Under the pieces are notes generated by a model. It did not search any database. It saw nothing but the letters and a program-made list of their open reading frames with translations, and was not told the DNA's origin. Positions 1 to 64,000 of a stretch of DNA of 64,000 nt are shown one piece after another. Position 1 is the first letter of the stretch, and every line of letters begins with the position of its first letter. Location: positions 16,471,001 through 16,535,000 of the forward strand of contig NC_092566.1 in the NCBI RefSeq assembly GCF_037975245.1, given 5' to 3'. The DNA comes from Apostichopus japonicus (lineage: Eukaryota > Echinodermata > Holothuroidea > Aspidochirotida > Stichopodidae). A program made the translations under genes and the position numbers.

Positions 1-469
1 CTTGACTTTTGACTTTATAATTAACATATTTTTTTATAGACTAAATATACGCTAGAATGCACCGTTTGATGTATAAAATGTCCCAATTTCCAGGAGGTGT
101 TTGAGGAGGAAAACACAAAGATCCCCAGACACCTGGATTTGAGACATATGCAACTTTCGTTTCAAAATACAACATTGAAATTAAATGTACAGAAAGATCT
201 TCCTATTTAAGAACATGATCTGCCCTATTAAAAAAATATTGAAGATGTTTGAATAGTTTTCCATCACTCATTATTTCTCATCTAGTCGTTGTGGATGGTG
301 ATAAGATTAGGCTTCTTGGCCAGAGCTTAAATGAACTCGACATTTTCCAATTAGTTCGGCTACTAATGATATATCACAATCCCGCACAATGGATTGTCGA
401 AAATGACATGTAAACATTATATTGTATATACATTATATACAACTGAATCGATAAAAGTTTTATATTAAC
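1..469. other. Upstream non-coding sequence (intron of gene A, or 5' flank)
   Basis: No exon with convincing splice borders and an open frame was seen here. The first CUB exon begins at 937 with a phase-1 acceptor, so coding exons of gene A must lie upstream of the window, and this stretch is most simply an intron. Confidence 0.5.
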
Positions 470-905
470 ACATTCGTTCATAGATACCAAATATGTTATA
501 AGTAATATATTTTGTAATGAGTGACACATTATGTTATAAACAAACATTTTATTACAAGTAGTATATTATGCCATGAGTAAGACAATAGGTTGTAAGTAAC
601 ATATTATGTCATTAGTAACACATTATTTTTTTTCATTTTTGTATATTATTAGTAGCATATTATGTCATCAGTAACACAATATGTCATATAGTAACACCTT
701 TTGTTATCACTAACACATTGTGTCATAATTAACAAAATATTTTGTAAGTAACACGTTTTGTTATAAGTAACACACTATGTCATATAGATACACCTTTTGT
801 TATAAGTAACACATAATGTCATAAGTATCCCAATATGTTGTAAGTAACATATAATGTCATCTGTAACACTTTATGTTACTTAGTAAAACCTTTTGTAATA
901 AGTAA
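470..905. repeat. Degenerate AT-rich minisatellite
   Basis: A short motif of the type AAGTAACACATTATGTCAT recurs with many substitutions and small indels over about 430 bp (for example near 560, 600, 660, 700, 760, 800, 850 and 900). The spacing is mostly 15-20 bp, sometimes more. It stops about 30 bp before the acceptor of the first CUB exon. It looks like an old tandem repeat; no function is evident. Confidence 0.6.
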
Positions 906-936
906 CACAAGATAGGATACTCATATTTCTTTCCAG

Positions 937-1280
937 ATGTTTACAATGTTACAGCACGTCATAACGTAACATCGCACAATGATGATACTGGATCATATCC
1001 ATGCAACCTTCATCAAGAGGAGGTTTACATCGCACCCGCTGGTCTGCATCTGCTTCTCACCATAGAGTATTTCAACACTTACAACGGAGACTACCTTAGA
1101 GTTGGAAATGGCAATGTAACAAACGAAAGAAATATTCTTCTGTACGATCGAGGCCATTTTATAATGAAATACGTGTTTTATCAGAGGAAAACGTTATGTG
1201 GTTGGCCTTCACATCGGATATCTATAACAGCTATGGTGGTTTCAGCGGTTTCGTGGAACCAGTTAACATGACGTTAGATG
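937..1280 (+). CDS. CUB exon 1 of gene A, with a 1-bp deletion
   Basis: The acceptor TTCCAG ends at 936 and the donor GTAAGA starts at 1281. The exon is homologous over its length to the CUB exon at 2203-2547, with shared EEVYIAP, LLLTIEYF and GGFSGFVEPVN motifs. It is 344 nt against 345 nt in its sister. One base is missing around 1155-1163, after the LLYDRG codons, so the second half is read in another frame (resuming MWLAFTSD at about 1196). If transcribed as is, including it truncates the protein. A sequencing or assembly error is the main alternative. Confidence 0.7.
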
Positions 1281-3336
1281 GTAAGATAAATCATGCTTTC
1301 GTGTTCTTTTGTATTTTCTCCAGAGAGGCAAAACAAAAAGAGGAAAGGAATATACATGGCGAATGTTCGGACATTGTTACCATGTACCTTATACTCGATG
1401 TATAAAGTCCTAGTTGTCGCTTATTAAGTTACATTAATAACATTTGCAATACTTAGGCATGCATACGTACATGAAACCAGACCCAAACATGACACCGAAT
1501 AATAAGCATCCACTTTGCTGCACATACATTACAACATATGAAACTATTATAATATCGCAATTATCCCGATGTTATTGCTGCACATAGGGTACAATGTAAA
1601 GTTGGTGAATCGCCTGGTCCAAACCATGGCTTAACAACAAGCAATTGTGACTTGCAAAATTTGAATTTGAATTACGTCTATAAGTATAACTCTTTGCAGT
1701 TGAAACTACAGTTTGTCTTTCAGCCAATACATAGTGTACGTGCAATGTTCATGTGATCACGTAGTTTGGTCTTCTTCTCGTCTTAAAAGGGAATGTGCAG
1801 TAATATCGTATTATTTGCCATCAGAACTCGATTGTGAAAACGATTTCAGCTGTAAAAATGGAGCATGTATATCGCAGAGGTCTGTTTGCGACAGTCTTGA
1901 TAACTGTGCTAACGGTTTTGATACGACAGGTTCCATCCTCTCAGGTTAGTTATGTACAAAATAACAATAATATATACAGTTTATAACGAAATATGTTGTT
2001 TTGTCTTGTGTTTAATTCCGTTCTTTTGTGTTTATTTCTTGCGATGATAAGGAAACGTAAAAGTATAGCAAGAGGCACTACAACTCTTCGTTGAGGCATG
2101 AGTGATTGTAAGACTGCACCGTGTTGGTAAAATCAACATAATTATTTGAGCAGCTGAAAGAAACTGAATTTGAAAACTGAGGATCCTTATATTTCTTTCC
2201 AGATGTTTACAATGTTACAGCACGTCATAACGTTACATCGCACAATGATGATACGAGGACATATCCATGCAACCTTCATCAAGAGGAGGTTTATATCGCA
2301 CCCGATGGTCTGCATCTGCTTCTCACCATTGAGTATTTCAACACTGGATACGGATACTACCTTAGAGTTGGCAATGGGAATGTGAAAAACGAAAGAAATA
2401 TTCTGCTGTACAATCAAGGGACATTGAATAATGAAATACGTGTTTTATCAGAGGAAAATGTAATGTGGCTGACTTTCACATTGGATAACTTTAACAGTTA
2501 TGGTGGTTTCAGCGGTTTCGTGGAACCAGTTAACATGACGTTAGATGGTAAGATACATCGTGCTTTAGTGTGCTTTTTTATTTTCTCCAGAGAGGCAAAA
2601 CAAGAAGAGGAAAGGAATATACATGGCGAATGTTTTGACATCTTTACCATGTACCTTATACTCGATATCTTAAGTCCTAGATGTTGCTTATTAAGTTATA
2701 TTGATAACATTTGCAATACTTAGGCATGCATACGTACACACAACCAGACCCAAACATGACACCGAATAATAAGGATCCACTTTGCTGCACATACATTACA
2801 ACATATGAAACTATTACTACATCGCGATTATCGCGATGTTATTGCTACACAGAATGATACAATATCAAGTTGGTCAATCGCCATGGTCAAAACCATAGTT
2901 TAATATCAAGCTTGTGACATGCAAAATTTGAATTTGAATTACGTCTATAAGTATAACTCTTTGCAGTTGAAACTACAGTTTGTCTTTCAGCCAATACATA
3001 GTGTACGTGCAATGTTCATGTGATCACGTAGTTCGGTCAGCTTCTCGTCTTAAAAAGAAATGTGCAGTAATATCGTATTACTTTTTGCCACCTCCACATC
3101 GGATAATTTTAACCATTATAATGGTTTCAGCGGTTTTCGTGGAACAAGCGAATATGACATTTGACCGTTTCAATATTTGGTTACTCACGCACTTTGTGTG
3201 CATTTTTAAACTAATCTGAATATTTCATAGTGATAATTCAGGTTACACTGAGCAGAATACAGGAAATGCTTAAATAAATTGGATTACCGACGTACCCCAT
3301 TAAATTTAGTCTTTATTGTCACACGCGTTTACATAA

Positions 3337-3407
<71 letters not shown>

Positions 3408-5947
3408 AGAGAAAACCAGAGAAATAAGATATGACTCATAATTGACAAATAAGGAGTAAGTTTTAGAAAATATATTGGAATTTTCGGTCCCCCTTGGACC
3501 TTCGTCAGCAATACTTGGCAGTCGAATGATAAGTACAAAATGTGACACAATGAAAGTATGACGCTAGATAAGTGTAAGTTGCAATGATGGAATTAAAACC
3601 AAATAAACCATGACTATACAGGAAGCGGATTAAGGAGCAAAGAACGGATTACATATGCTTGTAGAACTGAAAGTTGTTAAGGGGTCCCAAGTCTTTGTTG
3701 AGGCCGGTGATGTGAGACTTAATACGAAAGATCCAATCGATTACTTTACGTTTACGTTCAGTAGTTGATTTGAAGTCCGAGGCAATTAAAATACATTTCA
3801 GGTTTTTTAGAGAATGACTATGAAGATTGAAATGTTCGGAAACTGGGAATCCTGCAAAATTATCACGAATAGATATTTTGTGATTATTAAAACGTAAGCG
3901 GAATCGGGAGCCTGTTTCACCTACATAATTGCCCTCTTTGCAAAGTACACAATAGAAAATGTAAATAACATTAATAGAATCACAAGAGAGGGAAGGGGGT
4001 CTTAGACTAAAGTCAACATTGGGAATCTTGACCACGGTGCCTGGGTAATATGGGGGCATATTTGGCATCTAGGTTTACCGCAAGGAAAATTGCCAGCGGA
4101 GGTGGAAACTGAGCGGGGGAGTCTGGAGGAAGTGAGAAGAAATTTAAGGTTGGGGGGTTGACGAAATGCTAGCATGGGGGGTACCTTAAACGATTCTCCT
4201 ACAGACTGATCGTCTTGAAATACAGCAAATTCCTGTTTGATGGAGCGAATGAAAGATTTGATGAGGGGGTTGTAACTGGTAACGAATGGATGTATCCTCT
4301 TTGTACACTAATATCCCTCACGATGAGGGAATTATCGCTTGTCAAAATTTTCTTTTTGAGCATGCCACCAACCCCACTTTAGGTGATGATCTTGGTCCCA
4401 TTTTACGTTTCATATTAGGTAATAATTATTTCTCTTTTAACTAGAAATGTTATCTACAAATCAATGGTACCGCTATGGGCACTAAGATGGCACCTTGTTA
4501 CGCCAACATATTTATGCACGAATTAGAACAGGAAATGCTATCCACTTCTCCTCTTAAGCCTTCACATTATTATAGATATATTGACGATATATTTTTTGTC
4601 TGGCCACATGGTGAAGAATCTCTCAAGTCTTTCTTTGATCATGTCAATTCTTTTCATGACAGCATTAAATTTTCTGTCGAAGTTTCCAAACATCAACTTT
4701 CATTCCTAGATGTTCTGGTCAAGTTGGATGGCAATTCCTTAACCACTTCGGTCTATTATAAGCCCACTGATATTCATATGTATTTACACTTTAATAGTTT
4801 TCACCCACATAATCTCAAGAGTTCTAATGTTTACAGCCAATGCCTTAGACTTAAACGCGTTTGCTCCAACCCATGTGATTTTGAACACCAGGTATCCATA
4901 TTAACTGGTTATTTCTTGAACGTCGGATACCCCCTTCACTTAATTAGACAGGATATTTCCAGGGCCGACAAGTTGAGCCGTGAGGACTTATTAAAATACA
5001 AGTCTAAAAGTCCCAACACACGCATTCCGTTCGTTACCAGTTACAACCCCCTCATCAAATCTTTCATTCGCTCCATCAAACAGGAATTTGCTGTATTTCA
5101 AGACGATCAGTCTGTAGGAGAATCGTTTAAGGTACCCCCCATGCTAGCATTTCGTCAACCCCCCAACCTTAAATTTCTTCTCACTTCCTCCAGACTCCCC
5201 CGCTCAGTTTCCACCTCCGCTGGCAATTTTCCTTGCGGTAAACCTAGATGCCAAATATGCCCCCATATTACCCAGGCACCGTGGTCAAGATTCCCAATGT
5301 TGACTTTAGTCTAAGACCCCCTTCCCTCTTTTGTGATTCTATTAATGTTATTTACATTTTCTATTGTGTACTTTGCAAAGAGGGCAATTATGTAGGTGAA
5401 ACAGGCTCCCGATTCCGCTTACGTTTTAATAATCACAAAAAAAATCTATTCGTGATAATTTTGCAGGATTCCCAGTTTCCGAACATTTCAATCTTCATAG
5501 TCATTCTCTAAAAAACCTGAAATGTATTTTAATTGCCTCGGACTTCAAATCAACTACTGAACGTAAACGTAAAGAAATCGATTGGATCTTTCGTATTAAG
5601 TCTCACATCACCGGCCTCAACAAAGACTTGGGACCCCTTAACAACTATCAGTTCTACAAGCATATGTAATCGGTTCTTTGCTTCTTAATCCGCTTCCTGT
5701 ATAGTCATGGTTTATTTGGTTTTAATTCCATCATTGCAACTTACACTTATCTAGCGTCATACTTTCATTGTGTCACATTTTGTACTTCTCATTCGACTGC
5801 CAAGTATTGCTGACGAAGGTCCCAGGGGGACCGAAAATTCCAATATATTTTCTAAAACTTACTCCTTATTTGTCAATTATGAGTCATATCTTATTTCTCT
5901 GATTTTCGTTAATAATATTTTCTTTTGGAGTAAACGTGGATTTTCGT

Positions 5948-5984
<37 letters not shown>

Positions 5985-8900
5985 ACTCGGTCGAAGTACA
6001 TTCATTTTACTTTCATACGAGATGGCATTGGTCGTAACATTTAAAGAACCTTTAGCTTATGAAAAATCTATATCTAAATTATATTCTTATATAAATCTAT
6101 ATATTTACTTCTTTTCAAAGTCATCCGATTATTCTTACTTTATTTTTACTATATACTATACATTTTATTAAACATCATATACCAAGTTATTGAAGGTCGA
6201 GTTCTCAACGCCTACAGGTGTGACTGATTTAGAAATGTGAACCAGTAACTTCAGTGCATGTTACTTCTGTATGAAATATTTACCCACAGAGCTCCAATGC
6301 GGAACCGAATTCAATTGTCAGAATGGCGCATGTATACCACACATCTTCGGTTGCGATAATGAACAGAACTGTGCTAATGGTCTCGACACTATTGTTACCC
6401 TTTCAGGTAAGTGATTACTATTTTTTAAATTGCAAAATGCAAAGATATACAAAATATCATAATGAAACTGGGGAAACAAATACAAACCAATTCACATTCT
6501 GTGTTAACGCATTAATAGAAACAGAACATGTTTCTTGGTTAACAGTTAACTTTGACCTTACAAATGCTATCATATAAACCAAAGATGGTGGTCGGGTTGT
6601 GTCCCCTGAAGATATTTTGAAAGTTACCAACACACATTAGATACAAACACGTACTAAAGTGAGCCCACAGTCTGCACATGGCGCGTACTTGCTGGGCAAA
6701 CTAAAAAAGTGATATGTTCCTCCCTGATTGTAAATTTCCTCCAAAAAAATCAAAGGAAGGTGCTTATTTATCAAGGGGCCTTATGGTATGACGCAGTTCC
6801 AGTTTACCATATTCATATTTAAACTAGAGACGTGCAATTGGCCGATGGCAAGCTCTTTGCAACTCCCAGATGATGGTAATGTAACACGTTTTATATATTT
6901 TGAGTAAATGACCCTGCCAGTTTTACACGGCATCCATTATTATTACGACATGTTATATGAGTAACAGCGTAACAAATGGATTGTGCTTAAATGTGGGCTA
7001 TACTATGACTATTGGAACACAGAAAACGTTTAATTTGGTAACCTTTATAACATTACGCAGGCGCGTATCCAGGATTTTCTAACCCGGGGGGCGCGAATTA
7101 CTATCTAAGCGGAGCGCCACCATCGGTTGGCGCGCAGCGTACAAGAAAATTTCTGGTTTTGATACCCCCCAGATCACCGGAAACGGCACTTCTTGGGCTT
7201 GAAATGACCAACCAGATGTACACTTTTTGCCTGAGAACCAAGTATTTCCTAATAGTTTTTTTTTTCCATCCATAACCTTTTTGAAGATTGTCAACCCGGC
7301 ACACGTCATGTTCGACCTGATCGCATCTCCTGTGGGTCTTTGCTTTTGTAGGTGATTCTACGTCGCGGCCCACAATACCCGTCAGCCCCACTTTTCAAGG
7401 TTTTAAGCCCCAAATTTGTTCAGAATTTGAAAATTCACATTTCTCGTGAATAAACTCACTTCAAAACATACCCATAATGTTGTACAAAATTTCATCTATG
7501 GACAACCAATATAGAAAAACTTCCTTCAACCCCTAACAGACCGGTCAAAATTGCACGAGAAGAGGGAAGTGTGATGCAGAATGTTGGTCAGAAATTTTCG
7601 AAAATTCAGACACAGTTAATTTATTGGTGTACAAATATTAAACCTCTTATAACGGCTATTATAAAACTTGGTTGCAGGAAATGAAAAACTAGCAGATATT
7701 TCCGAAACCGAACACTACACACATAGGCGTAGGAGGCGCGGCGGCAGTGGCGGAGCTAGGGGTATTGGTCATGAGGGGCGAGAATGGTCTGTAGGGGCGC
7801 TTTCGACACTATCTAAGCGGAGCGCCACCACTGGTTGGCGCGTAGCGCACAGAAATGTTTTGAGTAAAGATACTCCCTAGATCGCCGGAAATGACCCTTT
7901 TCAGGGCCTGGCTAATTTGCAGATAAACGGAGAATAGGGTGTCATCGCCAAATTACACCAACAAAATGTGACAAATGTCAATAAGTAGATGAGAGCGCAA
8001 TAAAAGAGTCAATAATGTAGAATAAGTAAAAAGTGGTAAAGAGCTGAAAAAGGCGCCAGCAGTCCATTTGAGTCCGTCAGGGGGGGGGGCATCCGCCCCC
8101 CTGACCGTATGGACGCTCCGCCACTGCGCGGCGGGGGTGCAGCCCCTAATTCGCCATTACTAATGTAAAAGAGAGTTTTGACATAATTGGACCTCCATGC
8201 TTTTTATACATCTACCTGAGACATGTCGTTGTTTACGTTAGCATCCCGCGGTATACTGCGCAATTTTAACGGACCGTACGGTACATGATGGCATGCGATG
8301 TAATAACCGATGCTTGCTTATATGATATTGAAATTGACACGTTAAACGCGCGCTTCGCGCGCGAAAATTGTTGGTTATTTTTTCAAGCGAGTCGGACAGT
8401 TTTGAGGATTTTCATCCTGGAACGCCATTTTCATGCTCACTGATATGATGTGATATCTGCTGTTTGCGTTACAAATTCGAACAGGCGCGTAGCGAGGAAT
8501 TTGCCAAGGGAGGGGCGAAGCTTGTAGGCAAATTATCTAAGCGTAGCGCCACCATAGGTTGGCGCGAAGCGTACAAGAAAATTTTGGACGAAAATGTCTC
8601 CCAGATCGCTGGAAATGGCACTACCAAGGACCATTTGTTAGCGCGAGGCGCACAAGCAAATTTTGGCAGAAAATGTCTCCCAGATCGCTGGAAATGACAC
8701 TTCCCAGGCCTTGTAAGTTGCATCTAAGCACTTTCTATTTTGAAATTACTTAGCGATATCATTTAAAAAAATGCTGAATGGGGGGGGGCGGTCGCCCCCA
8801 TCCCAAAATGCGTCATGTTCCCCGACGACACGGTCGAGTTCGAGACCTAGCCACAGTTGGTTTCATAGCACAATTCTACACACGCGTTATGATAGACCAT

Positions 8901-11900
8901 ATATAGTATATACATAGATCATTAGTGAGAGAGGAAAATGGAAACTTAAAAAAAATGGAGTTGTCGGTGTAAGGGGTAGGGTGAGGCACACTTTTACGAA
9001 ATCATTGATCCGTCACTGGCTACCCTTCAGCGCTGTAATGATGTCACTGTTCCTCTTTCTCTTCCCGGTGTCTTCGCGTTTTTCTTTTACTCCCTCCTTT
9101 TCTCCTTCTTCTCTCTTTCTTCTTTTTCTTTTCCCTTCCTTCCTATCCTCCTCCTCTTTTCCCCCTCTTTTTTCCTTTTTTCTTCTCTTTTTTTTCTCTC
9201 CTCTTTTTCTTACCCGGGGGGCGCGCGCCCCCAACGCCCCCCCCCCCTGGATACGCACCTGTTACGGGTTTCTATGGACAGATTCACGTAGATTCACTAA
9301 AAATATTAACTAATACTTAGCAACAGCTAACTATATACATATTTTCTACTTACAGAAACTACATATGTCAACCAAAGCTACAACGTGAGTTCGTATATGT
9401 TTGACTCTGGCGGGTACCCGTGCAAGCTGCAACAAGAGGAGTTTTTCATCGCACCCGATGGACACAATATTCTTCTAACTATTGAATATCTATTTACGGA
9501 GGAACTGTACGATGTGCTGAGAATTGGTAACGGGAATGATATCAAACAGGGACTTCTTCGGGAATACTCTGGAGGACCATTTATTCATGAAATAGAAATA
9601 TTATCAGAGGGAACTATGATGTGGTTGACACTCATTGCGGACGGTTCTATTAATTCTATAGGTTTCAGAGGTTTTGTAAAATCAGTAAATGCAACAGCAT
9701 ACAGTAAGTGAATTCATTTTCGTCCTAATTTTCGTTAAAAGAGCAATATGATTTATTAGTAACTTATGCAAGATTTAATGACCTTTGAAGAAAGTCTTGG
9801 TGCTTATTAGTTTGTCTACACGCTCGTTTCAAAGGCATCAACTTTCCAAATGATAAGTTATGACTTCGCAGGAACGTTGATAACAATCAAAAAAAGTAAT
9901 GTTCTCCCTAATGTTGGTTATATACAAAATAATAAGATATATTAAATTACGAAAGAAAACCCTTTTTGTGATCGATTAATAGATTCCAGCAAAATGTTCT
10001 TTGTGATTGATAATCATATAAGAGAATGTGTCATTTATAGTCAAACTCTTTTGCCAAAAAAAATACTACATAAAAGTATTTTATCATAACAGCAGAACAG
10101 AAACCACGATCACATCGTAGATGTATGGAACTGTGGATGGAGAGAAATGACTTCATTCTCTTTACCTGCAGAATTAAACTGTGAAAAATTAACTTTAATT
10201 GTAAGAACTGGGCGTGTATATCAATAGCGTAGTTGTGCGACACAATTGTTCAAATGGATACGACAAAGCAGGTTGACTCAAGTTAATTGCATAACAGTAA
10301 TTACATAACATCGATTTTAGCATTGACATGTAAAGGAGAAATGGAATGATAATGTAACTTACCCGAAGGATTGAATCTCAATGATCGTAAAAGATCGTTA
10401 AATATATACTCGATTAGGATAGTTTATATGCAGTCTTTTTACATGCTACGTGATATAGGGGGGCTGTTATTGTAAAGATCTGCACTTCTTTGTCCTTTCT
10501 GATCAGGTTTTAGGTTCGTGCATGCGTCTGTTGTGTATTTCACATGTCCTCAAAAATCAACTTTAGGCACGGCTTCAGGTAACCTTCGTTGACTGATGTC
10601 GTTGCTGTTTTAATACAGTGCGGAATTGTCTTAAATATATATGATTAGTTTGAATTCTCTCGACAGTAACAAGCAACTCTCAATTTTAAAACTAAGGTTA
10701 AATGCAGTTACACTTTCATTTCAAGTTTAAGTTATCTTAAACTTAAAACATTTTCGGATGGAAATTCAACGGTAATGATAGTGCAGTGTGTCTTTATGGA
10801 GAGTGGATTTCTGAAGATGCGTTTTGCAATGGTTAGGAAGAGCGACATGTTTTATAATGCACCGAAGCAGTGTTATTTATCAGCGATTGCTTTCTATTCA
10901 TATAATTCATTGTTTTAACATTTACATGTCATTGACATAATACCACTGATTAATGGATTGCATTATTCCTCCTACAAGCTTTACTGTGTGCTGAACCACA
11001 TCCACCAGATGAATTGGTTTCTCACCGTCCTGATTTACCAGAAGGGCAGTTGTATCCAAATGGAACTGAAATTATGTATGAATGTCCGGAAGGGTGGAAA
11101 TTCAACGGTAATGATAGTGCAGTGTGTCTTTATGGAGAGTGGACTTCTGAAGATGCGTTTTGCAAAGGTTAGTAAGAGCGACATATTTTACAACGCACCG
11201 AAGCAGTGTTTTTTTTATCATCGATTGCTTTCCATTCATATAATTCATTGTCTTAATATTTACATATCATTGACATAATATCACTGATTAATGGATTGTA
11301 TCATTCCTCCTACAAGCTTTACCGTGTACTGCACCACATCCACCAGATGAATTGGTTTCTCACATTGCTGATTTACCAGACGGGGAGTTGTATCTAAATG
11401 GAACTGAAATCATGTATGAATGTCCAGACGGATGGAATTTAAATGGCAATACGAAAGCAGTGTGTCTCTACGGAATGTGGACGAACGAAAACGCCTTCTG
11501 CTCAGGTCAGTCAAAGCGCCTTACGGCAATTGAAGTACTGTCATTTTCTCAGTCACTCAGTATACAGCTATATAATTTATTATCGAATTCTAAACATGCA
11601 TGTGGTCTCGTCGAAACTCGAAATGCTTATATCAATTATTAGTTTTTAGGAGTATAGCGATTGGCTTAAAATTTTAGTGAGTACATATGAAACATATCCA
11701 TTTCGATTTAAGTATATATTAAAGTTAATTTTGTTGTTTTGTTACAACGACTGATCTCCACAACTCTGTTATCCATCATTATATATTACCTATAACATTA
11801 ACGTTATGATATCAGAAACTTCAATATGATCATATGGTTATTGTAGTCTTGCTCTTTTACAATTTCAGAGATACTTCCCACAATGTGTCCATTTCAAAGT

Positions 11901-14900
11901 CTTTCTTTTTCTGGTGTGCAACTTACATTTCGGGCTACTTACCCTGGATCACACGTTAACTCAATACAAAACTGCAGTGAAGAATCTTCTAACGGTAAAT
12001 GCTCCTTTCCTCTTCCAGAAATGTTCCCATAGCTTATTGCCGGTGGTTACATTGATTAGTGTAACAGGTGCAAAGTGAACTTGAAAAGTTTGGGTTCATT
12101 TCTCAGTTATTAGAAAAAAGGAAATTGGTTCAAATTGGCAACAGATTTGTTGTTTGCTTACTTTAATCTTGCTTGTGATATGATAATACTTAATTTAATG
12201 CAGTATTTCATCCAGCCTTATATGGTGTTCTCTCTTATAATTAGCGTATCACCCTTTGGCCATGAGAGTTTGCGATGAGGATGGATGGGAGGAACCAGTA
12301 CTCACAACATGTTACACTCCAGAAGACGCGGCACATGCGGTGGAGAGAATTACCAATGTGAGTGTCTTAAGTTACATCGCTCGATGTGGACACTTAATTT
12401 CCCCAGCTCTGCTTTAAAATGAATAGAATGAAAACAGTACGATGGCTTTCGAGATGGACGCGTGTATTTCATGACATCGATTCTGTTGTCAATGATGTCA
12501 TGCAACTCTTTGACTTGCCACCATCTCCTTACCACCTGCTTCGCCTGCTCTCAATAACCACTATGATGTCAAGTTATATATTTAATCATATTCCAGTGTT
12601 TTAATTATAGGCTGCCTTTGAAAGAGATCGACGGGCATAATTTTATACGTTTGATTTTTTTCTTTACAATATTAAATTAAAATTTAGTTACCATAGTCCC
12701 AGTGATCATTTTAATAGCAATACATTGACTTATCTCGCAGACGACTGTAACTGAGGAAAATGTCGATGAGGTTGCCAGCGATCTAGCACTTGTAACAACT
12801 CAGACGGAAGATCTTGACGTATCACAGGTAGAAGATGTAGCCGAGTCATTACGGGACATTGCTAATGTCAATAGTTCTTCAATAGAAGTAAGTTATGCCT
12901 GACATTAGGTGCAATTCATTGTTTATGTCTATGAGAGGGCGTTGTGGTAAATTGGTTAAGGCAGTGAACTTGTGATCTAAGGGTAACAGGTTCGAGGTAA
13001 CTTCTAAATATAGTTGCGTCCGCCGGTTTGCGGCTGCACCCTATGGGAAGTCCCCCAGGGGACACGTGGCTGTGGTGCACTTTGGTGCCGCAGGAGAGAT
13101 TGTTTGAATTGTGCACACTTTGGTGTGTAGGCGTGACAAGTTACCAATGACCAGGGCTAAGTTACACATCCGGGACAGCAAGTTTGCGTATGAGGATGTG
13201 CATTAACCAAGAAACAAGAATCTACGCTTGTAAAGCTGTGAAGATGTTCGTTATTTACCTGTTTTTACGTTTATCTTAAATAATGGTATCCTATCATAGA
13301 CTTATTTTGCTGAATTGAATTTTTATTTGTGAAATCAGAGATAGCAGTTTGAACGCATTAGATCCATCGCCGCAGGTTACCATTTATATCAAAAGAGAAA
13401 CCATTTACCACTGTCAATCTCCGCTCAGTTGCATAAACTTCGATGTCAATGGCCTCTTATGGAAATATTTTGCGTCCAGATAATGCCGGCATTAGCCGAA
13501 GATTTTAGTGTGTAGCACCGATTACATGCGCATGGCTCAGTTTCCATCGTTAAAATTCAACGGTCAAATTTAATATCAGTATTTCATTAACTAATATTTC
13601 TGATTTAGAGCATATGAAAGGATTTTTTTTTTACAGAATCCCCTAATTTCACGATAAACATTACCCGCTCATTTATATTCATTTTAAAGGTTACAGAGTC
13701 CGTAGTAGGGACGGTGAACAACCTAATGGAAGTAAATGAAAGAAGTTTGGAACAAACTGTCGGATCTAGTAGTGTCATTGTATCCTTGGAACAGCAAATA
13801 TCTAATGTTCAAAAAAATCCTAACAACTTTACGGACGTACAACATAACGTTGGCGTTCAAGCAGTTAAGTTAGACCCAGACATAACCAAGGCGGTCACAT
13901 TTATCAATTTACCGCCAAGTAATACTACTGGCCGAGATGCTTTGAATGCTGATCTTGCCGAGGAAAACACACGGCTATTTAACAATAAGCAGGAAGTACG
14001 AACAGATAACAGCACAACATCGATTTATGTACCATCAAAGATATTGGAACTAGCATTAGAAGGTAAAGATCACTATTGAAGCGACGTATTTATACTATTA
14101 ATTTACGACGAAGTATCACTGCAAACGTCGATCTCAATCAAACGTCAGTCATGTCAATTCTTTCTTCAAAACCCATTTCACAATATACTAATCATTTTAC
14201 AATATTGAATTAACAATGAACGATGTATATTGGACAAACAATTGAGAGGCTGTCACAAAAAAACGTAATCAACAATCTTGGGAATTTAATTTACTGTTCA
14301 TTTGAGAAGATTCATTTTGCAAGATGTTTCGCATGAAATTACATATAGAACCAAAGAAACATGTCATAATTTGAGTCCAATGTTTTGTTTTATTTCCCTA
14401 AATCATAAATACTCATATATACCTTGTGCAAAATCTTAGAAAGTAATTATTAACGTTTTTCCTGTTTCAGTTGATCCAACTATTACTCACGTTCCAATTA
14501 GCTTCTTCATTTACAAGGATTCCCGATTATTTCAAACGAGTCAGGTATCATCGACTTCTGCACCCGAGAAAGACAATATCAAGAATAGACAAGAAATTGC
14601 AAGTCAAGTTATTGCAGCGACCTTAGAGGTAGCTAACGTTGTCATTAAGGATCTACCGCCTGGAGATTCTATCGTTACGAGGTTTACAATAGCACCCGTA
14701 AGTCCATATAGGGCATTTACTGTCCACTAAATACAAAGTAAACACTTGCATTATTCATAACGAATTCTAGCATTGTCGTGTAACTAATATCTATCCAACA
14801 TTCTGTCGCATACTTGTTTAAGATGCATAAGTGTTTAGTTTATAGAGAAATACACAATTACTGTTAACAATTCACGTGGACCTGCAGTTCCTGGTTAAAG

Positions 14901-17900
14901 CTGAAACATTTCTTCTAACAAATATCTTAATGCACTTCAAATGTTCAAGAAAATAAGAAATATGTTTATATCTTTGGTTATAACTTGTGAAGAAAAGTCA
15001 ACTCTATCAAAAGAGACGTAATATCTTGGTTTTTTTTTTAAATTATTTAGCATCTAGGACAAAACGAAGTTGTAAAAGAAGAAAAGTGTGTCTTCTGGTC
15101 AGTTTCAGAGGATGGCAAACAAGGAACATGGTCCGCTGAAGGTTGCACATTAACCAAAGACAAGAATCAGACAGTGTGCACATGTAACCATCTTACGAGC
15201 TTCGCCGTGCTCGTCGTAAGTTACGTATTAGACAAAAGAAAAATGCAGGCATTGACACGTTCTATGAGTTGTGTTGACGTGTAGCTTAACGTAATTTGAG
15301 TTTATACGTTAATCCATAGTTAATGTAAGGTAATATACTTAATTCACCTTGATTTAACCGTTCTTTAGCCTACGTCTGAAGTCGCAACATAACGCTCCTA
15401 TATTTCTAGGTTTAATCATATGCCCTTCTCTATAGATAACTTTGATATATGTTACTGAATGAAATTTAGTCACGGACTGTGATGGATTGTCTATGAAGAA
15501 CAATTTGTGCTCATGCGCATATCAAATGTATAATGTATAATCCCCGCTGCCTGGGCAATCAGGATGCTTTGCCCCAACCTTATCTGAGGAATCATTCGAG
15601 CGTAACTAGTTTGAATTTGTATTTATTTCTACACTTGTCTACAGGGAATTGGCTCAGATCTTCCAGAAGCCCTTTCAATTATAACCGTGGTAGGGTCATC
15701 TCTTTCGATAAGTGGCTTAATTCTTTGCATCTCATCATTATCACTAATAGGGTAAGTGCATTATTTTCTCAGCTTGAAAGTACCTTCTATTTGTGTGAGG
15801 TTCCGGTATCAATCTGGTAAATGACTCAGTCTTCGTCTTCTTGATTCTAATAACAGGAACATTCCAAATCCCATGCAATACTGTACTATAAAATAGGAGA
15901 TTCCTCATTAAATTTATCTCATATATATATACTTAAATTGGTTACTGAGTTTCAAAACACAAAGTTTGAATATTATATACGATAATAATGTTTAATATAT
16001 CATTATTACGATAGTGGAAGTAAACTTATATTGTCTACGTTAATGTTTTTTCTCTCGAACATATCATGGTCTGATGTAGCTCAATGAATCGAATGTTGTT
16101 AGGTTCTTGAAGTAAAGTATTGACCCTAATAAACTTAAATTTGTCAGTTAGCATTGACTTACTTATTCAATTACTTTAAAATACGCCGATATTTAACAAA
16201 CATTTTAATCCTCCACTTGGCGTATTAATTTTGTAAAGAAATCGCGGATTTTTGTCGTCATACGGGACTTGGTAAATTGTATTGATTCATATTGATTTAT
16301 ATTTCCGTTCTTACAGAGGACTACGAACGAAGCAAGCATCACAAATCCATCTCAATCTTTGCCTGTGCTTGTTAGCTTTCTACGTAGTTTTCCTGGTGGG
16401 AGATTTCGTCATCGACAAGCCAAGACATTGCAAAAATATTGCTACAACGATACACTACTTATGTTTGACGACTGTAGCGTGGATGTCTGTAGAAGCATTG
16501 CACATGTACTTGCTGTTTGTCAAATTTAAAACACCCAAATTGTTTCAGTTGAAACTAAAGTATTTTGTTTCCGTGTCTGCTGTGTCCGTATACGGTATGT
16601 ATTGTGTGAAGTATTTTGTTACATTTCCATTTCATGCTAATGAAAATTTCGTGTTTTGTTCTCTGAAGTTTCAAACTGCATTGTTAAAAGTTTAGTTTTC
16701 ACTTTCTGAAGGAAAAAAAGTGATGATCGCTCTTTGGCTGAGTCACTGTAATCATACCAATTTACGCTTTCCTTACAGAATACCAATTAATGAAACTCTT
16801 ACCGAATAAAGGTTAATTGAATTCCATAATACGTTACTAAATTATTGTCCCAAAACAGACTTTTGTCTTGGAGACAGTGATATCATATCAAAGTGATCCA
16901 CAATGAAAAGTTTTGCATTTTATTTCTAGCTAATGCATTGTCAGAATTGATAAATTTTCTGTTATGAAAGTTGTATCATTGATTTGGATTACAATTAACA
17001 TTAAAATGTGTGTTATTTTTATTGACTAACATGCTAAACGACACTAACGTAGAACTTTCATCAGTTCGTCTAGTCAGGGTGCAGTGTGCTTTTCGTCGTG
17101 TTACTTATCTATAGTGAAATCACTATCACCTTCCGTTTCAAAATTCAATTATTTCTAATTAGATGCATCGTTAGGAAGCGATAAATGTCAGATCAATAAA
17201 ACATGTGATTAAGGTTGTAACATATAAATTGATCATATGTATCGGAAGCACTGTGCTTCTTAAACAGGTGAATGGTTCACCTGAAGGGTGAATGAAGTTA
17301 TCGTGGGGTGAATAAAACTAGAGGGATGAATGAGAGTGACTGAAACAGAAAGGGTGGATGACTTAATTTACTCAGATATCTATATGTTCTTTTATACAAA
17401 AACATGTTGGGATAAAGATTCAAGGGTGAAACTACACTGAAATAGTTTAAGACACATTGTATCACAGTCATAATAGCATAAAGATGAGAAAAGGGTAATG
17501 AAAACCCTATAGTATCTTGCTTCTGTGCCAATATTCAGTTGGTTGTGACTTCGAAATTTTAATTTCCCAGTGTTCTTATATTTCATGAAAATTATCATTC
17601 TGATAACTTACTTCAATGAACGAATCTGTTGAGGAATAATTTGTTTATACAATTTTGATTTTATTTTGCTGTAAAACGAAACATTAATTTTGTATGTTTT
17701 TATCTCTGTTTACTTCATTATCAATATTTAAAGACCAAATTTAAACGATGTAAATTTTCCTCCAAAGGCCTGTGCTTGATCCCTGTTTTGAGTGTGCTCT
17801 TCCTTTCATCTCAAGAAGTAGATGGATAGTAAGTTGTTTTGTTGTTGTCAAAATCTCATAATAGTTCCATTTATATAATTTGTTTTAAATAACAACATTC

Positions 17901-18844
17901 GAATATATGTAGAATGAGATATTGTAGCGTAAAGCTTCTTCAATATCTTGCCCAACAACTGTGCAAGAGCAATATAATTGGACCTTTTGATCAAGATTGT
18001 TATGTTTATTTGTTATTCAATATGAAGAACAGTAGTTCAATAGCTTGTCATGGGTAAGGTATTCGGGGTTTTTTCTTACTGTTTTAATATCAAGTAATGA
18101 AAAATGCAGCGTTAAATTAGATGACAAATTCAATATACTATGTCGAATTCCGTTTTCTGTTAATGGTATTGCAAACTTAATGCGTTTAACTACTCAAATA
18201 TTGTTAACATTTAATTTGAAGAGAAAGTATGTTATGATAACATAACAAATTCAATTTGACAAAGATCTTCAAGGAATATTACTGGTGATACATGATACAT
18301 GTGGATTCATATCTGGTCACATTAGAAGAATATTTGGTAATCTGAAGTATTTTATTGTTTCATACTTCACAGTTGTTTTTTGCCCTCGGGTCAAGGACTA
18401 CTTTTTGGACTTATTTTGGAAGTACTGGTAATGGTCTTGTTTAACTTGGTTGTATTTGGTCTTCTTCTTCGTAACATCGTCTTTCGTCCGATAATGTCAA
18501 GTAATGCCAAGGGATACAAGAAGAAAGAGATGTTCTCAAGGTTACAGCAGTTCGTCGTATTCTGGTTTCTCCTAGGAATGTCATGGACTTTTGGTTTTTT
18601 GGCAATGATTCCTAACCGAGAGTCTGTTGTATTTGAATATTTGTTTTGCCTGTTTACGTCCCTTCAAGGATTCTTCTTATTCATTTTCATCTGCTTGAAA
18701 AACCCAGAGGTGGTAAATAGATTCAAGAAAACTAGGGCCTACCTTAGTGAATGGAGTAACGAGAAGAATGAATCTAGCCTTAAGACATTTCGTACAGGTG
18801 AAAGTAACTCCACACAACGAGCTGCACAGTCAAGCGAACTATAA
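937..18844 (+). CDS. Gene A: adhesion G-protein-coupled receptor with LDLa/CUB/CCP ectodomain (5' partial, multi-exon)
   Basis: Exons read: 937-1280 (CUB, frameshifted), 1825-1944 (LDLa), 2203-2547 (CUB), 6290-6406 (LDLa), 9356-9703 (CUB), 10979-11167 and 11317-11505 (CCP), 11869-11994 and 12245-12357 (HormR-like), 12741-12887, 13690-14062 and 14471-14697 (GAIN), 15051-15215 (GPS), 15645-15751, 16317-16594, 17768-17828 and 18373-18844 (7TM, tail, stop TAA). Phases join without conflict from 1825 to the stop. The GPS keeps the cleavage context HLT-S with its paired Cys/Trp pattern. In this family the receptor self-cleaves there, and the new N-terminus acts as a tethered agonist in the plasma membrane. 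The ligand is unknown; CUB, LDLa and CCP modules usually bind extracellular proteins. There is no start codon in the window. The 344-nt first CUB exon breaks the frame if used, so either it is skipped, or the allele is damaged, or it is a sequence error. Subfamily not assigned. Confidence 0.85.
1825..1944 (+). CDS. LDLa exon 1 of gene A
   Basis: The exon is 120 nt, phase 1-1, with acceptor CATCAG and donor GTTAGT. It encodes an LDL-receptor class A repeat with the order C-F-x-C-x-x-G-x-C-I and CD....NC..G.D. The usual acidic end with a sixth cysteine (SDE..C) is replaced by a Thr/Ser-rich end, leaving five cysteines. LDLa repeats normally fold around Ca2+; here some Ca2+ ligands remain but the final Glu does not. 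Confidence 0.75.
2203..2547 (+). CDS. CUB exon 2 of gene A (intact)
   Basis: The exon is 345 nt, phase 1-1, acceptor ending at 2202 and donor GTAAGA at 2548. It keeps the CUB signature: QEEVYIAPDG, LLLTIEYF, YLRVGNG and the closing GGFSGFVEPVN strand. Only one cysteine is present (YPCN), whereas CUB domains usually carry four. This copy gives the reference frame that exposes the deletion in exon 1. Confidence 0.8.
3091..3165 (+). pseudogene. Truncated CUB exon remnant
   Basis: About 75 bp match the last part of the CUB exons (the CACATCGGATA... and GGTTTCAGCGG region). An extra T breaks the frame, and the donor has become TTTGAC. It lies next to intron sequence with no acceptor of its own, so it is dead. 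Confidence 0.65.
3335..3404. repeat. (TA)n microsatellite at the left edge of the Penelope-like element
   Basis: About 70 bp of almost pure TA with one interrupting C directly abut the outer end of the left inverted arm of the Penelope-like element. Confidence 0.9.
3649..4068 (-). pseudogene. GIY-YIG endonuclease fragment of the Penelope-like element (left arm)
   Basis: A 139-residue open frame carries the GIY-YIG core in the Penelope form: INVIYIFYC, a CVLC pair, then NYVGETGSR and R.RFNNHK. It continues open to a natural-looking end (FYKHM). This arm lacks the 2-base expansion that breaks the same frame in the right arm. It has no reverse transcriptase of its own, so it cannot move alone. 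Confidence 0.8.
4289..5511 (+). pseudogene. Penelope-like reverse transcriptase plus GIY-YIG domain (broken)
   Basis: From 4289 the frame reads VSSLYTNIPHDEG, then an in-frame TAG at 4442, then GTAMGTKMAPCYANIFM, YIDDIFFVW and SFLDV, ending at 5314 with the FPCGKPRCQIC linker. The nuclease continues in another frame from about 5248 (NVIYIFYCVLC, NYVGETGSR) and stops at 5511. There are three lesions: the stop at 4442, the frame change near 5260 (also present in the left arm) and a net +2 in an A-run near 5440 (absent from the left arm). The 5' part of the element is missing. Non-functional as read. Confidence 0.82.
5951..5981. repeat. (TA)n microsatellite at the right edge of the Penelope-like element
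   Basis: About 30 bp of TA repeat lie some 35 bp outside the right inverted arm, mirroring the tract at 3335-3404. Confidence 0.85.
6290..6406 (+). CDS. LDLa exon 2 of gene A
   Basis: The exon is 117 nt, phase 1-1, acceptor CCACAG and donor GTAAGT at 6407. The order of cysteines is QC, NC, AC, GC, NC, again five with no sixth and no SDE motif (NGLDT instead). The shared loss with LDLa exon 1 suggests that the five-cysteine form is the family's own version rather than random decay. Confidence 0.75.
7745..8126. mobile_element. hAT-type MITE, 382 bp, with perfect 8-bp target duplication
   Basis: Termini CAGTGGCGGAGC (left) and its inverse (right) bound 382 bp without coding capacity. The 8 bp CGCGGCGG occurs directly on both sides (7737-7744 and 8127-8134). 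hAT transposases produce 8-bp duplications and favour CA..TG ends, so this is a clean insertion. The interrupted host sequence around it is itself repeat-like (CATAGGCGTAGGAGG...GGGGTGCAGCCCC). Confidence 0.85.
8482..8760. repeat. Copy of a GCGCCACC-core repeat shared by the hAT-like elements
   Basis: The block TCTAAGCG(G/T)AGCGCCACC followed by GGTTGGCGCG and ACAAGAAAATTT appears near 7105-7155, 7810-7860 and 8535-8585, in different surrounding elements. A shortened echo lies near 8640-8690. It is a shared internal core, with short inverted halves able to pair. Confidence 0.6.
9040..9215. repeat. Polypyrimidine tract (~175 bp of C/T)
   Basis: The plus strand is nearly all C and T for about 175 bp before the right terminus of the composite element. 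Long homopyrimidine runs can adopt triplex (H-DNA) structures. The open frames it creates (Phe/Ser/Leu on plus, Lys/Glu/Arg on minus) are low-complexity artefacts. Confidence 0.8.
9356..9703 (+). CDS. CUB exon 3 of gene A
   Basis: The exon is 348 nt, phase 1-1, acceptor CTTACAG and donor GTAAGT at 9704. CUB landmarks: GGYPCKLQQEEFFIAPDG, LLTIEY, VLRIGNGND and FRGFVKSVN. As in CUB exon 2 there is a single cysteine in the YPC position. It is more diverged from exons 1 and 2 than they are from each other, so it predates the ~1267-bp duplication. Confidence 0.8.
10172..10271 (+). pseudogene. Dead LDLa exon
   Basis: The acceptor (CTGCAG) and donor (GTTGAC) positions are kept, but the exon is 100 nt instead of 117-120. 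Fragments LNCEK, FNCKNWACIS and NCSNGYD appear only by changing frame twice, and a TAG falls in the middle. It sits where the next LDLa of the alternating series would be expected. Confidence 0.65.
10749..10832 (+). pseudogene. Truncated CCP (sushi) exon copy
   Basis: About 85 bp match the 3' half of the CCP exon at 10979-11167 (the region encoding FNGNDSAVCLYGEW). They are followed by an intron copy that parallels 11168-11316. The 5' half with its acceptor is missing and the donor has changed. Confidence 0.65.
10979..11167 (+). CDS. CCP/sushi exon 1 of gene A
   Basis: The exon is 189 nt, phase 1-1, acceptor TACAAG and donor GTTAGT. It encodes a complement-control-protein module with the four-cysteine order C...MYEC...VCLYGEW...FC and the conserved Trp before the last cysteine. 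CCP modules are extracellular protein-binding units. Nearly identical in layout to the next exon. Confidence 0.8.
11317..11505 (+). CDS. CCP/sushi exon 2 of gene A
   Basis: The exon is 189 nt with the same phase and cysteine spacing as the previous exon, donor GTCAGT at 11506. The two exons and the introns before them repeat with a 338-bp period, a recent tandem duplication. Differences such as NLNGNTKAVCLYGMW show that they have begun to diverge. Confidence 0.8.
11869..12357 (+). CDS. HormR-like domain exons of gene A (11869-11994, 12245-12357)
   Basis: Two exons (126 and 113 nt) encode a four-cysteine unit ending A.RVC.EDGWEEP...TC, the usual signature of the hormone-receptor-like domain that precedes GAIN in adhesion GPCRs. 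The first half lacks the typical Trp, so it is a divergent form. Gene B has the same pair (123 and 113 nt). The second exon ends in phase 0, leading into the GAIN exons. Confidence 0.7.
12741..14697 (+). CDS. GAIN domain exons of gene A (12741-12887, 13690-14062, 14471-14697)
   Basis: Three exons of 147, 373 and 227 nt encode a mainly helical then beta-rich region (TESVVGTVNNLMEV, SSIYVPS-like strand, PISFFIYKDSRLF) typical of the GAIN fold before the GPS. Gene B has exons of 147, 373 and 224 nt with about half of the residues the same. GAIN is the autoproteolysis-inducing fold that holds the cleaved receptor halves together. Confidence 0.8.
12932..13215 (+). mobile_element. tRNA-derived SINE
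   Basis: The head starts GGGCGTTGTGGTAAATTGG with an A-box-like TGGTAAATTGGTTAAGGC, and a B-box-like GGTTCGAGG follows about 30 nt later. An unrelated body of about 220 bp comes next, with short inverted repeats (CCCTATGGG, CCCCCAGGGG). It lies in the intron between GAIN exons. No matching cloverleaf was found, so it is a SINE and not a tRNA gene. Confidence 0.65.
15051..15215 (+). CDS. GPS exon of gene A
   Basis: The exon is 165 nt, phase 0-0. Order: KCVFW...TWSAEGC...QTVCTCNHLTSFAVLV, with the four cysteines and two tryptophans of the GPCR proteolysis site. Cleavage in this family occurs between Leu and Thr of HLT; both residues and the preceding His are present, so self-cleavage is expected. 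The tethered agonist would begin TSFAVLV. Confidence 0.9.
15645..18844 (+). CDS. Seven-transmembrane exons of gene A
   Basis: Exon 15645-15751 carries TM1; 16317-16594 carries TM2, TM3 and the start of TM4; 17768-17828 the rest of TM4; 18373-18844 TM5-TM7 and the cytoplasmic tail. Family landmarks are ASQIHLNL in TM2, AWMSVEALHMY in TM3, LLGMSWTFGFLA in TM6 and LFCLFTSLQGFFLF in TM7. The tail is about 50 residues, Ser/Thr/Asn-rich, with no PDZ motif recognised. The TM1 exon is 12 nt shorter than in gene B. Confidence 0.88.
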
Positions 18845-19413
18845 AGTGACAAGTCTGAAAGGTTCATTAAACATCATGTACACTTCCAAACTTCATTACT
18901 TATTTTGCTATATAACCATCAAGTTAATCACACTGCTTTACTTTACTATACTACACGCATATCGTCAAAGTTTTGCTATATATTTGATAATGGACAACAA
19001 CAATATTATCCTTTTCCTTATTTTAGATGAATGAACATTTATTTAGGAAATTTTTTGAAACTTTTCTCCCACAAAGACTAGCAATGCGTCTTTTTTAGTT
19101 TGACTCGGAGACTTGTCCTTTCAAATTTAAATTCATTTACGTCTAATTCGAATAATGTTGAAATTGGTTAAGTTTGCACTAATCCTGGGGTGTTATACAC
19201 GATATCTAACGTAGAGGCATACGAAGTACAATCTGTTAACATCGGAGACCAAAGTTACATCAGGATTTCTTAAATTATGCGTAATCGTTATAATATAAAA
19301 GTGCCACTGGTTAATAGTAAGCAGACAAGTTTTCATTTTGTATCCAATTTATCTTTTAAATTACAGATTCTCCATTAATGTAATTTCACTTAAAGTTATT
19401 CATTTATTTTCAA

Positions 19414-19419
19414 AATAAA
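19414..19419 (+). promoter_or_regulatory. Candidate polyadenylation signal of gene A
   Basis: AATAAA lies about 570 bp after the stop codon, in AT-rich sequence without any other feature. Plausible end of the 3' UTR, unproven. Confidence 0.4.
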
Positions 19420-19899
19420 GAAATGTTTGAACACAGCGTAAAAAAAATTAGCGGCAAATAGTATCTCCTTTTTTAAATTTCTTGTATGAAGACAGTTACA
19501 ATTGGTGGCTTGAACATGAGCGTTTAAGATCCGATAGAAGTATCATATAATTTTTTTTTAGCAAAGCTTTCGACAAGGCATCAGTGAATAGTGTGTTGCA
19601 AGTCAAAACCCAACTACGGCAAAATAATTGCAGTATACAGAGACATTATACAACGACTTTGGGGGCTCTCAATCACTGCTTCTCTATTGGACACTTCCTT
19701 TCTCAAGAATCAATCGCTATGTTAAATTCACTCACCAGAAAAAAATCCACTTCACGACCGGTTTCGTCCTTTTGGGATATATCAGGCGAAGGTAGGAATC
19801 GAAAACACCGGACTTTCTCGCCACAGACCGAATAACGCAACACTCGACCACAGTAATTCAACTACTGTGAATGCGTATGAATAGCTATAAATAACTCTC
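19420..19899. other. Intergenic sequence between gene A and the satellite
   Basis: Nothing recognisable as a gene. An 83-codon open frame at 19584 has no similarity I can name and is probably chance or repeat-derived. Confidence 0.4.
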
Positions 19900-20439
19900 T
19901 ATGAGAGCGTATTACGCAAATGGTATGATTGTACAGGGTGCATCCCTTGTGCTCTTGAAACTGACAATTCATATCAATATTATTAATTTTCCTCTAAGAT
20001 ATGGACCTATTATCGCAGTTTTATTGCCTGGTTGGAAGCAGAATGGACCGCTCTATCACATAGGCCTGTTTAGGGAACAATTAAAAAACCACGATTTCGA
20101 CCAAATTTGAAAAAGACATATACTAAAAAGTCATATACCCTTACCAAAATGTCAAATTTCGACCAAAAATCGAATCTTTCCGATTTCGATGAGGATGGAT
20201 TATATCGATTCCCGTAACTCATATCTGTCGTTTAATCCATAAAAATCGGTTGACTAAGCTATAATTTTCTTAAAAATGACATTTGAACATTGATATCAAT
20301 ATTATTTCATTTTCCTATATGATATGGACCTATAATCGCAGTTTTATTGCCTGGTTGGTAACAGAATGGGCCGCTCTATCACATAGGTCTGTTTCGGGAA
20401 CAATTTCTTCTCGTGACAAAAGTCGGGAGTCATTTAAAT
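19900..20439. repeat. Left flank of the satellite: diverged monomers
   Basis: About 1.7 copies of a ~322-bp unit (GATATGGACCTATTATCGCAG..., repeated near 20000 and 20322) resemble the core monomer in order of motifs but are strongly diverged. They have CACGATTTCGACC in place of GTGATTTTGGCC and an extra TCGATTCCCGTAACTC block. The same variant returns at the right flank. Confidence 0.7.
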
Positions 20440-23400
20440 TTGATATAAAATCACGTCAAGATATGGTTTTTAAATTTCATTTTTTTCACCGAAATATGAC
20501 TGTTTATTCTGCTCTGATCACATGGAAAGGAATCAAAAGGGCGCCACACATCCCAGGTACAATATTGGGAAGAATGAAAAAAGTCGTGATTTTGGCCAAA
20601 ATCGAACAAAATCATAAGGGTATATGCCTTACAAAATTGCCAAATTTCGGCCAAAAATGAAAGTTCTCAAATTTCCCTCAGGATACTTATACGGGTTCCC
20701 AGAACCTAAATAAACGCTTCTCTCCCGACAAAAGTGGAATTCGACGACGTTTCAGTCATTTAAATTTGATATGAAATCACGTCAAGATATGGTTTTTTAA
20801 ATTTCATATTTTTCCAAAATATGACTGATTATTCTGCTCTGATCACATGGAAAGGAATCAAAAGGGCGCCACACACCACAGGTGCAATTTTGGGAAGAAT
20901 TAAAAAAGTCGTGATTTTGGCCAAAATCGAACAAAATCATAAGGGGATAGCCTTACAAAATTGCCAAATTTCGGCCAAAAATGATATTTCTCAAATTTTC
21001 TCTCAGGATACTTATACGTGTTCCCAGAACCCGAATAAACGCTTCTCTCCCGACAAAAGTGGAATTCGACGAAGTTTCAGTCATTTAAATTAGATATGAA
21101 ATCACGTCAAGATATGGGTTCTTAAATTTCATTTTTCACCGAAATATGACTGTTTATTCTGCTCTGATCACATGGAAAGGAATCAAAAGGGCGCCAGACA
21201 CCACAGGTGCACATTTGGGAAGAATTAAAAAGTCGTGATTTTGGCCAAAATCGAACAAAATCATAAAGGTATAGCCTTACAAAATTGCCAAATTTCGGCC
21301 AAAAATGAAATTTCTCTCAGGATACTTATACGGGTTCCCAGAACCCAAACAAACGCTTCTCTCCCGACAAAAGTGGAATTCGACGAAGTTTTAGTCATTT
21401 AAATTTGATATGAAATCACGTCAAGATATGGTTTTTTAAATTTCATATTTTTCCAAAATATGACTGATTATTCTGCTCTGATCCACATGGAAAGGAATCA
21501 AAAGGGCGCCACACACCACAGGTGCAATTTTGGGAAGAATAAAAAAAGTCGTGATTTTGGCCAAAATCGAACAAAATCATAAGGGTATAGCCTTACAAAA
21601 TTGCCAAATTTCGGCCAAAAATGAAAGTTCTCAAATTTCTCTCAGGATACCTATACGTGTTCCCAGAACCCAAATAAACGCTTCTCTCCCGACAAAAGTG
21701 GAATTCGACGAAGTTTCAGTCATTTAAATTAGATATGAAATCACGTCAAGATATGGTTTATTAAGTTTCATATTTTTCACCGAAATATGACTTTTTATTC
21801 TGCTCTGATCACATGGAAAGGAATCAAAAGGGCGCCACACACCCCAGGAGCAATTTTGGGAAGAATTAAAAAAGTCGCGATTTTGGCCAAAATCGAACAA
21901 AATCATAAGAGTATAGCCTTACTAAATTGCCGAATTTCGGCCAAAAATGAAATTTCTTAAATTTCTCTCAGGATACTTATACGTGTTCGCAGAACCCAAA
22001 TAAACGCTTCTCTCCCAACAAAAGTGGAATTCGACGACGTTTCAGTCATTTAAATTTGATATAAAATCACGTCAAGATATGGTTTATTAAGTTTCATATT
22101 TTTCACCGAAATATGACTTTTTATTCTGCTCTGATCACATGGAAAGGAATCAAAAGGGCGCCACACACCACAGGTGCAATTTTGGGAAGAATTAAAAAAG
22201 TCATGATTTTGGCCAAAATCGAACAAAATCATAAGGGTATATGCCTTACAAAATTGCCAAATTTCGGCCAAAAATGAAAGTTCTCAAATTTCCCTCAGGA
22301 TACTTATACGGGTTCCCAGAACCTAAATAAACGCTTCTCTGCCGACAAAAGTGGAATTCTACGACGTTTCAGTCATTTAAATTTGATATGAAATCACGTC
22401 AAGATATGTTTTATTAAATTTCATTTTTCTTCGAAATATGACTGTTTATTCTGCTCTGATCACATGGAAAGGAATCAAAAGGGCGCCACACACCACAGGT
22501 GCAATTTTGGGAACAATTAAAAAAGTCGTGATTTTGGCCAAAATCGAACAAAATCATAAAGGTATAGCCTTACAAAATTGCCAAATTTCGGCCAAAAATG
22601 AAATTTCTCTCAGGATACTTATACGTGTTCCCAGATCCCAAACAAACGCTTCTCTCGCAACAAAAGTGGAATTCGACGAAGTTTTAGTCATTTAAATTAG
22701 ATATGAAATCACGTCAAGATATGGTTTATTAAATTTCATATTTTTCACCGAAATATGACTTTTAATTCTGCTCTGATCACATGGAAAGGAATCAAAAGGG
22801 CGCCACACATCCCAGGTACAATATTGGGAAGAATGAAAAAAGTCGTGATTTTGGCCAAAATCGAACAAAATCATAAGGGTATATGCCTTACAAAATTGCC
22901 AAATTTCGGCCAAAAATGAAAGTTCTCAAATTTCCCTCAGGATACTTATACGGGTTCCCAGAACCTAAATAAACGCTTCTCTCCCGACAAAAGTGGAATT
23001 CGACGAAGTTTTAGTCATTTAAATTTGATATGAAATCACGTCAAGATATGGTTTTTAAATTTCATTTTTCACCAAAATATGACTTTTTATTCTGCTCTGA
23101 TCACATGGAAAGGAATCAAAAGGGCGCCACACATCCCAGGTACAATTTTAAGAAGAATTAAAAAAGTCGTGATTTTGGCCAAAATCGAACAAAATCATAA
23201 AGGTATAGCCTTACAAAATTGCCAAATTTCGGCCAAAAATGAAATTTCTCTCAGGATACTTATACGTGTTCCCAGAACCCAAACAAACGCTTCTCTCCCG
23301 ACAAAAGTGGAATTCGACGAAGTTTTAGTCATTTAAATTAGATATGAAATCACGTCAAGATATGGTTTATTAAATTTCATATTTTTCACCGAAATATGAC

Positions 23401-24882
23401 TTTTAATTCTGCTCTTATCACATGGAGAGGAATCAAAAGGGCGCCACACATCCCAGGTACAATATTGGGAAGAATGAAAAAAGTCGTGATTTTGGCCAAA
23501 ATCGAACAAAATCATAAGGGTATATGCCTTACAAAATTGCCAAATTTCGGCCAAAAATGAAAGTTCTCTCAGGATACTTATACGGGTTCCCAGAACCCAA
23601 ATAAACGCTTCTCTCCCGACAAAAGTGGAATTCGACGAAGTTTCAGTCATTTAAATTTGATATGAAATCACGTCAAGATATGGTTTTTTAAATTTCATAT
23701 TTTTCCAAAATATGACTGATTATTCTGCTCTGATCACATGGAATGGAATCAAAAGGGCGCCACACATCCCAGGTACAATATTGGGAAGAATTAAAAAAGT
23801 CGTGATTTTGGCCAAAATCGAACAAAATCATAAGGGTATATGCCTTACAAAATTGCCAAATTTCGGCCAAAAATGAAAGTTCTCTCAGGATACTTATACG
23901 GGTTCCCAGAACCCAAATAAACGCTTCTCTCCCGACAAAAGTGGAATTCGACGAAGTTTCAGTCATTTAAATTTGATATGAAATCACGTCAAGATATGGT
24001 TTTTTAAATTTCATATTTTTCCAAAATATGACTGATTATTCTGCTCTGATCACATGGAATGGAATCAAAAGGGCGCCACACATCCCAGGTACAATTTTGG
24101 GAAGAATTAAAAAAGTCGTGATTTTGGCCAAAATCGAACAAAATCATAAGGGTATAGCCTTACAAAATTGCCAGATTTCGGCCAAAAATGAAATTTCTCT
24201 CAGGATACTTATACGTGTTCCCAGAACCCAAACAAACGCTTCTTTCCCGACAAAAGTGGAATTCGACGAAGTTTTAGTCATTTAAATTAGATATGAAATT
24301 ACGTCAAGATATGGTTTATTAAATTTCATATTTTTCACCGAAATATGACTTTTTATTCTGCTCTGATCACATGGAAAGGAATCAAAAGGGCGCAACACAT
24401 CCCAGGTACAATATTGGGAAGAATGAAAAAAGTCGTGATTTTGGCCAAAATCGAACAAAATCATAAGGGTATAGCCTTACTAAATTGCCAAATTTCGGCC
24501 AAAAATGAAAGTTCTCAAATTTCTCTCAGGATACTTATACGGGTTCCCAGAACCTAAATAAACGCTTCTCTCCCGACAAAAGTGGAATTCGACGAAGTTT
24601 CAGTCATTTAAATTTGATATGAAATCACGTCAAGATATGGTTTTTAAATTTCATTTTTCACCAAAATATGACTTTTTATTCTGCTCTGATCACATGGAAA
24701 GGAATCAAAAGGGCGCCACACATCCCAGGTACAATATTGGGAAGAATTAAAAAAGTCGTGATTTTGGCCAAAATCGAATAAAATCATAAGGGTATAGCCT
24801 TACAAAATTGCAAAATGTCGGCTAAAAATGAAAGTTTTCATATTTCTCTCAGGATACTTATACGGGTTCCCAGAACCCAAAT

Positions 24883-24985
24883 AAATCTTCGAAAACGTTT
24901 GAATATACACTACTATGACTTTCATCAACTGTTTCGTTTGATTTTGCTCGTTTATATGGTTCTACAAATCCTTCTCTCGTGACAA
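24883..24985. repeat. ~100-bp non-satellite insert, copy 1
   Basis: Sequence beginning AAATCTTCGAAAACGTTTG replaces the normal junction between AGAACCCAAATAAA and CTTCTCTC. It explains the 407-bp spacing. An essentially identical copy begins at 27001. Confidence 0.75.
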
Positions 24986-27000
24986 AAGTGGAATTCGACG
25001 AAGTTTCAGTCATTTAAATTTGATATGAAATCACGTCAAGATATGTTTTTTTAAATTTCATTTTTCACCAAAATATGACTGTTTATTCTGCTCTGATCAC
25101 ATGGAAAGGAATCAAAAGGGCGCCACACACCACAGGAGCAATTTTGGGAAGAATTAAAAAAGTCGTGATTTTGGCCAAAATCGAACAAAATCATAAGGGT
25201 ATAGCCTTCCTAAATTGCCAAATTTCGGCCAAAAATGAAATTTCTCAAATTTCTCTCAGGATACTTATACGGGTTCCCAGAACCTAAATAAACGCTTCTC
25301 TCCCGACAAAAGTGGAATTCGACGAAGTTTCAGTCATTTAAATTTGATATGAAATCACGTCAAGATATGTTTTATTAAATTTCATTTTTCACCAAAATAT
25401 GACTGTTTATTCTGCTCTGATCACATGGAAAGGAATCAAAAGGGCGCAACACATCCCAGGTACAATATTGGGAAGAATTAAAAAAGTCGTGATTTTGGCC
25501 AAAATCGAACAAAATCATAAGGGTATAGCCTTCCTAAATTGCCAAATTTCGGCCAAAAATGAAATTTCTCAAATTTCCCTCAGGATACTTATACGGGTTC
25601 CCAGAACCCAAATAAACGCTTCTCTCCCGACAAAAGTGGAATTCGACGAAGTTTCAGTCATTTAAATTTGATATGAAATCACGTCAAGATATGGTTTTTT
25701 AAATTTCATATTTTTCCAAAATATGACTGATTATTCTGATCTGATCACATGGAATGGAATCAAAAGGGCGCCACACATCCCAGGTACAATTTTAAGAAGA
25801 ATTAAAAAAGTCGTGATTTTGGCCAAAATCGAACAAAATCATAAGGGTATAGCCTTCCTAAATTGCCAAATTTCGGCCAAAAATGAAATTTCTCAAATTT
25901 CTCTCAGGATACTTATACGGGTTCCCAGAACCTAAATAAACGCTTCTCTCCCGACAAAAGTGGAATTCGACGAAGTTTCAGTCATTTAAATTTGATATGA
26001 AATCACGTCAAGATATGTTTTATTAAATTTCATTTTTCACCAAAATATGACTGTTTATTCTGCTCTGATCACATGGAAAGGAATCAAAAGGGCGCAACAC
26101 ATCCCAGGTACAATATTGGGAAGAATTAAAAAAGTCGTGATTTTGGCCAAAATCGAACAAAATCATAAGGGTATAGCCTTCCTAAATTGCCAAATTTCGG
26201 CCAAAAATGAAATTTCTCAAATTTCTCTCAGGATACTTATACGGGTTCCCAGAACCCAAATAAACGCTTCTCTCCCGACAAAAGTGGAATTCGACGAAGT
26301 TTCAGTCATTTAAATTTGATATGAAGTCACGTCAAGATATGGTTTTTTAAATTTCATATTTTTTCCAAAATATGACTGATTATTCTGATCTGATCACATG
26401 GAATGGAATCAAAAGGGCGCCACACACCACAGGTGCAATTTTGGGAAGAATTAAAAAAGTCATGATTTTGGCCAAAATCGAACAAAATCATAGCCTTACA
26501 AAATTGCCAACTTTCGGCCAAAAATGAAAGTTCTCAAATTTCCCTCAGGATACTTATACGGGTTCCCAGAACCTAAATAAACGCTTTTCTCCCGACAAAA
26601 GTGGAATTCGACGACGTTTCAGTCATTTAAATTTGATATGAAATCACGTCAAGATATGGTTTTTTAAATTTCATATTTTTCACCGAAATATGACTGATTA
26701 TTCTGCTCTGATCACATGGAATGGAATCAAAAGGGCGCCACACATCCCAGGTACAATTTTAAGAAGAATTAAAAAAGTCGTGATTTTGGCCAAAATCGAA
26801 TAAAATCATAAGGGTATAGCCTTACAAAATTGCAAAATGTCGGCTAAAAATGAAGTTTTCATATTTCTCTCAGGATACTTATACGGGTTCCCAGAACCTA
26901 AATAAACGCTTCTCTGCCGACAAAATTGCAAAATGTCGGCTAAAAATGAAAGTTTTCATATTTCTCTCAGGATACTTATACGGGTTCCCAGAACCCAAAT

Positions 27001-27100
27001 AAATCTTCGAAAACGTTTGAATATACACTACTATGACTTTCATCAACTGTTTCGTTTGATTTTGCTCGTTTATATGGTTCTACAAATCCTTCTCTCGTGA
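27001..27100. repeat. ~100-bp non-satellite insert, copy 2
   Basis: Second copy of the insert at 24883, offset 2118 bp, in the same position within a monomer. The flanking monomers also match, showing that a block of several monomers was copied as a unit. Confidence 0.75.
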
Positions 27101-27345
27101 CAAAAGTGGAATTCGACGAAGTTTCAGTCATTTAAATTTGATATGAAATCACGTCAAGATATGTTTTTTTAAATTTCATTTTTCACCAAAATATGACTGT
27201 TTATTCTGCTCTGATCACATGGAAAGGAATCAAAAGGGCGCCACACATCCCAGGTACAATTTTGGGAAGAATTAAAAAAGTCGTGATTTTGGCCAAAATC
27301 GAACAAAATCATAAGGGTATAGCCTTACAAAATTGCCAAATTTCG

Positions 27346-27960
27346 GCCAAGAATCGAATCTTTCCGATTTCGATCAGGATGGATTATATCGATTCCCGTT
27401 ACTGATATCTGTCGTTTAATCCATAAAAATCGATTGACTGAGCTATCATTTTCATAAAAATGATATTTAAACATTCATATCAATATTATTTTTTTTTCTA
27501 TAAGATATGGACTTATTATCGCAGTTTTTTATTGCCTGGTTGGTAACATCTCATCATGGGCCGCTCTATCACATAGGCCTGTTTCGGGAACAATTTAAAA
27601 AATCACGATTTCGACCAAAAATTGAAAAAATCATAAGGCTATATATACCCTTACCAAAATGTGAAATTTCGACCAAAAATCGAATCTATCCGATTTCGAA
27701 CAGGATGGATTATATCGATTCCCGTAACTCATATCTGTCGTTTAATCCATTAAAATCGGTTGACCGAGCTATCATTTTCATAAAAATGACATTTGAACAT
27801 TCATATCAATATTATTTAATTTTTCTATATGATATGGACTTATTATCGCAGTTATATTGCCAAGTTGGTAACATGATGGGCCGCTCTATCACATAAGCCT
27901 GTTTCGGGAACAATTTAAAAAATCACGATTTCGGCCAAAAATTGAAAAAATTATAATGTC
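27346..27960. repeat. Right flank of the satellite: diverged monomers
   Basis: The core monomer changes abruptly near 27345 into the variant seen on the left (TCGAATCTTTCCGATTTCGAT, GGATTATATCGATTCCCG). It repeats once (27504 and 27831) and then fades out in AT-rich DNA. Confidence 0.7.
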
Positions 27961-28629
27961 AATGAGTTTGATATAAATATATATATCCATATATATAACT
28001 ATAGATATATATTTATATATTTATCGAGATTACCATAGGTTGTGATTACTTACGCACAGTTATATATTATGTTATGTGTTTTCGATTTTATTCATTCCTA
28101 GCAAATGAAATGTTCTACAACTGTACCATATTTTTGTTGTCTTTCTAAATCTATAAATCCAACTGACAATGCTAATATTAACTTGCTGACGATCAAAGTT
28201 GACATATTATATGTAACCTATCATAATATAAGTTAATGGATGTCGCCCATAGAACAGCTATATTATTTTATTAAGTTAAAGTTTATTAAGTTGTCTGGAA
28301 CGCTAATGCGCTCAAATATTGGCCAACATGTGTACTTAGATCCCTTCAATAGATCATAGTCCATTACCCATTTTCAACAACAGAACAGTAAACTTACAAC
28401 TTTATCTCCCCTTTATCGCAATGTTTCAATGCTGTTTATTATATTAGTAAACTTGTTTGTATTTTACACATACTTGTTAGTAGGTGGTATATCATTTACT
28501 ATTATCGACATATCATATTTGCAACATTTTCCGACTGGCAACGACATAGTTGGGCTGTTTTCTATGTAACATTCGGAGAGGAGAAAAGCCAGCTAAACTC
28601 CCACAGAAGGCTCAGTAACATTCCACAAA
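27961..28629. other. AT-rich intergenic sequence before gene B
   Basis: Presumably contains the promoter and 5' UTR of gene B. No TATA box or initiator was picked out with confidence. Confidence 0.3.
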
Positions 28630-28702
28630 ATGAATCTTGGGAAACGTATCAGAATATGTCGGTGTTTACTCTGGTTTCTGATGTGCTGCATCTGTTTCGG
28701 AG
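28630..28702 (+). CDS. Signal-peptide exon of gene B
   Basis: ATG at 28630, then Lys/Arg residues, then the hydrophobic core CLLWFLMCCICFG, donor GTAAGT at 28703 in phase 1. This matches the phase of the following stalk exon. It is the only start with a secretion signal upstream of the stalk. Confidence 0.75.
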
Positions 28703-31700
28703 GTAAGTTGAAATACAGGAACCAGGCCCTGACAAATGTCGCTTTCGTTTACAATCAGCTGCGGACGAAGTTTTGTAATAATATGATGTTCAACAATACA
28801 AAAGATATAAGCAGGGCCGTACTCACGGGGTCTGGGGGTGCCGGTGAAATGGCGGTGCCCCTCCCAGTTTTTGTTTTCAGAATTTTTGTTAGAAATAGTT
28901 TTTATTTTTTATAACACTAAATAGGAAAACATATATATTACAAAGATGTATTAAAAATTATGAAATCGATAGCACCATTTTGCATCAAAGTCCCCTCCCT
29001 TACATAATTAAAAATAGAAGGGAAGTGGGGTTGGTGGGGGGGGGGGAGAAAGTCTACCTAAACTTGGAAATCTGGCCATGGGCCTGGTTTAAGTATTAAA
29101 TACGACGTGTTTTGATAGCGGTACCCAAGCTTGACAATTTCACTTACTCATTCAACTTGAATATCATATATAGCTCTTTCAAAGCAGCAGATATTACTCT
29201 TTTGGTGGGAGTCTCCACTGGGGAATTTTCGATGGAGCCATTATTATCCAAGATATGATTACAATACTCAGGATGTAAACCCTTTAACTAACTTAGTTCA
29301 CACAATTATTTTGTTTTTTCTATAGTATCATGCATATTTGAAGTCGTTTTTAGTTTTTTCCTTAACTAATATCGATATCTCCTATGTAACGTAGACCATA
29401 TTTGAAAGAATACTGTGCGACACTGTTATGTGAGAGGTTACTTTGGTTTGGCATATAAAGCAGCAATTTCGAAAATAATAATTGTAAGATAAACGGAAAT
29501 AAAGATCTGTAAAAATTCTCTATGTGAAAAAAAAGAGAAGGTAGAGATTGGTGCTTCTTGGTAAAAGGTTGGGACGAATAGGGGACAAGGATTGGGATCC
29601 TACTCTATCCCGCACCCACCAGGGTGTTAAAGCTGCTATAAGAAAATACCCAAGAAACAACAGTATTAAAACAATCGACCATAATTCTTACTCATATCTG
29701 AATACGTTTCGGTTTTGTTTTCCTCCCCTGTTCCCTCTGGTCTCGGTAATCAAACTCAATACACACCTTATACCTTCCCTGCCTTCCAGGGATGCCTGCA
29801 AGTAAAAAGGGCATGGGGCGAATGTGTACGGTTGGCAGAACCTCGTCCGGCCCGTTCGGTGCAGTTTCTGGCTGCACCGTAAAAGATCAGCGTGTGATCT
29901 AGGTGCGAACCCCGTAAGGGTCCAGGGGACGAATTCCTTGGAAGCTCTTGCAATTAAGGACTTTCTTGTCGTGAGACGTTTGCTAGTCTTTCTTGGACCC
30001 AAATACCAATACCCTTTTTACATGTAAATACTGATACCAATCTGTTAGCCCAAGTCTTTGAAGGAAACAAACGCACTGTCACCCTACGTGGGGCACTCTT
30101 TGCCCCCACCCCCCCATAAGCTCAGTGAAGGGAAGGAGGGGGCAATCGCCCGTTTCCCCGTGCAGTCCTGCCTCTGACAAAACGAAACTAGTCTCCAAGG
30201 TCAAAAAAGTTATTGATAATGTATTCTGATGGTTTTGCGATAGTCTGAGAATAACATGATTATTACAAAATTATAAAAAAAAAACTAGCAATGGGGAAAT
30301 TTACCAAGAAACCAAAATGCATCAATAAATTAGGCAATACCCCCCCCCCCCCCACTATCCCTTCCCCCTTAATTATATCAACGACATCAACTGTTATGTT
30401 TGTAATGCATGGGTCTCGATGGATTTTGTACCCGGAATTCCTGACGGAAATGCCCTAACCAATCAATTGCATCTTAACCAAACACATTCTTCTCCGTCTT
30501 GACATAAACAAACATGGACGTTAAACAACCAGTATGTGCCATAGGATTGCTTCTCAACTTCCACTTCATCGAGACGCTTGGTAACCTATCACTTGAGAAG
30601 ACCCAAAGGTGCCTCTAACTGTTGTGTGAAAACTGGCTGTTGCGTGTTTCTCATTGAATGAGCTGTAGCATCTGTATTGATTGTTATGATGATGAAACAT
30701 ATCGTGATCATATAACATATAACATATACATTTGCAGTAATATAATACCAGTCAGAATTTTCCACAGATTGTAATTATTTTCAAACTACGTGATTGAAAT
30801 TTATTCACTTTCGATATGGCCAAAACATGCTAGTGTACATGGTCCCTAGATAGGTGTACAATGTTCTTCTTCTCTATCTTTCAGATGGCACGACAACAAA
30901 CGATTTCATAATGGCCGTGACTGACACAACTCCAGGAGTTACTTTCTTAGACTTTCTTACAACAGACGAAACTAAAACTACTAAACGAACAACAACATTA
31001 GGAACTACAACAAGTGTTGATACAACGACACAAACGGATCTCATGACAACCATTATTATCCCCTTTGACAGTACGACGACATTGCCAACACCATTGTCAG
31101 CTACGACTTATAAACGTACAACAACAATGGAAACAACAGCAAGAAATTTTGATACAACGACACAAACAGATCCTACAACAACAGTTACAACCTCTGACAG
31201 TACGACAACATTTCCAACAACATTGTCAGCTACGACTAATGAACGTACAACAACAATGGAAACAACATCAGAAGATGTTGATACAACGACACAAACGGAT
31301 CCCATGACAACCATTATAATCCCCTTTGACAGTACGACGACATTTCCAACAACATTGTCAGCTACGACTAATGAACGAACAACAACATTAGAAACTACAA
31401 CAAGTGTTGATACAACGACACAAACGGATCCCATGACAACCATTATTATCCCCTTTGACAGTACGACGACATTTCCAACAACATTGTCAGCTACGACTAA
31501 TGAACGTACAACAACAATGGAAGAAACAACAGGAAATGTTGATACAACGACACAAACAAATCCTGCAACCACAGTTACAACCTCTGACAGTACGACAACA
31601 TTTCCAACAACATTGTCAGCTACGACTAATAAACGTACAACAACAATGGAAGAAACAACAAGAAATGTTGATACAACGACACAAACAAATCCTACAACAA

Positions 31701-34700
31701 CAGTTACAACCTCTGACAGTACGACAACATTTCCAACAACATTGTCAGCTACGACTAATAAACGTACAACAACAATAGAAACAACAGCAAAAGATGTTGA
31801 TACAACGACACAACCGGATCCCATGACAACCATTATTATCCCCTTTGACAGTACGACGACATTTCCAACAACATTGTCAGCTACGACTTATAAACGTACA
31901 ACAGCAATGGGAGAAACAACAAGAAATGTTGATACAACGACACAAACAAATCCTACAACAACAGTTACAACCTCTGACAGTACGACAACATTTCCAACAA
32001 CATTGTCAGCTACGACTAATAAACGTACAACAACAATGGAAGAAACAACAAGAAATGTTGATACAACGACACAAACAAATCCTACAACAACAGTTACAAC
32101 CTCTGACAGTACGACGACATTTCCAACAACATTGTCAGCTACGACTAATAAACGTACAACAACAATGGAAACAACAGCAAAAGATGTTGATACAACGACA
32201 CAAACGGATCCCATGACAACCATTATTATCCCCTTTGACAGTACGACGACATTTCCAACAACATTGTCAGCTACGACTTATAAACGTACAACAACAATGG
32301 AAGAAACAACAAGAAATGTTGATACAACGACAGAAACAAATCCTACAACAACCACAGTTACAACCTCTGACAGTACGACAACATTTCCAACAACATTGTC
32401 AGCTACGACTAATAAACGTACAACAACAATGGAAGAAACAACAGCAGAAAATGTTGATACAACGACACAAACAGATCCTACAACAACCATTCGTACCACC
32501 TTTAGTAGTACCACTTTTCCAACAACAAAAGGAACTACTGAAACTGCTCGATCGACTGATGTTCTCACGACAGAATTGCGCCCAACCACGCACGGAATCA
32601 CATCGGACGCCGACGTTACTACCCATACAACAACAGCTTTTATTTCCACGAGTAAGTAAAAACCACTTCAAAGTATTGCACTAAATGTGGTTTCTTGCTC
32701 TCTAATATTTCACTACTTATTGAACGGAACATTGTGGTGTTTCATTACAATCTTAAGAATCTTTTCATATTAAAATTATTTAGAGATTCACGTTGCAGAG
32801 GTTTTTACAATTAATATAAAACAAAAGCGATGTGATGCAACAGATTGGCGGGTTTTTGCCTTGACAGGATTTATTGAGTGATATCGTCATATGGTCAAAG
32901 GTGAGAGGTCAAAACTGTGTATTGGCTATTACGAATTTGGAGAAAATGCACCGAAACTATCATTTTTATATGGAAAATCAGAATTTCAATATGTGTATCG
33001 TTACTATGGTAAAAGGGCAGTGATCAAGATATAAATATATATTCTAGTTATCAGCTGTATCGATTACATTGTGAGGAAGATACAAATGACAAAAGAGAGG
33101 ATACATTCAGAAACATATATCAGTAAACTTCTATAGAAGAGGTTGCATGAGAAAAGAAAAACAATCTATCATTTATCTCTCCTGTTTCCTTGCAAAGCAT
33201 GTATATGAACGATCAACTTTACATCAGGACGCTTGGCTTTCCAATTGAAATGTGTAAGGCATCGAAATGAATTGTTTGAAGTTGGAAAGAAACTGAAAAT
33301 TTATATATGAGAAAATAACAGTTTCCTCCTGGACTGGAGTTCCCGACGTTTACAATTTGATGTAAACACTAGCTTCGCATGAAGGCAAAAGTTGACTATG
33401 TCTATAAAGAAATGGACAGCTTGGAAAAAGAGCAAGAAACTGCCTCTTGCTTGAATAGCCATGCAACAGTTCTTATTTCGCTGTAACAAGTTAAAGCTTA
33501 TATTCTGTGGTTCAAGAAATAAGTCCGCCCCCAAAGAATTTATCTGTTTATATGCTGCCATTTCGTCTCATCCCAAGCAATATTCGTACCATGCCCAGCC
33601 GAAATTATAACGTATTCTGGAGTGCAATTGTCTTTTCCCAAGACTGAACCTGGAGATTCCGTGACCTCATCGCAGAAATGCAGTAACGATTCCACTAACC
33701 GTAAGTTCTTATTTTTTTATATATATATTGTTTTATAAGTAAGACATGTCCTGCTCGAAATTGGGCCTATAATTAGGGGTTACCAAATATGCAAAGGCTA
33801 AGTGTACGACATGTGACGTTGTTGAAGTTTACATATTGCAGAAATAAGTAGGCCGGACATAATTTTTGTGTAACTCTCGCAAATTTGATTAACACGGTAG
33901 TTAATGAGTTGTTTATAGGCTCAGTAGATACTTCATTAAAGACGTATACTTCATGTCAGAGTAGCCCAAACACTGTAGTGCAGTTTTTTACTTCTCTCAA
34001 GAAGTTGGCAATTTTTACTTTCAGGTCGCGCACTTTCGTTGAGAACATGAGCTAAATGTTGGCGTAGGACGTTGATTACAGTCCAATAACAGTTAAAGAC
34101 TTTTGAGAGTTCCTTGGTTATAATCGTAAGACAATGATTACATGGTAAATCAGTATAAAAAGATGTGTTTCTTGGTGAAAGTTACACTAAAATATCATAA
34201 TACAAAGGCGATTAACGGGCCTTGTGTAAAGATGAGCAGAGTTACTCTGTAAAGGAGATAGCAAAGAACTTGTGGCTTAAATTGTGTGACAAAAATGATT
34301 GCTTATTGGTTAACGTCCGGACGGTTTCCTTTCATCATAACTCATCATATGAGGTAATCATATACACAACACTTTGTGGACCCATCATATCATCTTTGTC
34401 TGTTTCGATAGCTATATCCAATCCTTACATCGGAGTTGCTTACTTCTTGTCCCAGCTTTTGGCTTCTTTTTATTCACTTTTTTTTTAAATAATTAACAAT
34501 TTGATCGTAATAATGGAAACGATGGAAGGGTTTTGGTACACTTACTTTACATAACCAACGCCATGCACAATAATGATCCACACTAAATAAATCCTAAATG
34601 AAGACACCGTTGAAGAAATTATATAGCCTTGACGTGACCAAATTTCTGATATGCCATTCTCTGCAGCTGAACAACCATTAGCGTCCAGATTGTGTACTGA

Positions 34701-37700
34701 AGTAGGATGGGAGGATCCAGAACTAGAGACATGTTTTTCCGCTGAAGATGCCGAAGATGAGATTGAAAGAATAGCAAATGTAAGAATGAAAAGAAATATC
34801 TCATTTTATTTAGATCAACCATATTTAAAGATTACTGGGATTTTTCCGGCGGGTATAGTTTCTGCTACAAGGAATGGGCTAACTATTTATCCTCCCGTGA
34901 GTTGATTACGTGTTAAGATATGAAGCCTTGATGCACTCCAAATAAAGGTGAATGATTAAAAACATTTTGATATACTGAGGAGAGGCTTTGGAAATAAAAG
35001 ATGCGGGGTTGGTCTTTGTTTTGAAAATGTACAATCACTATATTAAGGGTACCAGGATTAATAAAACAACATGCAAGGTAAAAACGCACGCCAAGTATAA
35101 GTAAAACAAATTATGTACGTGACTGATTTCATATTCATTCACCAAAATCTGGAGTACTTCAACATACTTAGTCCTTTTTAATGAATAGTTAATCACTACA
35201 AATGTTATGGTGACCATAAACTGGTATATTTGTAGCTGTGTCGTAATACTACTTTTCCTCCAATTAAACGAAAATTCCTATTTTACTGTTTGGTAGACGA
35301 CAATCACGGAAGAAAACGTGGAGGAAGTTGCTAGTGAGTTAGCTCTTATTACGACACAGACGGAAGACCTTGACGCTTCAGAAATTGACAGCGTTGCAGA
35401 TTCATTAGAATCCATCTCTAATGCTAACAGTTCATCTCCAGAGGCAAGCTCTTCCCATGTTTCCTTCACTTTTTAGAATCCATGTATAAGGAATTTGCAA
35501 AATTCTGAACGATACATCAACAACGACCAACCCAGTGTTGTATTAACACTTTTCACTGCAAACAAACCTGTATTTATCTCATGGGTTTAAGCTATAAAAA
35601 AGGCAAAGAAACGTACTTCGAAAGCAATATCCAAAGCATCTGCCAACCAAATAAGTTAAATTTTCCAACAATTAATTTATTGTATTAAGATAACAACATA
35701 TTTTTAAATTCCGTACAACGTTTGTTGCTTCTCAAAGCAATCATCAAAAACAGTGGTCTATATAGCTGTCATATATTGTTATTGCAGGGATGAAGTAACC
35801 ATGACTACTCTGCTTATTAGAATCAGAGCTGAAGCTGGTAGGATCAGTAAAATTGTTCAGGTTGACTAGTCACATACTGTTTGTATGTATGTGTGCGTTT
35901 TTATTTATTGTTATATACTTCAAATATGGTCCATGTGAGACAAGTGTTGTAGTGAGAAGTGCAACATATTTGTCAAAGGTGATCCCAGGCCAACTCTACA
36001 GAAGTTCACAGTTAAAGAATCTCTAAAAATTAAAAGACATAAAAATAATTGTCTACCGGCTAGTATCAAGTTCTCAATGGAGTTTTCCTGAATAACGAAA
36101 CACATCAGTTACTGCTCAGGCTTTTAGAGCAGCCCAATAATATTTGCTGGTATGATAATTAATAAGCAGCTATACAGTGTTTATGCTAGGTATGAGAATC
36201 ATCCCCAAATGTTGGACAGACGATTGATAATCGACTTAAATTCTATAAAAAAAATTAAATGTCTATTGTCAGGGAATTCCAGAGCCTTTTCTTTTCTACT
36301 TATAAACAGCGACTGGTATTCAGCCATTGAAAAGCTTAAATTTCGATCACTGCGTACACTTGCTGATATTGAACAATATTTCAATTATGTAACTCATTTA
36401 ATAAAACAAACAAGACTGATCTATGTGACCATAACATAATCCATACAGTGCAATTTATTGAACAACATTTTTCTTAAGAAGTGTTTATAGCTGTACCTTC
36501 TGACAGATGAATAAACTGATTCTATGTGCTTCATTTATTAGGTAACAGAATCTGTCCTTGGAACAGTTAACAACTTAATGGAAGTGAACGAAACTGAATT
36601 GGTAGAAGCCGACGCTTCGACCAGTGTTATTAACTCACTTGAACAGCAGGTCTCTAATGTTCAAGAAAATCCAGAAAATTTTACCGATGTTCAGGACAAC
36701 GTTGGAGTAAAGGCAGTCAAGTTTGACCCGGAACTTACTAAATCGATTACATTTATCAATTTAATTCCAGAGGAATTCACGGGGAGTGATGTACTCAATA
36801 CCGATCTCTCGGAAGAAAATGCTCAATTATACAACGAGCGATCGGAAGTGCTTTTAAATCGCAGCGCATCTTCTATTTACATTCCTTCCAATATTTTAGA
36901 AATTGCGCTACAGGGTAATTGTTCTTATTTCATTTAAGTCATTAAAGTCATTAGTCCCTGACGGGTGGGTGGGTATTAGGCAGGCCCCCACCCTGCTTTG
37001 CTAATAAAAACACAATAGCTCCCATTCTTATTAATCATAAGACGTGCCTCTTTGTGTTAATGAAATCAACCTAGCTAATCCCACTTTTGTAATGAAAAGT
37101 GTTCTTTTGTTATTCAAAAGTGACCTTTTGTTGATAAATTAAGAAACCTCTAATTAGAAAGTGTCTTTTTTTGTAAAATAATATTTAATCAGTACCGTTG
37201 TGTTGTCATACATTCAAATACTGGAATGTTTTGAGGTGATTTGGCGGTTTGGTTCCTGAAAGTCATATCATGTCCCACTGCTCTTCAATGCCATCACTCC
37301 CCCTTACACGTTGTATAATGTTTACAATTATTTCAAGATGTTTTTCCTTCATGAACAATCATACAAATCTTGTAGATCTTCCCCTTTACTTTTCTCAAAA
37401 GAGCAACCGAACTTAACGCAGGTTCCAATTAGTTTCTTCTTGTATAAAGATTCACGACTCTTTCAAACAAGTAAGAAGCCACCGACTGGAAGTCCGGACT
37501 TAAATGTGACACTTAGAGAAGCAATATTGAGTCAAGTGATTGCAGCTACCCTTGAAATCGACAACGTAGTAGTTGAAAATCTGCCTCCAAATTCATCGGT
37601 TATTTCAAGGTTTCAACTATCAGAGGTAAGTTTAATCGGTTCTGAGATTAAATATAAAGCAACACGCAAACATTAAATCGTCTTAAAATAGTCACTTCCC

Positions 37701-37814
37701 ATTAATTCTAAAGAAAATTTGTAAAATGAAAAAGACACAAATATCTTCGAAAACCTGATATAGGCCTAGTTATTTATTTATTATCTTGTGTATATTTATA
37801 TAGAATCCAAAATA

Positions 37815-37882
<68 letters not shown>

Positions 37883-40800
37883 CGTCCCCGTTCTGGCGTA
37901 GTGACGAATGTTCAAAATGTGAGTTTTGAGAAAACGCGGTTTAAAGATTTTCACATTTTGACTTTAGTATAGCGTAATTAAAAAAGGATATTTTGTACCG
38001 AAAGTTATCAATATTTTAAATATAACAAATAGAACTTTGAGTTCTCATATTTGTTGCTGATCGAAAAATTTCTAACAAAGTAGTAATTTTAGTGTAAACA
38101 TATTCGTCGTTATGTCATGTCATTTTCAGCTAATTTTAGACATTCGTCAAACATTCGTCACTATGCTAGAACTAAATTTTGAAGTTTCGTCCTGTCACAG
38201 ACTTGTATTCGTCACTTTTATGTGTAGTGGCTAGGGTACACCGTGAATGTTCACTGTCACATGGGGAGAGGAAGGGGAAGGGATATGATGAAATGTGAAC
38301 ACATGCAGTTGCAAAACTAATATAGTTCCAGTGGCATAATCTGTTAAGTCGGAACTCTTATAAAGCTCACAGACTACGGAAAATTGTGTGCAATTATTCA
38401 TTTTCAAGTTAGAGTATTACGTGAAATGTCTCTGACAATAGTTTCTAAGTATCTTTCAAACGCTTTGGGAAGCTTTTCCACTATAGGCCTACTATCCCCT
38501 TAAACGGAATGTGAAATTTTTGTTACGCTCACAGGCACGTTCATAATATCCAACCCAACCCGTGTGAATCCTCAGATTTAAAGAAGGAAACAAATGTGCC
38601 ATTGTTCAAGTGTTTCCAAGTTGTACTATAGTATGTTGTTCCTTCTTTATATTTCCTTCCAGTATAAACATAAAAAAATTCTTACGCTCACAGGCACATT
38701 CATAATATCCAACCCAACCTCGTGTGAATCCTCAGATTTAAAGAAGGAAACAACTGTGCCATTGTTCAAGTGTTTTCAAGTTGTACTGTAGTATGTTGTT
38801 CCTTCTTTTTATTTCCTTCAAGTATACATATAAAATTTATAGAGAGGAGTCATATAATACCTCAACAAGAAGAATAACTCATATAAAAGTTTTTTTTTTA
38901 AGATGATAGGATACCGAACAGTCCAAGAATAACTAATAGAAAAGGGGAGAAAATGTCAAGATGATAGGATATCATATAAAATACATCTACACATACAAAA
39001 GTAAATACATAAAACGATATAACAAACAGACTACAACAAACATTCTAAGTGCTCGAATGGAATGTATAAAGCAGCACGGTAAATAAATGAGTTTCTGTAA
39101 ACTTACGTTCGGTATTTTGTGGGGATTCCTTAGATTTCTGCTCGATTTGTGCAGGAGAATTTTTAGTACAGTATACAAAGGGTGCTTCTTATCACTGATG
39201 ATCCTGTTAGCCATTCTTGTAAACTCAGGTCTTGCCGCAGCATTTACTTGTTCTAAAAGAATATGGCAATCTAAATTAAATATAGCCGATGTGTATTTAA
39301 GAAACTTCATTCTTCTTTCCTTGCTTTTTTTTGCAATATAAAATGGTACCAGACAGGCACTCTATAGATCACATGTGCCAGGTTGAATAAAAGTATTGAA
39401 AACATTTTCCCTAGCATTTTGGTTAAAGAAAGACACAACGTAAGCCACACTAGATACTTTGTAATATACCTATTTTAATACCTTGATGCTTTGCAAGAAA
39501 AGGTCAAACTGTCGTCGATGTATACTCCAAGTACTCAGTTTTGGAGGTTCTAGCCACCTCAGCTCCCTCAATAATAATACGTTGCGATCTTGATAGAATG
39601 AGATCTTCATGTTTTATGGTTTTATTTTTAAAAACAAATTTCCTTTATTTTTGGGGTTACGCAATAAAGTCTTGCGGTCACATGTTGGAACTATGTCATT
39701 TAAAGAACACTGAAAATTTCATTGGTCAGTTTCAACAGAGCTCTTAGGACTTGTGCATGATACAGCAGTATCATCGGCATATTTTGTAACAGAAATGTGT
39801 GAGTTTTACCTAATTTCATCAGTATATATGGTAAATAATATTGCATACAATGGACCCCCACCCCCAAGGCACACCCTTTATTTCCGATATTTCCGATAAC
39901 CCATTATCCAACTTAACTTGTCTGGACCATCCTTGAAGAAATTGTGTCAGCCAATGAAAAGACATGTTACTTTGATAAATCGTAAAAGATCCTTTATCAA
40001 TTGATTTGGCAAGACAGTATTAAACGCACTTGAAAAGTCAAGAAAAAGACCCCGCCTTTGTTATAATTCTTTCCTTACAATCTTAATGAGACATAATATC
40101 ATGGATTAATCAAACGTTTGATATGGATATGGATTCTTCGAGTGGCTTGCAACTTCCGCTCTGGAACAGCAAGTGCCTTCTCCTTTCTTATGTCAAGCAA
40201 CCTTATGGGTTAACAATCCCAATGTATGGAAACCAGGGCTGAGGGTGTATCAGTTTGGTGATGTTCATTTGGTTTGTATGTCCATATTCTGACTTGGTTT
40301 ATTTTTCCAAAAGGTCTGGTAAAACTTCCCCTATGATGCTGAACTTCTTAGTCTTTGGAAGAAACATCCAAGGTTCTGTCAAATCTGAAGGTTGCTATAC
40401 AAATTTTCTAGTAATTCGGTCTAAACACCCCCTCCCTCCCCCTCGTCTTTTTAGCAAAGTAACTACTTAAGTATAAACTATGCTAGTACCTTCCAAAGTT
40501 TCATGTTAAAGTATGTTACCTTCAAATATGTCACTAGGTAATACTAAGCCAGATAAAGTTAGTTTTATTTTAGGCTAGAGTAATGCTCGTGATGAGCAAA
40601 GCCGCCAAAAGCTAAGAGACACCGTACTTCTTTAAGTAGATGTTACACTTTTAACGTTTCTTTACATATCAAATTGAAGAACGGAGGAAGTCTTAAGTGG
40701 AAATGAGCTGGCGATTGCATGTTTTAATTGGTCATAATACTGGTATTTGTTTATTGTTTACATTCACATTGAAAAGGAGCAGGAAACCAATATATTACAT

Positions 40801-41696
40801 TATATCGTTCCCCCCCCCCCCCCCCATCATCCCAAGTGGCACATGACATTACACATTGCCACGACTTTTAAAAACCAATTTACTCCCGTACCGTGCAAGA
40901 TAATGGACTTATATATTTAAGATATATTTTAGGGAAAAGTTCATCACAAGGATCTTGGTGATATACGTTCATTGTGATGGTTTGGGATTCCTTCCCTTCA
41001 ATCCTTAGGTATGGTTAGGCTAACTCCAAGAATGGCTTAAATTACCTAAACTTGGTCCAGGTATTAAAATTTGAGTGATTTATTCATCATATTTATACGA
41101 GTTACACCCATTGTCATCAATGTCCGTCAGTGACTTACACCACCTGTTTCTTCATTTACACACAGCTCTAATTAAATGTACCGACACTGTTACACCGATT
41201 CAGTAGAGATAAATAGCATTACTCCAGTCTACTGTCACTAGCTACTCGCGCAACAGATACAAGAATCGAATGTACTGCAATCATAACACTAGGCTACTAT
41301 TCAGGAATATTATTGTTGACCCACTGGTCATTCTGTTTTCACGAGTTATGCTATCGTGTATGAAATGCTGCATTAAGCAATTAAAGGTGGAAATAATAAA
41401 AATATTACCTTCCCATAATCCTTGGTGTTTCAAATGGCAGTTAGATGTATGGACCTTAGACAAATTGTGTTACTGGGTGGTTTTATTGATGACTAAAGTA
41501 TTCGTCAGTTTGTAAAAACGAGAGTGGGCCCTAGGTGGACATGCGTCAGTAATGAGTCAGAAAAAAACGAAAAAAAATAGACAGCTTTAAAACTTATAAC
41601 CCGGCTGAACCGATTCTTCACCCTCGAAATAGGTAAGAGCAATATTTAACTCAATTTCGCCAAAAGTGCACATTCGCCACTACGCGAAAACGGGGA

Positions 41697-41759
<63 letters not shown>

Positions 41760-42293
41760 CTATTTTGGATTCTATATAAATATACACAATATATATATAT
41801 ACACACACAAGATAGATTTAGATATATAGATATATTATCTTAATTAACTATATAATAATATGCATAATTTCAAATTTATTATCACAGTCACTAAATGCCA
41901 ACGAGACTATCTTATACCGAAAGTGTGTTTTTTGGGTATCACCCGAAAGAAGTGCCGAGGATAGCTACTGGTCTGAGGAGGGTTGTCATATGACCGTGGA
42001 TGGCAACCAGACTGTTTGTACATGCAATCATCTAACTAGTTTCGCCGTGCTTGTGGTAAGTTAATCATTAACTTTGAAATCTGTGGTTTAGATTAATGGG
42101 GAAATTCTCTTCTCTGATTAGAGCGGGACTAACTTAAGGCTGTGGTACCGGTAGCAGGAAAGACGGGAAAGAAAGGGGAAACTACCATAGTTCTCTGAAT
42201 AATCATAAGATAAGTAAATGAATGAACAAAGCAAAATTGACTGGGAAATTATATATATATATATATATATATAATAATATATAATATATATAT

Positions 42294-42373
<80 letters not shown>

Positions 42374-45300
42374 GAAAAGGGCAAATCATTTCCTGGCTGG
42401 GAACGGGATTTGCACTAGTGACCTCTGGATTCCATTCACAATTCTCTACCAACTGAACTATCTAGCCCTTAGTCAGTTAATAGGTGAAGATCCCTACATA
42501 GCCGTTCTTGCTACTAAGAAGTTGGTTTGATAGAAAACCATGTTCATTCAATACCATTATATGGAGAAGTTTCAACCAACTGAATGCATAACGCTTCGCA
42601 GTCGTTGATATTCCCTAAACTAAAATATTTTAAAAAATAAGCAATTTTTGTAGTAAAACTTTTATTATTTTCTCTTAAATGCAATGAGAGCGCTGCAGCT
42701 TTCCACGGCACGCACGATGGATTGCATCGTAAAGTTTTCAGTACCATGGCCTCAATTTTCCTCGACCCTAAGAAGTTCCCTCATGGTTTTGTTCGATGGA
42801 AGCTGTCATGGCGCAGCCTAGAGTTGGTAAAAAATCGATGTCAGTGAGAGGTATTTCTGGGGAATTGGGTGCCAAAAGAGGGCAAGGGAAGAACTATGGG
42901 GTCTTCAATGACGATACTAAGAGAATTCGACAAATTGTCCCAGTGAAAACCTCATCAAACACCGCTCTCCCTCTAACGCTGTCACCGAAACAGAAAATAC
43001 ATTTACACTTGGAATTCCCCGTACCTACACTACGTCACAAGCAAACAATTACCCACGTGACAGAACAACCAATGGCGTCAGAGGAATCAGTTCGAGCAAA
43101 GACTCACACAGGCATTTCCTTCATCACGTCCTCAGCTCTCTGTCAGTCCTTCTGTTTATTTGTCCGTTGTTCAGTCATTCTCCCCACCCCCTCCCTACAC
43201 CCCCTTAGGAGTAGTAGTACGTTAAGTCTCGTCTATCTGACATGCTCAGTGATTAACCTCCGCCACGTATCACGATCTTGCGCAAGGTTTATTGCTTCCT
43301 TGAAATTGTTAATGTTAACGTTCTTAAATTGCGACTTTCCAAGCAAGGTAGTCACGGGCCTTCCTGATGGTTTAGCAGGATGTCTCAATGCTTCTCTTAA
43401 AGCAACCTTTGCTGGAGCGTCCTCCTGAAGTCTTGCTACATGACTGAAAAATCCCCCCTCCCTACCCCCTTATACATCATTCCATTTCTTTAATATTATA
43501 CGATATATCAAATAATGTAGAAAATATTGTTATACCGTTCGTTGTGTGATATATTGGTATTGGCATTACAGTCTTTACGTTAATTACTGTCTCTTAATTA
43601 ATTTCATCTAGGGTATTGGTACAGCTCTACCCCCAGCGGCCATGATTACACTAACCGTTATTACCTGGGTAGGATCTTGTCTGTCTATAACTGGCTTAAT
43701 TGTTTGCTGCCTGACCCTCGTCTTGATAAGGTAAGTTCAAAGATAGTTTAACTGGTTATCATCACGGGCAACCATAGCACAGTTTTAATCCATTAAACTA
43801 ACCATACCGCTCTTGCTTTACATATTCACCTCACTCGTCCGTCCCCTCATCACTCCTCACTCTCATTACCCTATATACCCATCTCTTTTCAGGTCTCAAT
43901 AATTTGACTTAGCACACTCTTTAACACAGTTTATCATATTCTCTTCAACTAAACCATTCAGGCCTCCCAACTATTCTACGTATGTACTTGGATTCTGGCT
44001 GAATAACATTTGATACCTTCTGTTATCATCGACGATGTGGACGCATATGATCTTCCGATGTTAAAACGGAAATCATCATGTGGCAATCATATGGACTTTT
44101 GGTTATTTGTTCAATATCTATTTATTTCTCTTCAGGTCCAGTCAGCTGCTGTGGCTTTTCAGAAATTTGGTGTCATTTACCATATTATGATATATAACGA
44201 ATGTTGGACAATAAACAAAAGCTACCGCTATCCATTATATCTTCAAAAAGAATGAACATTTGTATGCATGTATTCTAGATCCTCCTGCAATCAGGAACTC
44301 GCGAAGAAGCCTCATTGGCTTATCAAATCCGCAAACCGACCAAAGTCAGTCTCTAACATTCATATTTAACGTCCATGAACTGTTAATTGTCAACAACTCT
44401 GTAACTGGACGACATACATTCATCTTGGAGTGACTCGAACCGGGGACCTTATGATTGAAAGGCACCGGCATTCACCACTGAGCTAACACTCCTAGCTAAC
44501 ATTTGAAATAGTCATGTCACCCTTCTCATTTACAATTCACTCTTCTTAGGTAAACAACCAAATATATGACTGCCATAATTGGAGGAGAGTGTAGTTGTTG
44601 TCTATATAATTAAGAGAGCTTATAACAAAATCGTAGTCAAATAACTCAATATTCCCATTTGGGTATAATGATGTCATTGCAATACTGTACATACGTACTA
44701 TGAAATACACTTTGCAACCAAAATCAATATTATTTTCGTTTTCTCTAATTCATCATTTAAACAAAGATTGTTAAAACTTCGTTTTATTCTCCTATAGAAA
44801 ATTGAGAAGGAAACAGGCTTCTCAGATACACCTCAACCTCTTTGTTTGTCTGATCGGTTTTTACATTACCTTTTTGGTGGGAGACCTCTTGAAAGACAAT
44901 CCAGTCCATTGCAAGAATGTTGCAGCTAGTATTCAATACTTTTGTTTGGCCACTGTAGGATGGATGTCGGCAGAAGCTGTGAACATGTATTATCGACTCG
45001 TGCGAAGAAAAAACATAGCTTATTTCATTCCGATCTCTTGTGTCATAATTTACGGTAAGCGATACTTTGAAGTCATCTTTTAGCTATTAATTTATACAGA
45101 TCAGCTGACATGAAATTTGGGGGTTTATAATTCATTACGGTGAGCGATAGTATGAGTCCTGCTTACAATAACTTTGTGTATTATTGATGTTAAAATGACT
45201 CGTACTAACAGACATCATATTTCTATACTTAATATTTAACTGATCATACCTCGTGATATATCAGGGTGTATTACCTTCACAAATCATAATTACGTCTTAT

Positions 45301-46562
45301 ACACATCATATATGTTGATTATAAATCGATCCGTTCCAGTTGAAGAGCGGTTTCTAGATCACTGATTCGAAAACAAAAGATTTTTCTATTGTCTTTCTTT
45401 TCCAAGGTTTGTCACTTGTGCCAGTCATTGTAGTGTTTACCATCTCAACATTTGAATCAGAAGGATAGTAAGTTATGTCAACTGTGTTTATCTCGTTTTT
45501 ACCTATTTTATGTATAAACTATTGCATGTTATGCGAAGAATTGAATTAACAGGCCCAAATTTTCAGTCTCAGTAAGGTAACAATAGAGTGGACTATACTA
45601 TATGTTTTAGCCTTTTTGTTGTACGGTATTTATAAATGGAAAAAAGAGAGAAGAATTATATACTAGAACAGTACTTTCAGGATACCAAAGCCTGTGATGT
45701 ACCAATTGAACTACTTACCAACTAGGTGATAATATTAACTTTTGAGTGTTATCTAAGTGTGCCAGCAGTCAGAAGCCGTATGTACCTTGTGTAGCAAAGA
45801 ACGCAATCATTGGCTGAGAAAAGATCTCGAGCCAGAGCCCTCAGAATCACAAATCTCCTATCCCCACCCCCCCCCCCTCTTCCCGCCCTCTCTCGCATTC
45901 CTTTTCTCCCTATATGTATGTAAACGTTTTGAAAAATGATAAGATAAAAAACTTGTTCACATTTTCACTTTAGGCGCAACATTTGTGTCACATATACTCT
46001 AACGACTGAACTCTTTTCCTTATTTTCGTTCTCACTCAGTTGTTTTCTTCCTCCTGGAAATTCACTCTACTACGGATTTCTTCTGGAAATACTAATTATG
46101 ACGCTGTTCAACATGATCATTTTTTCAATTGTGGTTCGTAAAGTCGTCTTTAGACCAGTAATGTCAACGAGTTCAACGAGTTCGAGAAAGGAAGTCATCT
46201 CCAGGATTCAAATGCTGGTAACTTTTTGGATCCTGCTTGGTCTGTCCTGGAGTTTTGGATTTCTCGCAGTTATACCAAACAGGAAGACAATCACTTTCGA
46301 AGTTCTCTTTTGTATATTCACTTCACTTCAGGGACTGATCCTAGTCGTAACAATCTATGTTAAAAATCCTGAAATTCACGAGGCATTTAAAGGAACGAAA
46401 AAGCTATTTTGGATGAAGATAGGAAGCTCTGACATGAAGAGCACCAACTCTGACGGAGTCCCATCATTTTCAGAACTTGTCAAACTGCAATCCTTCAAAA
46501 AAAGCGGAGAACTAAAAAATGCATCCAAGACCGATAGTTATTCAACGAAAGATAACAATTAG
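28630..46562 (+). CDS. Gene B: adhesion GPCR with mucin-like stalk (complete-looking, 12 exons)
   Basis: Exons: 28630-28702, 30885-32651, 33578-33700, 34667-34779, 35297-35443, 36542-36914, 37402-37625, 41888-42055, 43612-43730, 44798-45054, 45407-45467, 46040-46562. They sum to 3948 nt (1315 aa and stop) with consistent phases. Layout: signal peptide (1-24), Thr-rich stalk (25-613), HormR-like (614-692), GAIN (693-940), GPS (941-996, cleavage expected between Leu989 and Thr990), 7TM and tail (997-1315). Exon lengths from HormR onward are equal or nearly equal to those of gene A. One intron (35444-36541) uses a GC donor. The stalk predicts a heavily O-glycosylated, extended cell-surface receptor; ligand and G protein are unknown. 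Confidence 0.87.
28703..30884. other. First intron of gene B with G/C-rich repeat debris
   Basis: Contains G-runs near 28830-28860 and 29030-29050 and C-rich runs near 30095-30175 and 30340-30358, which look like remains of the G-rich-ended elements seen elsewhere. A candidate pair of ends (CAGGGCCGTAC at about 28814, inverted CAGGACTGCACGGGG near 30155-30170) lacks a matching target duplication. A GGTGCAG/CTGCACC hairpin lies at 29858-29879. No exon seen. Confidence 0.4.
30885..32651 (+). CDS. Mucin-like Thr-rich stalk exon of gene B
   Basis: A single 1767-nt exon (589 codons, phase 1-1) is built from 11 tandem units of 43-44 residues around DSTTTFPTTLSATT. Two unit types alternate: one begins TTIIIPFDS, the other TTVTTSDS. 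From 31457 they form a trimer (I-S-S) of 390 bp. Thr, Ser and Pro dominate and there are no cysteines, as expected of an O-glycosylated spacer. Other frames and the opposite strand are also open over much of the repeat; splice phase and the join to GAIN/GPS fix the real frame. Confidence 0.85.
33578..34779 (+). CDS. HormR-like exons of gene B (33578-33700, 34667-34779)
   Basis: Exons of 123 and 113 nt encode CPAEIITYSGVQLSF...KCSND and LCTEVGWEDPELETC. They align residue by residue with gene A, keeping the four cysteines and the GWE.P motif. Confidence 0.75.
35297..37625 (+). CDS. GAIN exons of gene B (35297-35443, 36542-36914, 37402-37625)
   Basis: Lengths of 147, 373 and 224 nt match gene A (147, 373, 227). 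Strong blocks are TEENVEEV, TESVLGTVNNLMEVNE, NFTDVQDNVGV and PISFFLYKDSRLFQTS. The first ends at GAG followed by GCAAGC, a GC donor, where gene A has GTAAGT. Confidence 0.82.
38525..38845. repeat. 159-bp tandem duplication
   Basis: The segment starting ACGCTCACAGGCAC at 38525 recurs at 38684 with few changes. It lies within the 37783-41815 element. Confidence 0.8.
39087..40250 (-). pseudogene. Degenerate LINE reverse transcriptase
   Basis: On the minus strand, fragments appear in the right order but in shifting frames: FLDFSSAFNTVLPNQLI (about 40012-40050), a GVPWG-like block near 39880, KYADDTAVS (about 39760-39790), YLGVYIDDSLTF (about 39505-39545) and HKSSRNLRNPHKIPNVSLQK (about 39090-39170). 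This is the RT core and C-terminus of a CR1/Jockey-type non-LTR element. Several stops and frame changes make it dead. Confidence 0.72.
41888..42055 (+). CDS. GPS exon of gene B
   Basis: The exon is 168 nt, phase 0-0. KCVFW...YWSEEGC...QTVCTCNHLTSFAVLV is complete; the last 13 residues are identical to gene A. Cleavage at HL/T and a tethered agonist starting TSFAVLV are expected. Confidence 0.9.
42250..42470 (-). mobile_element. tRNA-derived SINE fragment with (TA)n tail
   Basis: On the minus strand 42470-42395 reads as a tRNA-like head (GGGCTAGATAGTTCAGTTGG, TAGAG, later GTGCAAATCCC). It is followed about 30 bp on by a 120-bp (TA)n tract (42250-42368), which may be its expanded tail. Intronic in gene B. 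Confidence 0.5.
43233..43455 (-). pseudogene. LINE C-terminal tail fragment
   Basis: The minus strand reads FFSHVARLQEDAPAKVALRE, later KPSGRPVTTLLG and AINLAQDRDTWRRLITEHVR, then stop. A GHV.RM..D...K start and a final A.DR..WR motif are the standard end of many LINE ORF2 proteins. No upstream RT is present here. The 210-codon plus-strand frame over the same bases is a shadow. Confidence 0.6.
43612..46562 (+). CDS. Seven-transmembrane exons of gene B
   Basis: Exons 43612-43730 (TM1), 44798-45054 (TM2 to early TM4), 45407-45467 (TM4) and 46040-46562 (TM5-TM7 and tail, stop TAG). Landmarks: RKQASQIHLNL, GWMSAEAVNMY, LLGLSWSFGFLAV and LFCIFTSLQGLILV. The 61-nt TM4 exon has exactly the gene A length and phases. 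The tail is about 70 residues, rich in Ser, Lys and Asp. Confidence 0.88.
44270..44492 (-). mobile_element. tRNA-derived SINE
   Basis: On the minus strand the head reads GGAGTGTTAGCTCAGTGG at 44492, with a B-box-like GGTTCGAGTC, and closes with CACTCC pairing with the start. At 66 nt it is short of a full tRNA and is joined to a ~150-bp body, so it is best read as a SINE. It lies in the TM1-TM2 intron. Confidence 0.65.
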
Positions 46563-48149
46563 AAAGTAGTATCCATGTTGATTACGAGAGCACAGAAATA
46601 GATGTAGAGGAGGCAGAACTATTCTTTTTTACACACGTGACCTTCACGTGCAGTTTTCAATTTAACCATAGAACGGTACATATTTGCTCAACAGTATACC
46701 TTGTCATTGCAAGATGAGTATCACTGCATGTGGTAGGTTGCCCGCCTAACCTTCCTTGGTTACAGATAGAAGTTGTTTTTTTTTTATGTGCCTATATGTT
46801 ATGTTGCTGCTACCGGATATTTTAGTAAAGATTTAAAAGTATAGTTTGTGTATGATTTCATAGCAAGATTGTATAATTATGTAGACATGCTCGTGTTTCC
46901 TAATTAATATTTTGCATAACTAGTTTATTCCATGATGAACACAGAATTATTATTTCGGTTTATGATAAAGTTGTTAGCAAATGGTGAGCAATTTTTGGTT
47001 GGTATCCATTCTGGTACAAAACTGACTACTTGTTTAAGAAGGAAAGCAACGTCATTAAACGTAAAATAAACGTAAAGTTCCATGTGCATTTACATTTTTA
47101 TACTATACTAGTTACAATGAGCTCAATTACGTTCCTATTCCATAGGCCTATATAATGACAATACTGCAGACAAGAGAGAATCAAGATCAAATTTTGTTTT
47201 AATTTACACGAAGGCAAACATGTAACGAAGTTTATTGACTTGATTATTACTATTAAACGTTAACATTCTAACTATTATAATTGTTACATAATGATAATTT
47301 CTTCATTGTTCTTAATCATTCTATCGTGTGTACATTACGAGTGTAATTGATATCCGTCAAATCGTCACTGCAATCACTATCTCGATATCAATGATACAGG
47401 AATCCGGACCCATCCAACGGATATACAAGTAGCAGCAATATCAGCACCCCTTTTCCCCCGCAAACCCTATAGACAGCTTGGTTAGCCTTACAGATTAACG
47501 CGCCTAAGCCACTGATACCACTTGAGACAGTTAAGCGCATTCAAAAACATCTTAACAAGAGGCTATACACTAGATGAAACGGGGCACAGAATTTCCTCCT
47601 ATTTGTCTACTTTACGGCTTAGATCCCAGATGAAAGTTCCTCTTTTTCACCAAAGCCACTCAACCGAAACCACAATGGAATAAAGACCAAATGGTCTCTT
47701 TTTTTACATTGAGAACTTATACTGTGTTTAAATTGCCTAGTTATACACATACGAACCTATATACAGGACTTAGAGGAGACGAAGGAAGGGCAAACGTGTT
47801 CAAGCATTCCAACTGCTTAATGGCGAAAGTGCTATCCGTAATAGTACCATAGTTCTATGGGGACAACTAAAATCTCGACAACAGACATCGGATTATTACG
47901 TTTGCAAGGTAATCGTGACTTCAAGTATCAATAATTTCTGAAAAATGTAATACAAATGAGAAGCACGTGAGAGTTAGAAGTTTTAAAATTAGTCGTAGCT
48001 TAAGGCTTATACAAATGTGTAGGCCTACAATTGCCTAAACAGTCATAGGGCTGGTTGCGTTATGCTATACTGTTGGCCTGCAAGGTAGTTTAAGTTAAGA
48101 CAGTTAGTCAGCGGGAGACTTGCCTTATGACTAATTGTACTTACTCATT
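46563..48149. other. 3' flank of gene B and intergenic sequence
   Basis: AATAAA at 47065-47070, about 500 bp after the stop, is a candidate polyadenylation signal. Nothing else recognisable; short open frames only. Confidence 0.4.
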
Positions 48150-48318
48150 TACTAAGTTGGAATACTATTTCTGATGGGTAAACCGTGGATTTCTCCTGGA
48201 TGAAAAACCCACCTTACTTTGGCAGGCCATCGGGGTCGATCCCAAGACCTTCCAGAAGTTCGTTTTCCATTGCTTCTAAACCACCGTTTATATCCACACG
48301 ACCATATAGCACTGGTAC
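48150..48318 (-). mobile_element. SINE, same family as at 58795 (opposite strand)
   Basis: The minus strand carries a tRNA-like start (CCAGTGCTATATGGTCGTG) followed by AGTAAGGTGGGTTTTTCATC and CCACGGTTTACCCATC. This core is shared with the plus-strand copy at about 58890-58935. The two copies differ much more in the heads. Confidence 0.65.
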
Positions 48319-48988
48319 AATGGAACAATGTATGTAGTGATCCTACATTGGATATAAGAATAAATGTTAGAATGATTTGCGAAGAAAACAAAAAGGACCA
48401 ATGTCGTCGTTTGTGTTTGGGGGGGCATTTTTGCAAGTCGCGTTCATTGGTAGAGAAAAATCTACCAACTACTTATAATTTTTTTGAAGGTAATTTGAAA
48501 TAATTCTCTAACCTTAGAAAATTATTCAAATGTGAGCGGTTGCTATGTACAGTAGGCCTATCAGTTATCTCAAAGAAGAATATAGCCTATATAAAGACTT
48601 CATCAAAATTAAAAAGCAGGGATTTCTAAGGTACGGAGGTTCTAATATCCAATATGAAAATGATAAATGTCATATAATACTTACATCTCTGGCATGTACG
48701 GGAAAAGATGTCTAGAACTCACTTGATCATTTTTTTTTTTATTAAAATCCGTTTTTGTGCATGTATTTTGCAAATCGTAGGCTTCGTATTTAACTTCCTG
48801 TTAGTAATTTGTGTTTCTTGATACATTTCCTCCAAATTCTTATTCATTTGACTTCTTAAATCGACGCAATGGGTGCTCAGTACGTTCGTTTTAAAAGTAT
48901 TGAAAGTGTTCATGCAGTCTTTCTTAGTATACTAATGCAGAAGAATCCTAACTTTTCGATATATAACTTATATTGCTAATGTCACCTG

Positions 48989-49335
48989 CAAGGGCGTAGG
49001 AACCGGGGGGCTGGGGGCGCCAGCCCCCCCCCCCCGGTTAAAAATATGGGGGGGGGGCAGAAGTATCATTCCGCCCCCCCGCTCCGCAAGTCAGAAAACC
49101 CCTTTTTCATTTCCAAATGAGAAAAAAATATCATAGTTGGAGCACCAAATTGCATCTAAGGCCAGGTGAAAATGCAAAATTATTTACAAAATGGAGTGGG
49201 ATGTTGAAGTGTGCTATATTGCACCAAATTGCATCTGAGGCCACCTGGAAATGCAAAAAAAGTTCAACCTCCCCCAGGCCGGCCATCATTCTTCAGCCCC
49301 CCCCCCCCACTCAAAAGTACCTTCCTACGCCACTG
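48989..49335. mobile_element. hAT-type MITE, 347 bp, with perfect 8-bp target duplication
   Basis: Ends CAAGGGCGTAGGAA (left) and, inverted, CAGTGGCGTAGGAA (right) are followed inward by G-runs and C-runs. The 8 bp GTCACCTG flank both sides (48981-48988 and 49336-49343). There is no coding capacity. An internal ~30-bp phrase (CACCAAATTGCATCT...GAAAATGCAAAA) occurs twice. Confidence 0.85.
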
Positions 49336-49496
49336 GTCACCTGACTAATAGTAGGCTATTTACCGGGAAATACCTATTGGCCTATTTGTTGTATCAAATT
49401 GTAAGACCTTCCTTACTATATTCTTTTCACACTGCTTTTCATTTACAGCTTTCACGAATAGTAGACAGGACTAACATTTTAGTAGACGGACATAAG

Positions 49497-50226
49497 ATGG
49501 CTCCCAAAGACCAGTGTGGACTTAGTCAGTTCTTTTTCAGTGGCGTTGATCCAAACAGGTTCGCATATCCACAGGTAGGATCAGCAGATTTTATATTCCT
49601 CAGTTAAGGGACGGTGTAAATCACATGCCAATTGCTATGATACAAACAAATCGTAAACACGTACTTTATGTAAGGTTAAGCTAAGAATAAGCTGCAAATG
49701 TTTGATGCGTTTACGTAGTTTGGCATCTGTTTTAAATTCTTTCTTTCTAAATATAGTCAACCACATCTACCTAAGCAATTTTAATCAACTAACATATATC
49801 AAAATATTTGGTCAGCAAATTGGTTAAATAAATTATAATTTCCCATTTTTCTCACAGACTCGATGGCCTTTTCTTCCCGGTACTTTCATACTTTATCGAA
49901 TCCTTTTAGCAGGATACCAGGTAGCTGTATTTACGTTGGTTCTTCTCTTCTGGGGAGTACCGCCATATTACTCGCCTGTCGACGACAAAGCAAAATGGTT
50001 CATCTATAGTTCAAACTGGGCTTATCTTGTTACCGTATTATACACTCTTTGGACGGCTTTGACTACGGTTTACTGGCATATGCGTGGAGAAAATCGAAGT
50101 AAGACTATAATTACAGCACTTTGACTATTTCCAGTAATAAAATGTCATTACAATGTACTTCCCATACGCTTCCTCCAGTTATTACAACATTGTTTGGCAA
50201 CCATCATGGTCCTTGCAGTATGAATG

Positions 50227-50264
<38 letters not shown>

Positions 50265-51187
50265 CGAAATGTTGTAATTAGTTGGAATCATATGCAATTA
50301 AGTAGGCTAGGGTAAAAAGAACATTTGTTGTGGTCATTAAGTTGTATGTTATCTTATGAAATACAAGCAATTTGCCCTTTTTGAGTGAGACGAATAACTC
50401 CACACTCTTTGTACAGGTAATACCGGTATCAAGTGTCTTTGCAGGACGAAGGTCACGAAATTGCAAACATTATAACCATAGCTTAAGTGTCTTTGCTATA
50501 AATGCATGGTGAATGAAATAAATAAACTTTTGAGATTGCGAAGTTGTTTATACTGTACCGCAGTGGTTATGTCTCTGTAATGTTTACCTCCCAACAGATA
50601 GTCCTGGATTCTTCTACTATGCAAAAGAAGTCACTGAGCAATATTCTGGCCAATCGATAGAACTGAGTCAGCCGATCGAAAGACGAAGCTTCACTGCTCC
50701 CATGCCTTGGTATTTTAAAGTGACGTGGTTTCTACAAGTCATTGCCTGTAGCTCCCAGTTAGCAACAACTGCATTCTTCTGGGTCCTCCGATCTGAACTG
50801 GAATATTACTCTATCAACTTCTTCACTCTGAACGTCCACGGTGTGTCTCTCGCTCTTGTCACCTTTGATTTCCTCGTTTCGGCGAATCCCTGTCGAATTC
50901 TGCATTCGATATATATCGGGTTGTTCGGATTAATGTATTACCTGTTCACGTACATGTATCACTCTTTAGGTGGATTTAACCCCAGCGGTGGGACTTACAT
51001 TTATGAAGACCTCTTGGACTGGGAGATTAATCCTATGTTCACCGCCCTCATAGGTATAATTGTAGTCATTGTCGGATGTCCTCCTTTACACATCATCTTC
51101 TTCCTCCTTTATCTCATCAAGGTGGCTTTTGCAAAATGCTGCGTCTGCTGCTCATTTCGTATTCCGGGAGAAGGAACGATGTCTTAA
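49497..51187 (+). CDS. Gene C: rolling-stone-family multipass membrane protein (302 aa, 3 coding exons)
   Basis: Coding exons 49497-49574, 49858-50098 and 50598-51187 (stop TAA) sum to 909 nt. The start MAPKDQCG is the only ATG in the first open exon; its 5' UTR may begin after the acceptor at 49448. About six or seven hydrophobic segments are visible. Family landmarks: SSNWAYLVTVLY, VTFDFLVSANPCRILH, a GLMYYLFTYMYH helix, LGGFNPSGG and YIYEDLLDWE. Rolling stone was described in Drosophila myoblast fusion, but the biochemical role of the family is unclear, so no function is claimed here. The tail ends in a Cys cluster (KCCVCCSF), a possible palmitoylation site. Confidence 0.82.
50228..50261. 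repeat. (TA)n microsatellite in a gene C intron
   Basis: About 34 bp of TA. Short inverted words (TTACAACATT and AATGTTGTAA) flank it at about 50180 and 50268. Confidence 0.85.
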
Positions 51188-54100
51188 AACTGCATATTCT
51201 GCATTTGGTTGTTAATTTTTGTGTCACGCTGGGGTGAGAGGAGGGGGTGATAGGAGGGGACATGTGCGCCTCTTATAATTCTTTTAAAATTTCTCTCTGA
51301 ACTGCAAGTATTTTTTTCCTGTTCAAAACAAGGTATATTGGATACATGAGCAAACTCTACGCGAGAGAGCATTTTTTTTACGTTTTACCAATGGTTTCTT
51401 TCTTACCACTATTTCGGTAGTGACTTCGGTATCTACCAACACTTGTCTCCTAGACATCATAAAATATCAAAGTAATTAATTACCGTAGTAATTAAACCAT
51501 CAACCATGTCCGGAGAAATTTGTGTCCCACAACTTTTAAGGTGATGTGTTGTGTCATTTGTATACTTCACACTTATTTTCCTCTTCCCTGGTATGATTTC
51601 GTCGGATAATTTTCGGGACTTATCTTTACATTCATCTGAAACTTTCTAAACGGTTGTATACGTTACCACAATCTTGTTACAAACTATACGCAAAGTGCAG
51701 CTGTAATCCAATATTTCTCAACAATAACACTTTCGTATTTTAATTAACATTTCCCTCATACTTAGTTCGAATTTGGAAAAGCATAACTATGTGTAATGTC
51801 GAGTACCATATCGTAGTTTCTTGTTTTTTTTTTTTTAGGCTGAGAGATAGTAACATTATAACTTCGTATACGCCCATATCAAACGAGGGATTAATAACAA
51901 TATGTGTTACAAATCCATGTGTTATCACATACTTATAAATGGAATATCATACTGCATTTTACACTAACTTATCAGAGAAACTATTCACTATATAATTACA
52001 CTGTCAATTCGATGGATGGCGCTATGTCATTTTTATACCATATACTGTAGCTTTTAATCTGTATAATAGTTTGTCAAGCCTACTTTTAATGCATGTTCCC
52101 GCTATCTGACCGACGGTAACTGCCTGTCATTTTTATCTCAATATTTTAGTATACTTCGCACAATTCATCATGTATTCTTTCATTTGTCGTATTCAACGAC
52201 TTCACACCATAATAAACAACTGTACAAGCATTTAATCAAGCCCGTGAGTCGTGCTTCATTAATGTCGTCTGCCAACACACCAGGCTTCTAACTCACCCAT
52301 GTGTTTTATGTTATCCTGGATGAACAATTTAAAATGCCAATCATACGAGTTCTTAAACTGTTTATAACTTTGTTGCACTATTCTTACTACCGTCCGATTA
52401 AACAGGAAATTCTATTTACAAATTTCAAAACACAATACCGGTCTGTTTGTCCCACGCCACTACCCCCCCCCCCCCGCCCCCCTCAAAAAAAAAATGTCTC
52501 AAATTAATAATTGAATTATGCTGTGGAAAACAGTCAAGTTCAAGCACTTAATAATATTTACAAAATCGTTCTTCGTGGGAAGCAGGGTGGTGGAAGTAAT
52601 CCTCACATTTAAGAATTACTGCCAATGAAGTAGCTACTTCATTCACAACCAATCAATCAACCAACCAACCAACGAACCAATCACAACTTATGGTAAGAAC
52701 TCTCCAGGTAAGCTCCGCCTACACGTGTGCTCTCCAGAGTGAGAGAGAGAGATAGTTAAAAACATCTGGCGTTTAACATCTTATTGTTCTGGAAGAGTTA
52801 AGCTTAGACAGGTTTAAAACTTGTTCTTTGTAATGGAGCGTGAGAAACTTGGCAGGAAGCATCTCCCAAGGATGCCTCCAACTATGGAAAATATCTGAAC
52901 GGAGTAAATTAAACATATTCTATACAATTACGGCACTACAATCAAAAACTGGTCTCGTTTATCGTTAAAAACTGAAATTATTATATTACCTTGGAAATAA
53001 GGCAAGTTCAGCATGCGCAGTTGTTACTTGGGTGGTGGTAAAGTTATCAAAGGACAGTGTTTTGTCATATTCAAATGTTGTTCTTAATAAAACAATACAT
53101 AGGATACATGAACAAAAGGATATAGGATGTTAGGAAAACTGTTGAACACATCTTTAGTCAAAAATGAATTTTCCTCTGGAATATCCCTTAAGCCAGAAGA
53201 ACACTCCAGACGGAATTGGAATTTTAAATTAAAAACAACCCTGAAACAATAGTTTGTTTCACGTTTCATTTATTTAATAAAAAAACTGCAAAGTGTTATT
53301 ACAAAAATACCACTAGTTAATTCTTTTTTTTTTTTCCAATAAAATTTGATACAAGCATATGCAATGGGTATAAGTAATTCTAGCCCAAACAAATCTGCTT
53401 TCTTATTTGTAATTATAATTAAAAAACTTTAGCAGTTTTGGCATTTAAGCTATTTATATGCTATATTTTAATTTATTATTATCATTAAAAGTAGCTATAA
53501 CTAAATAAAAAACTTGTGAAATTGTTTTATTCTATCCCAAATCATATGATTTATTTCTGAAGTAGCAATAGGGTTTAACATATATACCTCGCGTTTTCTG
53601 GAAGAAACAGAAAAAGGAAAAATTGGGTCGCACCTGAGAATAAATTGATGCAAAGCCTAGGAAAAATTTAAAACATTTTTGTAATTTTTGTTGTTGTTGT
53701 TAACATTACAATGAGTCAAATATGCCTATTCTGTATGATATAATGAAAATACACTTAAACAAAAGTTCAGTTATTCCTATACATTTTTTTATTGGTTTAT
53801 TAATGTGCCAAATAGGTTAGTACTTTCTCGTTACCTGATTTGAATGACAAACTTTTCTCTCTTTTCGAAACACTTGTAGCAATACAACAGGTTTGGGTGT
53901 TGCTCATACTGAGAGCAAACAAATACATCAAGCTATTGACAACTTCTAATATCAACGTAGAGACTTAAAAAAAGAGGAATTGCCAAGTTACAGTTAAACT
54001 TGTAGGTGAAATGTTTCATATGAATATTGACCTTTGACCTTCTTTGCTGATGTGAATATGGAATCTCATCATTTGCCTTCTTTTTCGTTCTCGTTTTTTA

Positions 54101-54622
54101 TACAACACTCCTGACTTATATTTCCTTCTATCAATAATTGGAAATAGCTGCTTCTCCAGATTTTTTGGTCAATTCTATACCTCTATGGATTTCTTGCCTT
54201 AGTATAAATATGATTCTTTCTAAATTCTTTCCTTTTCCATCTCTGGTATGAAGTATATGCGAAGATTCTTTCTGATGGTTATGGTATGATACATTTGTAG
54301 AGAAAAAATAAAACCAGAGTAATTAATGTACATTCAGCCTCAACTGATATGAAAATGACATTTTATTGTCATGGTACAACATCTTTCCCATCCTCTTTAC
54401 AGAAGTCATTAGGTAGCAACTTTAGAAGCAACTTTGCTAGGCAATAAAACGTTGACACTGTCTGCTGTTCCTGACAGAGTAAAAAACAGGCAGTTCAAAA
54501 GTGATCAAAGGCAAACTGTTAACACTGACTTAAATTCCTCACATTCTTAGACATTTTATTCTTCCAACTTTGAAGTCAAAAATGTATCTACAACAAGTCA
54601 TATTCTGATGAGAGTTACAATT
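51188..54622. other. Convergent intergenic region between genes C and D
   Basis: Holds the 3' ends of both genes. For gene C an AATAAA is at 52211-52216, about 1 kb after the stop. For gene D (minus) the inverted signal TTTATT occurs at 54555-54560 and 54362-54367. A short AACC-type microsatellite lies at 52645-52680 and a C-rich run at 52455-52480. No other gene seen. Confidence 0.45.
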
Positions 54623-55846
54623 CTAGAAGCCATGGTCACTCTCATAAAAGCGACCCTCTGGAACATAGGCCATCTGTCTGGTCCTTTTCTTAACCGTCCT
54701 TCTTTCCTCGATTATGTCTTCATTGCCTTCGTCGATATTGTCAAAGTCGGTTAGACTACTCCAGCCAGACCCTCGAGCTGTGCTCATGGTTCCCACGTTA
54801 TAGCGTCTCAGATCATCGTCCGAGTGGGTGGACAGAGTACGGGATGTCAGCGAGTGACCGTCGCCCTCTCTGAACCGGGAAGAGTATGTGCCACTCCTGA
54901 CGGATCCTCGACCCTCGACCGGGAATGGTTCCTCTCCGTTGATGATGAAGAGCTCGTCCACGACTTCTCTCTGCTTTGGTTTCGGCTCGTCCATGTAGAC
55001 TTTGTGGGAGGAGCTTTGGGTGACATGGCGCTCTTCGGAGACCATCATACCGTCGTCCTCTTGGAATTCTCTCTTCGTGCGCTCCTCATGGAAGTTGGAC
55101 TGATTGCCAAAGTCAGACATGGGATCTAGGTATTGCTTACTCCCTCCATACGTGTCCACGTGATTGAACCCCGTGGACGACATCCTGTCGTGGTCGTAAC
55201 CCACGTCGACCACGGCCTCCACCTCTCCTCCGTAATGAGATGACCCCTGCCTCGAAGAGGCGTGGCTTCTGTTGTAATCCTGTTCATCGTCGTATCCAAC
55301 GTTCACACTTACACTTCGGTTCATGTTGTCGAACCTGGCGGTGCTCCTCGAGAACTGCGCTTTGGATTCCTCTGAAGTACGGTTATCCAGCATCGCTCGA
55401 ATCTCGGCCGCGGTCTGCTTTCTCAGCGCCTCCCTGTCGATTTCGTTGGTGACCATTCGGCTGTACTCCCTGGCCGGTTGCTGCGTCTTGTGACTCAGTG
55501 TATTTGCATTACGCTGGCTCTGAGAATAGGCGCTCGTCTCTATGAACGATGTCTCTTGTGTTCTGGGGAAGGTGCCACCAAACATACCGTCTGATTCTCC
55601 GGTGACGACGGAAACCGAACCGTCCCTGTTAATGGTCCCAACTCTCTTGACGTTTGTTCGTTCCTCCGAGAAGTAATTGTCGTGAAATCCTCCCTCGCCG
55701 ATGAGCCCGTTCTCATTCAGACTGCTGCCATCCCCATAGGCGAAGTTGTCCCGTCTGGAATTCTTGCCAACCAGGGAAGTCATAATGAGAGCATCGTGGG
55801 CCTGGTCTACGTACATATCCTCACCATCAAAGTTAACAATACCCTC
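54623..55846 (-). CDS. Main cytoplasmic-tail exon of gene D
   Basis: A 1224-nt terminal exon, acceptor CTATACAG and stop TAG at 54625-54623. The sequence is polar, acidic and Ser/Arg-rich, mostly likely disordered, with a possible helix around EIDREALRKQTAAEIRAML. GC content is clearly higher than in the surrounding introns. The last residues FYESDHGF do not form a standard class I PDZ ligand. Confidence 0.8.
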   Translation of the reverse strand, partial: EGIVNFDGEDMYVDQAHDALIMTSLVGKNSRRDNFAYGDGSSLNENGLIGEGGFHDNYFSEERTNVKRVGTINRDGSVSVVTGESDGMFGGTFPRTQETSFIETSAYSQSQRNANTLSHKTQQPAREYSRMVTNEIDREALRKQTAAEIRAMLDNRTSEESKAQFSRSTARFDNMNRSVSVNVGYDDEQDYNRSHASSRQGSSHYGGEVEAVVDVGYDHDRMSSTGFNHVDTYGGSKQYLDPMSDFGNQSNFHEERTKREFQEDDGMMVSEERHVTQSSSHKVYMDEPKPKQREVVDELFIINGEEPFPVEGRGSVRSGTYSSRFREGDGHSLTSRTLSTHSDDDLRRYNVGTMSTARGSGWSSLTDFDNIDEGNEDIIEERRTVKKRTRQMAYVPEGRFYESDHGF

Positions 55847-58800
55847 CTGTATAGAGGAAAGTTCAAAATGATAAAAAATGTAAACAAAATTCAAAGAAAA
55901 AGGAAATTATGACAGAATAACAATAATTATAATCATAAGAAAAAAGGAAGTAACATTATTCTGCTAAATATCCATGAGGCTGATAATTCCAGCAAAAACA
56001 TTCTAAATAACCATGTGGAACAAAAGTAACGTTGGATACACAAAGTTTGTTGAAATTCAGCCTGGAATTTTTAACTATTAAACCTGCAACCTCAACTTTA
56101 CCATTCTGTAATTTTGCATGACAGTTTGGTATTGGGCAGTGGAGTATTTCTGGTATTAGGAAAGAAGCTATATTACTTTTTATCCACCTGATCTACCTTT
56201 TCTTACTTCTGAATTTGTTTTGGACTATTGCGTTTTGGGCTTATTTTTTTTATTTTTCTATTATTTTTTATTTTTTTAGTATCGTTTAATACAGGTGTTT
56301 TTTATATTGTTGATTTTGGCTTTTACATTTATTGCCTTATTGGTTCTATATATTTAATATTTTGGTTTTTGTTACTATTTGTTTCTAGGTTTTACATTTG
56401 TAAAGCGCTTTGAGCAGCTTTGATGATTATGCGCTATATTATTATTACTTTTTATTATTATTATTATCTGGATATAAAATCCAACTCTTTGGTTGACTGT
56501 TAGATAGCGGTTCGTTTTCCTTTCAATGCAACCATCTTGACCTGCATGGCACTCTACTGATAGTTACGTCTTGTTTGTTTAGAAGATATAATTATCCACA
56601 GACTCTAAATAACATTTGTGTGTACTTTGGTGCCACTCCAGACAAAACCTGTTATCACCACAATTAATTATTCCTTAATCTATCTATCAAGGGTTATAAA
56701 TATGTTTTCTTACAACCCTCAGAAAACACTTCAACAAACCTCAGGTGAGAGAAATATCCAGAAATTATTTGAGAAATTCAAATTATGATATGGTAAACTT
56801 TGGAGTGGTGGAGGGATGGTGGTAGGGATTCAAATGGAGAACTTGAAACAAACCACAGTGCTTCTAGAATACACATGTCACCTAGCAAGTTCATTTCCTT
56901 TTCCTGAAATGGAGAACAGGATAATTGCAGAAAACTTGATTAAAATTTTTTTAAAAGTCAGAGAGAGAAAAGAAAAGAAATAGTACAATATCATACCTGG
57001 TATTCATATTCCTTTTTGAAATCTGTGTCATCGAAACCTTGATTGTGTCGCCTGGGAGAAAGAACAAGATTATTCACAAAATAATTATTCTGCAACTTTG
57101 AAAGTGTTATATATCCAAGCAGTCATTCAGAAAGAGCTACCACCAATGTCCACTTAATAATGTTTGCAAATAATTCTTTCTGAATAGAAACCCAAAAGTT
57201 ACAGTGTCAAACAATATAAATGCCACCAGCCAACTGTCATCATTACATATTTAATTTGGTTCAATTCCTTTCAAATTTTTATCATAAATTAAATATGACA
57301 CAAACCCAACCATCATCTTTAGCTTAATATATTACAGAGGTCATTGCGAAGAACAACTTTCCAGAACAGATATTTAACAAAAAAACTTGCTCCGTTTTGG
57401 GGATATGCAAGTTTAAAAAGTCCTGTCTGAGAGCTGTTATCATTGTAAATATGTGATGTCATAGTGCCACTAGGATCTGAAAACCTTTTCACGTTTTCAT
57501 ATTCAGGGGAGAGCCTGGGGTAAAAAAAAAAATAACGGGACTTTGCAAAATTTGCGGTATAGGCGCCAGTTTGCTTATGCTACAGTGTGTTAGGATAATA
57601 GTTTTTGTCCCCTAGGTAGAAATCACAGATATTCCGCGAATTCGCGGAAAAAGCTCATGCCTGAATATTAGAAATGTTGAATGCCACAGTGTTGATTCTG
57701 AAGCCAGCATTAGGCCATAATACAAAGTTCAATATTTTAGAAATCAGAATTTACAAAATGCTGTCTCCTTTTTAACTCTGCATGATTTAAATCATCCTCA
57801 ACGTCTGATATCAAACTTCTCAAGCAACAGGACAGGGATTTGCACTTGCTCAAACTTCTCCAATTGCAATAATAAACTTATTAAACAATATTAAACTCCA
57901 ATTGCAATTATCTAACTTGATTGCTCTGTGACGAAATGTGGAAATTTAAATATATTCACATAAAACAAACATAAAATAACTTTCTAAATGTTTCCCCCAA
58001 AAGCTTTCAGGTATTAAGCTAGTGTTCACCTGGCATTCAGTAACAAGATGGACTACTTATCTCACATATCAAGTTAATTGTAAGGTATCTTTCCCTTACC
58101 AAGATGAACATATGAAAACTTTAAGAAATTGATGCCTTTAGGCATCATAGATGATATGTCATAGACCATTTGAAATAGAATGCTAGCAGTTCTTGGTTGT
58201 ATATTTCTATAACACTTTTTTGTAAATTTTGAGAAATGACTATTCATTGATTGAAGTGGCTGGACTATAAAGTCTAACACAGAGCCAATTAGTAACAGTT
58301 CCTCAGACACAACATAAAACTACATGGGAAAACGTAATATTTTTATGACTCACATACAATGTAGTACAAGTTTGTCAAGCAGTGTTGAATGTCATTCAAG
58401 GTCTCTCTGACATTGTTTTAATATGAAGTTGGTTAATATGACGAATTTGGTTTTTTGTTGAATGATTAGAATATATTATATTTTAATACATCCTGTTATT
58501 TATATGTAGTACAGGTGTCTTGAAGGTGGCGACATAACCAAAAAATTTTTGGGAAAGGAACTACCTACGAGTTGAATCAATGTTTGCCTTTCATAGAATC
58601 TTCTATTATAGACAAGCACACAAAACATAACGTACCCATCGTAACTGTCTTTCTCTGTGATGACCAGCTGTTGTCCCCTGGCAGCACCAGCAGCCCCCGC
58701 AGCACCACCACCCAGGAACTTGTTATACCTGGGGAATGAAGAACATTCAATGAATAAAGTAGTACATGACATTTTGATATCTTTAATTAATATTCCGGTG

Positions 58801-61800
58801 CTGTGGCCAAGTGGATAAGGGCAGTAGCATTTAAAGCAATGAGGCTTAGTGATCGGGAGGTTCCGGATTTCGAAATCCGGCCGGGTCATAGTAAGGTGGG
58901 TTTTTCATCCAAGAGCAATCAACGGTTTCCCATCTGATTAGAAATTAGAAATGACTTTCTAATTTGAAAATATTCCAAATTTGAGTTTAAAATGTTGAAC
59001 TGGAAGCCACCCGGCGTGTGTAAGTTGTAATCCATAAGCCCTGGCGGGTTTCTCCCACATTTTGTGGTCGCTTATGCATCGTAAAAATAACTGCTGATTA
59101 TTTAGATTATTATTTATTTTCATAAAACCTCTTCTTTTTTCCATGTCTGATGCAAGGAGTTAGATGCATCTGCTACAGCAATGATATCCTACTGTTCACT
59201 TTCTTCATACTAGTCAGCTACTGACTAAAGAAATGGGTGGACTCATATGACAATTAGGTTATGGGGATGGGCTAAATTATCGTCCCGTAAGTATTCCAAA
59301 TGAAATTATGAGACAGTCGCTTCTGCAAGTAGCTCAAAATTTTCAAAACACTTTATGAAGACACCACAATATTATTTACCCATACATAAGAGGGATTCTT
59401 ACATTAATTGTTTTAACTTTTACTTGGTTTAGCAGATGCATGACAGTTTCTCTGTTTTTGAGAATGTATAGATAAAGTCTCATATAAATCAATAACTCAC
59501 CATCTTGGAAGGCAACAGAGCAGTATAATGAAAAGGAGGGCCCCGAGGAAGAGTAACAACGCCAAAGCCAGAAGGAGTGCACCAAGCCAACCGATACCAC
59601 CAGCCGCAGCTCCGGATGACACCGGCTGAAAATTAATACAAAACATATTAATAACTGTTTAATTAATTAATTGAAAAATAATTAAAAATTATAAAAAAAA
59701 AAATTAAAAATAATTAAAAAAAAAATTAATTAATTGAAAAATAACTTAATAACTGAAAGCAAGATCTCTTCGTCTTGCATAGACACGCAAATGATAACCT
59801 TCTCATAAAAAGCATTACTTGAAATGGCAGTGTTGTGTATTAAAGTACATGTGACAGGAATCTGTCAATAGAGAGAGAGTTCTTGTAATAAATTGACAGT
59901 TTTTAACTAGATCTTGGAATTGATTCATTTTTAAGATGAGAGAACTTACAAGGGATCTTATGGAAGCTAAAGTTGGTTATTTTTTAATAGTTGCTACAAA
60001 TTTTCTGCATCTTTTGATCAAAACTACATCCATATAGCATTTTGTATCGCAAAGATACATAACTTTTCAAATCTTGTGATAGTTTGTAAAATGCATCTGG
60101 CAACAACAGAAAGATGTTACCATAGCGATTGAGCTCCAAATGTATTTTCGTTATAATATTTCAATTACCAAACAAAGCAAAATAATATCTCTAAAGCAAT
60201 CGTTTACATTTAGATTAAGTTTTATTACGGAAAAAATTGCCAGCTCAGCTTATTAAACATTATCACAGATGTATCAGATTTTATGAAGACTATGATAGCT
60301 TTGGTGACCATTTCAGAAGAACCTCACATCACCAGATCATATTTTCTCTTACAGCTGTTAAATTAATATCGCAGGAAAGAAGCTTAGTACACTACAGTTT
60401 TACTTTATAATTCTCCTCCCCACCCCCATACCCCTCACCCACAACCCACATCCCCTCACCCACAACCCCCATTTCTACCTTCGAGGAAGCCTACAAAAGA
60501 TAAACTTTTAGGCGAATGAGTTCATGCAAGCAATTTGTGATATACAGTAAGACAGAAGAAGTCTAATATAATTGCTAATCAGAAGATATCGTATATAACA
60601 TCATAGAAGCACACTGACAGTTAGGTTTCGCTGCTTAAAGTTTATATCCACTTTTTCCACTTCAAAAATTGGGAAAACATCGACAAATGAATACACTGCA
60701 GTAGATTGGTATATCTTTAACGTTTACATCTCCTTAGCAATGGATGGGTACCTATCTAATCCAAGTTTGCAATAATTAAGTGGGAAAAAAAAGAAAAAAA
60801 GTTAAACAAAATATTTCGCTGTCGGTGTGTAACTATGACATCACACCTAATTTGCTTCAAGTTCATATCATGGTACAAAATGTGACAAAAAAATATCAAC
60901 CATCAACATCTCAAATATGTTATGATGGATGACACTGCTGGTATATTTGACCAGGATTTATAGAGTATGTACCTCTCTCACCCCAGTCAATAGTAATGTG
61001 AGGGGAGGGGTGAGGGTGGGGTGGGGAGGAGAATAATAAAGTATGCTGTAGTGTACCGATTGTCCCTTCAAAGGAGATGAGGATATGAATATTGTTTCTC
61101 AACAAGCAGACAGTATTTAATTGATAAATACTTACATATACATCAACAACACCATTGCCAATGAACAGTCTTTGAATGCTGTCTGCATTCTCATCTATGA
61201 TTCTACAAGTAGAAAAGCGAAAAAGGACTGAATATAAGGATCGATATTCAATGAATATGCATGGAGTCATCAATATACGAAGCCTGAGTAACCAATAATA
61301 ATATTACATTACTTGAACGTCATGTTCATATTGGAATCATAGGTTTGTCCATGGATAATACTGTGTTCAGTGTATAGGTGATTCCATGAGCTTTGGCTGC
61401 AGGACACAAATATACCGGTCCCATGGATGTCCGCTGAAGGTACAGTATAGAGGTGTGACCTTGGGCCTTATGGACAGTATATAGGTGTGACCTTGGGCCT
61501 TGTGGACAGTATATAGGTGTGACATTGGGCCTTACGTACAGTATAGGGATGTGATCATGGGCCTTATGTACAGTAAATAGGTGTGACCATGGACCTTATG
61601 GACAGTATATAAAGGTGTGACCATGGGCCTTATGGACAGTATATAGGTGTGACCATGGGCCTTATGGACAGTATGGGCCTTATGGACAGTATATAGGTGT
61701 GACCATGGGCCTCGTGGACAGTATATAGGTGTGACCATGGGCCTTATGTACAGTAAATAGGTGTGACCATGGACCTTATGGACAGTATATATAGGTGTGA

Positions 61801-64000
61801 CCATGGGCCTTATGGACAGTATGGGCCTTATGGACAGTATATAGGTGTGACCATGGGCCTCGTGGACAGTATATAGGTGTGACCATGGGCCTTATGTACA
61901 GTATATGGGTATGACCATGGGCCTTATGCACAGTATATACGTGTGACCATGGGCCTTATGGACAGTATATATAGGTGTGACCATGGGCCTTATGGACAGT
62001 ATGGGCCTTACGGACAGTATATAGGTGTGACCATGGGCCTCGTGGACAGTATATAAAGGTGTGACCATGGGCCTTATGTACAGTATATAGGTGTAACCAT
62101 GGGCTTTATGTACAGTATGGGCCTTATGGACAGTATATAGGTGTGACCATGGGCCTCGTGGACAGTATATAGGTGTGACCATGGGCCTTATGTACAGTAT
62201 ATGGGTATGACCATGGGCCTTATGCACAGCATATACGTGTGACCATGGGCCTTATGGACAGTATATATAGGTGTGACCATGGGCCTTATGGACAGTATGG
62301 GCCTTACGGACAGTATATAGGTGTGACCATGGGCCTTATGGACAGTATATAGGTGTGACCATGGGCCTTATGTACAGTATATAGGTGTGACCATGGGCCT
62401 TATGCATAGTACATAGGTGTGACCATGGGCCCTATGTACAGTATATAGGTGTGACCATGGGCCCTATGGACAGTATAAAGGTTCGACCATGGGCCTTATG
62501 TACAGTACATAGGTGTGACCATGGGCCTTATGTACAGTACATAGGTGTGACCATGGGCCTTAGGTACAGTATAAAGGTGTGACCATGGGCCTTATGTACA
62601 GTATAAAGGTGTGACCATGGGCCTTATGTACAGTATATAGGTGTGACCATGGGCCTTATGTACAGTATATAGGTGTGACCATGGGCCTTATGTATAGTAC
62701 ATAGGTGTGACCATGGGCCCTATGTACAGTTTATAGGTGTGACCATGGGCCCTATGGACAGTATAAAGGTTCGACCATGGGCCTTATGTACAGTACATAG
62801 GTGTGACCATGGGCCTTATGTACAGTACATAGGTGTGACCATGGGCCTTAGGTACAGTATAAAGGTGTGACCATGGGCCTTATGTACAGTATAAAGGTGT
62901 GACCATGGGCCTTATGTACATTAGATAGGTGTGACCATGGGCCTTATGTACAGTATATAGGTGTGACCATGGGCCTTATGTACAGTATATAGGTGTGACC
63001 ATGGGCCTTATGTACAGTATATAGGTGTGACCATGGGCCTTATGTACAGTGCATAGGTGTGACCATGGGCCTTATGTACAGTACATAGGTGTGACCATGG
63101 GCCTTATGTATAGTACATAGGTGTGACCATGGGCCTTATGTATAGTACATAGGTGTGACCATGGGCCTTATGTATAGTACATAGGTGTGACCATGGGCAT
63201 AACATATACTAACTCCTCTGCCACTTTTAACTTACCTTACAACAGTTCCGGAGTCTTCTATTTGATTTGTTTCTCGGTCGACAACATGGAAGAAAACCAT
63301 AGTCTGACCGATTCGGTTTCCATTCTCGTCTACCACAGCTGTGATGTCATCGATGCGCACAATTCCGCCCGTAAGGTTTGACAAAAGTCTGGCGAGAAAA
63401 AGGTGCAGTAGATCACATTAAGGCTTACTTCTTTTTTATTTGTTTAACTTTATGGTGCGACAATCTCATAGCAATCTTAAAGTTGGTAAAAAATATTTCA
63501 ATAATAATAAATTTGGTTAAAAAAAAATTTAAAAAAAATAAAATTGGTAAAATAATAATGAAATCAACAAAAGACATACTCTCGAAGAATGTCTATTTTC
63601 AGTCGGACATTGGTGACAGAATCTTCTATGACGAGAACCACCCTCTGGTCTGACTCGAGAACATGAATCTGTTAAGAAGAATAAATAAATATGTAACATT
63701 CCATATCATAGTTCTTTCAACGTTATAATAATATACAAATAATGAATGGTTATGAGTGCAAATACATGAGTTGAAAGATGGAATGTTCCATTTAACGAGG
63801 CTCAGCCGAGTTGAATGGAACAAATTACATCTTTCAACGAATGAAATATTTGCACTATTGCACGAATGGAAACCATTCATTATTTGTTTTATACAACACC
63901 TTCAAATTTGGATATAATTGGATGTAAAATGCACTCATGCAACAGATTGTTTTGAACAGACAGGTCTCTCTGCTCTCTTACCATTGAAAAAAGTGCTATC
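54623..64000 (-). CDS. Gene D: cadherin-like transmembrane protein, C-terminal part
   Basis: Minus-strand exons in transcript order: 64000-63982 (partial), 63668-63580, 63388-63236, 61202-61136, 59625-59501, 58728-58636, 57051-56997 and 55846-54623 (stop TAG). Phases join throughout. The extracellular part reads VLESDQRVVLVIEDS, TGGIVRIDDITAV and FFHVVDRETNQI. This resembles the membrane-proximal domain of large cadherins such as cadherin-23 and protocadherin-15. One hydrophobic helix follows (59625-59501), then a Gly/Ala linker and a cytoplasmic tail of about 460 residues with no enzymatic domain. The cadherin repeats should lie beyond 64000. Assignment to a cadherin class is inference from the membrane-proximal motif. 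Confidence 0.75.
56397..56475 (+). mobile_element. 3' tail of a non-LTR element (GTAAAGCGC...GCGCTAT, ATT repeats)
   Basis: TTTGTAAAGCGCTTTGAGC, then ATGATTATGCGCTATATTATT and (ATT)n. This type of ending is widespread in animal LINE and SINE 3' ends. The body upstream is T-rich and not recognisable. Intronic in gene D. Confidence 0.5.
58795..59115 (+). mobile_element. tRNA-derived SINE
   Basis: Head GGTGCTGTGGCCAAGTGG with A-box TGGCCAAGTGGATAAGGGC and a B-box-like GGTTCCGGATTTCGAAATC, closest to class II (Leu/Ser) tRNAs. Body with the core AGTAAGGTGGGTTTTTCATC shared with the SINE at 48150-48318, and an AT-rich tail ending in ATT-type repeats. Intronic in gene D. Confidence 0.7.
59501..59625 (-). 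CDS. Transmembrane exon of gene D
   Basis: A 125-nt exon encodes PVSSGAAAGG, then about 24 hydrophobic residues (Leu/Ala/Phe/Ile) ending LLCCLPRW. This is a single-pass helix with a basic stop-transfer end. Acceptor TTTTCAG, donor GTGAGT. Confidence 0.85.
61136..63668 (-). CDS. Membrane-proximal extracellular exons of gene D (63668-63580, 63388-63236, 61202-61136)
   Basis: Exons of 89, 153 and 67 nt give about 103 residues between the last cadherin region and the TM helix. Phases 0-2, 2-2 and 2-0 connect. The fold is expected to be the ferredoxin-like membrane-adjacent domain of long cadherins, on the motif QRVVLVI...L...L..LTG...RIDDI. Proposed, not shown. Confidence 0.65.
61430..63195. repeat. 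32-bp minisatellite, about 55 copies
   Basis: The unit is ATAGGTGTGACCATGGGCC followed by TTATGTACAGTAT. Variants GGACAG, CTCGTGG and a short-cut TATGGGCC unit group in the left half (61600-62340). The right half is more regular. It fills an intron of gene D and ends about 40 bp from the splice donor of exon 63388-63236. The open frames on the minus strand are repeat artefacts. Confidence 0.95.
63733..63896. mobile_element. Fold-back (MITE-like) element
   Basis: ACAAATAATGAATGGTT at the left matches its inverse at the right, then GTGCAAATA / TATTTGCAC, GTTGAAAGATG / CATCTTTCAAC and GAATGTTCCATT / AATGGAAC pair inward to a central GAGGCTCAGCCGAG. The right arm has about 20 extra bases. The whole ~165 bp could form one hairpin. 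Confidence 0.65.

Follow-up and report, generated by a model that had tools for sequence, protein, structure and literature searches.

Along the arrays of alternating LDLa and CUB exons in a family of sea-cucumber receptor genes, each LDLa that precedes a cysteine-bearing CUB lacks its sixth cysteine (C6), and the LDLa and CUB modules read without such a neighbour show the ordinary state: the LDLa has C6 and the CUB has no cysteine at the site. We propose that the fourth LDLa cysteine (C4), orphaned by the loss of C6, probably forms a disulfide with the cysteine gained by the following CUB, so that the pair would be one covalently joined module of six cysteines. We infer this bond from sequence, namely from the observed cysteine states, the order of the modules, the ends of the arrays and the conservation of the residues.

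The window analysed is a stretch of 64,000 nucleotides (chromosome C6, 16471001-16535000) in a genome of 671,581,487 bases and 35 contigs. It contains two LDLa exons (1825-1944 and 6290-6406) and two CUB exons (2203-2547 and 9356-9703) that are open, have AG/GT borders and a length divisible by three, and are flanked by phase-1 introns on both sides, so that they can be duplicated or skipped with the frame intact. Both LDLa exons encode five cysteines (C1-C5), confirming the initial annotation, which had described them as lacking the sixth cysteine; its statement that the SDE motif is missing also agrees with our reading, as the E after D (C5+6) is absent from both. The disulfides of LDLa pair C1-C3, C2-C5 and C4-C6, and loss of C6 therefore leaves C4 an orphan. 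Both exons exceed the cut-off of 24.1 bits for Pfam Ldl_recept_a (PF00057), with 29.0 bits for 1825-1944 and 32.8 bits for 6290-6406, and with C6 absent neither has the six cysteines and three internal disulfides of a complete LDLa.

The two CUB exons encode one cysteine each, within YPC. The single cysteine had been noted before, but the YPC position is not a canonical CUB position: instead of four canonical cysteines each window CUB has one, placed four residues before canonical C2. Exon 9356-9703, the last intact module of its array, exceeds the cut-off for Pfam CUB (PF00431; 22.7 against 21.4 bits). The ORF of exon 2203-2547, 43% identical to 9356-9703, has no Pfam match at E<=1, and neither has the frameshifted CUB 937-1280, a near-copy of 2203-2547 at a spacing of about 1267 bases. 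Three of five other CUBs scanned passed the cut-off. Downstream on the same strand follow Sushi, GAIN-region, GPS and secretin-class 7TM exons (Table 1), which identifies the gene, here called gene B, as an adhesion GPCR with a GPS motif preceding a secretin-class 7TM.

Table 1. Receptor arrays and exons. Positions of the two arrays are chromosomal; all others are positions in the window.
Feature	Position	Strand	Details
Gene A array	16397320 to 16438094		16 CUB + 16 LDLa exons; then IgGFc-binding-domain ORF, GAIN-region exon, GPS, 7TM
Gene B array (the window's gene)	16457851 to 16480703		6 CUB + 5 LDLa exons; then Sushi exons, GAIN region, GPS, 7TM
CUB exon of gene B array	937..1280	+	Frame broken after YPC codon, Cys codon present; two overlapping frames match CUB profile
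LDLa exon	1825..1944	+	5 Cys, C6 absent; C4 codon 1887-1889, proposed bonding site
CUB exon	2203..2547	+	Single Cys (codon 2268-2270), proposed to bond with C4 of 1825-1944
LDLa exon	6290..6406	+	5 Cys, C6 absent; C4 codon 6352-6354
CUB exon	9356..9703	+	Single Cys (codon 9421-9423), proposed to bond with C4 of 6290-6406
Decayed LDLa remnant	10174..10273	+	Frame broken, uncounted; by eye and weak profile match (E 0.13 at 10232-10273)
Two Sushi exons of gene B receptor	10978-11169 and 11316-11507	+	
GAIN-region exon	13690..14061	+	Named from position before GPS, without Pfam match
GPS motif exon	15051..15215	+	PF01825, 65.1 bits
7-transmembrane exons, secretin/adhesion class	16309-16524 and 18389-18733	+	7tm_2, E 7.6e-11 and 1.9e-10

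When 334 kb including the window were searched with profiles built from the exons, two tandem genes with LDLa-CUB arrays were found, gene A and gene B. At all 20 places in these two arrays where an LDLa is followed by a CUB, C6 is absent from the LDLa and the cysteine is present in the CUB; C4 is kept in 19 of the 20, and 18 show a clean pattern of five plus one cysteines. The two others are the CUB whose frame is broken after the cysteine codon (937-1280) and an LDLa with four cysteines, C4 having been lost. Among the LDLa modules of both genes, 19 of 21 have five cysteines, and the two others have four and six, respectively. The spacing between LDLa C5 and the CUB cysteine is 31-35 residues, with the LDLa end assumed in two cases. 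Decayed pieces at 16404326, 16474054 and window position 10232 were excluded from these counts, as were two chance LDLa matches inside an insert. Because the modules are tandem duplicates, the counts are not independent and reflect few events.

The four-cysteine LDLa, at 16417186, has phenylalanine instead of C4 and no consensus splice donor, and the CUB after it keeps its cysteine. This exon may be skipped, or its loss of C4 may be recent. It is the only LDLa to have lost a further cysteine, and the one lost was C4, in keeping with C4 as the orphan.

LDLa and CUB are usually seen as independent beads, and here the genome supplies its own control at the ends of the arrays. In gene A the final LDLa, which is followed by the IgGFc-binding ORF and no CUB, has DE at the calcium site and six cysteines. 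At the other end, the CUBs that open the arrays of genes A and B each lie downstream of another gene's 7TM exons and have YPN and YQN where the others show YPC or a variant; profile searches of the 334 kb found no LDLa before either of them. These states point to the LDLa preceding the CUB as the partner, not the following one, and bear out the earlier guess that the pair runs LDLa then CUB. A lone cysteine does occur elsewhere in the first CUB of gene A, presumably near the place of canonical C3, so an odd cysteine without a visible partner can occur here. Candidate signal-peptide exons lie upstream of the first CUB in each of the two genes.

Queried with the window CUB, the whole genome yielded 90 matches, including a second cluster on the same chromosome (C6, 15.83-15.95 Mb, minus strand), a locus at 7.23 Mb on C6, and weaker relatives on C21 and elsewhere. 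The second cluster and the 7.23 Mb locus were read after the pattern had been seen in genes A and B, with the expectation, not recorded in advance, that the cysteine would be missing from first CUBs and present in internal ones, and the reads cover the region of the CUB cysteine codon and LDLa from C4 to C5+11. For the CUBs of the second cluster, 85 bases were read at each of 17 intact places out of 22, the other five (15837862, 15837935, 15890175, 15890039 and 15938898) being broken or partial. The cysteine was absent from all four first CUBs (YPN, YPN, YQN, YQN) and present in all 13 internal ones. Seven of the 14 LDLa modules were read, from C4 to C5+11 or slightly beyond; C6 stands at C5+11 in 5/5 C6-bearing modules of the comparison. 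It was absent from all six that precede a cysteine-bearing CUB, and present in the last LDLa of gene D2, which has a 7TM exon next and no CUB of its own.

The arrays of this cluster are delimited by 7TM exons at 15905633, 15865894 and 15823849, which follow arrays D2, E and F and share 67, 96 and 97% identity with the gene B exon. The first CUBs of arrays E and F come after another gene's 7TM, and that of D1 after a 7TM exon containing a stop (15950861). Array D1 is partly broken, with a partial 7TM inside at 15939550. The listing has no 7TM exon in the interval from D1's last CUB to the CUB that opens D2, so the start of D2 is known only from the absence of an LDLa there. The placement of LDLa modules was based on 150 of 162 candidates scored, on which the finding of no LDLa before a first CUB partly rests.

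The 7.23 Mb locus has the order CUB-LDLa-CUB-LDLa and related sequences; C6 is present in both LDLa modules and the cysteine absent from both CUBs. It is thus the unswapped state, with the same neighbour order and both states reversed. No 7TM exon resembling the window's was listed near this locus at E<=1e-10. On C21, one LDLa with C6 and one CUB without the cysteine were found, and both were left outside the totals.

In total, C6 was absent in 26/26 LDLa modules before a cysteine-bearing CUB and present in 4/4 other LDLa modules of the family, and the CUB cysteine was present in 33/33 array-internal CUBs and absent in 8/8 CUBs located either at the start of an array or after a C6-bearing LDLa. 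These totals come from one genome, from the 334 kb and short stretches of the second cluster and the 7.23 Mb locus. Fisher's test gave 3.6e-5 for LDLa C6 and 1.0e-8 for the CUB cysteine, p-values that treat kin copies as independent, which they are not. Among the modules read in this one genome, the co-occurrence of C6 loss with a single-cysteine CUB that the initial annotation had suggested testing holds in every case, and the cysteine is missing from all eight CUBs not preceded by a C6-less LDLa. As a strict rule that both modules have an odd count or neither does, it fails in two cases, the LDLa at 16417186 with its lost C4 and the first CUB of gene A with its odd cysteine elsewhere. As a control for LDLa elsewhere in the genome, the eight best-scoring loci were taken, six of which gave pattern matches (16 matches, 14 distinct); C6 was present in all 14 distinct modules at these six loci. 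A further LDLa match, at 17.01 Mb on C6, proved to be a regular LDLa that has C6, and the 2.5 kb read there contain no CUB of this kind.

The loss of C6 is accompanied by changes at the calcium site. Its glutamate (C5+6) is kept in only 2/19 five-cysteine modules and in 0/6 C6-less modules of the second cluster, and is found in 4/5 C6-bearing modules, the C21 one included. That the glutamate is mostly absent without C6 and mostly kept with it suggests that the weld to the CUB may have taken over from the local C4-C6 bond and from calcium.

In the alignment of the first CUB of gene A with an enteropeptidase CUB, a weak match (E 0.063), YPN aligns with YPN and the residue at canonical C2 is not cysteine; by this alignment the new cysteine stands in for the residue following YP, at a position four residues ahead of C2. 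In CUB structures canonical C2 is disulfide-linked to C1 at the domain's N-terminal end, and the site of the new cysteine should therefore face the preceding domain. AlphaFold models of the CUB alone reached a pLDDT of 41.5 (one sequence) and 53.7 (three window sequences), too poor for a Cys-Cys distance. A Foldseek search with the three-sequence model returned mixed beta-sandwiches; among the best 50, CUB chains came at ranks 22, 24 and 43.

Among 19 internal CUBs, 17 columns are conserved in at least 90%, and that of the cysteine is the only one at which both fully read first CUBs differ. The cysteine is unchanged over a tree of 8.43 substitutions per site, while its flanking residues vary freely (YPC, FPC, YSC, HQC, RSC, LGC, GEC), both cysteine codons are used and pairwise identity falls to 31%. 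This bears on the strongest alternative, shared descent without a bond, by which an ancestral unit lost C6 and gained the CUB cysteine by chance and tandem copying spread both, with the uncopied ends keeping the old state. The modules are clearly tandem duplicates and the two fully read first CUBs group together in a single clade (100/100), as such a history would have it. However, both cysteines persist through this deep divergence, and C4 is kept in 19/20 modules and the CUB cysteine in 20/20 although C4 is without its normal partner. In a secreted domain, an odd thiol with no use would be expected to be prone to loss. We therefore regard shared descent alone as unlikely.

Somewhat less likely still is that the odd cysteines bond between receptor molecules, LDLa to LDLa and CUB to CUB, in a dimer or sheet. 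Odd cysteines often serve covalent dimers, but such bonds do not predict that the first CUBs lack the cysteine or that the last LDLa modules bear C6. Drift in decaying modules is a very improbable source of the cysteine losses. A few copies are indeed broken (window 937-1280 and 10174-10273; 16404326), and 6 of 15 module pairs tested are recent (dS under 0.09), with dN/dS of 0.63-1.97 on few changes; yet all seven tested pairs with dS over 0.09 have dN/dS of 0.14-0.41 (two of the 15 pairs yielded no ratio), and in the two arrays 42/43 modules have an open frame and 42/43 a GT donor, which rules out decay of the whole arrays. Least credible is a bond from the CUB to the LDLa after it, which alternating exons would allow mid-array but which the array ends rule out, as it predicts a cysteine in the first CUBs and a C6-less last LDLa and the opposite is seen.

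In the reading that we favour, the LDLa of each repeat has lost C6, the normal partner of C4, and the following CUB carries one new cysteine close to its N-terminal end. The C4 set free in this way and the CUB cysteine would most likely form the putative disulfide, and modules lacking a partner, be it an LDLa without such a CUB after it or a CUB without such an LDLa before it, keep their ordinary state. This weld would probably stand in for the local C4-C6 bond, and possibly for the eroded calcium site too, and repeated welded pairs would give a stiff rod on the receptor. More tentatively, and with the odds slightly against it, the disulfide may have moved across the domain border, with the C4-C6 bond and the calcium-site residues traded for the bond to the CUB; the pair would then be an obligate supermodule, neither half of which folds alone, and the rod would pass force.

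If true, the supermodule, in up to fifteen copies per gene, would form a rod stiffened by covalent bonds and well placed to transmit force to GPS and 7TM. With the ordinary cysteine pattern kept by partnerless modules at the array ends as a control, these receptors are a clean case of how a multi-domain repeat can evolve from separate domains, and a testable hint of the way in which long adhesion-GPCR ectodomains could become stiff enough for force. For annotation and design they carry the warning that the partner of a seemingly unpaired cysteine may lie in the adjacent domain.

None of the titles and abstract openings searched, with subscription journals mostly outside the search, concerns an LDLa-CUB inter-domain disulfide or these receptors; an account elsewhere in print may exist. 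The heavy chain of enteropeptidase (two LDLa, two CUB; PDB 7wqw, 8h3s), whose CUB is among the nearest solved sequences to the array CUBs although weakly matched, has LDLa adjoining CUB as in the sea-cucumber arrays. Unlike the proposed sea-cucumber bond, no LDLa-CUB disulfide is named in the accessible part of the enteropeptidase report, which names Cys967-Cys995 at the catalytic pocket and Cys772-Cys896 between chains (PMC9663175). MSPL/TMPRSS13 has a truncated LDLa-SRCR-protease arrangement, but its LDLa lacks the N-terminal half, not C6, the neighbour is SRCR, not CUB, and the unit is not repeated. ADGRG6/GPR126 has a single CUB and is not known to have an LDLa array; what it shares with gene B is the adhesion-GPCR class and a CUB. 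In the accessible part of a report on ADGRG6/GPR126, the receptor is described as an adhesion GPCR with an N-terminal CUB, and the domains named are CUB and pentraxin only (PMC13197933).

In the LDLa-CUB exon array of gene B, the adhesion GPCR of the window, one intron contains a large fold-back insert. Its inverted arms (3400-3882 and 5436-5918) match at 98%, and a second inverted pair (3876-4290 and 5026-5440) matches at 100%. The insert also contains a reverse-transcriptase ORF with an RVT_1 match (4445-5314), and its overall appearance is that of what we take to be a Penelope-like element, present as two pieces placed head-to-head.

The tandem neighbour upstream, adhesion GPCR gene A, encodes an IgGFc-binding domain (PF17517, 102.8 bits; G000:C6:16439707-16441005) that lies between its LDLa-CUB array and the GAIN region. 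The receptor cluster is present twice on this chromosome in opposite orientation, at 15.82-15.96 Mb and 16.38-16.52 Mb of G000:C6. Receptor copies E and F are near-copies of gene B with 7TM exons 96-97% identical, and are located ∼0.6 Mb from it on the other strand.

Further features of the window were recorded. The threonine-rich ORF is mucin-like and precedes the GAIN region and 7TM of the next receptor. Short ORFs recur in the 325-base tandem array, and long ORFs lie on the minus strand within the minisatellite.

Features of the window (window coordinates)
Feature	Position	Details
Large fold-back insert	3400-5918	Intron separating CUB 2203-2547 from LDLa 6290-6406
Tandem array	20428-26925	325-base unit, ∼20 copies; flanked by two receptor genes
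Threonine-rich ORF	30854-32659	601 codons; built from 129/390-base repeats
ORF with Rost match	50534-51187	Rolling stone protein, E 1.6e-13
Minisatellite	61440-63198	32/96-base units
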